From Mesaphorura yosii (Eukaryota > Arthropoda > Collembola > Poduromorpha > Tullbergiidae), in contig WIXG01000313.1 of assembly GCA_009869945.1 (NCBI GenBank), positions 1 through 64,000 of the forward strand: a DNA stretch of 64,000 nt, read 5' to 3'. A program made the position numbers and the translations under genes. Below, piece after piece: positions 1 to 64,000 of the stretch. A model generated the notes under the pieces. It did no database searches, had not been told where the DNA came from, and saw nothing but the letters and a program-made list of their open reading frames with translations. Each line of letters begins with the position of its first letter. Positions within the stretch are counted from its first letter, which is position 1.

Positions 1-1015
1 CGCCCGCAGTTCCATGAAGAATCAGCCACTTGACGGTATATCCACCGCGCCCAACAGCTCGATGCGGACTCGGCATCCAAATTGCACCGGGTTCATTCTG
101 CCTAGATACGAATATGAGATGCATTGGTGTTTTGAGTCTTGACACTTGTAATTGCAGACTTAAACTTACCCGTGCACAAAACTCCGACAAAACGCACTCA
201 ATAGTGCAAAGAAGGCCACGAAACTCATTCTGTGTCACGGTTGATACATGAATTCAAGACAAATTTCTGCACTGGAATGACACGAGAATCATAAAGTAGA
301 GAATGATCACGAGAAAATCACAGATTTTGATAGAAGTAGTGAGCCTAATTTCATGATTATGATTGTCACATACACATAATTTTATGCACACGCTCGTTGA
401 ATGTTTGAGGTAAAGTGCGCGATAATGTATTCAGAACCATTTGAGCGTCACAATTCAACTGTTATTCAATTATGCAGGTAACCCTCACAGTAAACACATT
501 TATCCGTGTGCGAAACTTAGGCAAAATGCTCCCACCAGTGCACAAGGAGCTAGAAAGTGCATTTCATATGGCGTACAGGAGATATACAATTGCACAATAG
601 TTCCGATGTTCAATAAAGAGAGCAGAATGTAATGATCACAATTAAATGTGTATGCCAAGATCGAACTTAATTTGACTCGAATATTGTAGCCATATGTTAT
701 GCTCACATACTATAAGAATATGTATTCTATGATATGGCACGGCAATCTCTCGATCACTGGAGTGGGCCAGAGTATTTTTTTTTATTTCACACAGTAAGTT
801 ATTCAGCGATAAAAAAAAGAATTCGCCATGCACCGCTCAGATGCAGTGCTGAGTCTCAACTCATGTGTCATACAAATATTTTACGAAAATACATGAAAGG
901 CTTCAATTCTTCTCTTCTGCGTCGCCAACACCGGGCTTGTTATCGAATTTTTTTGCACCACGACTGACAAGAATTGCTATAATAAAAACAAGAGCGCCAG
1001 GAATTCAAAGCCCCA
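1..1015. other. Intergenic, no gene seen
   Basis: Only short AT-rich open frames with no recognisable domain, no signal peptide and no plausible splice partners. It lies 3' of the ENPP gene on the minus strand. No RNA gene or repeat recognised. Confidence 0.6.
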
Positions 1016-2405
1016 TTAATTTAACATCGCAATCACGTTTTCCAAGCTTCCATTATTCGGAGCGGGGCCGAATCCCATTAAATGAGCGATTAGAGGAAAG
1101 AGGTCGAGAATCGAGAATGGTTTCGCTTGGAAGCCGGGCTTAAATCGAGGCCCGTGAGCGAGAAAAAAGGCCTTCATGCTCATGGCCTCATTGTCGTAGC
1201 CGTGAACTCCGAATTTCCGTCCTGAAGATGCGGGCGCGGAAGACAGCTTTCTGGACGGTCGGAGGTCTTCAAATATGAATCCAGGATCCGCTACGACGAG
1301 AATGTCCATAATTCTCCTGGATTGAGAGTAATGCCAGCGTTCTGGAATCTCTGATCTTCTGTACACAGAAAATTGCCGGCCGATCGATGCGTCCTTGAAT
1401 GCGTCGTAAACAGAGTCTTCATTTCCTTCGTTGGGCTGAATCTGAAGAACGGGCGTGTGGCCAAACCGCCTGTACACGTCGGCGTGGGTACCGGCAGTCA
1501 AATTCACGAGCGTCCTCAGATTAATGCGATTTTCGACGACCTGCATTCCATGGTCACTCAAAATCATCACATTCACGTAGTCGAAGAGGCCAGCCGACCT
1601 TAGTTTGTCCACCAAATACCGCGTGACGCGATCCATTCTCACAATTGCATGCCTGACTTGCACCGAATCGGGGCCAAATTTGTGCCCAGAGACGTCCGGT
1701 TCATCAAAGTACATGAAAATGAGGTTGGCAGGGTGCTCCGCGTCAGTGAGCCAGGCTAGCACGACGTCCACCCGCTCCTGAAACGACAAATGCCTGACGT
1801 CCTTCAGGAAATGGCGCGGCAGCGTTTTGTTGGCTCCGTACGGGTTGTTTGCGCCCGGGAACGCGACTCCGCTTGCTCGTCCATCACCTGCCCACTCGTT
1901 GAGAGTCTGCGGGTGAAATTACCGCTTCAATTTCGTAGCACGTGATTTTATAGTTTACACTTACCCAGATTGGAACAACGTTCTCTTCGTAATTCCAAAA
2001 CCTGCTGTTAAAACGTCCCCGTCCCGACGTGTCACACGTGCGTGGTCCGTATTTTGGGTCTTCGAAGCTGCTGTCGACAATTCCGTGACTCTCTGCATAC
2101 AGGCCAGTGACGAATGACTGATGGTTCACAAGCGTCTTCGTTGGAAACACAGGATTCATGTACTTTGTCGAGACTCCGTTGGCCCGAAGTGCCCTCAGTC
2201 CAGGTGTAGGGGCTTTGTCCATGTAGTCGTAGCGGAAACCGTCGAAGGAGAAGACAATCAGCTTCTCATGCTTGTTCAGCCTCACGGGCGCACAGCTGGC
2301 GCCCCCTAGTGGGCCTGGACCCTCTTCTTTGTCAATAGGTACCACAATGTCAAAGCAGAAAACTAGGCTGGCAAAATGAACGGCCAGGCTCTTGACTGGC
2401 TTCAT
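1016..2405 (-). CDS. Ectonucleotide pyrophosphatase/phosphodiesterase (ENPP family)
   Basis: Two exons, 2405-1965 and 1906-1016, separated by a 58-bp GT-AG intron in phase 0, giving about 443 residues. ENPPs are secreted or membrane-anchored alkaline-phosphodiesterase-fold enzymes that hydrolyse nucleotide or lipid phosphodiesters using two zinc ions. A hydrophobic N-terminus fits a signal peptide. Visible motifs are FSFDGFRYDY (metal-binding Asp), FPTKTLVNHQS (catalytic Thr and metal-binding Asn), ESHGI, DEPDVSGHKFGP (metal Asp and His), SDHGM and GVHGYDN. The C-terminus near PNNGSLENV matches the end of the catalytic domain in ENPP4/5-type members. There is no nuclease-like domain, which also favours the ENPP4-7 group. 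No C-terminal membrane anchor is seen. The exact substrate cannot be read from the sequence. Confidence 0.9.
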
Positions 2406-2731
2406 GTTTCAAGACTCTGAATTTCGAGCAGCAGCAATTTTTGCGAAAGAACTAACGGGCAGGTAGGGATTTAATTGGCATCTGGCAATCTGGCATATGT
2501 AATGTGAATTTGAACTCATTTTCGTAAAGCCGCATGAGTCTTCTTTACGCTCTGGTATGGTATGGCGTGGAAATTAACATAATTATTATGAGAAAAATAC
2601 AGGCAAAGGCAACTGAAGCAGCTTTGATTAACTAAACCGACAGCCTCAGATTTGTAGGTGCATTTCTTGCGCCGTGATGAACAGATGGATCGTATTCGCC
2701 AGGGTAACGTCCTGCATGTTGTGGACGAACG
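2406..2731. other. Intergenic, no gene seen
   Basis: AT-rich spacer upstream of the ENPP gene and downstream of the small membrane-protein gene. Nothing recognised. Confidence 0.5.
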
Positions 2732-3121
2732 TCACACGCTCGTACGCCAGGAGTAATTTGATCTCGACTGACTCTCATGACTCGACTCTTCATGAGGAGG
2801 TACATGTTTGCTGGAATCATGCCGAGTGCCACTCCCGTCGACAAGCAGTGAGTCTGAATTATGATCTTCTCTGCCCGTCACGTTTCTTTCGATTTAGCCC
2901 AAAATGCTTCGCTGAAGAACACCGAAATCGTATTTCGTATTGCTTAAAACAATTTCGCACCGCACAGTTTCGAAATTTCCACGCTTACCGAGCTTCCTGT
3001 TCACCACCAGAATTTGGTAGACGACGACGTACATGCCCAGTTTCCAGAATATGGTGATGCTGATATCGTTGGAGGTCATCATGACGTACGTCGAGAGCAG
3101 GTAGAAGCAAGCCATTATCTC
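2732..3121 (-). CDS. 3' end of an unidentified small membrane protein
   Basis: Two exons fit in phase: 3121-2989, preceded by a CAG acceptor and ending at GTAAGC in phase 1, and 2853-2732, ending in TGA. They encode about 84 residues: a hydrophobic stretch with one or two membrane helices (ACFYLLSTYVMMTSN then FWKLGMYVVVYQILVV), followed by a Ser/His/Glu-rich polar tail suited to a cytoplasmic C-terminus. The upstream exon with the start codon was not found. No family is recognised. It could be the last exons of a four-helix membrane protein, or a chance pair of open frames. Confidence 0.35.
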
Positions 3122-3273
3122 CTGCGTGCTCGCGTGATCACGACGCGACGGCCTCCATGTGCAGCGAAAACAGAATTTTACTTGAAAGGCTTTGCAACAC
3201 AGGGGGCTGAAATTCAACAGACGCAGAGGGTTGTGCATTTGTCGCGATCGAGAGGAAGGAAACAAGTAAAAAA

Positions 3274-4674
3274 TTAAAGCTGTGATTGAAACTGCCAAAT
3301 GATGATCGTATACGTCAATATAAAACCAAGAATCTAAAAATCATCAGCATGAATCCGGCGTTAATTAACTCTCTACCATCAAAATTCGATGAACAATGCA
3401 CGACCTTACTTTTGTGACGAAATTCGTCGTAAGGACGAAAAAATCTCCACCTTTCATCGCAAGCTGATGCGTGGCCATGTCAATGCGTAAGGCAGCCATG
3501 TGTACGCACGAAATCTCGCCCCAACCTCGGCGCTGGCCTTGACCTTGACCTCTAGCGTGATTGGCCTCGCTCGCGATCCATTCGTAAAACTCGAATGCTT
3601 TGCGGTTCACTTTTGCGCTGTAGTATGCGAATACAAAGAATGCCAGGATGAAGAAGCCCATGTGCGTTAAGAATGCGACGCTTGACAACGGTTGGTTCAC
3701 GAAATCCACGGTATCAAACATGGTGCCGACGAAACTCGGGAAGTATGCCAAACTCATAAACACACTTGACACATAAAGCAGGCCAAAAATGTCATTTACG
3801 AGCTTGGCGATGCATTTTATGTTCTCGTAATGACTCAGTAGTGTTCGAAAATTCCCGGACTCGGACGCTGCTACGTAGAAATCCTTGAAGTCGTCCAGCA
3901 AGTCGTTGAGGAACAAAGCGACGAGGAGTTGCATTGGCATGACGCAAAACATAAGCATGTTGTATTCGAACCACGAAATCACGTGAACGCAGGTTGCAAC
4001 AATTAAAAGACTCTCTTGACCGCTGCCGCTGCCCGTTGAATTTGAAGTACCCCCCAACCAAAAAAATTCACGAGTTTCCTTGTAGAAGCTGTCGATTATC
4101 TGCCGCGATGACCCTCCGTGAAAGTTTATTCGAAGGAGCCATTCCGATGTAGCAATTGAGGTCAGGATCCAAAGAGCCACGCAGGACAGGAGAATCTAAA
4201 AACACATAAGTAATACCACGGAAAACTGCGGCAAAATTCGAATATGTGACGAATAGATACCATAGAATTCCTGCGTTTCTTATTCTCAATTCTCAGGCTG
4301 AGTAAAATTTCGACAACCCTCCGGAGGCCCGGCCCACAAGTCCAAAACAGGCGTGCATATAGTAAAATATAGAAGGGCGACGCGACAATGTCAAACCCCA
4401 TCAGCCACTGTATTGAGAGTCGTCTCCCGACGTTTTCTTCCCAGTGCATGCAATAAGCGACGGTTCTGCGCAGAACTTCGTACTGGATCAGCGTGTGAAA
4501 GAATACGCACGCTATCTTTTGAGGGAGTGGTCCGGATTCAAGACGGTAAGAATCCGAGGTCGAATCAGTCTTGGCACGAGAACCCAGGCGCACGCGCCTG
4601 AAACGGACCGGAGAAATGCAGAAGAAATGTTGCACGTTGAAAATTGCGGCCAGGTTGGACAAATGCAGCGCCAT
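3274..4674 (-). CDS. Gustatory-type 7TM chemoreceptor, copy A
   Basis: Three exons (4674-4261, 4195-3410, 3333-3274), all introns phase 0, give 419 residues. The protein has about seven hydrophobic helices. It ends in the signature of arthropod 7tm_7 gustatory receptors: a GGDFFVLTTNF helix followed, in the last exon, by TYTIIIWQF (the TYxxxxxQF motif). These are insect-type inverted-topology ligand-gated channels of sensory neurons. It is the downstream-most member of a same-strand array, and its paralogues share the start MALH-SxLA-IFN, the FYEWIASE segment and the ALRxDMxxxQLxMKG segment. A low-complexity GQGQGQRRGWG insert sits before the last helices. No frame breaks are seen. The ligand is unknown. 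Confidence 0.85.
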
Positions 4675-4880
4675 GCTTCGAGCATAGGGAAATATTGCCT
4701 GGCCTTAAACTATGACTGATAATCAAGCCGATCATTTAGCGAAAATATAAGACAAATTTATACGGCTCGCATTGAACCAAACGTCCGCACCCGTAAAGTA
4801 CTTTTAATCGTCTAATTTATTTGCTATGCTACATAAACAAACTACACGCGTGCAATCAACGAAATTAAATTGTTGGTTAT

Positions 4881-6253
4881 TTACTTGCCGCCAGCTGTAG
4901 CCGCAGCCGAGGCAGAAGACTGGAACTGCCAGATGATAATCGTGTACGTCAAGACCGAGCCGAGAAACGTTATGCCAAAGCTCGTCGTGAACACAAACAG
5001 ACCGTTGCCCTTCATCGCGAGCTGATTCGTGCTCATGTCCATGCGGAGTGCGGCCATGTTTATGCAATGGATCCCTGGCCGCGAGCGCCAGAATTCGCCG
5101 TCGCATGCCCAACTTCCTTGATACGGATAAGGGGTCCCGTACTGATTCACCTGGCTCGCAATCCACTCGTAAAACTTGCACGCTTTGCTGTTGACGCGTG
5201 CGCCAAAATAAAGCAGAACAAATACGCCCAGGAAAAACAGCGCCATGCTCGTGATGATGACGACGGATGAGAGCACGCGGGAGAAATCCCAAGACTCGAA
5301 TATTGTGCCGATGAAGCTGGGGAAGTAGAGGAGGCTCAAAATGATTGAGGCCACGTAAACCGGGCCAAAAATCTCATTGGTTTGCTTCACGACGAATTTC
5401 ACATGTTCGTAGACGATCAGGACTTCCCGAAATTTCGAATTCGTATCAGCTCGGTTTTCGTAGAAATCCTTGAAATTGTCCATTAATTTATTGAGAAAGA
5501 GTGTGACGAGGATTTGGGCAGGGAGGGCGCAGTACGCGAGCATGGCGGCTTCGAAGCAGACGAACAAATGTAGCGTGGTGGCAAAGATGCCAAGGATATC
5601 TAGCGGGTTCTCGTCTCCGGGACGCAGAAGTACGTACGTCTTGACTCCTTCGTTATAAAAAGACCGCAAAATGTCGCCTGGACCGGCATTCAGGTCAGGC
5701 CACGTCCTTTGTTTCCATTCGAACAGGATGATGACGAAAAGAACCCAAAGCAACACGCAACATTGCACAATCTGTATTGAAAATTACTTTCACGCGGCTA
5801 AATTCTCGATAAAATGCGGCAGCATATGAAAATTTGCAAGTTTACCTTGAAATTCCTTCCATTTTCTGATTTTTTGCCCTCCAACCTCGGCAGGACCTCG
5901 AAAAGTTTCTGGAGGCTGCGCCCACACGACCAGCACATGTTCATATATGACAGACGATAGAACGGGGCCACGACGATATCCAAACCCACGGTCAAGTGAA
6001 AGGAAAGTCCTGCCTCATTCTGCACATATTCATTCCAAGACTTTATGGCTGTACACACTGACTCGTACTGGATCAGCGCGTGGACAATGGCGCAGGCGAT
6101 CTTCTGAGGCCACGGTCCATGCTCGAATGTGTACTCAAATTCGGATCCCGTGTTTCTCGATTTTTTGTGAGGTTTTATTCTCACGCGGAAAGGACAAATG
6201 CAAAGGTAATACTGGACGTTGAAAATCTTGACGAGATTGAACAAGTACGCCAT
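4881..6253 (-). CDS. Gustatory-type 7TM chemoreceptor, copy B (last intron lost)
   Basis: Two exons (6253-5846 and 5771-4881) joined in phase 0 give 432 residues. Start chosen at MAYLFNLVKIFN, which aligns with the MALH starts of the neighbours; an in-frame upstream Met exists. The helices, the KFYEWIASQ segment and the MDMSTNQLAMKG segment match the array. The final part reads straight from FVFTTSFGITFLGS into TYTIIIWQF without an intron, whereas copies A, C, D and F are interrupted just there. This copy has therefore lost the last phase-0 intron. The tail after the motif is an Ala-rich extension ending AGGK. Confidence 0.85.
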
Positions 6254-6424
6254 TTTTGACTGGAGTGAAAGAAGAAGGCGTACCGGGCGGGAATATTCGA
6301 CTTTATTCTGCGTCGAGTCTCTCTTTACATTTAAAATCACTTCTGTTCGTGCTTGATAATGTCATGGCCAAAAAATTCAATCCACAAAATGTGTTTGCGT
6401 AATTTTTTTAATCTTGTAATTGAA

Positions 6425-7778
6425 TTAAACGCCTTCGTCGCCGGAGCCCTGAAATTGCCGGATTACGATTGTGTACGTCAAAATCCATCCGAGAGCCTGT
6501 AATTTCAATGAAAGCTTTATTAAACTATCACGTCAATGTGCGCAGAATGGAAAAAATTACCGTCATCGCCAAATTCGTATTTATCACAAAGAATCCTCTG
6601 CCTCTCATGGAAAGCTGGTGCGTGCTCATGTCCATGCGGAGGGCAACTAAATTGAGGCAAGGAATCATCGATGAATCCATGCCGCCCTGCCCAAGGCAGT
6701 ATGCCCGGTTCATTTCGCTCGCAATCCACTCGTAAAACTCTGCCGCCTTGCGGCTGACGCTTGCCGCGGCCCAAGCAATGCTCCCTGCGGCAAGAAGGTA
6801 TGCTCCCATGTTCAGACAGAACATGGCGGCAGTCATGGGATTCGCGCGGAAATCCAAATTCGTAAACATGGTGCCGATGAACCCCGGGAAGAAAACGAGC
6901 ATCACAAGAAGCGTACAAACATAAAACAGGCCGGCCACTTCATTTGTGAGTTTAACGATTGTTTTAATATCTTCATAGGCGGCGATGATGGGGTGGAGGT
7001 CATGCCCACGCCGCCACTGGCGTACGGTATCGGCGAAATTGTCGAGCAGACGGTCCAGGAGAAGGCCAACCGCAAATTCCACGGGCATGATGCTATACAC
7101 GATGATATTGTACCAAATCATTGTCAGCATATGAATTCCTGCGGCTGTAATGCCAAGGATATCGGCAAAGTACACCAAATTGATTGAAATTTCGCGCGTC
7201 GCCTCGACCGAAGGGATCCAATAAATCAGGCGAGCGTCCTCGTGGATATTTTTCATGATTTCTGCCGCAGTTCCGTCTCGCATTTTCAGTTGCCTCAGCC
7301 ACGCCGAAGAGAGTACTGAAATCAGTTGCCAGACGATGAAGGTGAATATCCAAGAATAAGCCCAACGTATCCTTGACTTCCGTGGCGGTGGCTGCACTAC
7401 ATCTCCGATGGATAATTTTGGCTTCAGCTGCGTTAACGCCTCCAGAATCTTCTTCAGGGGCTTTCCACATGTCCAGTACGTGTGAGCGTACACCAAAAGA
7501 AAGGGCAGGCCCGACGCGTAGCCAAACGCCATCATCCATTCGAGCGAGAGTTTCGAAACCGCACTTCCCGTCCAACGCGCCCAAAACGAAACCGACTCGT
7601 ACACAGTTTCGTATATGAGCAGCAGATACATGAGGGCACAACCGATTCTTTGGGCTGTCGAGCCAGGCTGAAGCACGTAGGACCCAGATTGGCGCTCGAA
7701 TTTGAAACGGAATGGCGAAATGAGAAGAAAATAGTTCAAATTGAAAATGTGGGTTAAAGTTTCGAAATGCTCCGCCAT
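6425..7778 (-). CDS. Gustatory-type 7TM chemoreceptor, copy C (first intron lost)
   Basis: Two exons (7778-6561 and 6496-6425), phase-0 junction, 429 residues. Start chosen at MAEHFETLTHIFN. It has the same architecture as its neighbours: FYEWIASEMN, LRMDMSTHQLSMRGRGFF, then TYTIVIRQF in the last exon. The motif has Arg where the others have Trp before the QF/QL pair. The first half (about 130 residues) runs without interruption into SWIFTFIVWQL, so the intron that splits copies A, B, D and F at this point is absent. Confidence 0.85.
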
Positions 7779-7896
7779 TTCGCGAATCACATATGCATTT
7801 TTCCTTCCACAAGGGGAAAATAAGACTGATCTTGGCAAACAGGAGGCAAAAGTAAATTTTGACGTTCGACAAATTGCCCGCCAGAAAAATAAACAG

Positions 7897-9309
7897 TTAC
7901 GGTCTGTCACTTTCACAAGATGCTTGCAGTTGCCAAATGATGATTGTATAAGTGAGCACAAGACCGAGAACCTATAATTTAAAACAAATTAGAGTAAATT
8001 AATTTCTTCAACGGACTTTGAACTACGTTACCGTCGTGGCCAAATTCGTCGTGAATACAAAAAACCCGCCGCCTTTCATCGAAAGCTGGCTCATACTCAT
8101 GTCCATTTGAAGTGCTACCAAATTTACTGAAGCTAGATGTTGGAAGTTGAATTTTTGACCTTTCCACAGTTCGCTTGCAGCCCACTCGTAAAATTCCAGC
8201 GCCATGCTGTTGAGTTTCGCTCCGAGGTAAAATATTCCAAATGTAGGCACGAGGAAACTGCACACACTCATCACGACCGAGAAAACATTCGCGAAGGAAG
8301 CGGACCGGAAATTGAAGGCCCCAAACATCGCACTGAAGACGGGAAAATACATTAGAGTCATAAGCATCGTTATTACGGAAAGTGGGCCAAAAATCAAGTT
8401 GATTTGCTTGACAATGGATTTGATTCCGTTGTAATGCCACATGATCTTGTTAAAATCTTGACCTTGACCCAGCTGGCTGTAGCTGTAGATCCCTTTGAAA
8501 TCTTCCATCAAGTGGATAAGGAAGAGGCCAACAAAGATTTGGAGTGGCCATGCGTAGTAAATCAGAACCACAAACTCGCAGTACACGAAAACGTGGACAA
8601 ATGTCGCTAAGATTCCAATGGCGGAGGCAGAAGGCAGAATGGTATAGTTTCCGTGCGCGCACTCTGGCGGCGGAATCCAATAAATTCCTTGCGCTTCGTT
8701 GTAGATACTCTGCGCAAATTCCCACAGGCCGGCGCCATCCCGGAACTGAAGGTGAACCACCCATTCGGAGGCGCCGACCATGCCAAACACCCACAAGAAG
8801 GTTATACCCATTGTCACCTACAAGGATAATAAATTAAGGGCATAGTAAAAAGTTCAGGTTACACACAGAAATTCGGAGTCGGAATCGGTTTACTACGCAC
8901 GCAAGTGACTTACCAGATTATTTTGCCACCGGCATCTTTTACCTAGGCTGACATTATCCAATTTCTGTAGTTCCTCCAAAATTCGAGTGAAACGTGGCCC
9001 TGATTTCCAATAATTGTTAAGGTAAACCAAGATAAATAGCGGGGAAGCCAGCGCGTTAAGCCCAACGACCCATTGCAATGACGGGTTGGGACTCACTCCG
9101 CTCCAATCAAGGTAAAATTTGAAAAGATTGAACGCACTTTCGTACAAGACCAAAATTTGCAAGAGCGCACAAGCAATTTTGTGGGCTAGGGTGCCATTTT
9201 CGAGTGAATACCTCTTGGTTGCTTCATGGAAACGAAAACGGAACGGGAAAAGACAGAGGAAAAAAAAAACGTTAAAGCTCGTAGCCAATTTAGAAAAATG
9301 TAAGGCCAT
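7897..9309 (-). CDS. Gustatory-type 7TM chemoreceptor, copy D
   Basis: Three exons (9309-8914, 8817-8032, 7971-7897), phase-0 introns, 418 residues. Motifs are MALHFSKLATSFN at the start, EFYEWAASE and LQMDMSMSQLSMKGGGFFVF near the end, and TYTIIIWQL in the last exon. It is closest by eye to copy F: both have MSxxQLSMKGxGFFVFTTNLATT, GLVLTYT and WQLQ. D and F therefore look like a recent pair, with the collapsed remnant at 9.4-9.6 kb between them. Confidence 0.85.
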
Positions 9310-9391
9310 TGTTGTGTTGGAAACTGAACATAAACTGCACGAAAACCAAAACCTGCACTGAATACTGACTTGTTCGGCATTTTTCAAGTTA

Positions 9392-9598
9392 TCAGGCGTA
9401 ATTTAAGAAACGATGACGTAAAATGAACAAAAAATGACATTTTAATTTGCTAATTGCTGTTGGAAGTATTTTTATTTCTGAATACTTTGAAGTAAAGTCC
9501 GCCCCAAGAGTAAACAAATACGGCCTGTCGCTTGAAGATGCTTTTAGTTGCCAAACGCTGATCGTGTACGTGGACAATTTCGAATAGTGCAATGCCAT
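9392..9598 (-). pseudogene. Collapsed gustatory-type receptor remnant
   Basis: The frame starts MALHYSKLS, matching the first residues of copies D and F. It passes directly into TYTISVWQLKASSSDRP, which matches the last exon of copy D (TYTIIIWQLQASCESDRP). About 390 internal residues are missing. This is an internally deleted receptor gene in which only the two ends remain. The frame runs past the usual stop into unrelated sequence. Similar ends in the neighbours suggest unequal recombination or slippage within the array. Confidence 0.75.
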
Positions 9599-9850
9599 TT
9601 TGAGGCCATGCTGCTGGAAGGCTCCGGCGATAAGAAACTAGACAGAAACAGGTTTTACGATTATTATATTTTAACTTACAACTGCAATTAGCAAAAGCTG
9701 ATTAATTTGAATCCTGCCATGATATAAGTGAATAAAACAAGTGAAGCCCTCATCTGCTAATAGCTGTTTGATGAGCGCTGTTGCATTAATTAATTAAACT
9801 AATTAAACTTGTGAGGTTCGTGTTCGTCTGATGTCAACCCCCAAAACAAA

Positions 9851-11311
9851 CTAATGGCCGCCACCAGATCCCTGAAGTTGCCAAAGAAGAATTGTGTATG
9901 TTAACACAAGGCCGAGAACCTGCAATTGCAAAAAAAATGGAATGAGCACGCACGCGCGCGCCAGATATCCGGCAAAATGAATTCCTGAACCGTAGACAAT
10001 TTTGCTTACCGTCGTAGCCAAATTAGTCGTAAACACAAAAAACCCGGCGCCTTTCATCGAAAGCTGATTCATGCTCATGTCCACTTGAAGTGCGGCCAAG
10101 TTTAGCGAAGCAACCGCGACCGGATGCACGCCCGAGTTCGATTTTTGATCCTGCCGCAGCTCTCGCGCGGCCCACTCATAAAATTTTAGCGCCCTACCAT
10201 TGACTTTAGCTCCAAAGTAAAATATTGCAGCTGCCGACACAATGAAGCCGCTTGTGCCGACGGCAAAAAGTATCAATTTGAGCAGATTTGTCCGCAAACT
10301 GAATAATCCAAGCATTGCGGTGAACCCCGGGAAGTACATCAAAATCATAAGCATCGCGCACACATACAGCGGACCGAATATGTAATTGGTCTGCTTCACG
10401 ACGGATTTAATGCTGTCGTAGCGACGTAGGACCAGCTGGAAATCGCAACCGCTCTGGTGGGTGTACAACTCTTTGAAGTCCTTCATCAAGTTGTTGAGGA
10501 GCAGACCGATAAAGATTTGTATGGGCATCGTGAAGAGAATGAGTGCGTTTGATTCCAACAAGACGAAAAGATGGACAACTGTTGCAATGCCAGCGCCGGC
10601 GGCGGCAGAGACTGGAGTAGCAGTCGAATTTTCGTGCCGCTCGTAACCCGGTGGCCCTGCGCCAGCGACCCAGTAAACGTCCCGTGCTTCGTCATAAACA
10701 CTCTGGACAAAATCTTGCCAACCGGCGCCCTCACGCATGTGCACACGAACTAGCCACTCCGATGACCCGAAAGTAGCAAAAAACCAGAAAGACATGCAGA
10801 CCATAAAAATCTGGAAGGATTCGGCATAAATCAGCAAAAATATTCATCTTGCCTTAAAATACCGTGCAGAGTTACTTACGACAGATTTTCTCCCGCTCGC
10901 GCTCCTGATTTTCGATTTGCTCATGGAGAAAAGCGGCCCGGTGCCTGCACCATTTTCTATTTCCTGAAGCAGCTCCAAAATTTTCGCGAAACGTGGCCCA
11001 GATTTCCAATATTTGTAAGTGTAGATTCCGACAAAAACCGGAGTTACCACCGCGTCAAGTCCCATGATCCACTGTAGGGAAAGATCTGCCCCCACATTTG
11101 CACTCGATTTCATGTAAAATGTGACTGATTTCGCCACGCATTCGTAGAGGATCAAAGATTGAATGACGACACACGCAATTTTGTGTGCTGTACTCCCGCT
11201 TTCGAGCGCGTACTTGCCGGTGGCCTCGTCGAATCGAAAACGGAACGGAAAAATGCACAGGAAATAATGCGCATTAAAAATGGTCGCCAATTTTGAAAAG
11301 TGGAAGGCCAT
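9851..11311 (-). CDS. Gustatory-type 7TM chemoreceptor, copy F
   Basis: Three exons (11311-10880, 10810-10010, 9919-9851), phase-0 introns, 433 residues. It is the upstream-most and best-preserved member: MAFHFSKLATIFN start, FPFRFRF, then KFYEWAARE, LQVDMSMNQLSMKGAGFFVF and TYTILLWQL, ending GSGGGH. An Ala-rich external loop (SAAAGAG) follows an Asn-Ser-Thr site that could be glycosylated. Same 7tm_7 role as its neighbours; ligand unknown. No regulatory site was recognised upstream. Confidence 0.87.
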
Positions 11312-14300
11312 TTTAATGTACTGCGCGGGTTGCAAGACAAAATTATACAGAGAGAAGGCAAATTTGATGACTTTCTGTATTTGCATATGCAATTTAGCTT
11401 TTAGCAATTAGTCAAGGTCAGTTAATTGAAGTAATGACATGAATGTACACAGAAACCTAATTTCTAATTTGCTGATTGTCGTTTTTTTATCGACCCCAAG
11501 CGAACCGCCTCGTGCAAATTTCTTCGGCGCTGTCCGCATCTTCTCCGCAAATTTCGACTGAAAATGACTGGACATGACTGAAAACGCGGCGGAAAAGAAA
11601 ATGCTAAAGATTAAAGATTAAATGCTAAGGATGGATCTGTTATTTGATCCGCATCCTCATCCGATTTTTTATATCTTCTGTCTGCTTTTTTATCATTACC
11701 TCACCATCACCCTCATTATTCTTTTCGTACTACAAATTTGGCCTGGCCTTTGATATCTCTTCTTTGGCTAAATTGGTAGCAGTTTTATGTCGTCGACTCT
11801 TCCTTTCATCTTCCTTTTTTTCTCTCTCGCGCGTTTGTGTTTTGTGAGCGTCTTTCCTTTAATCATTGAGGGAAAGATGATCCCCTCGCGCGCGTCGCGT
11901 TACCTTAATCAAAAGAATTTTAGCCCCTTTGTCAACATTACGATAATGGAGCGAATGGGAAGTGGTGCTAATCATAAACATTAAGCTCTACTTTTCCGAT
12001 GATCATTCCAGATGCGTATACGGATGCGGATGATCATCCGGAGAAAGAAAAGAGAAAGTCGCATCCCATAATCGTAATTCGTAATCATTACCGTTTGGAT
12101 TTACTAGTGCAAGTGTGACGGAGATGAAATGAAATGAGCTCAATTCGTATTTTTATTATTACAAATTAAATTAAAAATACTGATACCCCAATTTAAAATT
12201 TTATAAAGTCATTTCCATTTTCCCTTCCGATGAAGGAACCTGCTGTCTGCTGCTTTTCCGGCTGTACAAATAATGAAATTATTCCAGCACCCTTTCTCGT
12301 GACTGCCTGCTTTTGCCTATTATCGGATGAGAGAATTACGATTACGATTATTGCCAAATATTACGAATACAGGGATTAAGACCGCGACTTGCAAAAATGG
12401 GACAGCAACGGGAAAATGCAATAAATAAATTCATTTCATTTTCTGTATTGCGTTGCGTGCGTGCGTAGTGCGTCAGATTTGAAAAGTTTGTAGTTTGCAC
12501 GCGGAAACGCACGTTTATTTTCCATTGTCATTATTTTAAAATCCTTCCATCATCTTATTTTATGGCTTCTTCTGTATGCTTCTTTCTCTCGCGTGTCGCG
12601 TCACATGCTTTAATTAAAAATATTAATTGTATAATTGCCAATAAAGTTTCAGTAATCCGCGTAATGCGAAAAACTAGCTCGTCTCGCTTTCGTGAATGCC
12701 GGCGGGCCTTGTTTGTTGTCAAATTCGTGTCTTCATGCATAAAAAAAATGTTCCTATTCCAGAATTTACATAAAAGATGAAGAGATAGATTGTCCGATGT
12801 GACGCCTGACCAGGAAAAAACTTTATGATCCACGAATGTATCAGGCAAGGCAACTGACTGACTTCATTTACATTTGCATTTGCGGCGACGAAACTCGGCA
12901 CAATTTTTATTAGGCAGCAATTCGGAACCTTCAAATCTGCATTATTCTAATCTGGAAAGTGCAGGGAATTTGTGCCCATTTAAGTTTATTACTCGAAGCG
13001 AAGTGCATCTGCATTTTCCAATAAAAAGAGAAGCCCAAACTTTTTTACTGGCTCCGATACGGGATATGGAATGGAAAGTGAATTGACGAGAGTCGAAAAG
13101 CAATAATAAAATTCGTCATGCGTTTAGAATGAGTACGAGTACGGTACGAATTTACGAATCCAAATGTACAGGTCGTAAAAAATGTAGACGTGCACCGAAG
13201 TTCGGTAAATGTCAACATCTGTAAAGCAATATTGCGGACAGAATACAAAAATCTCCAACAAAACGATGGAATCGTACACTGCTCGTCTTGATTAATACGA
13301 GTAAATATTTCTTCTTTCTTGAACTTCCTGGAATTTTCTGTGCCTGTCCGTTTGCTTTCATTTGTCGTGAAGCGCAAAACATTTGTCTTGATCTCGCATC
13401 TCACGCGCTGCTTAGATAAAATTCATTGGGCTGGCCAAACTTGGCCTTGTCTCGTGTCTCGTGTTTGTCAATGATGTTTACAAGTTCGGGCCTAATTGGA
13501 TGAGAAAATAGAAGAAAAGAATTAGAAAAGTCAAAGTCGAAGTCGAGCTGAAGCTGATGAATGAGGTAGCAGTTTGTCAATGTCACGCCGTGCAACGAAA
13601 GACAACTTGCGACTCGCGAATGTGAATTCCCAATTGATTTCTCCGGAAGCGAAATACAAAAGTAATTTGGCTGCATCGAAGCAGCACTGTGCCGACTTAA
13701 TTTACATGAGTGCATCCATAATTCGATTAACGCAGCAACGAAACCTGGTCGGTAACAAGATTGCATTGCACTGCACTGCACGGTGGCATTTGATGAATTA
13801 TTTGTGACACCGTAATTCCAGTTCACCTCTTCATTAACTAACCCGAGTGCGAGCGCCATGGTTGTCAACACTCATTCCCTCGACACTTTAAACAAATGTA
13901 AACCAGACGTCGACGACGGAGCAGCGACGAGACGCGACGGGAGCGCATCACGCAATAATTATTCCGGGTGCTCAATTCCCCTTTCTAATTTTTCATCTTG
14001 AGGGCAACTTCACTGTAGCTCGGCTCATAATTAACTGGCGGCAGTGGCAAGAGATTTGAACCGCTTTTGCCTGTGACAATAATAAATTGCTACAGTCGCA
14101 GAATTTTATGTAAAGTAAAACGAGAAGATTCGGAAAAGCGTTTCCAGTCGCAGTGCATTGCAGAATGTATAATTTGCCTGATTACGATTGCGCATTATTT
14201 TAGAGACAGACAGCGATCAAAGGCTTAACTTACACTGGGCTCTGTCATTTTATTGACCATTGCCCGTAGCGTTTAGATTTTGGACTGGACAGAAGTAGCT

Positions 14301-17300
14301 TCATTAGTCGTTGGAGGACTGGACATCAAAGAAAATTAATTGCCTTTGATAATCCCCAAATTTACATCCTACCTTATTTGTCTGACTGGCCGACAATCTT
14401 TTGAGGAATCGCAATCATTATTGGGCATTTTCATAATGAGAGAGTTGTCAACCAAAGCTTGGCTTGATGCTGGATGCTGAAGCTCTTCGGGCGAGTCGAG
14501 GGTTTAGATAACATGAAAATGCCCACATCACTGCACCCTTTTGCTGTAATTCTCGTAAAAATTCTCCCCTCGTCCGTTCGAATGCATTGCATTGCGAAAC
14601 ATTTGAGCGTCCACTTTCCCATCGTTAAAATGAAAAATTCTTGTTTGGACATTTTTAAAAAGGCTCTGAAAAGCCAGATTATTTTGTCACACTTTATCAT
14701 CTCGAATTCCCGTACGCAGAAATTAAAAATTCATAACGCTCGTATTTGTTTGCCGTAGAGTAGTCTGATAAGAGCAATTAAGATAAGAGCAGCGCAGCGA
14801 TGGAAAACAAAGAAAACCGGTTTTACGGGCAGAGATTTGTTATTTTAGTGGACGGGCACCGTGAAGGACCAAAACTCTAGATGAAATGAAGGGAAAATAC
14901 TTGAAATTTGAAAGCATTAGTCATGGTCACTTCAATGCGATTCATTGCGGGATTTTGTAATATTCTCGCATGTTGCATATCGCATTTTTATGGAATCGCA
15001 TCAAAACTCGGCTCATTTTCAGTGTTCTGCGCTGTGCTACGCGTCGCTATTAAAATGAATAATCAGTAATTTATGACAGATGAAAGTGGGAATCGGATTC
15101 GTGATGCGCAGTGGCAAAGAGCGGGCGAGGGTGAGCGAAACCCCATTAATTAGCAGCTTGGTAATAATCCCAAACCCAAACCCCTGCGAAGTCAAGCATT
15201 ACCGCTCTTCTTTCCATAAAACGCGGATTTTTCCAAAAATAAAGTGCGAGTTATGAATATTGTATTCCAGACGCTCCTAAATCAACGCTAATATGACAAT
15301 AAGTGACCGTTAAGCGTTCACACTTGAATGGGATTTGGATTGTCTCTGCCCACAATGTCACAATGCACTTGCATTTGCACTGCCTGCACGGAGGAAATGC
15401 TAATTACAATAATGACCCGTGAATGCCGCGCCAGTGCGGTGCAGTGCCGTGAATTTTGATTCGCCGGCATCATAACGTGCGATTTAATCATGAATTATGA
15501 AACTTCTGCTTTCTATTTCAGTGTCCGAATCTAATTATACATGATTTTATTGTTGTGGCAGCCCGGAATCCGACGAAATATATTTTGCGACCAACCGAAA
15601 AGGCAAAAGCCATTGTAAAAATGAGGCTTGGCGCGTCATAAAAGAGGCGCATAGACTCCCGGGTTTTATTTCATAGCCTGGCCATTGTTAAGAGAAAGCG
15701 AAATTGTACGAGGAAATATTTTACCCACTTCAATAAACAGAAAATGGGAGCTTCTGCACTCAAATCCTGTGCCGCTTGTTGTCAACCAGGTTTGGTTGAC
15801 CACAAAGCAACGCGTAAGCGGTAAGCGGTAAGCGTGTCTTGCTTCGCTTGATTTGATTGTGGTCAATTTTAAAATACACAGAACCCAACCCTCTTTTTCA
15901 CACTTCTCAGTTTACGACTCCCGAGTTTGAGTTTCAATCAGCGTAAAAAAGCTGAGGATTTACGCCAGCTTATTTTTGTGGATTGTGGACAAAAGACTTT
16001 GTAATACGATACGAGGACAAGGATTATAAAAAGGCGCAGGAGCAGAATTTGGCGATCGCCTTTCTTTTTTTTTTAGCGTAAAATGTAGTTTTACGGGGCG
16101 GCGAGAGTTTTTCGGAAGATTTCTTCCTTCAGAAGAAATTGATCAGGTGCGTGCTTGCTTGCATTGTGAGTCTGTAATCGTAATCTGCCCCTTGAGACTC
16201 ATAATTTCTTGTCATTACGGTGGAATGAATATAAATTACTCGAACCTGAACCTGGTAGTAGAAAAATGTGTACCTCATCTCTAAAAGATAATAATCTCGC
16301 ACCCGAGCCTGCACTGAACTGAGGAAGATAATAAAAATGTTGAGTAATGCATACATTGTGCTGGGAAGCTGTGGCGATGCTGTGATCCCGCTTGATTTAT
16401 TCGTGCCATGCCCTGCCACGGCCACTCTTTTAAACTCAACCCTTCTATCAGTAGTCGGGGAACCCGGCCGTAATTGAATAATCCAATTCTGGTAGCTGTG
16501 GCTGAGACTGAGGCCAAATTTGTGCGGTGTGAAGATGTGTGGGAATTATTCCTACCGCTGCTATGCTCCAATGCTCTTCACTACGGTGTGTTTCAACAAA
16601 TTTGAATTGACGTCTCAAGTAAAGGTAAATGTTAACCACAAACCGCTAAGACGTGTGACATGGGCATGCGATCAAGAACAGGCATTTCAAGCAGAAGTAG
16701 ATACAATTTTGTCAAACAGACTGCATTTAAACGGAGAGATGTTTACTCTTCAATGTTCAACGCTAAACTGCAACATCAAACGACTTAAAACGTTCAATTA
16801 GTGATGCTCTACTCAAGGTATGGATTAATGCCTATGTAGACTCAATAATTAACTTCCGCATTTTTATCTGGGCAATTCACTCTCCCTGACACCCTAAATT
16901 TACTTTTTCTTATAAAATAATTCATTTCTTTATATATGTTCACCACTCATTCCTTGCAAAAAATGTGCTACTAAGCTTAAGTTACGGAATCTTTAAGTTC
17001 AAAGCTAACTGGATCATTGATAAGTATAATTTCAAGTTAGTCACTGTTGAAGAGGAGCTCGAATGTGGCACTCAGAGTATCATGCTGACTCATCCCACTA
17101 CTAAGGGAGGAGTGCCAGCACTGGCCCTTGTTTGATTCCCTGACCCGACTCGGCACTCCTCCGCATGAGCATCTCGAAGAGCTCGACGACATCGTCCACG
17201 TCTCCTTTGTCAACATTCCCGTCAGTTGCCAAAGGCTGCCGGTGCTGATGCGATGCTTTGATGATTTGCAATGTTTAACCCAGGACTTTTGCACATTTTG

Positions 17301-17653
17301 TCGGCTGCATGCTGATTAGGGTTCTTCACTTTTCTTAAAGAGAAAATGGAACCAGGTACGGGGCGGTTTCTTTTGATTGTAAAGTGTGTAGGTGTGTTTG
17401 ATTGAGTGGCGCTGACGAATAGAAAAATACCGATTACCACTTTCATTACATATCAATTTAAGATATCCACATTTTCGTGCTTTAAGAGTTGTGGTGTTGA
17501 TAACGAGTGTAGATAAGATACGAAGCTGAATGATTGGGAATTCCGTTTCCATGGAGAGGACTTCACATTTGATCGGCATTTTTATTACTTTTTTTTGACG
17601 TAACCGCATTGCATTGTAGAAATTGTGGATACGAATAGTGAGAGTCAATCAAG
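11312..17653. other. Long gene-poor stretch
   Basis: About 6.3 kb upstream of the receptor array. Open frames of up to 156 codons occur (for example minus strand 13401-13871), but they show no domain, no family resemblance and no matching splice structure. T-rich tracts (11.65-11.85 kb, 16.06 kb) and many TAAT-type motifs are present. It could hold distal regulatory DNA or untranslated exons. Nothing specific can be supported. Confidence 0.55.
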
Positions 17654-18325
17654 TTAGCCCATGTAGTTTTGGAGGCCGAGTTGTGATGCGGATCCCAGGT
17701 AGTTTGCAGCCAAGTCATAGACTTGTCCTTGTGGTGTCACTAGAACTTTCTGATTTCCGTAATCAGCCCAGACGCCTGTGATTTGTTCGGCCGTTGAGGT
17801 TGTTTGGCCGCCAGGTTTCACCATTCCAGCGGTTGTGCAGAATGCAGCTTCCATGGACTCTGGGAATACGCCCTGATGAGCTGCCCCCATTGCATGTGCA
17901 ATACCCTTTGGAACTATGGGAACAAAATCCAGGCACAGTCGTTACATCTTTTACACCTTACACTTACATATGTGCAATGGATGTTGGCTTACCGAAATAA
18001 TCGAGAAGTCCAAGCCCACGCTTCTTCAGGATGGGGACAACATCGCGTCGCCTCCTTGCATTTGGTCCATCAACCCATCCAAGTCCTCGGCAAGTCTCCT
18101 TGGTTGAGTCAGGGAGGAAAGTACTCCAGGCAGAGGAGTAGAGTCTGGCTGCCATGTCCAGTAGGCTCCTCTTTTCCTGGGCTCCCTCAACCGTGCACTG
18201 AAATCAAAATCAAAGAAAGCATCCATGTGAAAGTAACAAGTGCAAAGGACAATACTAGTACAAGAATGAAAATTTACCGCGCACGCGGCCGCCACCACCA
18301 GACAAGTCAAAATAACGCGATTCAT
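17654..18325 (-). CDS. Secreted protein of unknown family with dibasic sites
   Basis: Three exons (18325-18278, 18197-17993, 17913-17654; phases 0 and 1) give 170 residues. The first exon is a clean signal peptide (MNRVILTCLVVAAACA). The mature part has several basic processing-type sites (EKR near its start, ARRRRD, LKKR) around short segments such as GLGLLDYFG, then a neutral Gly/Ala/Gln-rich C-terminal half with a few Cys. The layout resembles a secreted precursor cut by furin-like proteases, but no known neuropeptide signature or amidation motif is evident. The gene sits alone in gene-poor DNA. Splice phases are consistent, so the gene is probably real; its function is not recognised. Confidence 0.6.
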
Positions 18326-18828
18326 CTCTAAATTTGCTAGTCAAAAAAGTCAAATGCTGGGTGAATGAACTAAGAATGTGATGTCTCTTCGAAATTATTC
18401 GGAAGTATTTAAAGACGAAATTATCATCCAGTCGTCACCACAATCTTACTCGATAGCTCGTTTATTACGTGGTCTGGCCTGCAGGATTTGAGATTTGAGA
18501 GCCAGTGCCGTGTACAAAGCCCTGTGGAAAAATCCACTGGAACTTGAAATCTACATCCTTGTGGTGTGATAATCCTTGTGTGGTAAGATACGTACTACAG
18601 AAGCAATCAACTTCCTGTTTTGGCTTTTTCTCTGCAAAATTGACAAGCAAGCTATGAAAATTAAGGTCGGTTCTAGTCAACCACACGATACTAGTCACAG
18701 ATAATGTGACATCAATCTCCACTTTTAAAAAGCATCCAATCATCCTGCATACAAATTTGTTTTCTTTGGGAAACTTAAACGTAAAGCTCTCATTCATTTA
18801 CAACTTTGCTCCTTTTTTACTACAAAAA

Positions 18829-19307
18829 TATACAAAGTATAAAAAAAATCAGTCCATTTAGGCTTCGATCCCTTTTTAATCGATTCCTTGTTATTTCTTC
18901 CAATAGCTGTCCATTATCTCCTTTGCACTTTTTGGCTACTTTAGCGGACATTCCTTTCCAGACGGGAATTATTCCGCTCTTGTCTGGTGGCTTCTTGAGT
19001 TTGGAGAATTCAAGTTTGCAGAAGGCCCAAAACTTCTCAACCCCCCCCCCTGCTTGTCGCACGTTGGGTGGATTTTATTTTTAATGAAGTCCAGATTTTG
19101 CACCTCCAAGTACTGGATTATTGAATTCACGTACTTTGAACCAGCTTTTCTTGTATAGCCTTTAATGCTCAGTTTGTGGACTTTAGTATGAGACACAGTT
19201 GACTTTGCAATCTTCAGTTTTTTCGCTGCTGCACGAACTTCAATGTTTGGCTGATTTCTGAACAATACTTGCACTTTATTCCTCACTGTTTGGGTTTCCA
19301 TACTCAC
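18829..19307 (-). pseudogene. Tc1/mariner-superfamily transposase remnant
   Basis: The N-terminal part (from 19307) is a helix-turn-helix domain of the type AAKKLKIAKSTVSHTKVHKL followed by IKGYTRKAGSKYV, as in transposases with a paired-like DNA-binding region. The frame then jumps to a C-terminal piece, GVEKFWAFCKLEFSKLKKP, matching the 'RP(V/I)E-FWA' block after the last catalytic acid. The DDE core between them is missing. The junction lies at a run of ten G/C bases (about 19039-19048) where the frame also shifts. This is an internally deleted, frameshifted copy. Terminal repeats were not identified. Confidence 0.7.
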
Positions 19308-22300
19308 TGGACGAGCAAGATTTTTAGAATTAATCTTGCCTACGCACTATTCGGACCTCCTTATAGAATAAATTGTGCTACGTGGAATTCCTCCGACTAC
19401 GAAATGGCGGACAGTCGCCAGCTTATTCTTGTTACACTTGTGAAAATAAAAAGTGCAAAACTCCCTCCGCGAGCGTTATACTCTGTTGGCGTCTCATTTT
19501 GGAATGAAACATAAGATGCCATGACCCTTCTAGTTTCTGGAGAGATGAATTCTTATCTACGAAAGGGAAGATTAGAGAATAAGCGGGGACGCTAAGCAGG
19601 AGAGATAACAGCATTGTTTCATTTGTGTGCATAATTATTGAACGCTCTTTAGGTTCAAAGCACTTTCCTCAGATGAATGATTGGTTTCAATTTTCGCCAA
19701 GAGCATCCCTACATTGGCCGCAAATTTCTGTGCCTACTGCGGATGGAAATTCACCTTCTTCGACCTCATACAATAGGTCAATTCGCTATAGGGAGTTGAA
19801 GTTCTGGAATTCCTTGGCGAAAATTGACAAGCCAATCTTGACTCTGTCCAGGAAAAAGCAAATGCATGCCGTGGCAGATCACTTAGTTTCATCAGATTAA
19901 TACGTGGCAATCATTGCCTATTTAATATACTATCGCTTGGGGAAGAGCAGCAAACTGTTATTGTTGACCAAAGCAAGACAATAAAACTCGAATTGATTTG
20001 AACGAATGAGTTCGCAAATTTACTATTTTACTACATTCATTCAGATAAGGCTAGCAACTTTCCTTGTGGTTTTGTCTTGACTTTCTTTGTGGTGCATGGT
20101 GCTTAAAATTAAAAGTGCGCTATACCGAAATGACGAGGTGAGTAATGCACTCTAGTACTAGAGCACCCGCCGCAACTGCAAGGAAGGTTCCGCAAATTGG
20201 AAACACACGCATAATTTATAATCTATTGAAATTGGTAGCGGATCAGAAGAAGCTTTCCTTAGTCGCCAATTCAAGGACATCCGGCTGTCTAATTTGATGT
20301 CCTGTCTAAACCTGGTGGACTGTTCGGACTTCCGCAATTGAGAACTTACTAAGAACGTATTTTTCCATGCTACGTAATTGCAGTAATTTTACAAGGTGTT
20401 GATAAAAACAGCGATGCTGAAGTTCGATGGATGAAGCCAATGGCGTGTCAAAATTAACGCGTGGCCAGCGCCTTGCCTTGCTTCATTTTTGCAGCCCCGC
20501 ACAGGCCCAAGTTTTGTCATCTGTGATAAAACATATCGCGTGCATAAACAACGAAACTCATGCCTGCGACATGGTTTGCCTGAAGCTCGGGCGTTGTTTA
20601 ACCCTTCACACAAAAATTGGGGGTAGAACCTCAGCACGCCACAAACGCTCGCGTAACGCGTAACAGGCGTTAATTTGTATTGACAGCATCAACGCACAAT
20701 TAATATTGTTCAAGTGCTGGTAAAACGTAATGGTGCAAGTGTCCAGAAAAAATCAACCTCAAGCTGAGAGCCTGTAAGCAAGTGCATGCACAGATGTCAA
20801 GTGGGGCAATGCAAAGACGGGGACAACTTGCTTGCTTGCCCAAAATGATATGCTTTGGCTTTGACAAGAAACAAACTCATGGCGAGAGCTTCAGCTCCGC
20901 TCCGGCTCGAATTTTACTGCCACGCAATCGAGAATTTATAATTTCATCGCATCACAGCCCTAAAATTAACTACTCTTCTTGTTGTTTGTGTCATCGTTGC
21001 TACCAGAATTAATTGCTGCTACCCGCATCCCGCGCTCTCGCCGTGATCTCATGAATATGCACGGTGCAAGTGCACTTAATTATTTATGAGCAGTAAAATC
21101 TTTATGACCAAAGCAATGAAAATGATACGAAAGTCATCATAATCAACGCTGCACTGACTGCACTGAACGTTGGTCGATTTCGTATCTTTATCTTCATCTG
21201 CGTGCTCGTGCTGTCTGCCTCCCGGATTAAAAATGCAATCGTACAGGCACGACGAACAGCACCGTAATAAAATTTAATGTCGTCCGTATCAACATCGACA
21301 GCGATAAAGCAAAGCACAAACACAACACAGAGTTCACAATTCACAGAATATCCAGCCTCTCCTCATAACTGTCGGCCCAGAATCCAGAAACGTGTCGGCA
21401 TAAGAATTACGAGCTTCGGGCTTAAAAGCATTAGTATGGATTTAATTTTATCCGGGAAAGGCATGACAACTGGCTAACTGACATGACTTGACAAGCGAGC
21501 TACTCGAGTCGCATGTTTTGCCATTAGCCATTACAAATGATGAAATGCGGTCATTAAATTTTATGTCCACTGCCTTGCAGCCTATTTCAGAATTGATTTG
21601 TATGCCAGCGAGGATGATCTCCGGTTTCAAACACGCAAGCACAGATTTCTGGTAAAAAGTGGCCACTCGTTTCCAGTTCATTAAGCACCGCTTAACCGTA
21701 CGTACGGTAAATTATAAAAAACCACAACAAATCTGGAATCAAGTGGATGGATTGTTATTGAAAATTCAGAGTCCCAAATGTGCAAGAGCTGCCCTGCTTG
21801 AAGAGTCCCAGATGTCCACCGCTCTCGCTCTCCGGTGATTAGTTTCTGCTTGACATTCCCCGTAGCACGGCAGCGCGTACGAGCCGAGCCACGCAACGAT
21901 GTAACGCACAAAAAGTTTGATCCCAAACCACTCGATCTCGGTGATGTGATGATTCGAGGGAGCGGGAGCCCAATATTATTTTCATCTCAAGCACTTCAGC
22001 GAAGTTTTTTATCCGCCACAGATTATCGTCATTATTTTTTGTCCTTTTGCCCGTAAAAAACGTCGCGTCGCGTTGTGAAAAGACACGAAATGTGATCCTA
22101 TCATGATGGATTAGGTTTGGGGCCTTTCATGTTGCCTATTTCAGCGTAAGGAACTTAATTACAAGAATTAATGCGATGCGACGCGATGGTCAGGCCGATT
22201 TTGTATTTTGGGGTAAAAAAAAAGACACACATCGTTAAGCCAGTGTGACAGAGCTTCGCTTCTAGTTTTATGACTCACGACGTCATTACCATCAAACAAA

Positions 22301-25066
22301 TTCGAAGCAGGTGGAGATTTCAATCATTCGAAATCGAATATGTGACCTTCGCTTCAGCTCAATGGCTTATCGGCATGATCTTTGATCAAATCAGGATTGT
22401 CATCGTGCAAGTTAGTCGTTCAGAGGCCGAGTTTTTCACCGGTGTTCGTGCGGATAATCTGAGAGGTGTAATCGATTCTGATCTGATGAAGATAACGGCA
22501 CGAACAGCGGCCGCACTGACAAAGTCCAGACAGAGAATTTAGCACGCGCGCACGCATTTGTGGAGAAAAATGCAATTATCTGTCGACGGCATTTTTAATA
22601 AAAACGGATTACGAAATATTGCGGATGGGAACACAAAGTATAAAGTTGTTAGCGGAGTCTCACGTTTCCCCGCAATGGAAATCGTAATGCGGAGTGAAGA
22701 TCTCGCTGAGGCAACTCAGCTTCTGCCGCGGGTCGCACAATTCCTCGTTCCTCGTACTTTGTCGTCTCACGAACATTTGAGTGCATTACGAAGCTATCGA
22801 ATTCCATTCCATCTTTTGTGAATGCGAATTGCCTCATGTTATTATTCAAACTCCAAAGTGCCATCAAATGAAAGCAGGTTGCACATCATTGAACTCGGCT
22901 TTGGCTTGACTTGGCTTGGGTTTGGGTTGCCCCAGGATTGAGATAAGAAATGGAAATGGGAGACAGAAAGTAGAAGCACAAATGTCAAAATGCCGACAGC
23001 CGACGGGGCGATGCGATGATTTGCCATTCATGATTCACAAATGCACGACACGAACAACGACGCGCTTTATTGTTATTGTTATTATTGTCATCTCGTTTAT
23101 GTGGATGATTTTTGTTGACAGAAGCCACGACACGGTGAATTCAATGAATGCGTCTTGTTGAAGGCACGCAGGATGAAAGCCGCGGAATAATAAACTCGAA
23201 ATTCCCCAAAGAAAATATTATTGAAAGCGTAATAAACATAATATCTTATTACATATGCATTTCCGAGTTGTGAGTTTGGAGCCGAGCTTATTCAGTGAAT
23301 TCGAGTGGAGTGCCGAGTCGCCGAGGTTTCACCGTTTTTATCATCTTTCACTCAATTTATGCTCCCGTCTCTCGCTCCCATAAATCACGGGGTTCGCAAA
23401 TAACTGTCAATACTCGGCGCGTCCAGGGTGGTCATAATTCAATTGGATTCTGAGTCGAGTACAATGAAAATGTAATTAAATGGCCAATAAACGTTCGACA
23501 CTTGAAATCTTGACATTTTAAACTCCAAAATTTTTATTTATCGCCTGGGTCTTCAAAGGCGTTGAATTAATTTCATGGCATTCATGGAAATCTCCCGAAA
23601 TAAGGCAACCCTTTCTAAAAAAAACGCAATTTGATCGGATCCCGTTTGATTCGGAACGCGTTTGGCGTTTCAGAGTGCAAGTGGCAATCAAAAACGGATT
23701 TCCTATAACAACGCGTGTGCACACGCGGTGTCGGCGGCATGCAGTGGCGTTAAAAATTTAAAGTGAGAACAAGTGGGAATTGTAAACAATTTTGTGGAAG
23801 AGTTTTTAATGGAATTGAACAATAAAAAGTATGGGTGACAGTGACAATTTCACCCTTTTTTTCTGTATTATGCAGTAGCATTTTTGCGCAGCAGCGTTTC
23901 GCGTGCGTAAATCACTGGAAACAATATATTTTGGTGTGAATGGGCAACACGCCACCGTACTCTTGGTCTTGACCTTTTGTCACGTCGATGAATAGAAAGA
24001 CACATGCATTTAGCTACGCAGTATTTAAATACACTGCCACTGAGTTGTGATTTGCATTGTCATCAAATAAACTGGAGTAGATGAATTATGCATAAATAAT
24101 GCACTGAACTCTCTTTTGCTTGAATTTGCGACGCACACACGCAAATAATTAATGCCAAGCACGTTCCAGGTCGGTCATGCACACGAATATCGAAAACTTT
24201 CCGGCATGAAAAACTTCCGGTTACTTATTGTCGATGTAAAAAGATACAAAACCCATTCCCCGCTTTGTACTCGTGGAAATTGAATAAAGATCACATTTCA
24301 TAAAAAATAGCCCCCGTACTGCACTGTCGGGTTTTCCAATCTCATTATTTGACCGATCTCATTATTTTTCCCCGCCGCGTCGCGACCAATGACCACCAAT
24401 TTCTCTTTGATCACACTTTTTGTCAGGCTAAATGGAGAGAATCCCGAAAGTGATGAGATGACCGTAAGAATAAAAAAAATCCTCTCTTCCTAGTTATCAA
24501 TGATTCAGTGATGAGATACCATAAAAAAGTGTGGTCAGGGCAGAAATGGTGCTAATAACAACCAAGCATTACTTTTTATGCTCAGTAACGAAGTCGGATG
24601 GCCGGCAGCAGGCGGGGAAGCCCGCAATTTTCCTTCTACCGTCCTTTGTTCATTGTCGCATTGAATTCAGTCAAACGAGTCACGAGAAACTGAGAAAAGC
24701 GGAAGCTGGACAACGTAAACAATGAGTCACTTCAGCAACGTCTGTGCATTTGAGTGGACATTATTTTATTGGCAGATGCGTAGCTGGAATATTTGTCTTC
24801 AACCAATGCATAGATGCGACGGCCTAATTAATGACCCAATTAAGCAGCACAAAAATACTACGCTGCACTATTTGAAGCGCAGCTCATCAACAACTCGTTG
24901 GACAAAAATCGGCGTGCTTTTGCTTTTACGTTGCGTGAGCGTGACGCACTACGTAATTGTCAAAATGCCATATTTAAACGAGCGCCGCTGCTTACGACGG
25001 GATTCATTCAAAGATTTTTGGCCTACTTTTCAACTTCCGCTTTCAGCTTTCCAGAATAATAGCATA
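19308..25066. other. Long gene-poor stretch
   Basis: About 5.8 kb between the transposase remnant and the hemocyanin-like gene. Short frames only, none with a recognisable domain. AT-rich tracts and a short TTATTG-type repeat near 23.07 kb are visible. An in-frame extension (24722-25066) precedes the hemocyanin-like start, but it lacks family resemblance and is taken as non-coding. Confidence 0.55.
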
Positions 25067-27383
25067 ATGGATTTACTGACCCGCACAACTCTTCTGTTGG
25101 TTGTATGGTCAACCGTTGGCGTGGATGTGCGCGTAAACTCGCAGAATTATTATCTCCCTTGGCCCTATTACTACCAAACTCGGTCACCATCTTCGCCTTC
25201 CACGCCGAGCCCTACAGAAGCCTCGCTCCAGGATCTCTACTCCGAACTCTTCCGGCAACCTGGCGGGGGCGCACGCGAGCGTCAGCCGACGACGCTGACA
25301 GCGTTGGCGCTCGAATCGTGCGCGGCCCGCGCCCGTGCTCAAATCCCCGCCGACGTCTTGCGCGTGCTTCGCAATCCGAATCTGACCCGCTATGGTTACA
25401 GCTTCGGGAACACCGGCACGACGACGACGAGACTCGGCGCTCACGCTCAAACCGTGCACAATCTGCTGCTGGAATCACCTACGGCGAGGGACGCCATCTG
25501 CACCGCTCACGCGCTGCGAGACCGTACGGGCATCAGACGGCTCGCTTGGCTCCGTGGCGTCATAAGCGCAACGATTAGTCGGCCCGACATGGCTTCGCTT
25601 GTCCAGCCCCTGGAAGATTTGTCCAGCCCGAACGGAGCGCCGTCGGGTATATGCAGAATGCTGAACGGCAGCGCCAGCAGCAGCATAACGTACACTTACT
25701 CGCCTGAGAACAAGCTCTGGTATTGGCGCGAGGATTTGGCGCTGAATTTGAACCACTGGAACTGGCATCGAATCAGTGGCTTCGACGAAGAAGACGGCGA
25801 CAGCAGTCTGTCACAAATGCAAACGCGGGCGGACAGCAGAAAAAGCGAGCTATTTTATTTCTTCCACCACGGAATCCTTGCTCGCTACCACGCAGAGCGG
25901 CTAGCAAACGGATTGGCGCCTGTCGAGGGAATGTTTCTGCGTGCGGGACAGCCGCCGCCTTCGCCGTATCATGCGATTTCATTGCAACAGGCTCAAAATT
26001 TGATGGAGATTATAGCAAATCGGGCCGTGATTGATGTAAGTGATTTAAAAATCATACAGCCATCCTTTCCTTTACACGAAAATTACGTTGTGTCTTCGTG
26101 ACGGTGTCGCAGAAAAATAGCCGAACAATCCAGCTGGACTCGAAAATCGGAATCGACGTGCTCAGTCAAGTTTTAGGCCTTGAAAATGGCACGGCACCGG
26201 ACATGGAAGCAGCCACCGTATTAAGAGACCCGATTTTCTACGCGTACTACGCTCCAATTGATGAAGTATTCGACCAGTACAAGCGTGCGCTCGTGCCTTA
26301 CACGCCAGAAGGGGTAAAGCCACCAATAAATCGCTTCGTTTATCGGCTTGTCCACATATGCAAGCATTGAATGCATGGTTTGCTCTCTTACAGGATGAAT
26401 GGCCACTGCACTGGCCTCAAATCGAAGTTACAGCCGTCCGCGTCGAGACTCAAGACCAGCCTTCGCTTGGGTCCAACAAACTCATCACTTTCTGGCATTA
26501 TCCGTCCATGGACTCGGACGAGGATGCCAGAAGCGGAAGCGATTCCATGCTGCGTTGTGCCAGACAGCTGCTGGATCACAAGCCGTTCACGTACCACATT
26601 GAAATCAATCGGCGCACCGACACCGGCGCTGCTGCAGGCGCTTTCATCAACGGTTGGGGCTGGGCACAGAAGGCCACCGTCCACATCTTTATGGCGCCAC
26701 GGTTCGACGCTGACGGGGAGCGGTACTCGATGGCCGATCAGCGGAAGCTCTTCTTCCCGATGGACGCATTCACAGTGGAGCTCCGACCGGGGCGGAATCT
26801 GATAGAGCGGAGGAGCGAGGATTCCACGCTCACAACGCAAATGCAAATGACACAGACGCAAACGCACGTTTGTAGCGCCTGCGGATGGCCACACCATTTG
26901 CTCCTGCCCAAAGGCACTTCGAAAGGGCAGGTTTTCGATTTATTTGTCATGGTCACGAATGACAATGTCAATTCATTTCTTGCGACGACAACAACGAGTA
27001 CGACGGGGACGCTCTGTCCCCCGGCGTCGATTTACTGCGAGGCTCACCGCGGCGGCGACTGGGTCGGCAACGCCCGACCAATGAATTACCCATTCGACAG
27101 GCTTCCCTACTCCGTCCCAGTCACTGACGGCTTCAGCAACACATTCAACAATGCCCAATTTCAATTCTGGCCATCTTTCCAGTACAGCAATGACAACAAT
27201 CGTACGTACAACGATGGCGGAGGCGGTAGCGGGCTGAGAATGGTGAAGGACCTCGACGAGTACATGAAAGGCGTGTCCAACATGGGCACGGCACAGGTGA
27301 TCATCACGCACGTGGACAACAGCATTTTGCATCCGCCGCTGCTTCCCTTTCATGACGCATGGGCTGGCTACGGTTTCGGTTAG
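25067..27383 (+). CDS. Secreted hemocyanin/prophenoloxidase-family protein lacking copper-B ligands
   Basis: Three exons (25067-26035, 26113-26313, 26394-27383), phase-0 introns, 719 residues. Start chosen at MDLLTRTTLLLVVW, a signal peptide, as in hemocyanins and unlike prophenoloxidases. Copper-A ligands are present: His 230 and His 234 in NHWNWH and His 267 in SELFYFFHHG. The copper-B region is not. The sequence passes from GIDVLSQVLGLENG straight to VLRDPIFYAYYAPIDEVF, so the roughly 30-residue segment normally carrying the first two copper-B His (LHNxGH) is deleted, and the third (FYRWH) is Tyr. The C-terminal immunoglobulin-like domain is intact (RDQRKLFFPMDAF-type core, CGWPHHLLLPKG, YPFDR). 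Oxygen binding or phenoloxidase activity is therefore not expected. A storage, structural or hormone-binding role like hexamerins or cryptocyanins is possible. Confidence 0.88.
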
Positions 27384-28076
27384 ACACAGAAGCCAGAGTC
27401 GAATCGAACATGGTTGATAGTACAATACAAATTTAAATGTGAAGCATGCGCGTCGCGCATGTAAATAAAATAAAAATAGAAATACCAGCATTATCTTATT
27501 TGAATGAACATGATTAGATAACTAGATCATCAAAATCGTCGCAAATACAAGCAGCCCGCTGATAAGGCGCCTTTGCAAATTCCGGGAACGGGAAAAAATT
27601 ATTATTTTGATTCACGAATTGGCATTTGGCGTATTTTGTCATGATTCACGAGATGATGATGGAATCTATTATGTATGCGCGTTTCAATTAATTAATGAGT
27701 CAAAAGCCCAGGTTCCTATTAAATGCAATTCATCACGAATCACGTTGATCGTTGAGAGCTCAACTAAATCAGACTCAGCTCGCCATCGCGACGGCGCGTG
27801 AATGCCTGTCGATTGTATGCAAGATAAGGAGAGCCTTCTGATGGGCCTCACTGATGGCTGCTGCAAGCAAGGCTCTAGTTTCGTAACATCCGTTTATAAA
27901 TAGAGCGTTTGGATCGAGAATGATTAATGCATTAACTTTAAGTAGTTGAGCAGCAGTCTGCTGACTGCCAATTTATTGTGATTTGAATCTCGTCGGACGG
28001 TGGAGGAGAAAAATACGACAGCAACAGCAGTGGTAGCGGCTCGATTCTTCTGACGACGAAGGAGCAGACAAAGAAG
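27384..28076. other. Intergenic between hemocyanin-like gene and chitin synthase
   Basis: Holds the probable 3' untranslated region of the hemocyanin-like gene (AATAAAATAAAAATA-type polyadenylation sequence near 27464-27480) and the promoter/5' region of the chitin synthase. A TATAAA-like motif lies near 27895. No other coding signal. Confidence 0.5.
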
Positions 28077-31000
28077 ATGCCCAGCGCCAGCGAGGGCCTC
28101 ACGTTGGGGTCGGGCGCGGAGCCGGACGAAGAAAATGCACATGAGCATGAGCGCCAGAGGAGACGAAGGTATGCATGCCACTTTTCTCATGCCGCCACGA
28201 GTCATAAAGTCATTTTCTTACACGACGGTAAGAAATTTAGAGATTTATGTACTCAGTTCCGAGGAGAGTTTGACGACCGGAGATTGGAATACGCCGATCG
28301 AAAAGCCATCCACCCGCGACGAGCGTGCTACTGAAGACGGCCGGGCTTTCGTCCTCGCTGTGAAAGGACTCAAGGTAAGAAGACTCAAAGCTCCGCTCAG
28401 CTCCACTCAAAAATCCTTACCCTTGATTTGCACTGATTCATAAGGCCAAATTTGCCAATTTTTGCTAGCTCTTCTCGTACCCGCTCATTTTCGTCCTTCT
28501 TCTCCTCAGCACCGTCGTCGCCAAAGTCACACTGCTCCTGATGAGCTCACAACTGTCCCCGAATCACTCGACGCGCTACTGCGCCGGAAAAACGGACAAC
28601 CTCGAAGTCCGTAGCCCTGAACTGCAGCGCATTCTCTGGTCTTGGGCGATCACATTCTGTTTTCTACTCCCGGAGGTGCTCATTCTCCTTCGCTCAATGC
28701 GGATCTGCATTTTTAAGGATGTGGCGTGGCCGACATTTGCGGAATTTGTGATTCCGCTGCTGTGCGAGACCTGCCACGTGGTCGGACTCTCTCTACTTGT
28801 GTTCGTGGTGCTTCCTGAGCTGGACGCCATCGGTGGCCTCATGGTGACGCACGCGGTCTTTCTCTTACCGGTTGTGTTGGGGCTCCTGACACGAGTGAAC
28901 GATTGGTTCGTCATGCGTATGCTTTCGCGTGCGCCTGCACCTGCCCGTGACCAAAATTCTAACATCGCTAAGGCACGCACGGCCGGGACCAGGTCGGACA
29001 GCCCCGGCGGCGAAGAGGAGATTCGATTCTGGTCCTGTGCGGCTGCTGACTTCATTGCCTTTCTCTTTCTAGTCTTGGGACTCGTGATTTGGCCGGTGTT
29101 CTGGCACCAGCCGGACGGCAGCGGCTACAGCCATGGCCATGGCTACCTGCTTCCCGTCGCCTCCCTCCTGACTTCATTCGGGTGGTGGGAAAATTACGTG
29201 ACCTGCATTCCGAGGGGACGAGCCAAGAAGGAGAAGAATGCTGGTCCTGATCTCGAACAGCCGGATCAGCACAGTTTGACACCCAAGCCAAAATTCCGTG
29301 AGTTAATGGCAGGTGTGTTCTTATTTCTTGGTGCACATGAATTTTACGAATTCGCGAATTTTCAGACCCGCTCATTTGGCTCTCCCGTGTCGACTTCGAT
29401 GCCAAAAGCCGATACGTGACGTACTTGTTCATCTCCGTCTGGAAATGCGGTCTCTTCATCGTCTCCATGGCGCTCTCGACGTGGATTCACGGCGGCGACG
29501 TGGCCCGCCTCTTCAGCGCCTTTTCAGCCGCGTTCAAATCACACCCGATCAACATAACCGAAATCCGTCCTCGCGTGGTTGAAAACAGTTTACCGGCAGG
29601 GGAGTGGCTACCAACTGTATTCGATGAGTACATGCTGGCATTTACAAGCTGGGACACGCCCTTTCTCGCGATTGGAACGCAAATGCTTGCTGCGTTCATC
29701 GCTTACGCGACGGCAAAATTCGCGTGTAAAATCGGAATTCAGAAGTTCAGCTTTGCGTTTCCGCTGGCGCTCACCGTTCCCGTTTCGCTGACATTCCTTG
29801 CGGGCGTGTGCGGCTCGAGAACGGAGAACGAATGCTTCTGGGAGTCGGTGCTGCCTAGTTACCTTTTCTGGACATGCCCGAAAGGGTCTGTCATGGATTT
29901 TATGTTCAAAAATGTAAGTTGCCCTTTCTTGACCAGTCGTACTCAATTTAAGCATTGAATTTGCCCACAGGGTGGCTGGGTGTGGATTCTGTGGTTCGTC
30001 GCACAGACCTGGACGACCCGCCATATTTGGACCCCGACTTTCAAGCGACTAGAGCCGGTTGACGAGCTTTTTGTTGCACCGTTCTACAACGCGCTGCTAA
30101 TCGACCAGTCGCTGGCGCTCAACAGACGACGAAGACCTCGCGAGAAGAGGCCGCAAGGCGAAGGCGATGCGACGGACAGCGCCAGTGCAGGCGTGGGCAG
30201 ACAACAATACCGGAGACTCGGCAACGATGAAGCCCAAGGAGAATCCGAAGCGACGCCAACGGCCCAAGCCCGAGCGCAGGCCAGGGCGAGCCAAGACACC
30301 GACGCGGACACCATCCCAAAAATAAAAGCATGCGCAACACTTTGGCACGAGGAGCCCGAAGAAATGATGGAGCTGTTCAAGAGTATTCTGCGGATGGACA
30401 AAGACCAAAGCGAGAAGCAAATTGCGCGTGAGCTCGGCGACGACGAGCCGGACTTTTACGAGTACGAGACGCACATCATGTTTGATGACGCGTTCGAGAA
30501 GTTTACGTTGGCGGGGGCGAGAGCTACCAGGGTCCGCGACTCGCAGCCGCAGTACGTGCTGAACAAGTACGTGCAGAGCATGATCGAAACACTGCAGAGG
30601 GCAACGGAGGCCATACACGGAACGGACAATAAGCTGGACCGACCGAAAACGATCCCGACGCCGTACGGTGGGCGTGTGGAGTGGACGCTGCCTGGGCAGA
30701 CGAAGCTGTACTGCCACCTGAAGAATAAAGACAAAATCAGAAACAAGAAGCGCTGGAGCCAAGTCATGTACATGTACTATCTCCTCTGCTTCAACCTCCC
30801 GCGGCGCGGGGGGAGGGCGATTGAGCAGAACACGTTCATCCTCGCGCTGGACGGCGACATCAACTTCAAGCCGAAGTCCGTGCAGAGACTTCTGGACTTA
30901 ATGAGAAAGAATCCGAAGCTGGGCGCCGCCTGCGGGCGGATTCACCCGGTCGGTTCCTCCTCGCTCATGGTTTGGTACCAGAAATTTGAGTACGCGATTG

Positions 31001-33323
31001 GGCACTGGTTTCAGAAGGCGACGGAGCACGTCATCGGTTGCGTCCTCTGCTCGCCAGGCTGCTTCTCTCTGTTCAGGGCGGCTGCGCTGACGGATGTCAA
31101 CGTCCTGAAACGTTACACGACCGAGCCGAGCGAGCCGGTCCACCATATTCAGTTCGACCAGGGCGAAGACCGGTGGCTCTGCACTTTGCTCTTGAAGCGA
31201 GGGTGGAAGATTGAGTACTCGGCCGCCTCCGACTCGTGGACACACTGCCCAGAGGAGTTTAATGCGTTCTTTGATCAACGGAGACGTTGGGCTCCGTCGA
31301 CTATGGCGAATATCATCGACCTTCTACGCAGCGCCGAGGAGACCGTCGAGAGCAACAGTGACATTTCCAGGCCCTACGTTTACTACCAGGTAATTTATTT
31401 ATAAACTAATTTATCGCAGCGTCACGTCCCTCATTTGCTACCTTCGTACTGAATCTTGTCCGTTAGATTGCGCTCATGGTCGGCTCGATTCTCGGACCCG
31501 GGACAATTTTTCTGATGCTCATCGGCGCGTTCAACGCCGCGTTTCGCATTGACAACACGACGGCGCTGATTTGGAACGCGATTCCAGTGGCGCTGTTTAT
31601 TCTGGTCTGCTTCCTGTTTGACAAGAAGGTTCAGCTGGCGGTCGCGCAGTTCCTCGCAGCGATTTACGTTCTCGTCATGGTCGCCGTGGTGGTGGCGCTG
31701 CTGATGCAGATAAAGGAGGACGGACCACTCGCCCCTTCGTCGCTCTTCTTCTTCGGGGTGGCCGCGTCTTTCATCCTCGCGGGTTTCCTGCACCCCGTCG
31801 AGGCCAGCTGTCTTCCGTACGGCATCGTGTACTACATCACGATTCCGACGATGTACATGATCCTCATAATTTATGCCCTCATGAACCTGCACGATGTGAG
31901 CTGGGGCACGAGAGACGCTAAGCCCACAACGGCGGCGGGAGGAGTCGAGGAAGGGAAGAAGCAAAAGGAGACTGGCGGCTTGTTCAGTCAATTTTTTACC
32001 AACTCGCCTAGCAACGGCAACGATATGGAGGGCTCTTTCGAATTCTCCTGCGCCGGGCTTTTCAAGCTGATGTGCTGCACGAAGCCGGTGACTGAAGACA
32101 AAATTCAGCTGCAGAGAATCGCCGAGAACCTGGCACATCTGAATGCTAAGCTGGAGAACAGCAGCAGCTTGGAGCACAACGAAAGCAGCAGCCACAGCCA
32201 CACCCACGCACCGTCCTCGGTGTTGGGAAGGGAACGGGAAGAGCAGCATGACGGGGACGGCAATGGCGACGAGATGTTTGTCGACGAAGACATCTACCCG
32301 AAGTGGGTCGAGGATCCCGCCCTGAAGAGAGCAGAGCCCGATTTCCTGGGGATGGACGAGCGCCAATTCTGGACGGAGCTCATCAGGACGTTCCTCACAC
32401 CGTACGAGACGGTAGCGCAGAAGAAGTACGAGGCGATTAAGAATCCGGAAGAGAAGAAGAAGAAAATTGAGGTACGGGATTTCCAAAATTTTGCCAGACA
32501 AAACACAGGACAAATAAAATTGTTGCCCATTTGCAGGAAGACAAGGAGGAACACAAACAAAAGATGTTGGACCTCCGCAACAAAATGGTACTCCTCTTCT
32601 TCATGCTCAATGCCGCCTTCGTGCTTGCCATCTTCCTTCTCCAGAATAATAAGGACACGATCCATATCGATTGGCCCTTCGACGTCAAATACAACATGAC
32701 GTACGTGGAAGGCCGCCCTGAAATCCAGCTGCACAAGGAGGCACTGAGTCTCGAGCCGATCGGGATCGTGTTTGTCTTTGTGTTTGCCATCATCATGCTG
32801 ATTCAATTCGTGTCGATGATTTTCCACCGATTCGGCACGCTCGAAGAGATACTCGCGTCCACGGACGTTGTGGACAAGAAGGAGCTCAGTGAAGTAGGGC
32901 TCGGTCTTAAATTGACGAGGATGGTACAGGACGGCGGCGGAACGACGCGGTCAAATACGCCGAATGTCGTAACACCCCAGAATCAGAATCGCGTCCCTTT
33001 GCGCTCAAACAGCAAAAAAGTTGTGCTGAATTTGCCGGCTCGGATACGGAAAGCCATTCAGAGGAAGAGAGATTGTAAGCGCCGCGCCTGCCTCTTTATT
33101 TTTGGTTCCTGCAATTCGCAATTCTCAATTACTAATTGCATGTTTTGCCTGCCACTTCCCAGCAGTCACCGCCCACAATGAAGATAATGAGTTTAGAAGC
33201 ACGCTCCAAGCTCTCGACCGGCGTAGATCCCGAAAGGAGGAGGCACAGCGACGTAGTGGCAATGCAATCTTGACAGCGGAGCCCGGTCCCAGCTCGTCAT
33301 TCTCTACGCTGCTGCACAATTAA
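28077..33323 (+). CDS. CHS: Chitin synthase
   Basis: Eight exons fit perfectly in phase: 28077-28168, 28257-28374, 28469-29297, 29366-29913, 29971-31389, 31467-32471, 32537-33074, 33166-33323. They encode 1568 residues, the usual length for arthropod chitin synthases. The enzyme is a multi-pass plasma-membrane GT2 glycosyltransferase that polymerises UDP-GlcNAc and exports chitin. Domain order is N-terminal helices, catalytic domain (KACATLWHE, RKRWSQVMYMYY-like block, LDGDINFKP, GRIHPVG, CSPGCFSLFR, DQGEDRWLCTLLL, QRRRW), then a helix cluster, the SWGTRD motif, and the last two helices with FHRFGTLEEILAST. The last acceptor is a CAGCAG tandem, so two isoforms differing by one residue are possible. 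The CHS1/CHS2 class cannot be assigned by eye. The N-terminus is short and could be alternative. Confidence 0.95.
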
Positions 33324-33451
33324 TTTTTATTTCGACAATCAACTTAAACTGAAGTCTGACCTTAAGAATCAATGCTCTGCACAAATGCTCTGTATGCAGT
33401 GAAATGCAAGAGTACTTAGAGTACAAGCTAATTATAATTAAAATTAAGGTA

Positions 33452-35388
33452 TTATGACTTGGTAATTGCAATCGGTTCTCGGGTCCGGGTCACGTATGAG
33501 CTGGCTGAATCGTCCCTAGAGCCCAGAACCCTGCGGTGAAGCCCGAAGGTGAGGAAACTCAGCACGAGGATGGCGACCAGGACGAGAAGAATGCCAAGAG
33601 TGGAGAAGAGCATCTGTTTGGCAAGTGAGTGGATGTCATCACGCAAGGATTTAAAGTAGTCAGCGCTCAGTCCATTGTCGATAGGGGCGGTAGTCGTGGT
33701 TGGCGTTGGCGCTTGCGTGGACGTTCCTGGTAGTCCATCATCTAGTGCGAGTGCGGCTTTCAGGGACTGGAAACTCATCGCATCCAGTCTGTACGTCTAA
33801 ATAGAGTCGAGAAGTCTCCGTTTACCACACAATAGCCAGAGTAATTTCTTCACCTACGGCCTTACCTCCTCCGTCCAGAGCACAGGGAACAAAATCTCTG
33901 GGAAATCCTTGAAGTATGAGGCCTCCTTGAGAGCTGGGGCTCCGACACGGATGTTCAGCTGGAACCGACGTTTGTAGTATAGAACAGTGCCACTTTTCTA
34001 AAAAAGGATGAAAATTGTGAATTGTGACTTCGGTCTTTTCAACCGCATTTGAATTTCGTGCACGTGCAAGGTAAAATGCTGCAGTCTCACCGTCTCGACC
34101 ACCCAATACGTAGGCTCATCGCCAGGCGATGGGTTCCTAACTTCGTCACCAACTCCGAGACCGACCCAATTTACGCTTTCCGAGTAGGACGGATGCGCAT
34201 TCCTGAATCTCGGCTGGGAAATTGCATACGGAGCTCCGAGGCTGCAGGTTTGAATGTCCAGGGCGCCGTCGGGCATGCAAACCGCACTTACGTCCGCTGG
34301 GTCAGTGCACCAGCAGTCGTGCTCTCGTGAGTAGTTCAGGAACGAGTCACCGAGCATGTACGGAGTCCCGGGCACGCCGGTCCCTTCGTACTCGTACGCG
34401 TCGTGGACTTTGTTGAGCATCACAGCACGGCAGAGCTCGGGGAGGTAGGCGAATAGCATGCTGGGGCTAGGGCCTGAGTCGCCGGACGACGGGGGAAATA
34501 CGAATCCGTCGGACGTCCCCCCGATTCCGTTGCAGGTCACGTCATTCCAGAAAGGCAAGCTGTCTTGCCTGTCCAGCGTAATGATTCCGCCATAGCCGGA
34601 GCCCGCAGCCGTTTGTACGCGAACTTCGCCGTAGTCTTTTCCTTGTTTCTGTAAGAAATTAGCAGAAATTAAAGATATGACGCACCTTCAAGCTGTGACT
34701 GTTTGTCAGTTACAGCTCACATTTTTAAAGTAGGAATATCTCCCGTCCTCAAACTCCTCAAATCCCTGCGGCGCATTCGGTCCGTTCAGCAGTCCTCCGA
34801 GGTACTCCTCGAATCGCACGTATTTCTCCGAGTCCATTCCGCCAAACATGACGTCCCGCACCGTATTTCTTCGAATCATGGCCTCGCCTTCGTCCTTAGT
34901 CAGCCATTCGATCTGCTCGGAGTCGATGTTCATGGCGGCAAGCCTCGTGCCGTAAATCTGCAAGAAAATCGTGAGACAGTGTGAGACGGCAACTCGCAGA
35001 TTAAGGCCAATAATTCCTTTCTTACCAGCAGCTGCAAATTCACGATATTGAACTCATCGACCTCCGTCAGCGGGGCCGACGCTGCCGGGTCGAAAGCGTA
35101 AAACTTTTGCTGTCGGAACTTGGCTGAGAGGTCGTCGAATTGCTGACTGACTTCAGTTTTCCGGTTCAGTATCCTGTACACGTATGGGCCGACTTCTTCC
35201 AGGCTTGGTTTTACAGTCTTCGGGTTGGCGAGGAATTCCGTAGGGTTTGTGACGTTAAACATGTACACACGAAGTTCCGACTCACCCGGGAAGTCCTGCC
35301 AGAGTTCGGCTGCACGCCAGATCGCCTGTACCTGCACCAGAGTTTGCCAGGCTACGAAAATTAGGAGAGAGCGTCCAAGCTTGGCCAT
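33452..35388 (-). CDS. CD36/SR-B family scavenger receptor
   Basis: Five exons (35388-35026, 34957-34721, 34648-34091, 33997-33866, 33796-33452), all phase 0, give 544 residues, the normal size for CD36, SNMP and croquemort-like proteins. These two-helix receptors bind lipids, lipoproteins or apoptotic cells. Seen: an N-terminal hydrophobic helix, YMFNVTNPTEF, EVGPYVYR, then GKDYG with CNGIGGTSDGFVFPP (typical CD36 core), CSLGAPYAISQPRF with HPSYSESV, several paired Cys, FPVLWTEE and a C-terminal membrane helix (STLGILLVLVAILVLSFLTFG) with a short tail. A Thr/Pro-rich linker (TQAPTPTTTTAP) lies before the last helix, which is unusual. Convergent with chitin synthase, about 130 bp apart. Confidence 0.9.
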
Positions 35389-35802
35389 GTTGTAAGTCTT
35401 CTATTGTAAAAGATTAAGTCTCAAACGTTGTTTTAGGAAGTCTAAGCCGAAAATGAAAGGGTTTTCGGATAGATCTTCCGAATAAATAAGTAAATTTCTG
35501 TATTGTTTATGCTATTAATAATTTTCCGGGCGAAGTCTGCCTTTTATCCTCAGTTGATCAGTCAAAAGTCACAAACGCCCTCCGATTCGCAATTATTAAA
35601 TTACCAGCCAGACTTGGGATTATTGAGTGGTCGTGATTAGAGTCACGTCCGCGATTCACGTCCGCTACTCACGCATCACGTTTACATCTGCGTGCTTGGT
35701 CGTGATTCGTGATCGAATCGTATTAGCTTTATTCAGTCTTTCGCCATTTTTGTTATAAATAAGCGCAGTTTACTCGAAAAGTCACGGGTATTTGTCCAGA
35801 GT
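35389..35802. other. Intergenic, no gene seen
   Basis: Lies upstream of the CD36-family gene and downstream of the broken SET gene. It contains a run of related GTCACG/CACGTCCG-type words near 35.62-35.69 kb, but no coding signal. Confidence 0.5.
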
Positions 35803-36345
35803 CTAGTCGTCCATCACCTCTGCGCCGTAGTCGAACCAAAACTCTTCGCCAGCTGCGATGTTCTTCGTCGCGAGAAACAAAAGCTGCATCTGGCCACGAT
35901 ACTGGACGGGAAACAGGTCCACATTCACTCGCCTCCAGCTGTGGTTGATGAGCGGGTAAAAGACGCCTGGCGGTCTGGATTCGGGTCCATCCTGCGCAAA
36001 TTAAATCAACTCATGCCATCCACGAATTACACATGTGCAGTTGGCAATTAGCAAATAAGCTGACCTGATCTCCTCGCCGAGCTGATGTACCTCAGAATGT
36101 AACCAAAATCGACCGTAACAGGCATCCTTCGCTTCGCCTCCGTCGCCTCCGCCTCGTCGATCCTTTCGTCGGGTCTGCCGTATTCGCAAATATACTCTCG
36201 AGCCTTGTAGGGATGGACGCCGAAGGCGGTTCGGTTCAGGATTGGGTCCGTCATGCAGGCTTTCCGAGTCCAGTTCGTGCTCGAGGCGGAAGGCGAGGTC
36301 TTCCGGGTTGGAGCTGAGGTAATGAAGCGTGTCGGTGCAGACGTC
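35803..36345 (-). pseudogene. Broken KMT5A-like SET-domain gene copy
   Basis: Closest relative by eye is the intact SET gene at 36.9-37.6 kb. One frame reads CTDTLHYLSSNPEDLAFRLE (paralogue: CTDTLHFMTTSPAELAFRLE). A second frame continues DPILNRT...YKAREYICEY then VDFGYILR, so a frameshift lies near 36245-36265. The 3' exon (35991-35803) encodes LINHSWRR, QLLFLATKNIAAGEEFWFDYG and stops early at DD. No splice pair joins the exons cleanly without dropping residues: candidate donors near 36055-36075 give phase 1 or 2 while the plain acceptor needs phase 0. The expected signal peptide and start codon were not found. The catalytic NHS and FDYG motifs survive. Probably a decayed duplicate, though sequencing error at the frameshift cannot be excluded. 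Confidence 0.7.
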
Positions 36346-36883
36346 TTAGGCATGGAAAAGCACGGCTGAGACATGTGGCAGGAATTCTTCGCAGTTTCCG
36401 CTGCTGGTTGCGTAAGAAATGAGAAACAAAACTTGAATCACGGCGTTTGGACAGAAAAAAAAGTGAATTTCGCTGAAGTTGCCAATTCAACCTTCGGCTT
36501 AAACCTTTGGCAGGAGAAAAAGGACAACCACCATTCCAACTGCAGCGGAGAGCAACACCCAGCAAAAATATTGACTCATTTCAGATTTCAGGCGAGAACG
36601 AACTACAAATTCATAAGCGAAAGCCTAAACTGGAATTTTGCCTATTGATTGATAAATGAGAAAATGTCTTATGCTTATTCCTTATGCTTTATGCAAATGA
36701 GCTTCCGTATCACATTTTCTCGACTGCCTGTCAGCTGTCCTTAATTGCCCGGCGTGAAACCAAAACCACTCACGAAGATTACAGCTATCATTAACCACCG
36801 TTGAACATACGCATTGGCAACATTTTAGGTGTCATTTAAAGTGAAATTCACAGTGCGACTCAATTAAGAATACGGCTTACATA
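36346..36883. other. Shared upstream region of the two SET genes
   Basis: Separates the divergently oriented SET copies. Open frames exist on both strands but none resembles the paralogous N-terminus or a signal peptide. It may hold a bidirectional promoter; no clear TATA box was picked. Confidence 0.45.
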
Positions 36884-37614
36884 ATGCGGCTCCATTGGAA
36901 TTGTATTGACCTCAATTTCATTTCTTTACTGCTTCTCATTTCCGCATTCGTATTGACACCCTCACAAGTTTTGTGCCGCCTCGGTCACTGGCCGGCGTGG
37001 CGGGATCACTCGGAATTTCTGCAAGCCTTCAATTTCAATGTGCCGTCGACGTCGACGTGCACGGACACGCTCCACTTCATGACCACCTCACCGGCGGAGC
37101 TCGCCTTCCGCCTGGAGCACGGGCTAGACGCCGACGGCCTCTGCGTGCAAATCGACCCAGTGCGAAATAGGACGGTCATCGCTGCTCGGGCATTCAAGGC
37201 GCGTGAGTATGTTTGCGAGTACGCGGGCGAAGCGATTGGCGAGCGAGAGATGTGGGCACGAATTGCTGCGTGGCCCGTGGACAATTTTGGGTATATTTTG
37301 ACCGTGAAAAACACACTGACTGGAGATATCACCACGTAAGTCGAAGGATTTGGAAAAATAAGCAACTCCAAAGCTAACTTTGTGTTGCTTTCAGCGTGGA
37401 CGCCTCCATCGACTCGGACCGCTTCTGTCGGCTGATCAGTCACAGCTGGAAACGGCAGAACGTGGACGCTTACCCTTTCCGATACCGAAATGAGACTCGG
37501 CTCATATTTCTGGCTACGAAAGACATCAAGCCAGGAGAGGAGCTTTACTTCGACTACGGATACAAGGCGATGACTCCGACGGATCTGGAAATATTTCCTT
37601 GGCTCCACGAATGA
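36884..37614 (+). CDS. KMT5A-like SET-domain protein with signal peptide
   Basis: Two exons (36884-37335, 37395-37614; phase 2) give 223 residues. The N-terminus FISLLLLISAFVLTPSQVLC is a strong signal peptide, so the protein should enter the secretory path, unlike nuclear KMT5A/SET8. The SET domain follows the KMT5A plan: ARAFKAREYVCEYAGEAI, NFGYIL, VDASIDSDRFCRLISHSW, RLIFLATKDIKPGEELYFDYG and the KMT5A-type ending DLEIFPWLHE. The EY and FDYG tyrosines are kept, but the near-invariant Asn of the NHS motif (S-adenosylmethionine pocket) is Ser (LISHSW). Activity may therefore be weak or lost; the broken neighbour still has NHS. The known family role is histone H4K20 monomethylation; here the substrate is unknown. 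No nuclear or other domain is present. Confidence 0.8.
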
Positions 37615-37723
37615 CTTTGAACCAATTTATTTCGTGTCTCGTGTGAATTACATTTTGCAAATTAATAGAACTTAAATTAAGGAATTTTACATGCAATGAA
37701 TTTGCAATTTGACTCGTGACGAT

Positions 37724-37919
37724 CTATTTTGCGGTCTGTTTGGTGCCTGCGAACAAATGAACGACGATAGTCAAATAAATCTTTTGACAGTGTTCATTAA
37801 TTTTACTAATTTCTAAGAAAATGTGCGGATTCCTTACGTGCAGCTTCCGTTTGTGCTGCTAGAAACGCCATCAGAATGACGGCCACCGTGAAGACAGCGA
37901 AACTGACGTACTGATTCAT
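37724..37919 (-). CDS. Signal peptide plus histone H3-tail octapeptide
   Basis: Two small exons: 37919-37838 (ATG to a phase-1 GTAAGG donor) and 37746-37724 (pyrimidine-rich CAG acceptor to TAG). The 34-residue product is a signal peptide MNQYVSFAVFTVAVILMAFL then AAQTEA, followed by ARTKQTAK. The signal-peptidase rule (-3 Thr, -1 Ala) places the cut exactly before ARTKQTAK. Residues 1-7 of that octapeptide are identical to the mature N-terminus of histone H3 (with K4); the eighth is Lys where H3 has Arg8-Lys9. Without splicing the same ATG gives a different short tail (ARKESAHFLRN), so the match depends on the intron. The gene converges on the intact secreted SET gene, about 110 bp apart. 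Its origin could be capture of an H3 gene fragment. There is no transcript evidence in hand. Confidence 0.55.
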
Positions 37920-38027
37920 TGTGAAGATTATGACTTGCGAGTTTCGCGTCGAAAAGACAGATTTTTGTCAATGTTCAGGCTTCGAATGAGAAACGACTTA
38001 ATGCAATGGGCCAATCATTAAAGAGTG

Positions 38028-38033
38028 TTTATA
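38028..38033 (-). promoter_or_regulatory. TATA box of the H3-tail peptide gene
   Basis: TATAAA on the minus strand within CTTTATAAACAC, about 110 bp upstream of the ATG at 37919. It is placed as expected for a short 5' untranslated region and supports the small gene being transcribed. No clear initiator was identified. Confidence 0.45.
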
Positions 38034-38481
38034 AAGGGCCTAAAGGGTTTGATAGCAATTGTGATATTTTATCTTATCAAATCAGCAATTCAATTGTGCC
38101 AAGGCAAAGCTGCGTTGCGGTTTTAAACTGTGTTGATTCTATCATTTAATGAGCCTCACAGCCTTCGTTATTCGTCTTGAGCCGTTAATTAAGGTCTTTT
38201 GAAAATAAGAACATCGGTCTGGATAAAACTGTAGGCCGAGGTTGCAGCCTTCGCCTTCGCGGAGACGCAATTATTTGTAGAGCAAATGCATTGACTTACC
38301 ATCCGTGAATATTCAGACGAGAAATAAAAAGGGACTTTTTGATACGGTGCGGTTTCAAAGGTTTCAATCCTTGATACGGCTCCAATTAAGTCCATTCATT
38401 ATATTTATTAACCATCAAGCACAAGGACAAAAGCATCTTTTTCATTGTAGCATTTCGAGGATATTTCAACCCAACCGTATC
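38034..38481. other. Spacer with no supported gene
   Basis: A 68-codon minus frame (38395-38189) contains a donor-like ATGGTAAGT, but no acceptor, signal peptide or domain supports a gene. Otherwise AT-rich. Confidence 0.45.
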
Positions 38482-39114
38482 CTAAACGGCCATTATCGGC
38501 CTTCCCTTCGGGATCCAAACCTTGCCTTCTGGTCCAGCCACTCCTGGTCCGCTGCCTTTGTACTCCGACGCCCTCGGGTAGTACGCGGCGCTCCTGCTTG
38601 GTCCCGTCACCAGAATAGCCGTAGCGTTGTACTGCCCAGCTCTCAAATCAAGGCTTGAGACGGGGTACGGCGAGATGACTTCAAAGAAGAACTCCGCCCT
38701 CGCATAATTCTGCACGTAGACCTGCAGCACGTTGTTGGGCTGGGGCTGGATCCAGTAGTAGTAAATGCCGGAGTCGACTCCGAGAAAGAGGTGGGCGTAT
38801 CCGGTGTACAGCAGCTCGTTGTTGAAGTACTCGCCCGAGACGGCGATGCGGAAGGGGGAGTATGTGACTCCATTGACGGTGTAGTAAAAGCCATTGGTCT
38901 CACCAACGCTGATCGTCACCCGTGACTCGGTTCCGGTCGCGGTCGGAGACGCGTCCACGCCGCCGTCGCGTTCTTGCCCTTCGATTCCATCACTGGCCGC
39001 GTAATCCGCCGCCTTGGGACTGATAACGTTGGGCGTGGCCGCCCAGCCCACGTACGCGTACACGGAAATTGCCCATAAGAGGACCACAATTTGCGAGATT
39101 TTCCCTGTGCCCAT
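38482..39114 (-). CDS. Secreted protein, unknown family
   Basis: Single exon, 210 residues from MGTGKISQIVVLLWAISVYAYVGWAA, a convincing signal peptide; an in-frame upstream Met 30 codons earlier would bury it. The mature part is a low-complexity Asp/Gly linker followed by an aromatic-rich region with many Tyr (NGFYYTVNGVTYSPF, GIYYYWIQPQPNN). It has no Cys and could be a beta-rich fold. No family is recognised. It stands in the block of small secreted genes with the SET gene and the H3-tail peptide, on the same strand as the peptide. Confidence 0.65.
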   Translation of the reverse strand: MGTGKISQIVVLLWAISVYAYVGWAATPNVISPKAADYAASDGIEGQERDGGVDASPTATGTESRVTISVGETNGFYYTVNGVTYSPFRIAVSGEYFNNELLYTGYAHLFLGVDSGIYYYWIQPQPNNVLQVYVQNYARAEFFFEVISPYPVSSLDLRAGQYNATAILVTGPSRSAAYYPRASEYKGSGPGVAGPEGKVWIPKGRPIMAV

Positions 39115-39941
39115 ATCGATGCTGTATTTTTGCAAATGCGAATTGCGAGTAAACTCCAACTCATCACCTTGCACCAGTTTTAAGAGATCGGACCCAGCTG
39201 GCAATTAATTCTGCTGTCAACCCACAGCACAACGCAAAGCATTTGTGCTTTGTTATTTGTAGTTCATCGTAATTTGCAATTCATCAATGTCAGGTCAGGT
39301 TACATTGAATTCGCTCAGGCGCTGCTCGCGCTCGCAATTTGCGAATACGCGAATTCTTCCAGCGCCATCGTCGTCACCGTGCGCACTGCAAAGCCGTTAA
39401 ACCCGAACGTGACGTGACTGCAAATTAGTGCGCTAAAGTTCATCAATTCCATGACACGATCGAACCACAAACACGGACGTGGTTGGCGTTGGCAGTTGTG
39501 GGCGAATGCACTTGACACAAAACCTGGAACTCAAAATCACAATCCACAAAGGTGACGTGGCGAACACGAATTCTGAATTGGCAAATGGAATTTAGTGAAT
39601 GAACGTGAACTTTATTCATTAAACTGAATTTATAACTTCGATGATTGTGCGAGCTTGAACTGCCTCGTATTCGCTTCTGAGACGGAGATGGAAGTTTTGC
39701 TTCCACTTCCAGCGTTCGCAGGAGCAGAATGATGGTGGATTAAATGAAAGTTTTTCAAAAGCACGGGCGGAGAACTTTAACAAATAGGGCACATTTGAAG
39801 ATTGCAGAGGATCGACCACGGCGGTGGCACGACGAAGATTTTTCCCCTTTGCTAAAATTAAATTCTGGAGCGAGCTGCCTCTCAGCCGTTCGCGCTCCGT
39901 CCCAGTCAAAGCGTACCAGTGTCGTCCGCCCCGCCACAAAT
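39115..39941. other. Intergenic, no gene seen
   Basis: Short frames on both strands without domains. The minus frame 39939-39619 could extend the broken ionotropic-receptor copy, but no resemblance to the intact paralogue is evident. Confidence 0.45.
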
Positions 39942-40458
39942 CTAGACTCTCACTGGCACGCGTACGCCCACGTCTGCGTCATCCTCCGAGATTGTGTATA
40001 GCTGCAGGTTGTAACGCATGAAAGTTCTGACAGGCAGGACGAGCGCCCTCTGCCCAGCGGCTATGAGGAAAGTCGCCTCTTTTGGCCTGACCGAAAGCAG
40101 AGCGCCGTTGTCTTCGAACAAAGTCGTGTCGTGGGCCGATATCCGGGGCGATGAGCAGGTGAACGTTGTGGAATCTCGACTCCCAATCGTGTGAAGGGAT
40201 GACGCTGTAGTCGAGGCTGGTCCCCATTTCCTTGGGGGCAAGACGACTGAGGTTGTGCACCGTTCACTGCTACCCATGCTCTTTCGGTTGGAGAACGCGT
40301 TCGGAAAGCTCGACGTCGAAATAATGAACGAGGTGAAATGTGCAGTGGGAAAGCTGCTCCAGGCCAAGATCGAAAGCAGCATTGCTGCTGCTGACGGTTT
40401 TGTAAAGAAACAAGGCGAGAATTGAGATTTCAACAAACGCAGATGAGAATGACGCTAT
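39942..40458 (-). pseudogene. Broken N-terminal half of an ionotropic receptor
   Basis: Three frames in succession match the ectodomain of the intact receptor at 58.4-60.3 kb: HCTFHLVHYFDVELSERVL (paralogue HCTFHMVSSYGTDLSERIL), then SHDWESRFHNVHLLI (paralogue LYDWESRFCNVHLII), then LPVRTFMRYNLQLYTI (paralogue RPANYLTYNLQHYVI). At least two frameshifts and a stop separate them, and the ligand-binding and channel parts are missing. The copy is on the same strand as the intact gene, 18 kb away. Confidence 0.75.
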
Positions 40459-41310
40459 TCTTGGTATTTGTAATGAAGGAACCGGCCGAAACCGGAAAAG
40501 CTTAAGTTTTAATTGCGAGTGGAGCCCCAGGAACTTCATCTCAATTTCTGAACGAACGATATGACCTTGACCCACACGAACGCTTACACCGAAGTACTCT
40601 TGCCGTGATATCAGAATTACTCATACTCATCACTTCTACTGCACGTGTCATCTGCGTCCGCTATCCATCTCTCTGCAAGCGAATCTTCCTCGACCCTGCA
40701 AGGACCCCTGCCACTGAAACTCTCCTCAAAGTCTCCTACTCACGCAGGGAATTGTCCCTGCCTTCTTCCCGCCTTGCCGGGGCCTGCGGTCGAATCTGGC
40801 CTTGTCTTCCACCCATCAAATATATTCTAAATACATAACGTACGTATGTACGTATGACTAAAGACGCCGCGAAGCGGAAGCGGAAGAAATACGAGTATCT
40901 GGGTGAGCGCCACCAGTTTGTGCCTGTTGCTGTGGAGACACCTGGCGTGTGAGCCCCAGAGGGACTTGGTTTTTTTGAGAGAGGTTGGTGTTCGTGTGGC
41001 GGCGGTCCAGGGGGAAAAGCGTGTTTCGGCTTTCCTCCTGCAGCGCTTGTCAATGGCTGTGCAGAGGGGTAATGTGGCAGCGGCATTGGGAGAGTTGCCT
41101 CGTGGTAATAGATTTGAAGAGATTTTCCTTCTGTAATGAATTTCTGGTCTTAGCTTTTGGCTTTACTTTTAATGATTTTAATGCCGACATGGCACTTTAT
41201 TTTATCTTTTGCGGCTTAGTTTTTTACTTTTTCTTGATTTTAGGGTGTTAAACTCTGGACTAATTAAGGAGAGAAATCAACTTATAATACACATACAAGC
41301 AACCATTATT
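40459..41310. other. Intergenic, no gene seen
   Basis: No supported coding sequence. Holds the probable 3' untranslated region of the lysozyme-kinase gene and unexplained short frames. Confidence 0.5.
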
Positions 41311-43231
41311 TTAAAATCTGGACACTTGTGTTTCAAGGAACGTCCCTTCAGGGACCGCTGTCGCTGCCAGGTAACGCCACAACTCTGTTCGCAGTTCCGT
41401 AAACCTTGGCCGCATTTTGTGATCAAAGCTCCAGCATCTCTTCATGATAGTGTACCTGAAACCATTAACAAGTAATAAATATCTGATGACCTTTCTTAAC
41501 TCAAGATAAGATTAGATTCATGGTCATGGTCACGCGTACATGTCATCTGGGGCCACTTCAGGTTTCCCTAGAATGAAGCCATAGCCCTTGATCCGATGCT
41601 CCTCCAGCTTTTGTAGGTACTTGGTCACATTTGGAATCTCCGCAAAAGGTTCTTGGGCGAAGCTGTAAATCTCCCACAAAGTCACGCCAAAGGACCACAC
41701 ATCGGAGGCTGTCGAGTAGCACCTCGCCGTCAGAGCCTCTGGCGGCAACCACCTCCAAGCAACTTCCTTCCCATTCGTCCTCATGTAATTCACGTCCCCG
41801 TACAGCTTCCTCGACAGACCAAAATCGGTCAATTTGACTACTGTCCTTTCCTTGAGCAGTACGTTTCTGGCCGCCAGGTCACCGTGTATCACTTTCCTCG
41901 CCGACAAGTATTCCATCGCGTCCGCCAGTTGTAGCGACCAAGTCAGCATCAACCCCGGAGACAGGGTCTCGTTTCCAACGAACCGATCTCGAGTGGGTGT
42001 GTACTTGCCTTCTTTTAAGATTTCATTATCTTGGATTCCTGTCAAGAGGTCTTCAGGGCGGAGGGACCCGTGCTCTGTCAAATACTTGTGGATGTTCCCC
42101 AGGGGACATTGCTCCACAACCAAGTACAGAGTGCCTGCAGGATCCAGATGCACCCCAAACATGCCAATCACGTGCGGATGCGGCAGATGGTGGAGATGCG
42201 CCAACACCTTCAGTTCGTCCTGCAACACCACCGGGTCCACGCCATCCTTCACTGTTTTGAAGGCGACCTCCTCATTTCGGTACCTGCCTGGGCGCACCAC
42301 CGCGAAATGTCCTTCACCCAGTACTTTCTCGGGGGAAGAATTGAGTATAACGTCCTGAGGTACCAGTTTGTATTGTGCAACCAGGCACGGCCCACTGCCC
42401 CATCTCTTGCACCTTCTCGCAAGGACAAAGACCAAAAGACATAACACAGCACCAAGAATTGCAAGAGTGATCAGGAACAGTTTGCTGGATTCAGCGATGA
42501 CCCAGTGCGCAGTTGCATGAAGGGTCCCGTCGAGTGGACACCCTGCGAGATAGGCGGTGTTGTTGCGTCCTTTGCAAAAGTACCTGTAATGCCACCAAGG
42601 AGCGAGACTCCCGTTGCGAGCAACAATCAATTGTACGCACCGCACAACATCGGTGAGGTCCTCTCCTCGCAACCCTGCAAGACGGACGGAGGAAATGGTT
42701 TGCTAATTTGTGCAAAACTGATTAAAAATTATTATGAATAAATTCCAATTCGTAAGATCGGTCGTCCTAACCGCAAAAAGTTACAAAGCATTTTGAGTAA
42801 TAATTTTTAGTGAGTAATAATGAAAGCATTTGTGGTTACTTGAGCAAGGGACGCTACATGAGCTGGTGTTTGGGTGCGGGTGGAACTCGTCTGAGCAATG
42901 CCATCTGCTGCTTAGCACAAACAGCCCATTCTCCGTTGAGTTCGTGGATAAGATTTTGTACCGGGAGCTATTGAACGAACTTGCCCAGGACGCCACACAA
43001 ACCCCTGTCACACAAATACAAAATACAAATGGCAGTAAAATTCCAGGGTTAGGCTACGTTGAATCGAATTCGACTTTACGCACAGTCCCCCAACTCCGAG
43101 TAAGGGATATTGTGCTTCTCGAGCAGAACACGCGCCAGTTCGCAGCGCTCAAAAACTTTGGAGTAGCTGGAGAGCGCCAGGAAGAGCAGCAGGCCGCTGA
43201 CGTAGGCGCAAAGAATTCGGGGCGGTGACAT
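41311..43231 (-). CDS. Receptor tyrosine kinase with C-type lysozyme ectodomain
   Basis: Four exons (43231-43084, 43004-42840, 42674-41540, 41455-41311; phases 1, 1, 2) give 530 residues. After a signal peptide (to about residue 24) comes a complete C-type lysozyme domain (25-150): KVFERCELAR, DWVCVAS, SSRWHC, SVPCSRLRGEDLTDVVRC and YFCKG, ending at LAGC. All eight canonical Cys are present at family spacing. By position, catalytic Glu35 of hen lysozyme is Ala and Asp52 is Glu, so no muramidase activity is expected. A helix at about 170-190 leads to a tyrosine kinase: LGEGHFAVV loop, Lys 244, an insert near 315-345, HGDLAARN (370; usual HRD is HGD), DFG (388), WRWLPPEAL, SDVWSFGVTLWE, and a C-lobe end in the last exon. 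One intron interrupts between SVPCS and RLRGEDL, so the lysozyme third part and the kinase share one exon. Likely a cell-surface sensor; ligand unknown. Confidence 0.88.
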
Positions 43232-44169
43232 GACATTTGTCAATGTCCCGCCCTGACTCTTCCAATGAAATGAATGCAGAGCTGGAACTGTGACGCGAGG
43301 AGCAACTCACAATTAATTTATCGAATGGTGGAGAATGTCTTGGCTCGACAACTTTGAACGGTGTCGCAGAATCCATAAATTGTACGAAACCAGTTTGACA
43401 AACAAGGTCGTTAAGACTCATCCAAACAGTTTCGTACTGGTATTTTGCAAGTAAAATGGTTGAAGTAATGCAGTAATGAGTTAATCAATTTGTTTGAATT
43501 AAAAAAGTCAAGAAAGCGCTACAGGCTATTTCACAATCATTATTATTGTAAGGTAGGACAGGAATGATGCCTTTCCAGAAGGCTGTTTATTGTAGGCAGC
43601 AATTAAAGTTCCCGTTACGTGCTGATGCGTAGGCCCCTAACACGCAGGGTTCAGAATGTCGCTTCCTCTTGATCTCGGCTCCAATCCCGATACAAGCACA
43701 AGTCCCAAAGTTCGCAGGTTTCAAATCACGAAGAACCATCCAAAAATTGGGAAAATGTTCAAAGATGTGGAGGCACAACAAAAAAAAACAAGTTATTGAA
43801 ATCGTTTCTTACAAACGACGCATAAAAGAGAGAACCAAAAAAATTGTCCAAAACACTCACTTACTCTAGCATGTAAGTAAATAAAAACAAGTTGTCATGT
43901 CTTACTGCCGATTCGATTTTTGGGAAAGCAGGGTCTTCAGTTCTGGACAGTTACCCTCTGGATAAATAACCAAGGCAAGAGTTTCTCCCTTGACAACAAA
44001 CGAAGAACGTACAAAGAAAGAAGAATATCGAATTTCCTTTGTCTCAAAACCGGGTGTTTAATTTGTAAAGAGGCAGACGTAGAGTCAAGACGCTCAAACC
44101 CCAAAACTTCAGACCCCAGAGAACCCGAATAAGTATACGTATTCTACGTCCGTTTGACCTTCGATGGGT
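43232..44169. other. Upstream region of the lysozyme-kinase gene
   Basis: About 0.94 kb between the kinase gene start and the stop of the upstream STAT gene. No coding signal. It must hold the kinase promoter and the STAT 3' untranslated region. Confidence 0.5.
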
Positions 44170-46334
44170 CTAGATGTGGCCAGTGGAACCACCTGGAAAC
44201 AAAAGAGAGAGAAGAACGACTGGCCGATCCTCCATAGGCGCGTATCGCCTGATGACCGGCCCCACTTGCACAGCTGACGACGGAACCCGAGCAGCTGCCG
44301 AGTACCTTGGGTCTTGCAGTATTTCAAGTTGATGGTTTGGGTAGACCCACGATAATTGAACTTGGGGGGCGACATTGTCGATTCTCTGAACCAAACTCTT
44401 AATTCGTAGATGTTGTTCGGACCAAGGACTCAGGGAGTAGACCCGGGAGTCGGAGTGCTTCCAGGAGACTGTGACACCCTTTTCTGACGATGCAGCCCGG
44501 ATTAAGATGGTGCCCACCGGGCTACCCTGCAGCAATATATCAACACGTTCTCGTTCGACCCAGCCCAAAACCAGCCCGTCCTTCCACATTTGATCAAAGT
44601 ACTGCTCGCCTAGTAGTAAGAACCCGTAAAAGAATTCTGAAAAAGTAAACAGTCCCTCGCTAGACATGGGCTGGCGGACGAATTGATCGAGGGTGACGCT
44701 GCCTCCGACGCAAACGCGCAGCAGTGTGTTGGACAGACACTCCCAGTTAAGCCACGTTAAGGGGCTTCCCATTCGTGACATTTTGTATCTGTTCAGGCTC
44801 TCCAGCAGTTTTTCCTTTGACACAGTCACGCGAGCATCCGCAACACCGTCGCTGTGGCCGTTGAAACGGAAGGCAGCGTCAGCAAACTGAATAGCCGCCC
44901 GGGCCCGATATTTGGATTTTTCCGATTCCTGATCCGAACGGGAGCCGAAGACCAACGGCAGAGACGTCGCAGTGAGCTGGAAAGACAGCAAAATGAAACT
45001 AAATTATTTCTACGCCCAGTTTTTCACGTTTTTTTGGACAAATAAGTTTCCAAACCTTTGCAATTCTCCATCCATCCACGAAGACATTCAGCTCGCAGAC
45101 GAGCAATTTATCGGCGTAGAGGTGCCCCTGCTCTCGTTCGCCCCTTCTGAGCAACACCTTCTCAAATTTCACCATTATTGGCGCCTCGTTGTCAACATCG
45201 GCACCTTCCTCTGCACCTTGGCCTGGATTTTTCAAAATAACGCAGCCAACGTTCTTGAACCCGTCCGCACAGGACAATGATCCGTCGACCTTGCTTGGGC
45301 ACCCCATAACCTGGTAAAGTTGTTCCCTGTTCACAAGCGACAACATGGGCTCCGTTTCTGGAACGAACCAGGGGTGCAGCAGGTGCTGAAATTCCATCGT
45401 CGGCACCGTCACCTCCGCGTTCGCACTTTTTTCCTCTTGAGTGTACACCAGGAATCTCTTGCAATGAGTTCGGATTAGAAAAGTTTCATTGAAAATGTGC
45501 TGGAGCAAGATGTCGAGGCTTGCCACCGAGTGGGCGCAGAGTTCAGGGTGCGCCGTGGCAAAACGAAAGAGTGTCAGCGCATGACTCACGATGCCATTCA
45601 GGATCTGTCCGATTTTGTTACACGACGGCCACACCCAAGCAACGCCAGGTGGATCATTTAGGTGTAGGAATGTCCAGCGGTTGATGATGTGTGTTGTAAC
45701 CAGTTGCTGGACTCGGGAAAGGCGCGCCACAGCTTCTGTCAACGGATTAACCTGCGTTTCATAAATACTTTTCTTATAGTATTGACAAACATATTTAACT
45801 TAGTAACTAGCAACACCTGCACAATAAAATACGGTGCCAGGTCGAGTTGGGGCAGCTTCTGCATAAATTCGTCACTCCACCGCAATCCAGCCAAAATCTC
45901 GTCCTCCGCGGCAATTTGCTCCCCTTCGAACTGAAGCAGCTTCTTGAGAATTTTCCACAATTTCCCCAATCCGGCGGGGCCAGTGTGCGTCTGTAATTAA
46001 CAAGCAGGTGATGAGTGGCAGACAACAATTCAGCAACAAAGTTTTACTTTTTTACTGAAAACCTTAGCTTACTTGGGTAACTTCCGCACCCGCAAGTGAC
46101 TCTGCGCAGGCGGTTCCTGCGTTATACTCTTCCGTAGGGTCGCTACTACAAACCAATTAGTCAATGCAATGCATAGGAGCATTGCTGAAGTTTTGATTTT
46201 ACTCACGCATTCAACACAGCGGCCACTTGTTGGCCTGAGAGGCGTTGTCTGGCGGAGTAGAGAATTCCGTGCTCGTCCCACAACCTCGTGATAGCGGTGG
46301 TCTGAACTTGGTTCAGTTCCTGCAGTCTCTCCAT
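44170..46334 (-). CDS. STAT: Divergent STAT transcription factor
   Basis: Five exons (46334-46207, 46145-46073, 45990-45817, 45751-45056, 44976-44170; phases 2, 0, 0, 0) give 625 residues. STATs are latent cytoplasmic transcription factors that dimerise by phosphotyrosine-SH2 contact. The N-terminus is short. The DNA-binding middle has the STAT pattern NEAPIMVKFE followed by LTATSLPLVF. The linker carries TFSEFFYGFLLLGEQYFDQMW and the SH2 domain reads DGLVLGWVERERVDILL, then GTILIRAASSEKGVTVSW, SLSPWSEQHLRIKSLVQRI. In the SH2 core the invariant phosphotyrosine-binding Arg is present as LIRAAS. A single Tyr just after the domain (LQDPRYSAA) is the candidate activation site. The protein is shorter than usual STATs (700-850) and has a reduced coiled-coil. 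The lysozyme-kinase gene follows on the same strand. Confidence 0.8.
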
Positions 46335-46891
46335 GTCGTTGCTTCACTTTCCAGGCTCCACTGCCAACAGAATGAAAATGACCGTGTTTGAGTTTCGCGA
46401 AGCAAAACGCAATTGATTGAAAACCTTCCCAAGTGACCATCTTACATTGGAGTAACAGTAAAGGAAGCCTGAAGTGAAGCGCCAAGGCCAAAGTGTCATT
46501 ACATTCGTACTCTTAACTTTAGTAAATAACGAATCAATCAAATGATTTCATTTGACAGTTGATAGTGCTCAACTTCACTTGAAATTCTTTGTTTTCATTT
46601 GAAATGTAGTTGCAGAAACAGGTTTGCAGTCTGGTTGACAAAATGTTTGCAACTGGTTTGTACTCGTGTGCCATCGCATCATCATTGACCAAAACAGTCA
46701 AGGCCACATTAATTTAGACTCTGAAATTGAGAGAGTTCATCTGAAATCCTGAGATCGAAATCAAGGGAAAAGCTGCCCATTTTATCCAAATTGTCTCTTC
46801 AAATGAAACGTATAATTTCATTTCATATGCAGTGTAATCTGCGAACCAGCAGCTTGAACTGCCATGCAGCATGACAGAGGAAGACTGCCCA
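46335..46891. other. Intergenic, no gene seen
   Basis: AT-rich spacer between the divergent STAT and six-cysteine peptide genes. Repeated CATTTGAAA/TTTCATTTGA words near 46.55-46.83 kb could be regulatory; no coding signal. Confidence 0.45.
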
Positions 46892-46925
46892 TATAAACAG
46901 GGTCAGGGGTCCAGGCATCATCAGT
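46892..46925 (+). promoter_or_regulatory. TATA box and TCAGT initiator of the six-Cys peptide gene
   Basis: TATAAA at 46892-46897 and the arthropod initiator TCAGT at 46921-46925, 31 bp apart, the textbook distance. About 100 bp before the start codon. Fits a strongly inducible or tissue-specific small gene. Confidence 0.7.
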
Positions 46926-47022
46926 CGCCATTTGCCACTCGACAAAGCTCACTTCAATCAACCCAAATTAAAGCACATCCTCGATATTTTGCATCTTCTG
47001 CAATAAGTGAAACACAAGGAAA

Positions 47023-47398
47023 ATGAAGGGCTCTGCTGTTCTCGGGTTGCTCCTTTTGTTGGTGGTCTGTGCCACCTTTGTCGCCGTCGAGGGTAAGTCA
47101 ATTATTTTCAAATATTTTATAATTAACCACGAGTCAAGTTGGAATCCATGCCATTTTGTGTATCCTTTTCAATTGGTCAGGACGTTATAACTGTATTGAC
47201 TTCGCCAACAATCGAGGTGGAATCATTTGCAAAGACAAGCCAGCTGCATGCCCTGCGGGATACGAGGCCAAGTATTATCAAGCCGGTGGCCATTACCCCT
47301 GCAGCGTAGGGCAAAGGTGATTTTTGGACACTCTGTGTGATAACTTGATTTAACAACCAACTGATTTCGTTGATTTAAGATGCTGTGGTCCGCTTTAA
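47023..47398 (+). CDS. Small secreted six-cysteine peptide (beta-defensin-like spacing)
   Basis: Three exons (47023-47092, 47181-47316, 47380-47398; phases 1 and 2) give 74 residues. A signal peptide (MKGSAVLGLLLLLVVCATFV) is followed by a mature part of about 50 residues with six Cys arranged C-x11-C-x6-C-x16-C-x5-CC, ending GPL. The final adjacent Cys pair and the order C..C..C..C..CC match beta-defensin and big-defensin C-terminal arrays, with wider loops. Basic and Gly/Tyr-rich segments (YEAKYYQAGGHYP) fit a host-defence peptide. Assignment rests on spacing only; another disulfide-rich family is possible. A clean TATA/initiator promoter precedes it. Confidence 0.7.
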
Positions 47399-48065
47399 CC
47401 AAATGCCGAAGCCAATCCAGCTAACCTGATGAAACCTGATCCGTTGACGAAGGCCCGTGACCCGGAGAAAATCCTGCTCAACACGTTTTCTATACAATTA
47501 ATTAAATACGGCTTGAATTCAGAAATTGAAAAGTAATCAAAATGTCCAATATTGGCATAGTAGAAATAATACGAAATTAATTTCTGTCTTTGATTTCTGC
47601 GTTATTCGAAATTTGAATTAAAATTAAAATGTTACTCAGTGATAGGATTCGTCGTCCTTCATCTCGTTTTCCTGCATTATTTCATGCTATAGCAGCTCAG
47701 AGGGCTCTCGCCCTCAGAGCAAGCTCCAGGAAATAACAACCCCACGATGGCACGATGTTCAAATTCCTGTTGAATGTTGAAAGTCAAGAATATATTCAAC
47801 TGAACTAAATGAGGTCGAACCCTCCAGAAACTTGAGGATCGTTGGCAGTTCTGGATAATTGATGTGAACTTTATCGATTGGATGGACGTGAGACAGAAAT
47901 TATTCAAGACAATTTCTGTGTTCGCGCTTGTAGCATTAGCGGCTATTAGCGGGCTATTAGCGGGTTACTCAGCAACTCAACACGGCCAGCTACCGACGAG
48001 AAATCCACTCAAGTGTACAGGAAATCGCTCTAATGGAAATGTAGATGTATTACCCGGGCACAGAC
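47399..48065. other. Intergenic, no gene seen
   Basis: Contains the 3' end of the peptide gene and short frames with hydrophobic stretches (near 47.86-48.0 kb) that do not join the chemoreceptor frame downstream. Short tandem TAGCGGG(C)TAT words occur at 47.93-47.97 kb. Confidence 0.45.
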
Positions 48066-49049
48066 ATGAGTCTGACGACAATCTCGAGGATTGTCCCATT
48101 ATTTCCTTCCTTTAGTTGTCTCTGTATCAAGGCGAATCGAATCCGTTTCGAATCCTGGGAATGGGCTTTAAGTGTGGGTGGAGCTGCAGGAGGGGCCACT
48201 GGCCTGTGCTTTCATATTCACGCGTTTCGGTGCTTTCCGTATCTCCCGTCAGTGCTGAATCGGGCACGGCATCGGCATCGGGTAAACCGCATGCACGGAC
48301 GATAACATGGCTCTGGTTACTCTGGTCATTTTCATATCCTATTTTTTCTGGCTGAAAGTTTTTTCTTATCGACGATAGTTTTACCCCCGCCGCTCTTGGC
48401 CCTCTGTGAGAGGATGGGGTTGGGCGTCTTTAAAGTCCTTCTGCGTGCGTTGGAAGCCTTCGTCGGGGAAGTGGGCTCCTACGCCACGCTCGCGTGTGTT
48501 ATGCAATTCATCGTCCTCACCGAAGTCATTGTCTACGTTTTGTACATGTCCACGTTGACCACCATCTTACCTTTCTCTCCTCGCGCACGGCTTGCGGACC
48601 TACCAACAGAGACATCCTGCTCATGGGAAAAGAAGAATGGAGCGCCCCCGAGTGGTCAAACATCTGCAGCTCCTTTACGCGATCCTCAGCCAAGACTGTG
48701 TCTCGTCACAAGAACTCTTCTACTTTATGTGTTTTCTAAACTTTAGTTTGATTATCGAGTTTTTCGTGGGAGTCAGCCTATTGAAGACTACAGGAGATGG
48801 CGTACTTGCTGTCACAGCTGCGCTCTTCATCCTGCCCTTTGTATTACTTCGAGGCGCTGACCGCGAGCAAGTTGAGGAACGTCATACAAACGTCTACCGG
48901 TTTCAAGAATTGTTGCAAAAAGTACGAGGCTTTCGCTGAATACTGCTTACCCTTGCACTTCCTGTATCTTGACTCTAAACAGTCAAACGTTTCTGTACAT
49001 CACGAAGAACGTCTCTCTGAATCTTCTTACATTGCTCTTAAATTTTTGA
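48066..49049 (+). pseudogene. Degenerate gustatory-type chemoreceptor
   Basis: Hydrophobic receptor-like segments occur in order but in changing frames. First is an N-terminal part from MSLTTISRIVPLF with RIRFESWEW, joinable at 48247 to an acceptor near 48357. Then helices LLALCERMGLGVFK and YATLACVMQFIVLTEVIVYV. Next, in another frame, come LFYFMCFLNFSLIIEFF and AALFILPFVLLRG. In a third frame comes LYYFEALTASKLRN with FKNCCKKYE, then a last piece TFLYITKNVSLNLLTLL. The order resembles the 3-11 kb receptors (the FYEWIAS-type segment, then an F-TTN helix). No splice pair resolves the frame changes near 48.58 and 48.85 kb, so it is probably a pseudogene. It lacks the TYxxxxxQF end. Confidence 0.5.
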
Positions 49050-49197
49050 GTTTCGCATTGTTTCTGAACTAATCAAATCGGTAATACAATACTCCACTTC
49101 CATATATTTCCACTTTTAATAACACTAAATTACATTTCTCCCCGCAATTAAAAAGTGATGAGGACGAAGTTTTAATATATTCAATATCGTGTTAGTA

Positions 49198-50919
49198 TCA
49201 TTTAGTGAATATCTCTTGAATCTCATCGAGGCTTTTTCCTTTCGTCTCCGGAACTGTGAAGTAGATCGAGACGAATCCGAGAACGCAGCAGATCGCGTAA
49301 ATCCAGAAACACCAGGCGATGCCCAACGAGCCTGCGATGCTCGCAAACGTCTTCGTGACGACGAACGCACAGAGCCAAACAAGGCAGACGGCGACGGCCG
49401 AGCAAACTCCTTTGATATTTGGTGCCAGGAGCTCGCCAAGCATTGTCCAGCTGAGTGGACCGATTCCGAGCGAGAAGGCGGAAATAAAAACGACGAGGCA
49501 GACGACTGGGAGCCAGGCGAGGCTATCCGTCACCGCCACGTGAGTGCCTTCGCCAACGCCATCTTCTTTCAAATGGAAGTACACGCCAAGCACCAGCAGC
49601 GGGAGCGCCATGAACACCTGCCCGACGAGCAGAAGAATTCGCCGGCCGGCGCGATCCACAAAAATCCCGGACACGATGGTCGCCAACACTTGGACCACTC
49701 CAACGACGATGGAGCACAGATTTGAATTCATCTCCGAGCCCGACGCCCGGAAGATGCTGCCAATGTAGAAGATGACTCCGTTGTACCCGGAAATCTGTTC
49801 GAAAATCATGAGCGAGAGGACGATGGCGATTGGCTTGAGAATCCGGGCGGTAAAAAGCGACTCCAGTCGGAGCTTGGCTGCGTTGGCGTTTGCGTTTTCT
49901 TGGAGACTTGCTTCAAGCTAAAATTGCAAATTAAATTGGAGCGAATCAGCATAATTTTCATTTGTAATTTAAAATTTGGCAAACCTTTGCCAATTCCGCT
50001 TGCGCCGCCAGCTCGTTCGTCGTCTCGTCTTTCCGTCGCCGAAGCCAACGCATGGCCTTCATTGCTTGATCATTTCGCCCTCTGATCACGAGGAATCGCG
50101 GAGATTCATGCACCAAGACGAGGCAAGCCAGCGCTAGGCCTGGCACCACCGCTGAAATGAGGGCCAGCTGATCCCACGACACGTACGCTCCGACGGCGTA
50201 CGTAAAGAGAATCCCAAGCACAAGCATGATTTGAAACATGTTGCCCATTGCCCCACGAATCGAATCCTCCGCCGTCTCGGCAATGTAAATCGGCGCAGCG
50301 AGCGAGAATACTCCGCCACAAAATCCTGGGAGGGCAAACAAAAAGACAACATGCAATTGCATACGCCACAACCACAGCCAGCTCGAGCCTGAAAATTGTT
50401 ACCAGTCACGACCCGCCCGGTGATGATCAAACCGACACTTCGCCCCGCAAATCCAATCAAAATCCAACCGGAGATGAAAGGCAGGCTTATTAGGGCCATC
50501 GTTTTTCGGCGTCCGAAGCGGTCGGCGGCGAACCCGGCGAAAGGGCAAGCGAATAAGGCTCCGAGCTGTAAAGAGCGATCAGGCTTAAGTAATCTTAGCT
50601 AGTTACGGCAACCCACGACACAGATATTAACTTACCACTGCAACTGAACCAATCCATGATTGTTTCTCTTCGGAAAGCCCGCCAAGCCCTCCACGGCCAT
50701 GCTGGTATTCAAGCTTGAAGGCCGCCTCCAAATCGGGCAAGGCCGGCGACGTCCAAGCGAGAACGTTTCCAAGTCCGAAGATTCCAAGCGTGGCTGTGGG
50801 AGTGAAAAATATAGACGGCTAATAGGCTCCTATTTTTTGGGGCGCTTACATTGGCACACAGTCAGCGAATTACCTGAAAATGCAGCCAGAAATTGTCGCC
50901 ATTGGCTGGTGACGGTCAT
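49198..50919 (-). CDS. Facilitated sugar transporter (Tret1-like, MFS)
   Basis: Five exons (50919-50874, 50793-50636, 50565-50403, 50325-49985, 49917-49198; phases 1, 0, 1, 0) give 475 residues with twelve predicted helices, normal for insect trehalose/hexose transporters. Sugar-porter signatures: TSPALPDLE at helix 1, GFAADRFGRRKT (helix 2-3 loop), GFCGGVFSLAAPIYIAE, PESPR-type ESPRFLVIRG, QISGYNGVIFY (sugar-contact helix 7), DRAGRR, GIGPLSW, and the C-terminal PETKGKSLDEIQ. The start at MTVTSQWRQFLAAFS is short, as in many family members. It moves sugar across the plasma membrane by facilitated diffusion. The specific substrate is unproven. Confidence 0.9.
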
Positions 50920-51507
50920 TTTTGCCGTTCAGGCAGTTCAGGGCTTCGTAAAATTCGTTTATCAGCTGAATTTAATTCGGAAAAGTTTTCTTGACGCAGT
51001 ATTCGACTCGAACACAACTCCATCAGGGTTTTCGGTGCGTTCGCTGCAGGAGCTGCTCAACTCAGGAAAAATACGTTGGAAATGGAATTCCAGTCGTAAA
51101 TTCGAAATTCGAGAATGCCAGTGGCAATGGAATCCAGAGTCGGTGAATTTATACAGGATGGGGCGGTGGCAAAACCAATTCCCATGCAAATTTGGAAATT
51201 GTCTGAACAATGCATGAACGAAGAGCATGAGCAAGAGCATAATTGGAGTTCAACTACAGTTTAAAGTCCATTAGCACGGCAATTAGCACCAGCAGTTCCA
51301 GTATTGATTGCCTACAGTATTGATTACAGTGTTATTAGCTTCAAATTACCCCCAAGCAATTTATTATCAAACTTATTAACATAACATGACGTAAAAGAAG
51401 AATAATAATTAAACACTGAAGTTGTTTTCTTACTCTTGTTATTCGAGTACATGTAAAATTGCAGCCAAGAGTCTCGGAGCGTGAAGGTATCTTTGGCTTG
51501 ACGAGGC
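50920..51507. other. Intergenic, no gene seen
   Basis: Between the sugar transporter start and the BTAF1 stop, both minus strand. No coding signal. Confidence 0.5.
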
Positions 51508-54500
51508 TCAGCCGAGACTTTTGATGAAGGCGCTGAGGTCGTACTCGTCGTCGTAGAGTTTTTCATCCCACAATTCAGGAACGGCTTCGATCACGTGGCG
51601 GTACGCACCGAGCAGGCCATCCGTTGCTAACCCCGCCCCCTGCTCGTCCTTCCCACGCTGTTCCCTGTCTCGGCATGCCGTCGCAGCAGCAGCGCCCCCG
51701 CCACCGTTGGCTCCCGTGTCAAGAGTGAAGAGGTCGAGGAGCTGATCCGTCCGCATCGTCTCCAGCTGTTTGTTCTCTCCGCCAATGACGGTCTGCGCCG
51801 TGAGAAGTTTGAACTTCTGGAGCCCCATGATTTTCTCCTCCAGCGTCCCCCGCGTGATGAGGCGGTACACGTTGACGGTCCGTGTCTGCCCGATGCGGTG
51901 AGCGCGGTCCATCGCCTGCAGGTCGCGCATGGGGTTCCAGTCGTGCTCGACAAAGATGACCGTGTCTGCTCCCGTCAGATTGAGACCCAGCCCTCCGACT
52001 TGGGTGGTGAGAAGCAGAAGGTCGATCCCCACGTCCTGGTTGAACCGCTGCACCAGCGCCTGACGCTGCCCTGCGGGTACGCTTCCGTCCAGCCTCAGCC
52101 ACGTCACGGAGGGCATGTGCGCCCGAAGGAGGTCCGATTCCAGAATGTCCAGCATCGACTTGAGCTGGCAGAAAATCAGCGCCCGATGAGGTGAAGGGCC
52201 GGGGCTCGAACTTCCCTCTGAGAAGATGCCCAATGAAGTCAGCAGCTGCCTGAAAATGTAGAAAGAAACAAATATTCCACTAGATGGGTAAAGTTACGCC
52301 TTCGGCCAAGCAGCAAATTTGAATTTGTGTACTCACTTTAGCGCTCCGAGTTTCCCGCTTTGAGTCACTTGGTCGATTTCCCCCGGCTTCATCCCAGCCA
52401 CGATCTCCGCCGCTTTCGGGTGGCCCTGCAGCACGAGTTTTGGGTGGTTGCACACTTTGCGCAGGTACTGCAACGACTGGAAAATGTGTGTGAAGACGTC
52501 CGTTGTCGCCCGAGCGTGACCCCCTGCTGCCGCTGAAGCCCCCACCGTCGCCAGTGACCGCCCCGCGCGTGTCTTCGCAAAATCTTCGTAGAGGAGCGCC
52601 TGAAGAGGGGACAGGGCGCAAAAGTAGTCTTGTGTAATCTTAGGCGGGAGGTCACGAAGCACGTCTTCCTTCAGGCGGCGCAAGAGGAAAGGCAGAGCCT
52701 GGCGGTGCAGGGCCTCCATCGCCAGGGCGCCGGCCTCGGCTTCTTTATCGCTGCATTTGGCGTCGCGGGCGGCGAGAATGGGCCTCGCGAATCGGGCAGC
52801 GAAGCCGCGTTCTGAGCCGAGGAATCCAGGCATGAGGAAGTCGAAGAGGGAGTGAAGCTCGAGGACGTGATTCTGTATTGGCGTGCCCGTGAGGATGAGG
52901 CGGTGTGCCGCCCGGAGCTGCTTGATCGCCTTGGACAGCTTCGTGCGTCCGTTCTTGATGACGTGGCCTTCGTCGAGGACGCAGTAGTAGAAAAGATGAC
53001 TCTCGAAGAACTCAAGATCGTTGCGCACAATGTCGTATGACGCAATCAAAATGTTGTGCTCGCCCAGGCGGTCTTGCAAACGCGACCGCTCCGCCGGCGG
53101 GCCGTGGTAGTGGAGTGGTCGGAGATTAGGCGCGAATTTTTGAATTTCGTACACCCAGTGGCCAGTCAGCGTTGGGGGACAGACGACCAACGAGGGGGCG
53201 ATCATTTCTTGGGCCCCCCCTGCCTTTTCTCTTTCTTCTGCCCTTCGCACTTCCTCCGCCAGGAGGCAAATACACATAAGCGTCTTCCCCAGGCCCATAT
53301 CGTCACAAAGGATGCCGTGCAGCCCGAATCGACGCAGAAACCCCAACCAGTTCACTCCCCCCTCTTGATAAGGACGGAGCGTCGCCCGGATTTCGGCCTT
53401 CACTTCGTACGGCGCTATGCGACTCGGATTGAGGAGCTGCTCCAGAAAATCTCGCTGCTCTTCACGCAGTGCGACGAGGTGCGGGGGAAGGCTAGGCGGC
53501 GGCGGGACGCCAGACTCAAGCGGGAGGAGTCGAATGAGGGCGGCGAAGGCGAGCGAGGCGACGGGGCGAAGGCTCTGCGACGGAGACGACATCAAGCCAA
53601 GGACGGGCACGACGAGCAGGGCGACCCACGGCAGCATGCCTAACCCGAGCGCCTCCACGACTTCGTGCACGGTGGTCACGGCACCTTCGGCCTCAGGTAG
53701 GGTTCGCATTTTCTCCAGCAGGGCTTCGACAACGTGCGCCATGCATTCGTTCGGTAGGAGCTGGCAGAGAACGGCGACAGTGCGAGCGGCGTGCGGGAGC
53801 ATTTTTAGAAGGCGAGGGAGAAGTGTAGGCAGCTTCTGGTGAAGAGTTGCAGGCAAATGAGGGAGGATGAAATTGATTGTGGGCAACAGCGTCGGCGGAG
53901 GCGCTTCAGCCGTTTTTTCTCCGCCCCCGTCGTCGTCACCGCCAGGTGTAGACCTCAGCAGCTGTCCAACAGTGTGTTCCCACAATCCACAAGCTTCCAC
54001 GTCGGCCCCACGACAAACGGCTTCCAGCGCCATCTCGGCGCCTCGCACTTCGACACTCTTCTCCTTCTCAGCCATCGCAGTGGCGCTGGCACTGCCGGCT
54101 CCACTTACAGCTCCTTCGACGGTCCCTTCATTTGATTGGCCGGCGTTGAGACTGGCGATGAGATTCTGAATTACTTTGTTGTTAGCCTTCGCCGTGGCCT
54201 TGCCCAGCAGACGCACGAGGGCGTACGCCGTGTGGCGCTGCAAGGTTACGTTGGGCTCCGAGCGAACGGCGTCCATCAGTGGCTTGATGACGGGTGACAG
54301 CTTGGCAGGGAGGGGAAGCGGGAGCGCGATGAGGGCAGAGCTGATGCAGGCAAGGGTGCCTCGATTGACGTCACGCCATTCTTTCACGGCCTCCTCCCGT
54401 GCGGACTCGACACCTTTCCGGCGTTCTTCCAGGAGCTCAACAGTCTAAAGAAAAAGGTGCGTGTCAAATCAGAGCGCGCAACGGAAAAAAGTGAGAAAGA

Positions 54501-56978
54501 TAAAAAACGTAGTATCCTCACCTTTTTAGTGCGCAGGGCAGCAATGCGGGTTTTGGCGTCCTCCCCGACGAGAAGCCCGACCTGGTCGAGGCTCAGCCAC
54601 TGCGAGGGCGCAGGGACCTGCCCCGAAGCGTCGAGGGCGACCTGAACCCCGTAGTGGCGCAATGTGATAAGAAAATCCTTCGCCTCAGTCTGCAAACGCG
54701 TGAATATCGCTGCCACCTCCTCGTAGGCGACCGCTGCGTTGAGATTCTGCTCCAGGACCGCCTGCAGTCGGGGAATGTACGGGGGCACTTCTTCAGTTTT
54801 TAAGGGGATTCGTTCGCTCTCTCCACGGAACCAGATTACAAGTGCGGAGACGGTGCGCTGCAGGCCTGACGCCGTGAGCAGGTAAGGCTCCAGCGAGGGC
54901 AACACGAGCCCCTCTGGCAAATCAGCGAGCATGCGGGCGAGGGCGAGCCGTGTGGCGGCTACTTTGGCTGGGTCGGGGCTTCCGCTGGAGATGAACGTCT
55001 TCTCGGCGCAGGGTGGAGAGAGAAGGCAGGTTGGGCCGTGCGGGAGGGGCAGGCGAGGGTTGACCATTGCCAGCCACAGCCAGAAGGGGAGTAGCTCCTT
55101 GACGATGTTCTCCAAGTCGGTAGCGGCAGCGGTAGTCCTTGATGAATCGCTGCGGAGGAGGTGCCTCCAAACTTGGTGAATGAGTGCGTGCAGGTCTTCC
55201 GTCTCAAGCAGAGCCCGCTCGTAGAGATGTCGAAGGGCGAGGGGAAGTTGAAGCGGCGATGCCGATGCGCTCAGCAGCGATTGCAGGGCACACCGCCGAA
55301 CTGAGCTCGATTTGTGATGCAGGAACGGAAGCAAGAGCTCCAAGAGTTGTGACGGGTCGTTGTCTCCATTCTGAATCTGAGCCGACTCGGTGGCGTCGGA
55401 GGGGCTGCTGTTCTCTGACTTAATTAAGGGCGCCGCCGGAGTGGTTCGTCTCCGCCTGCGTTCTTCGAGCAATGCGGCGAGGAGTTCCATGACATTGCAC
55501 GAGGCTGAGCTGAGGTCGTCGAGTGTCTGCAGGGCTCGATGGAGGACTGTAATAAGTTCTCGGAGGCGTGGCTCGTCGATGTGCTGAACGAGGGCGGGCA
55601 CGACGGGCAGGAGAGCGGCGGCCGCTGCAGCGGAGACATCATCGTTGTGGTCGGAGGCGAGCGCCTGCTGCACAGCGTCGAAGGAGGCGTGGAGGATGGA
55701 AGGAGCCTGAAATGACGATTGACGAGTAGAAATAATAGCTTTGGGTAATTGCCAATAATTGGCAATTGGGCCACTGCCATTTGCCAGCTTGCTTACCCCT
55801 CTGAGTGTGAGAAGATACTTCAGCCCGATAAGGGCGCCGTGCCTCGTCTCCCAAGCCTTCGCCTCCAGCAGCTGCACCAGGGCTCGACAGAGTTCTGCCA
55901 CTTGCGGATTTTCCAAATGTGGCAGCAGTGCCCCAAGGGCCTGCCCTGCAGTTTCTCGAACAGGCGCCACGAGTTGATCACTCACGAAGTCTGAGAAGCG
56001 GTCCAACGCCAGAATCCGGACCAAATGAGTAAGGAGAATCGATCCCGAGGCCTCCCCATCCACTGGGCCTCTGGCGATGATGACTTCCCGCAACCCGGTC
56101 GCTCCGCCGTGACGAGTCTCCCAATCGACAGCGCACAAGTCCTCCAGCAATGCCGCTGTAAACTCTCTCACGTTGGCCACCTGTCTGTCGATCAGTTTGG
56201 GTCGCTTTTCTGGCGCAGAGGCGGTTGGACCGGCGGGAGGAGCAGCTCGTTGTTTAGCTCGGCGTTTTGCTGTGTTGAGTTGTCGGCTGGACAGCTGCTG
56301 CAAAGCGGGTTCGTTTTCCTTACAAGCTGTAACGGTCGCTGAGGCTAGGGCGCCTCCGTTTTGTGAATGCGACTCCGCCAATCCCATGTCGTCCTCAAAT
56401 ACGTCGTCAGCTCCGATGAGGGCCCCCACCTCTCCATAAATCTGCTTCTTAAGGAGCTCACGCTGCTTCTTCTCGTCGACATCTGTAACTCGATCGAAGC
56501 AGGCGCCCTCCGCGGCCATTAACAAGGTGCCTGCAGCCGGATCGAGCAATTGGGGCAATATTGAGGCCAGTGACGGCTCGGGCGAGTGGGGTGAGGGCGC
56601 CTTCCTTTCATTATCGAACTGGTCATGACCTGAGTCTGCTGGATAATTTTCACTTCCTTTGCCTTCAGTTTCTTTAGGTGCATGCTCGAGCAGGGCGCGA
56701 GTGGCTGCACCCGCAGCGATGCGTGTTTCCCAGCTGGAGGCTCGGAGGAGTTTGCCGACACGAGTGAGGAGTTGCGGGAGCTGGTCGGGGTAGGAGCGGG
56801 CGACGGAACCAAGTTGCTGAGCGGCAGTGCGGCGAGTAGCCTGGCTGGAGCCAGTCTCCAGCAGAATGAACAGGCGGTCCAATCTGTGCAAGTAAATTAA
56901 ATAGATTTAAATTTAATCTGCTGCTTGCATTTAATTGTCCCTGGTTTAATTGCTACACTGCACTAACCTGCTGGCCAT
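51508..56978 (-). CDS. BTAF1: BTAF1/Mot1 TBP-removing SNF2 ATPase
   Basis: Five exons (56978-56968, 56883-55797, 55706-54522, 54444-52337, 52249-51508) give 1710 residues; usual homologues are about 1850-1920. BTAF1 (Drosophila Hel89B, yeast Mot1) dissociates TBP from promoters. The tiny first exon encodes MASR and splices to LDRLFILLETG, the family's conserved start. HEAT repeats follow (for example SWETRIAAG, CAVDWETRHGGATGLREV, AWETRHGALIGLKYLLTLRG). The ATPase domain has DDMGLGKTLMCICLL (Walker A), the Mot1-type DEGHVIKNGRTK box, LTGTPIQN, and in the last exon QVGGLGLNLTGAD, DWNPMRDLQAMDRAHRIGQ. An in-frame 91-bp-scale intron at 55707-55796 could be read through by a simple frame scan. 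Essential housekeeping gene. Confidence 0.95.
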
Positions 56979-57773
56979 CTCGGTGATGACGTCGTTGCCT
57001 GTATTGCCTCAATTGTCCAATTTCAATTCCAATTGTTGCTGTCAGCAGGTCAGGACCACGGCCACGGCGTCGTGACAAGTGGCTCTGACTCGTCTTTTTC
57101 TTCTTTTCGGGAGCTCCTTTCTCCATCGCGCTCATATTTATACTGACTCAAAGTCCGCTGCTCAACACGCCTTTTACAGTGCTGCGCCGGCGGAGGCGCC
57201 GGGTCTCTTCTTCTCTCTACACAAAACCGAGGCAAGATCGGCTGCGAATGCCTCCGCAGTGCTGCGGAGTGGCCGGCCGACCAAAAGCCGAGCCACCACG
57301 GCCACACTGCACTGCAGAGCAATGCACACGTCTCAATCTCGTGCGATCGTAGTGCACTGCAGTGGAAAAGCAGGAGCACTCAGGAGGCATGCTCCTGCAG
57401 CAGAGATGATGATGATCTTGCCCTCTGCTTCATTGCACTGCTCTGAACTTGAACAGACTGCCACTCTTTGTCTTTATGCTTTGCGTCTGCTGTTATTCAT
57501 AAAAGTAATTTGCATTTTCTCGGCTCTCGGCCGCCGGTTTGGTCTCAGCCGAGACTCGACCCCAATCAATCAAGTAATCTGGCCGAGGTGCTAATTAAGT
57601 AAGCGACAAACTCGCGAGACGCTCGTGCCTTGCCTAATAATTGACTAATTGCAGCTTTGATTCGAGGATTGACAGTTAGTTTAAGTTTACAAGTTGTCAT
57701 TTGTGTTAAGCAATTGCTCGCAGAGGAGCGGAGGACAGGTCAAGCAAGACACCAAGAAATTCACATCACAAGA
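56979..57773. other. Upstream region of BTAF1 and small-protein gene
   Basis: Divergent spacer. GC-rich stretch with repeated CACTGCACTGCAG-type words near 57.30-57.45 kb. Open frames here lack domains or splice support. Confidence 0.5.
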
Positions 57774-58267
57774 ATGAACTGGAGACTTGGTCGTACCATT
57801 TTATCGTTGGTTAGCTGGCTCATCTGGACAACTTGCACCGGCGTTGTCAAGTTCACCACTGTGACCGCCCAGTCGGAAACCAGGTCGTGGACCTGGCCTT
57901 CTTGGCTAGAATTCAGCAGGAAACTCGGTGAGTCAAAATTCAAGCTTTATGAACATAAGCGAACAAGGCCTTAAACTAGCAATTTGCAATTTCTGATGCA
58001 GTGAACGGAAACTTTGAATTCGAGTTGGGTGAGGGGAATTGGTACACGACACGCCTTGGGCTTATCCAGCACGTCACTCCAACACCGACTCTCACATCAA
58101 CCGTGGCCAACGCGTTGGGAGTTGCCGGGCTCGGGTTTCTGCTCACGAAGGAGTTGGCTGTCGCCCTGAACACGCCGGTGCTGATCCCGTTTATGCTCGT
58201 CGTCCATCTCAGCATGTCCATCCTGGCACTGCTGTTGCCGAATGTCGGCTCTCTGTTGGGTATTTAA
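57774..58267 (+). CDS. Small secreted or membrane protein, unknown family
   Basis: Two exons (57774-57927, 58002-58267; phase 1) give 139 residues. The N-terminal segment LGRTILSLVSWLIWTTCTGVV is a probable signal peptide. The C-terminal part is strongly hydrophobic (VLIPFMLVVHLSMSILALLL, preceded by LGVAGLGFLLTKELAV), so the product may be a two-helix membrane protein or a hydrophobic secreted one. No family is recognised. It converges on the ionotropic receptor gene, about 100 bp away. Confidence 0.6.
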
Positions 58268-58370
58268 CTATTCGAGGTATAATCATCAAGAACTCTGTAC
58301 GGCGTACTTTTTACAATCAATAAGTTCGTATTACATTTAACTTATAACAGGCATAATTAACCAGAAATTA

Positions 58371-60272
58371 CTAAATTTTGCGTAGCCAGTTGCGAATGCG
58401 ACCTCGAATCCATGCTATCTTCCAAGCGGCGCGCGCCCATGCCCGTGCACGGTTTCCCGCACCTTTGATTTCCCGACACGCTTGCTTCGTCGGCTCTTTG
58501 CCGTGATGACACGCGCATTCAGCCAGAAAAACGGCGAAGGTGACCAGAAGGAAGCATCCGCAGATTGGAAAGATGCGCATGATTTCAAAATCCATGGAGA
58601 TCGGTGTTGGGCCACTCCTCGTAGCCGTGGCGATGGCTGTCTTATTCGTCAGCTTTGCTGGTGACACTTGCATCATATGTTCAACGCGTATCCAAAACGC
58701 TCGTAATCCACTCTCCAGTAGCAGCTGAGCGTGAGATGCCAGTTCGTCGCCGAGGAACCCACTGAACAGCATCCAAAGGCGACGATTATCTTCGAATGGT
58801 TCCGGCACGTAGTGACACATGGCGGATGGGTTGAGGAGCTCGGCATCTTTTCTGACTAGAGCCCGGTGAGGCCCGCCAACGTGAACTGCAAAGCGCTGCG
58901 TGGGTTCAAAGGTTGTATTTTGGTACTCCTCGAAGCTGCGGCAAACATGAAATCCGTCGTACAGCAGTTGCTTTGTTTCGTTATTGAATTTGGACGTCAG
59001 CATCATCGACACTTCCCTGCGTGCGGCGTCTTCGGAGAGCGTCGTTTTTATCTTATAGCCAGCTTGCATCAACTCCTTGACGGTTGGATAAATCATTGGC
59101 TGGTCAGGCACGAGCGCAATGCTCGTCATGTGATTCTCGTAGTAGGCCATAATTACGCATCCGCCCAGCATAATAGCGAAATGGAGCCCAGATCGTATGG
59201 AACCCTCCCCCTTGATCAGACTGAAAGAGTTGAAGAGGTCAGAATCGAACTTCAGCTCGTTGTTGATCATCTGCACGTTTGATAGAAGAATTGCAAGGAC
59301 ACAGGTGGCAAGTACGAGGCCCCAGTACGTCGACCCGAACGTGTTCAGCCAATTGTAATCGTTCCGGATCCGTTTCTTTTCATAGTCACAGTACAGAATG
59401 AATAATCCTTGATCCTCTGTCAATAAATACCGCTCCGCTCGATGGTTACGAACCAGGAATTTGGACCAGTTTACCTCCCCAACAATGAACGTGAGCTCTC
59501 TGCGAGGAATCGACCTAACGGCGCGAACAGAACCGTTCATCCGTTGAACAAGAAATTGGGGGACCCACACCGAAGCGCTGAGGCTCGTCAAGCAGGCAAG
59601 TTTCTCCTTTTCGAAAAGGTGACCTTCCGTGGAGCATTCGCTCTTCAACTGAGAGGGGACGCCGTATGGGTGGACAACAGTGACTGACTCTCCACCGAAC
59701 CCTCTGTTGCCATCATGCTTGTCAAAATTCTGCCCTCTCACGCCACCTATTTGAAGAGAGTCATGAACTCCTATGACGTAATGCTGAAGGTTATACGTCA
59801 GATAGTTGGCAGGACGAGTGAATGTGAATGCTTCTACCGTTGGCGTTGGCAGCAAAAGCACCCAAACAACGAAAGCCGAGTGGGGGTCTCTGACGGAGGG
59901 CCGAGCTCCGTAATTCCAAACTCCCACGCCCTTGAACGGTGAATCGGAGTCTATGATCAGGTGGACATTGCAGAATCTCGACTCCCAGTCGTACAGGCGA
60001 ACGTGGTGAAGGTTCTCGTCATCCGCTACGGGTTTTAGAATTGGCTCGCTGATGTTGCGCACTGTCCACGGCTGGCCGTACTGATTAGAATTCAGGATAC
60101 GCTCCGACAGATCGGTTCCGTACGAAGAAACCATGTGGAATGTACAATGAGTTTTGCTCTGGAGGTTGAGATCGACGGCTACGTATGGATGAAATAAAAA
60201 AGAAAGTGTACTGCTTATCAGCGACAGATGCAAGACGAAGACGTGGATCGATGCTACCGTAAACGAAGCCAT
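58371..60272 (-). CDS. Divergent ionotropic receptor (IR), single exon
   Basis: Intronless, 633 residues from MASFTVASIHVFVLHLS (signal peptide). IRs are chemosensory relatives of ionotropic glutamate receptors found in protostomes. The ectodomain lacks clear glutamate-binding Arg/Thr/Asp residues, as in divergent IRs. The channel part is visible: first helix STYWGLVLATCVLAILLS, a pore/second-helix region GLHFAIMLGGCVIMAYYENH, the post-helix motif PTVKELMQAGYKI typical of IRs, a second lobe with several Cys, and the last helix FPICGCFLLVTFAVFLAE. The tail is rich in Arg/Lys. A broken copy of its ectodomain lies at 39.9-40.5 kb. Intron absence is usual for divergent IRs. Confidence 0.85.
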   Translation of the reverse strand: MASFTVASIHVFVLHLSLISSTLSFLFHPYVAVDLNLQSKTHCTFHMVSSYGTDLSERILNSNQYGQPWTVRNISEPILKPVADDENLHHVRLYDWESRFCNVHLIIDSDSPFKGVGVWNYGARPSVRDPHSAFVVWVLLLPTPTVEAFTFTRPANYLTYNLQHYVIGVHDSLQIGGVRGQNFDKHDGNRGFGGESVTVVHPYGVPSQLKSECSTEGHLFEKEKLACLTSLSASVWVPQFLVQRMNGSVRAVRSIPRRELTFIVGEVNWSKFLVRNHRAERYLLTEDQGLFILYCDYEKKRIRNDYNWLNTFGSTYWGLVLATCVLAILLSNVQMINNELKFDSDLFNSFSLIKGEGSIRSGLHFAIMLGGCVIMAYYENHMTSIALVPDQPMIYPTVKELMQAGYKIKTTLSEDAARREVSMMLTSKFNNETKQLLYDGFHVCRSFEEYQNTTFEPTQRFAVHVGGPHRALVRKDAELLNPSAMCHYVPEPFEDNRRLWMLFSGFLGDELASHAQLLLESGLRAFWIRVEHMMQVSPAKLTNKTAIATATRSGPTPISMDFEIMRIFPICGCFLLVTFAVFLAECACHHGKEPTKQACREIKGAGNRARAWARAAWKIAWIRGRIRNWLRKI

Positions 60273-60680
60273 GCCTGGTGTGATGGGTAAAATGGCTATT
60301 TGTGAACGCTTAAATAATAATTAGGAGTCCGAGGTTCCCAGTAAGAATTCGGACGTAGCTTCAATTATTAAATGGTGGAAGCGATAAACTTTCGTGGCAA
60401 CCCTGAGAATATTTAATGAAGCGCCTTCCACTTCCAATAAGTACCCAAGCGGGAAATGGAGCTGGAACTCCATCAATTCGACTGCAGTTCTTGGGAATCA
60501 TACGCACTCCTGTTTCGACGAGTTTGACGGGTACGAATATCCACACGATGCGAAACAAATATTTATTTACCGTAATCAGAGTATTGATAACACAATAAGT
60601 TCACATGAAATGCCGGACTGATGCAATGATGAACTCAGTAGTAAATGATACTGAGTGCGCAGTTGACGAGTGAATGTAAA
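60273..60680. other. Intergenic, no gene seen
   Basis: Between the IR start and the left end of the Tc1/mariner element. No coding signal. Confidence 0.5.
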
Positions 60681-60710
60681 TACAGGTATGCTACCTTTAT
60701 TTGAACGACT
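60681..60710 (+). repeat. Left terminal inverted repeat of the Tc1/mariner element
   Basis: 30 bp, identical in reverse complement to 61688-61717. Contains the Tc1/mariner-type CAGGTATG start and a CTTTATTTGAAC core. Confidence 0.9.
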
Positions 60711-60906
60711 TATAAGAGACCTACAAACCACAAACGTGTACGTTTGTAATGTTTTCTGTTTTCTATGTGTGCACCGTCTGCTGAGACGCCTGCTCGATCC
60801 CGGCGCTTCCAACTTACAAATACTTTACTAGCTAAATCTGGAGGCATGTACATCCACTCGCGCTGAAGGATTTTCAGCCCATCGTCTTAATATGTGAAGA
60901 TGGTTT

Positions 60907-61574
60907 CTATTCGTTCAAAAAACCAAACCCGAAGGAATCCATCGAACTGATGTCCGGTGCTTTGATGGGTATTTCGCTTATATCGATGATCTTCGGTCTA
61001 CCTTGAGCCTCCACCTCCGCTGCGTATTGCCGTGTTAACTTTGACGTGTGTGATGTAGCAGCATCATGCTGAATGTAAACTTTCAATGTCTCGTCGCCGT
61101 ATAATTTTCGTATCTCTACGTCGATGTATAGTTTCCAAACACGGTCAATATACTCCTTCGAATTAATTTTGACCATTGGAAGCACTTGAATGAGTGAAAG
61201 TGAAAGCGTCTTCCTGAAATTGCTCCAACCACCATCATATGTTGACCGGAACTTTCCACGGCGTGGGTAATCTATTCTTCGGGTACCTTACTTCCTTTTC
61301 TCACGTAGCAAATTGAGCGGCCCTCATTAAAACTTTGTACACGGAACAATGGTTCATATAATGTGACGAAAAAGTTCGACTTTTTAATCTTCGGGAAACA
61401 TAGGCCAATTGCGTTGGCTTTCCGTTTTCCAACGTTATTTAATATGCGATAAACCGTACTATAACTGATTGAATGGCCGAGTCTTTTTAATGCTGCAATA
61501 GCCCGAATGTTGTGCCCTTCAACGGAAAGTTGTCGAAAGAGGCTGTCAACCTCTGGTGCGAACTTTTTGGGCAT
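60907..61574 (-). pseudogene. Broken Tc1/mariner transposase
   Basis: The N-terminal frame (61574-61272) is MPKKFAPEVDSLF and a helix-turn-helix with RAIAALKRLGHSISYSTVYR. A second frame (61185-60907) holds the catalytic C-terminal part: VKINSKEYIDRVW, then IQHDAATSHTS (second catalytic Asp region) and APDISSMDSFGFGFL (third acid region). Between them, remnants of the VMVWGAIS block occur in shifted frames and the first catalytic Asp segment is missing. The copy is inactive. Confidence 0.85.
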
Positions 61575-61687
61575 CTTCTACCCAATTTTCTTACTTTTTT
61601 GCACACGTAATAACTATGAGTTACCAACATTCGCTGAAGACTTCAAAGAATTTGGTTAACGCGTTCGCGAGAAATCGCGAACTTAAG

Positions 61688-61717
61688 AGTCGTTCAAATA
61701 AAGGTAGCATACCTGTA
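61688..61717 (-). repeat. Right terminal inverted repeat of the Tc1/mariner element
   Basis: 30 bp, the exact reverse complement of the left repeat, ending in the TA target dinucleotide. Confidence 0.9.
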
Positions 61718-62562
61718 CCTTTGCAAGTGAAACAGAGAGACGGTCTTAATTTCCTTTAACTTTATTGAGACCAATTCACTATAAATGTGAACTTAAAAAC
61801 TAAGACGTTTCTTTAATGGACTCTACGACTTGTACAATTGATGTGCACAGAACGACGGTTGGGAAAGAACTTAAATTTTCATGAACGAGACTTTAAGCTT
61901 ATAATATGAAAAGAGAAAGAACACATTACTACGCGAAAACGTTTTTAGACAAAGAAAGATAAAGAAATGACTCTCGACGCACGAATAGAACGCGCTCACA
62001 TATCACTTGGACAAATGCAAAGCCATTTCTTGAAAAGAATAACTTATGAACTATCCAAACTCACTCCATACTCCATACAGAAATTCCAAAACGCAGAAAA
62101 CAAAACTCTCAACTTCCACGTTATGGAATTACAAGACGTGAAACCCAAATATGCGTTATGAAGTTCCTAAACACGAGAAACACAGAACTAGCTTAAACAA
62201 CTCCTTTAATTACTTTAAAAGACGAGGCGCCTTCAAACACTCGCATAAGAATCTCATATCGTTTAGAACTACGTTGAAACTCAAATGAAGTGCGGCTACA
62301 TTTAATTCACTTAGAAATTCTTGCCCCCTTGAAAGGGGCAGGACGCAGAACTCTTGAGGAGTTCATGCATATTCACAAAGTCACAGTGCATTACGGACAG
62401 AGAATTAAGAAAGGGGAATGTACAGGCCAGCAGAATTGTGTTATTCACGTGACGTCCCAAAAGTTGAGGACCCCTTCCTTGCTGAGAAAGATCGCCGAAC
62501 TGGCGTAGATTTTAATTAGTCGGAGCGCGGCCACATTCCTCCGAGTCCTTCCGGCGCCCATG
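61718..62562. other. Intergenic, no gene seen
   Basis: AT-rich, no domain-bearing frame. Nothing recognised. Confidence 0.5.
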
Positions 62563-62912
62563 TCAAGGGCGGTGTGGAGAAGGTACGCGTGCCTCCAGGA
62601 ACTCACGAGACCCCTCGCTGAATGAATTGATCATGCCGCAGACGTGCAGCACGAAGGATCCAAATGATCCGAGAAAGAGAGTCAGGAGCAAGACGAAGAT
62701 CCTCACTGCCAACGCACCCTCCCAACCGAAAACAAAGTGGAGGAGAGCGAGCCCTCGGTAAGAGGCGTAGAACTCAAAGTACAACCGGAACCACACAGCC
62801 CGGTTCCACCGAAAATGCCTCGTACTGTCGGCGAAGAGGAACGGCGGCGCGCCACTCAGCTTGTTCAGAAACCACGACTTTTCAAAGATGGCGAGCACCT
62901 CCTTGTCGAACA
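62563..62912 (-). pseudogene. Chemoreceptor N-terminal fragment
   Basis: From MFDKEVLAIFEKSWFLN the frame has the layout of the 3-11 kb receptors: a short polar start, FRWNRAVWFRLYFEFY, then helices LALLHFVFGWEGALAVRIFVLLLTLFL and FVLHVCGMINSF. It ends at a stop after about 115 residues. No continuing exon was found downstream on the minus strand before the transposon, so it is a truncated gene or an isolated first exon. The resemblance is in layout, not in strong identity. Confidence 0.4.
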
Positions 62913-63357
62913 TTGCCGGAGGGTAGAATTTCTCGAGAGGTTGAAATTCAGGTCGCAATTAGTTGAAGAGCTAAACCGTTTTAAGGTTCTAGCTGCTTTT
63001 TGAAGCTGAGACTCGTACATCAGAGGAAACCGGAGCTAAAGAATGAGCTTAAGATTTCAAAAGTCGGAGGGTCCGGTCAGAAGTTGTAAGTTAAAAATGG
63101 TAAGCATTCGGCTTGAGAAAACAAATTAAATAAGTCGGAATGAGTTTTGAATGACTAAGAAGGGAAAAACTCCGAACGGTCATTTCTAATGCTTTCTTAT
63201 TCGTATGTATTGATTGATCCGAATTACATTAAATGTTTGCACTTTACTCACTACAATTAATTTAGTTCTACTCATTTTAAATAGGCTATCTCTCTACTGG
63301 AAACGTTGACGAAGCTGAAGCTGAAGCTGTGGAGGTGTCCCATGAGGCAGCTCACGC
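62913..63357. other. Intergenic, no gene seen
   Basis: Spacer between the NIDO-domain gene and the chemoreceptor fragment. Contains an AGCTGAAGCTGAAGCTG-type short tandem near 63.31-63.33 kb. No gene supported. Confidence 0.45.
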
Positions 63358-64000
63358 TCAGGGGCAGCTCGTACTGGTCCCAAACAGTACGTTCGCAAAG
63401 GTTTCCAGGACCTGCGCGAGGGGGGCGCCGCCCGAGCTGGGGCACGTTTGACCGTACGACTTCCCGACGCTAAAGATCCATTTCCCCGAAGGACTCACAT
63501 TCGGCTCGGACTGGTTCTCAATGTCTACGATGGCTGAAGTGCAGGAGCCTAGCAATGCATAGAAAACTTGCTCATCGCCCTGATCGAACCCGGCCTTTGC
63601 AATGGAGCCACCGAGCCCAGTCACGCAGTCGCCGCCCGACACCCCGCCCGTCGTCCACGTGATGTTGTTGTAGAGGAACTCGACGAAGGAAAAGTGGCCG
63701 TCCGAAGTGAGAACAAGCTCGAAGGTGTTTCAGGGGCCGGACGGAGGGCTCGGATTCCCGTCGCAGTTGTAGAAGGGGACATTCACCCAGGTGACGATGA
63801 AGACAGTCGAGGGGATGAAGGTTTGTTAAACTTTGAGAGTACGTCGACTGTGATGCACGCCTTGATCGGAATCGAACTGAGGAGACCGGTCTCTTCACGG
63901 AAATAAATATTTCCCGCAGCACGCGTGTCGATGTCCGACCAAAAGGGCGCGATCATCGGGTTGTTGGTGGCTCCACACGAGGGGCTGTACTGAGCCAAGC
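63358..64000 (-). pseudogene. NIDO-domain extracellular protein, partial and damaged
   Basis: The gene enters from the right edge of the window. It encodes a NIDO (nidogen-like) domain: IAPFWSDIDTRAAGNIYFRE, FIVTWVNVPFYNCDG, NTFELVLTSDGHFSFVEF, NNITWTTGGVSGGD, AKAGFDQGDEQVFYALLG. NIDO domains occur in secreted or membrane adhesion proteins. Two defects are seen: a frameshift near 63825 between the SDIDT half and the VTWVNV half, and an in-frame TGA at about 63734-63736 directly before NTFELV. The last frame ends at TSTSCP. Either a pseudogene or assembly error; a one-residue substitution at the stop and one base at the shift separate it from an open frame. Confidence 0.7.

Follow-up and report, generated by a model that had tools for sequence, protein, structure and literature searches.

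A family of predicted receptor tyrosine kinases with lysozyme ectodomains in the springtail Mesaphorura yosii

A gene of the springtail Mesaphorura yosii encodes a predicted receptor tyrosine kinase (RTK) whose extracellular part is a c-type lysozyme domain lacking both catalytic residues, and it belongs to a family of at least seven such genes (this gene and six paralogues) that lie on 7 contigs of the genome. The gene occupies positions 43231-41311 on the minus strand of the 64,000-nucleotide stretch of DNA analysed here (the window; contig WIXG01000313.1 of assembly GCA_009869945.1, positions 1 to 64,000). We propose, with about an even chance of being right, that its product is a single-pass RTK in which a dead c-type lysozyme ectodomain is joined to a kinase of the PVR class, that the lysozyme cleft captures a ligand, plausibly a GlcNAc glycan, and that clustering activates the kinase. 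RTKs are known with many kinds of ectodomain. One built from a lysozyme was not found described in the literature searched (titles and abstract starts, most subscription papers lying outside this scope), and the absence of any such receptor from what was retrieved on lysozyme and receptor or tyrosine kinases agrees with the original prediction that none had been described. The words 'lysozyme' and 'kelch' are absent from the main text of a paper on the holozoan tyrosine kinome (PMC8662651), and 'tyrosine kinase' and 'lysozyme' from the main text of two springtail genome papers. If the proposal holds, a family in which an enzyme for digestion or defence has lost its activity and become coupled to the kinase of a growth-factor receptor would show how an immune effector can turn directly into an immune (or recognition) sensor; its members would be animal tyrosine kinases that may act as direct detectors of peptidoglycan or chitin.

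A lysozyme domain and a tyrosine kinase in one gene

The window gene comprises four exons with 531 codons including the stop (530 amino acids), and its three introns all have GT-AG ends. Exon 1 (43084..43231, minus strand as are all features of this gene) encodes the signal peptide (residues 1-24) and the start of the lysozyme, exon 2 (42840..43004) the middle of the lysozyme with both lost-catalytic positions (Ala57 and Glu74), exon 3 (41540..42674) the end of the lysozyme, a 19-residue linker, the membrane helix, the juxtamembrane part and most of the kinase, and exon 4 (41311..41455) the end of the kinase C-lobe, the C-terminal tail and the stop codon TAA. The donor of exon 1 at 43084 lies inside the Trp28 codon, between T and GG, with the reading frame kept, while the intron before exon 4 has the same place and phase as in the paralogues C297 and C328.

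The original prediction had described this gene as a four-exon union of signal peptide, eight-cysteine lysozyme, one membrane helix and tyrosine kinase, and had named Lys (PF00062) and PK_Tyr_Ser-Thr (PF07714) as the families that a Pfam scan should find. Both were matched on the spliced protein, Lys at residues 25-145 with 74.6 bits (curated cut-off 27) and the kinase at residues 220-508 (41380..42330, intron included) with 227.9 bits, each profile being covered over most of its length. Hen lysozyme aligns with residues 14-150 at an E-value of 3.5e-24 (phmmer), and when aligned with the hen protein the lysozyme domain (residues 25-150; 42538..43159, introns included) has all eight conserved Cys. 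The single membrane helix starts at residue 170 (residues about 170-191; 42415..42480; mean hydropathy 3.1), so that by sequence and hydropathy the protein has the signal peptide, the single membrane helix and the cytosolic tyrosine kinase of an RTK. The kinase motifs are intact, including the G-loop, the Lys of the VAxK motif (VAFK), the catalytic loop HGDLAARN (41863..41886) with its catalytic Asp and Asn, in which Gly replaces the usual Arg, and the DFG motif (DFGL). By analogy with lysozymes the mature protein would begin at residue 25, and since only 19 residues separate the last lysozyme Cys from the helix, the ectodomain, as judged from the sequence, is lysozyme plus a short linker and nothing else; the Pfam scan of the spliced protein also gave no Ig domain.

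The case against a mis-joined pair of genes had first been built on exon 3, predicted to carry the end of the lysozyme, the membrane helix and most of the kinase without interruption (42674-41540). The content of this exon is as predicted, but the lysozyme portion scores poorly on its own against the Lys profile (12.5 bits, E 0.18, under the cut-off), while exon 2 translated alone gives 29.2 bits. The shared-exon argument is thus right, though not strong taken alone; the certainty of the fusion derives from the spliced protein together with the paralogues C297 and C328.

Paralogues on seven contigs and their intron places

That the junction is no mis-join, as originally claimed, is confirmed by the recurrence of the arrangement in seven genes spread over 7 contigs; in four of these genes a single exon spans lysozyme, helix and kinase sequence. 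Full spliced models were obtained for C297, C328, C535 and C346. The first exon of C297 and of C328 runs from the signal peptide through the complete lysozyme and an Ig domain to the helix and the beginning of the kinase. C535 and C346 have an exon that starts within the lysozyme and contains its second part together with the helix and the entire kinase. For the copies at C1:659 kb and on C604 the lysozyme part was spliced and the helix and kinase exons were read behind it, short of a complete model; the order is that of the other lysozyme receptors, spread across more exons. The lysozyme profile scores of the six paralogues range from 71.9 to 81.2 bits, and C297, C328 and C346 each have one Ig domain beside the membrane.

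A scan of the genome for the kinase loop pattern gave 51 sites with HGD and 32 with HRD (0 in backward controls). Among the HGD sites, 42 lie inside the PF07714 matches listed, another 2 are no further than 1.5 kb from such a match, and the remaining 7 have none of the listed matches nearby, although one of these 7, C604, is a kinase. We found 12 lysozyme loci, of which 7 come with an HGD kinase, 4 are seemingly secreted and one is the truncated copy C549. Seven of the 12 have an HGD site (out of the 51) no more than 4.5 kb downstream on the same strand, where 0.0012 would be expected per locus, and this excludes chance. The Pfam search did not recover the lysozymes of C346, C1:659 kb and C604, the last of which had an E-value of 0.67 in a protein search before its exons were joined; as lysozymes split into short exons are easily missed, further family members may exist. 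On C549 (L042:4706-5422, minus strand) a lysozyme is followed by half an Ig domain and then a stop, and a kinase is neither among the matches listed for this contig nor present in the 0.8 kb past the stop; C549 is a truncated copy or a soluble form.

The intron places are shared beyond the receptors. Four genes (the window gene, C1:659 kb, C604 and C346) have their first intron within the Trp28 codon and a further, phase 1 intron after the Cys at hen position 80. C535 shares the first of these places, with Phe as the residue there, while a third place between the two (phase 0) is occupied in C1:659 kb, C604, C346 and C535 and is absent from the window gene. The secreted lysozyme C167 has all three, as read by eye from the DNA (one in the Trp28 codon, one ahead of the residues that align with hen INSR and one following Cys80), and this links the exons of the receptors with those of ordinary lysozyme genes; the lysozyme parts of C297, C328 and C549 are intronless. 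An assembly join, a mis-spliced model or a pseudogene might be suspected from the truncation of C549 and from the long branch of the window copy in our trees (see below), yet the architecture recurs on seven contigs, lysozyme and kinase sequence share single open exons in C297, C328, C535 and C346, the intron places are common to the paralogues and a secreted lysozyme, and the kinase motifs are preserved. An artefact is thereby rendered extremely improbable, and we rule it out on the strength of the seven contigs and of the four genes with single-exon fusions.

Loss of catalytic residues and candidate ligands

In the window gene Ala57 stands at the position of hen E35 and Glu74 at that of D52, and both catalytic residues are missing from all eight receptor-type lysozymes, i.e. 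the seven with a kinase and the truncated C549. The replacements at E35/D52 differ from copy to copy: A/E in the window gene, L/S in C297, S/S in C328, A/N in both C535 and C346, H/S in C549, G/L in C1 and S/M in C604. Secreted lysozymes of the same genome, a small comparison set (n = 4), have kept E35 and D52 in three cases (C1114, C167 and C1:552 kb); C118 has kept E35 and not D52, with an uncertain exon join. These three share the fold and the eight Cys of the receptor lysozymes and differ from them in their catalytic residues and in having no adjoining HGD kinase. An active muramidase can be ruled out for the receptors, as E35 and D52 are absent from 8/8 copies. With both residues gone, binding is favoured over hydrolysis, which does not in itself indicate the identity of the ligand. 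The original prediction holds for the architecture and for the case against a mis-join, and the glycan-sensing role that it suggested may apply; it had overlooked the lost catalytic residues, the gene family, the type of the kinase and the different ectodomains of related receptors. What the domains have retained are the eight Cys and the Trp at hen position 108 (8/8 receptor-type lysozymes) and the Trp at hen position 63 (7/8), the exception being the window gene with His.

Enzymes of the lysozyme type bind glycans such as peptidoglycan or chitin in their cleft. Non-catalytic lysozyme-like proteins of insects are reported to be immune-induced (PMC8071013), and one such protein is reported from a silkmoth transcriptome after bacterial challenge (PMC1559613). 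Taken together, the glycans bound by enzyme clefts and the immune link of the insect lysozyme-like proteins make a glycan our first guess. In the mechanism that we infer, exons of a lysozyme gene would have been joined to a PVR-class kinase with loss of catalysis, the cleft would capture its ligand uncut, the most plausible one being a glycan with GlcNAc (a fragment of peptidoglycan, or chitin), clustering of the receptor on this ligand would switch the kinase on, and the activated kinase would feed PVR-type outputs. In shrimp, Pvr4 signalling is reported to restrain FoxO-driven antibacterial immunity (PMC13252836). The window copy itself counts against this mechanism, with its missing Trp63, its long branches and its high proportion of amino-acid-changing differences from C535 and C328.

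A protein could occupy the place of the glycan. Mammalian SLLP1, a dead lysozyme reported to have a role in cell-cell binding, provides a precedent for a domain that binds a protein or host cell-surface partner (a growth factor, or a gamete or cell recognition molecule) and that would act in development, recognition or reproduction. The kinase is of the growth-factor-receptor type, as such a partner would suit, and the Kelch and subtilase ectodomains of related receptors (see below) suggest no common glycan, but the retention of Trp 108 in 8/8 and of Trp 63 in 7/8 copies would be unexpected for a useless cleft, and we regard a protein ligand as unlikely, if still a serious contender. Neither SLLP1 nor the insect proteins BLLP1 and ALLP1 is described, in the source passages, as part of a receptor kinase, unlike the lysozymes reported here.

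The comparison of paralogues bears on whether the ectodomain has any specific ligand. In two close paralogue pairs pS is 0.74-0.85 (saturated) versus a pN of 0.13-0.31, and in their lysozyme domains pN is 0.23-0.31 versus a pS of 0.83-0.85; on these sequence comparisons, amino-acid change is constrained between paralogues. The window gene has a pN of 0.41-0.50 against C535 and C328 (pS 0.77-0.86), indicating that constraint is weaker or divergence older, and its end branches are the longest among the lysozyme receptors (1.32 and 1.0 in the lysozyme and kinase trees, where those of its sister C1 are 0.42 and 0.19). The lysozyme might instead be a generic stable module left by a run-away radiation of RTKs that signal ligand-independently or via receptor pairing. 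Such a module would fit the number of HGD sites (51), the finding of several unrelated ectodomains on the kinases scanned, the rapid change of the window copy and the kinase trees that point to ectodomain exchange. It would not fit the low pN relative to pS that the two close pairs show in their lysozyme domains, nor the eight Cys kept throughout, and we think it distinctly unlikely.

A probable PVR-type kinase and its other ectodomains

Ectodomains of PVRs consist of multiple Ig domains. The window gene gave no Ig match, and C297, C328 and C346 have one each, so we do not file the window gene as a PVR. Its kinase, however, we provisionally assign to the PVR class (PDGF/VEGF-receptor type) on the basis of the HGDLA motif and of PDB matches: below one chain named EGFR, the best matches are VEGFR1/2 for the window kinase and FLT3, CSF1R and KIT for that of C297, the EGFR-named chain (678 residues, matched in two stretches) being top-ranked in both searches. 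The HGDLA motif, in place of the HRDLA of other RTKs, is reported from decapod PVRs (PMC11024359). The window kinase resembles these decapod PVRs in its loop, and its paralogues C297, C328 and C346 resemble arthropod PVRs in their membrane-adjacent Ig domain, whereas the window ectodomain, a lysozyme with no Ig, is unlike theirs. The Gly before the catalytic Asp also recalls plant non-RD kinases associated with the recognition of pathogens, such as XA21 and FLS2, in which Cys or Gly is reported at this position (PMC2553837), although these are plant receptor kinases of the IRAK family. The HGD of decapod PVRs led us to discard the idea that this residue marks an immune non-RD kinase, and we draw no argument for immunity from it. 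A second HGDLAARN receptor kinase lies on the window's own contig past the window (L047:3782-5446, plus strand), with a weak Ig match (18 bits, under the cut-off).

Lysozyme is one of several ectodomains attached to such kinases. In 4 of the 20 kinase frames scanned, Kelch repeats and the kinase occupy one open frame (L014:214-2358, L019:184-2457, L027:154-2454 and L028:754-2448, all plus strand), and the same scan revealed a subtilase (L012:1-2463, plus strand), a lysozyme with Ig (L021, which is C346) and an Ig domain (L024). The receptors with a subtilase ectodomain are L010, L011, L012 and L025; besides L012, a subtilase match lies directly upstream of an HGD kinase at three places (two on C646, one on C981; 72 subtilase rows). 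As in the lysozymes, catalytic residues are replaced: the His in 3/3 subtilases read (L010, L011, L012) and the Ser in 2/2 (L010, L012), as determined by alignment with solved subtilases for L010 and L012 and by motif alone for L011. The motif search did not find the Ser of L011 or either motif of L025.

A kinase tree was built from 32 rows, consisting of a selection of the PF07714 matches plus C1 and C604. In it the window gene groups with C1 and C604 (support 100/100) and C297 with C328 (100/99), while C535 and C346 fall within a clade of the four Kelch receptors and L020 (97/93). Five HGD kinases (L013, L015, L016, L017 and L022), in whose frames no Pfam family outside the kinase was matched, form a further clade (100/100). 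A single kinase origin of the lysozyme receptors is rejected by the AU test for all seven (p 3.6e-4), for five (p 8.9e-5) and for four without the window gene (p 4.6e-5), whereas C535 and C346 alone as one kinase clade are not rejected (p 0.148). The lysozyme tree recovers the window gene with C1 and C604, C297 with C328 and C549 beside them, and C535 with C346, and places the eight receptor domains on one side of a weakly supported branch (60/41); one origin of the lysozyme domain is not established by this branch, nor is it rejected when evaluated with six (p 0.305). That the lysozyme receptors do not form one kinase clade points to ectodomain exchange between kinases as the simplest reading of these trees, though this pattern would also result if the ancestral ectodomain was a lysozyme and some lines replaced it by Kelch.

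Plant LysM receptor kinases carry a glycan-binding ectodomain on a membrane kinase, which is a Ser/Thr kinase of another class. They would be a functional parallel to the lysozyme receptors, with an ectodomain unrelated to lysozyme. More broadly, and tentatively, since we hold it to be somewhat less than probable, one PVR-type chassis (51 HGD sites) may have been combined repeatedly with propellers and inactivated enzymes (lysozyme, subtilase, Kelch) that moved from gene to gene, in parallel to the receptor-like kinase repertoire of plants, and may read microbial or environmental ligands by way of these former enzymes.

Several other genes are apparent in the window. Directly upstream of the lysozyme receptor and on the same strand lies a divergent STAT-like gene (44170-45799, minus strand), in which 44170-45000 matches STAT5B in the PDB (E 9.5e-13) and Pfam SH2 at 18.5 bits, under the cut-off of 21. 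The frame at 44999-45799, which we take as its upstream part, has no Pfam match, and a search with the STAT_bind family matched C391 and C7 only. Tandem frames at 3365-11407 (minus strand) resemble multi-pass gustatory-type receptors by eye; 6528-7985, the sole one of them scanned, has no Pfam match. On the plus strand, and in keeping with an arthropod genome, Pfam matches to Hemocyanin_M and Chitin_synth_2 lie at 24719-26101 and 29959-31404, respectively.
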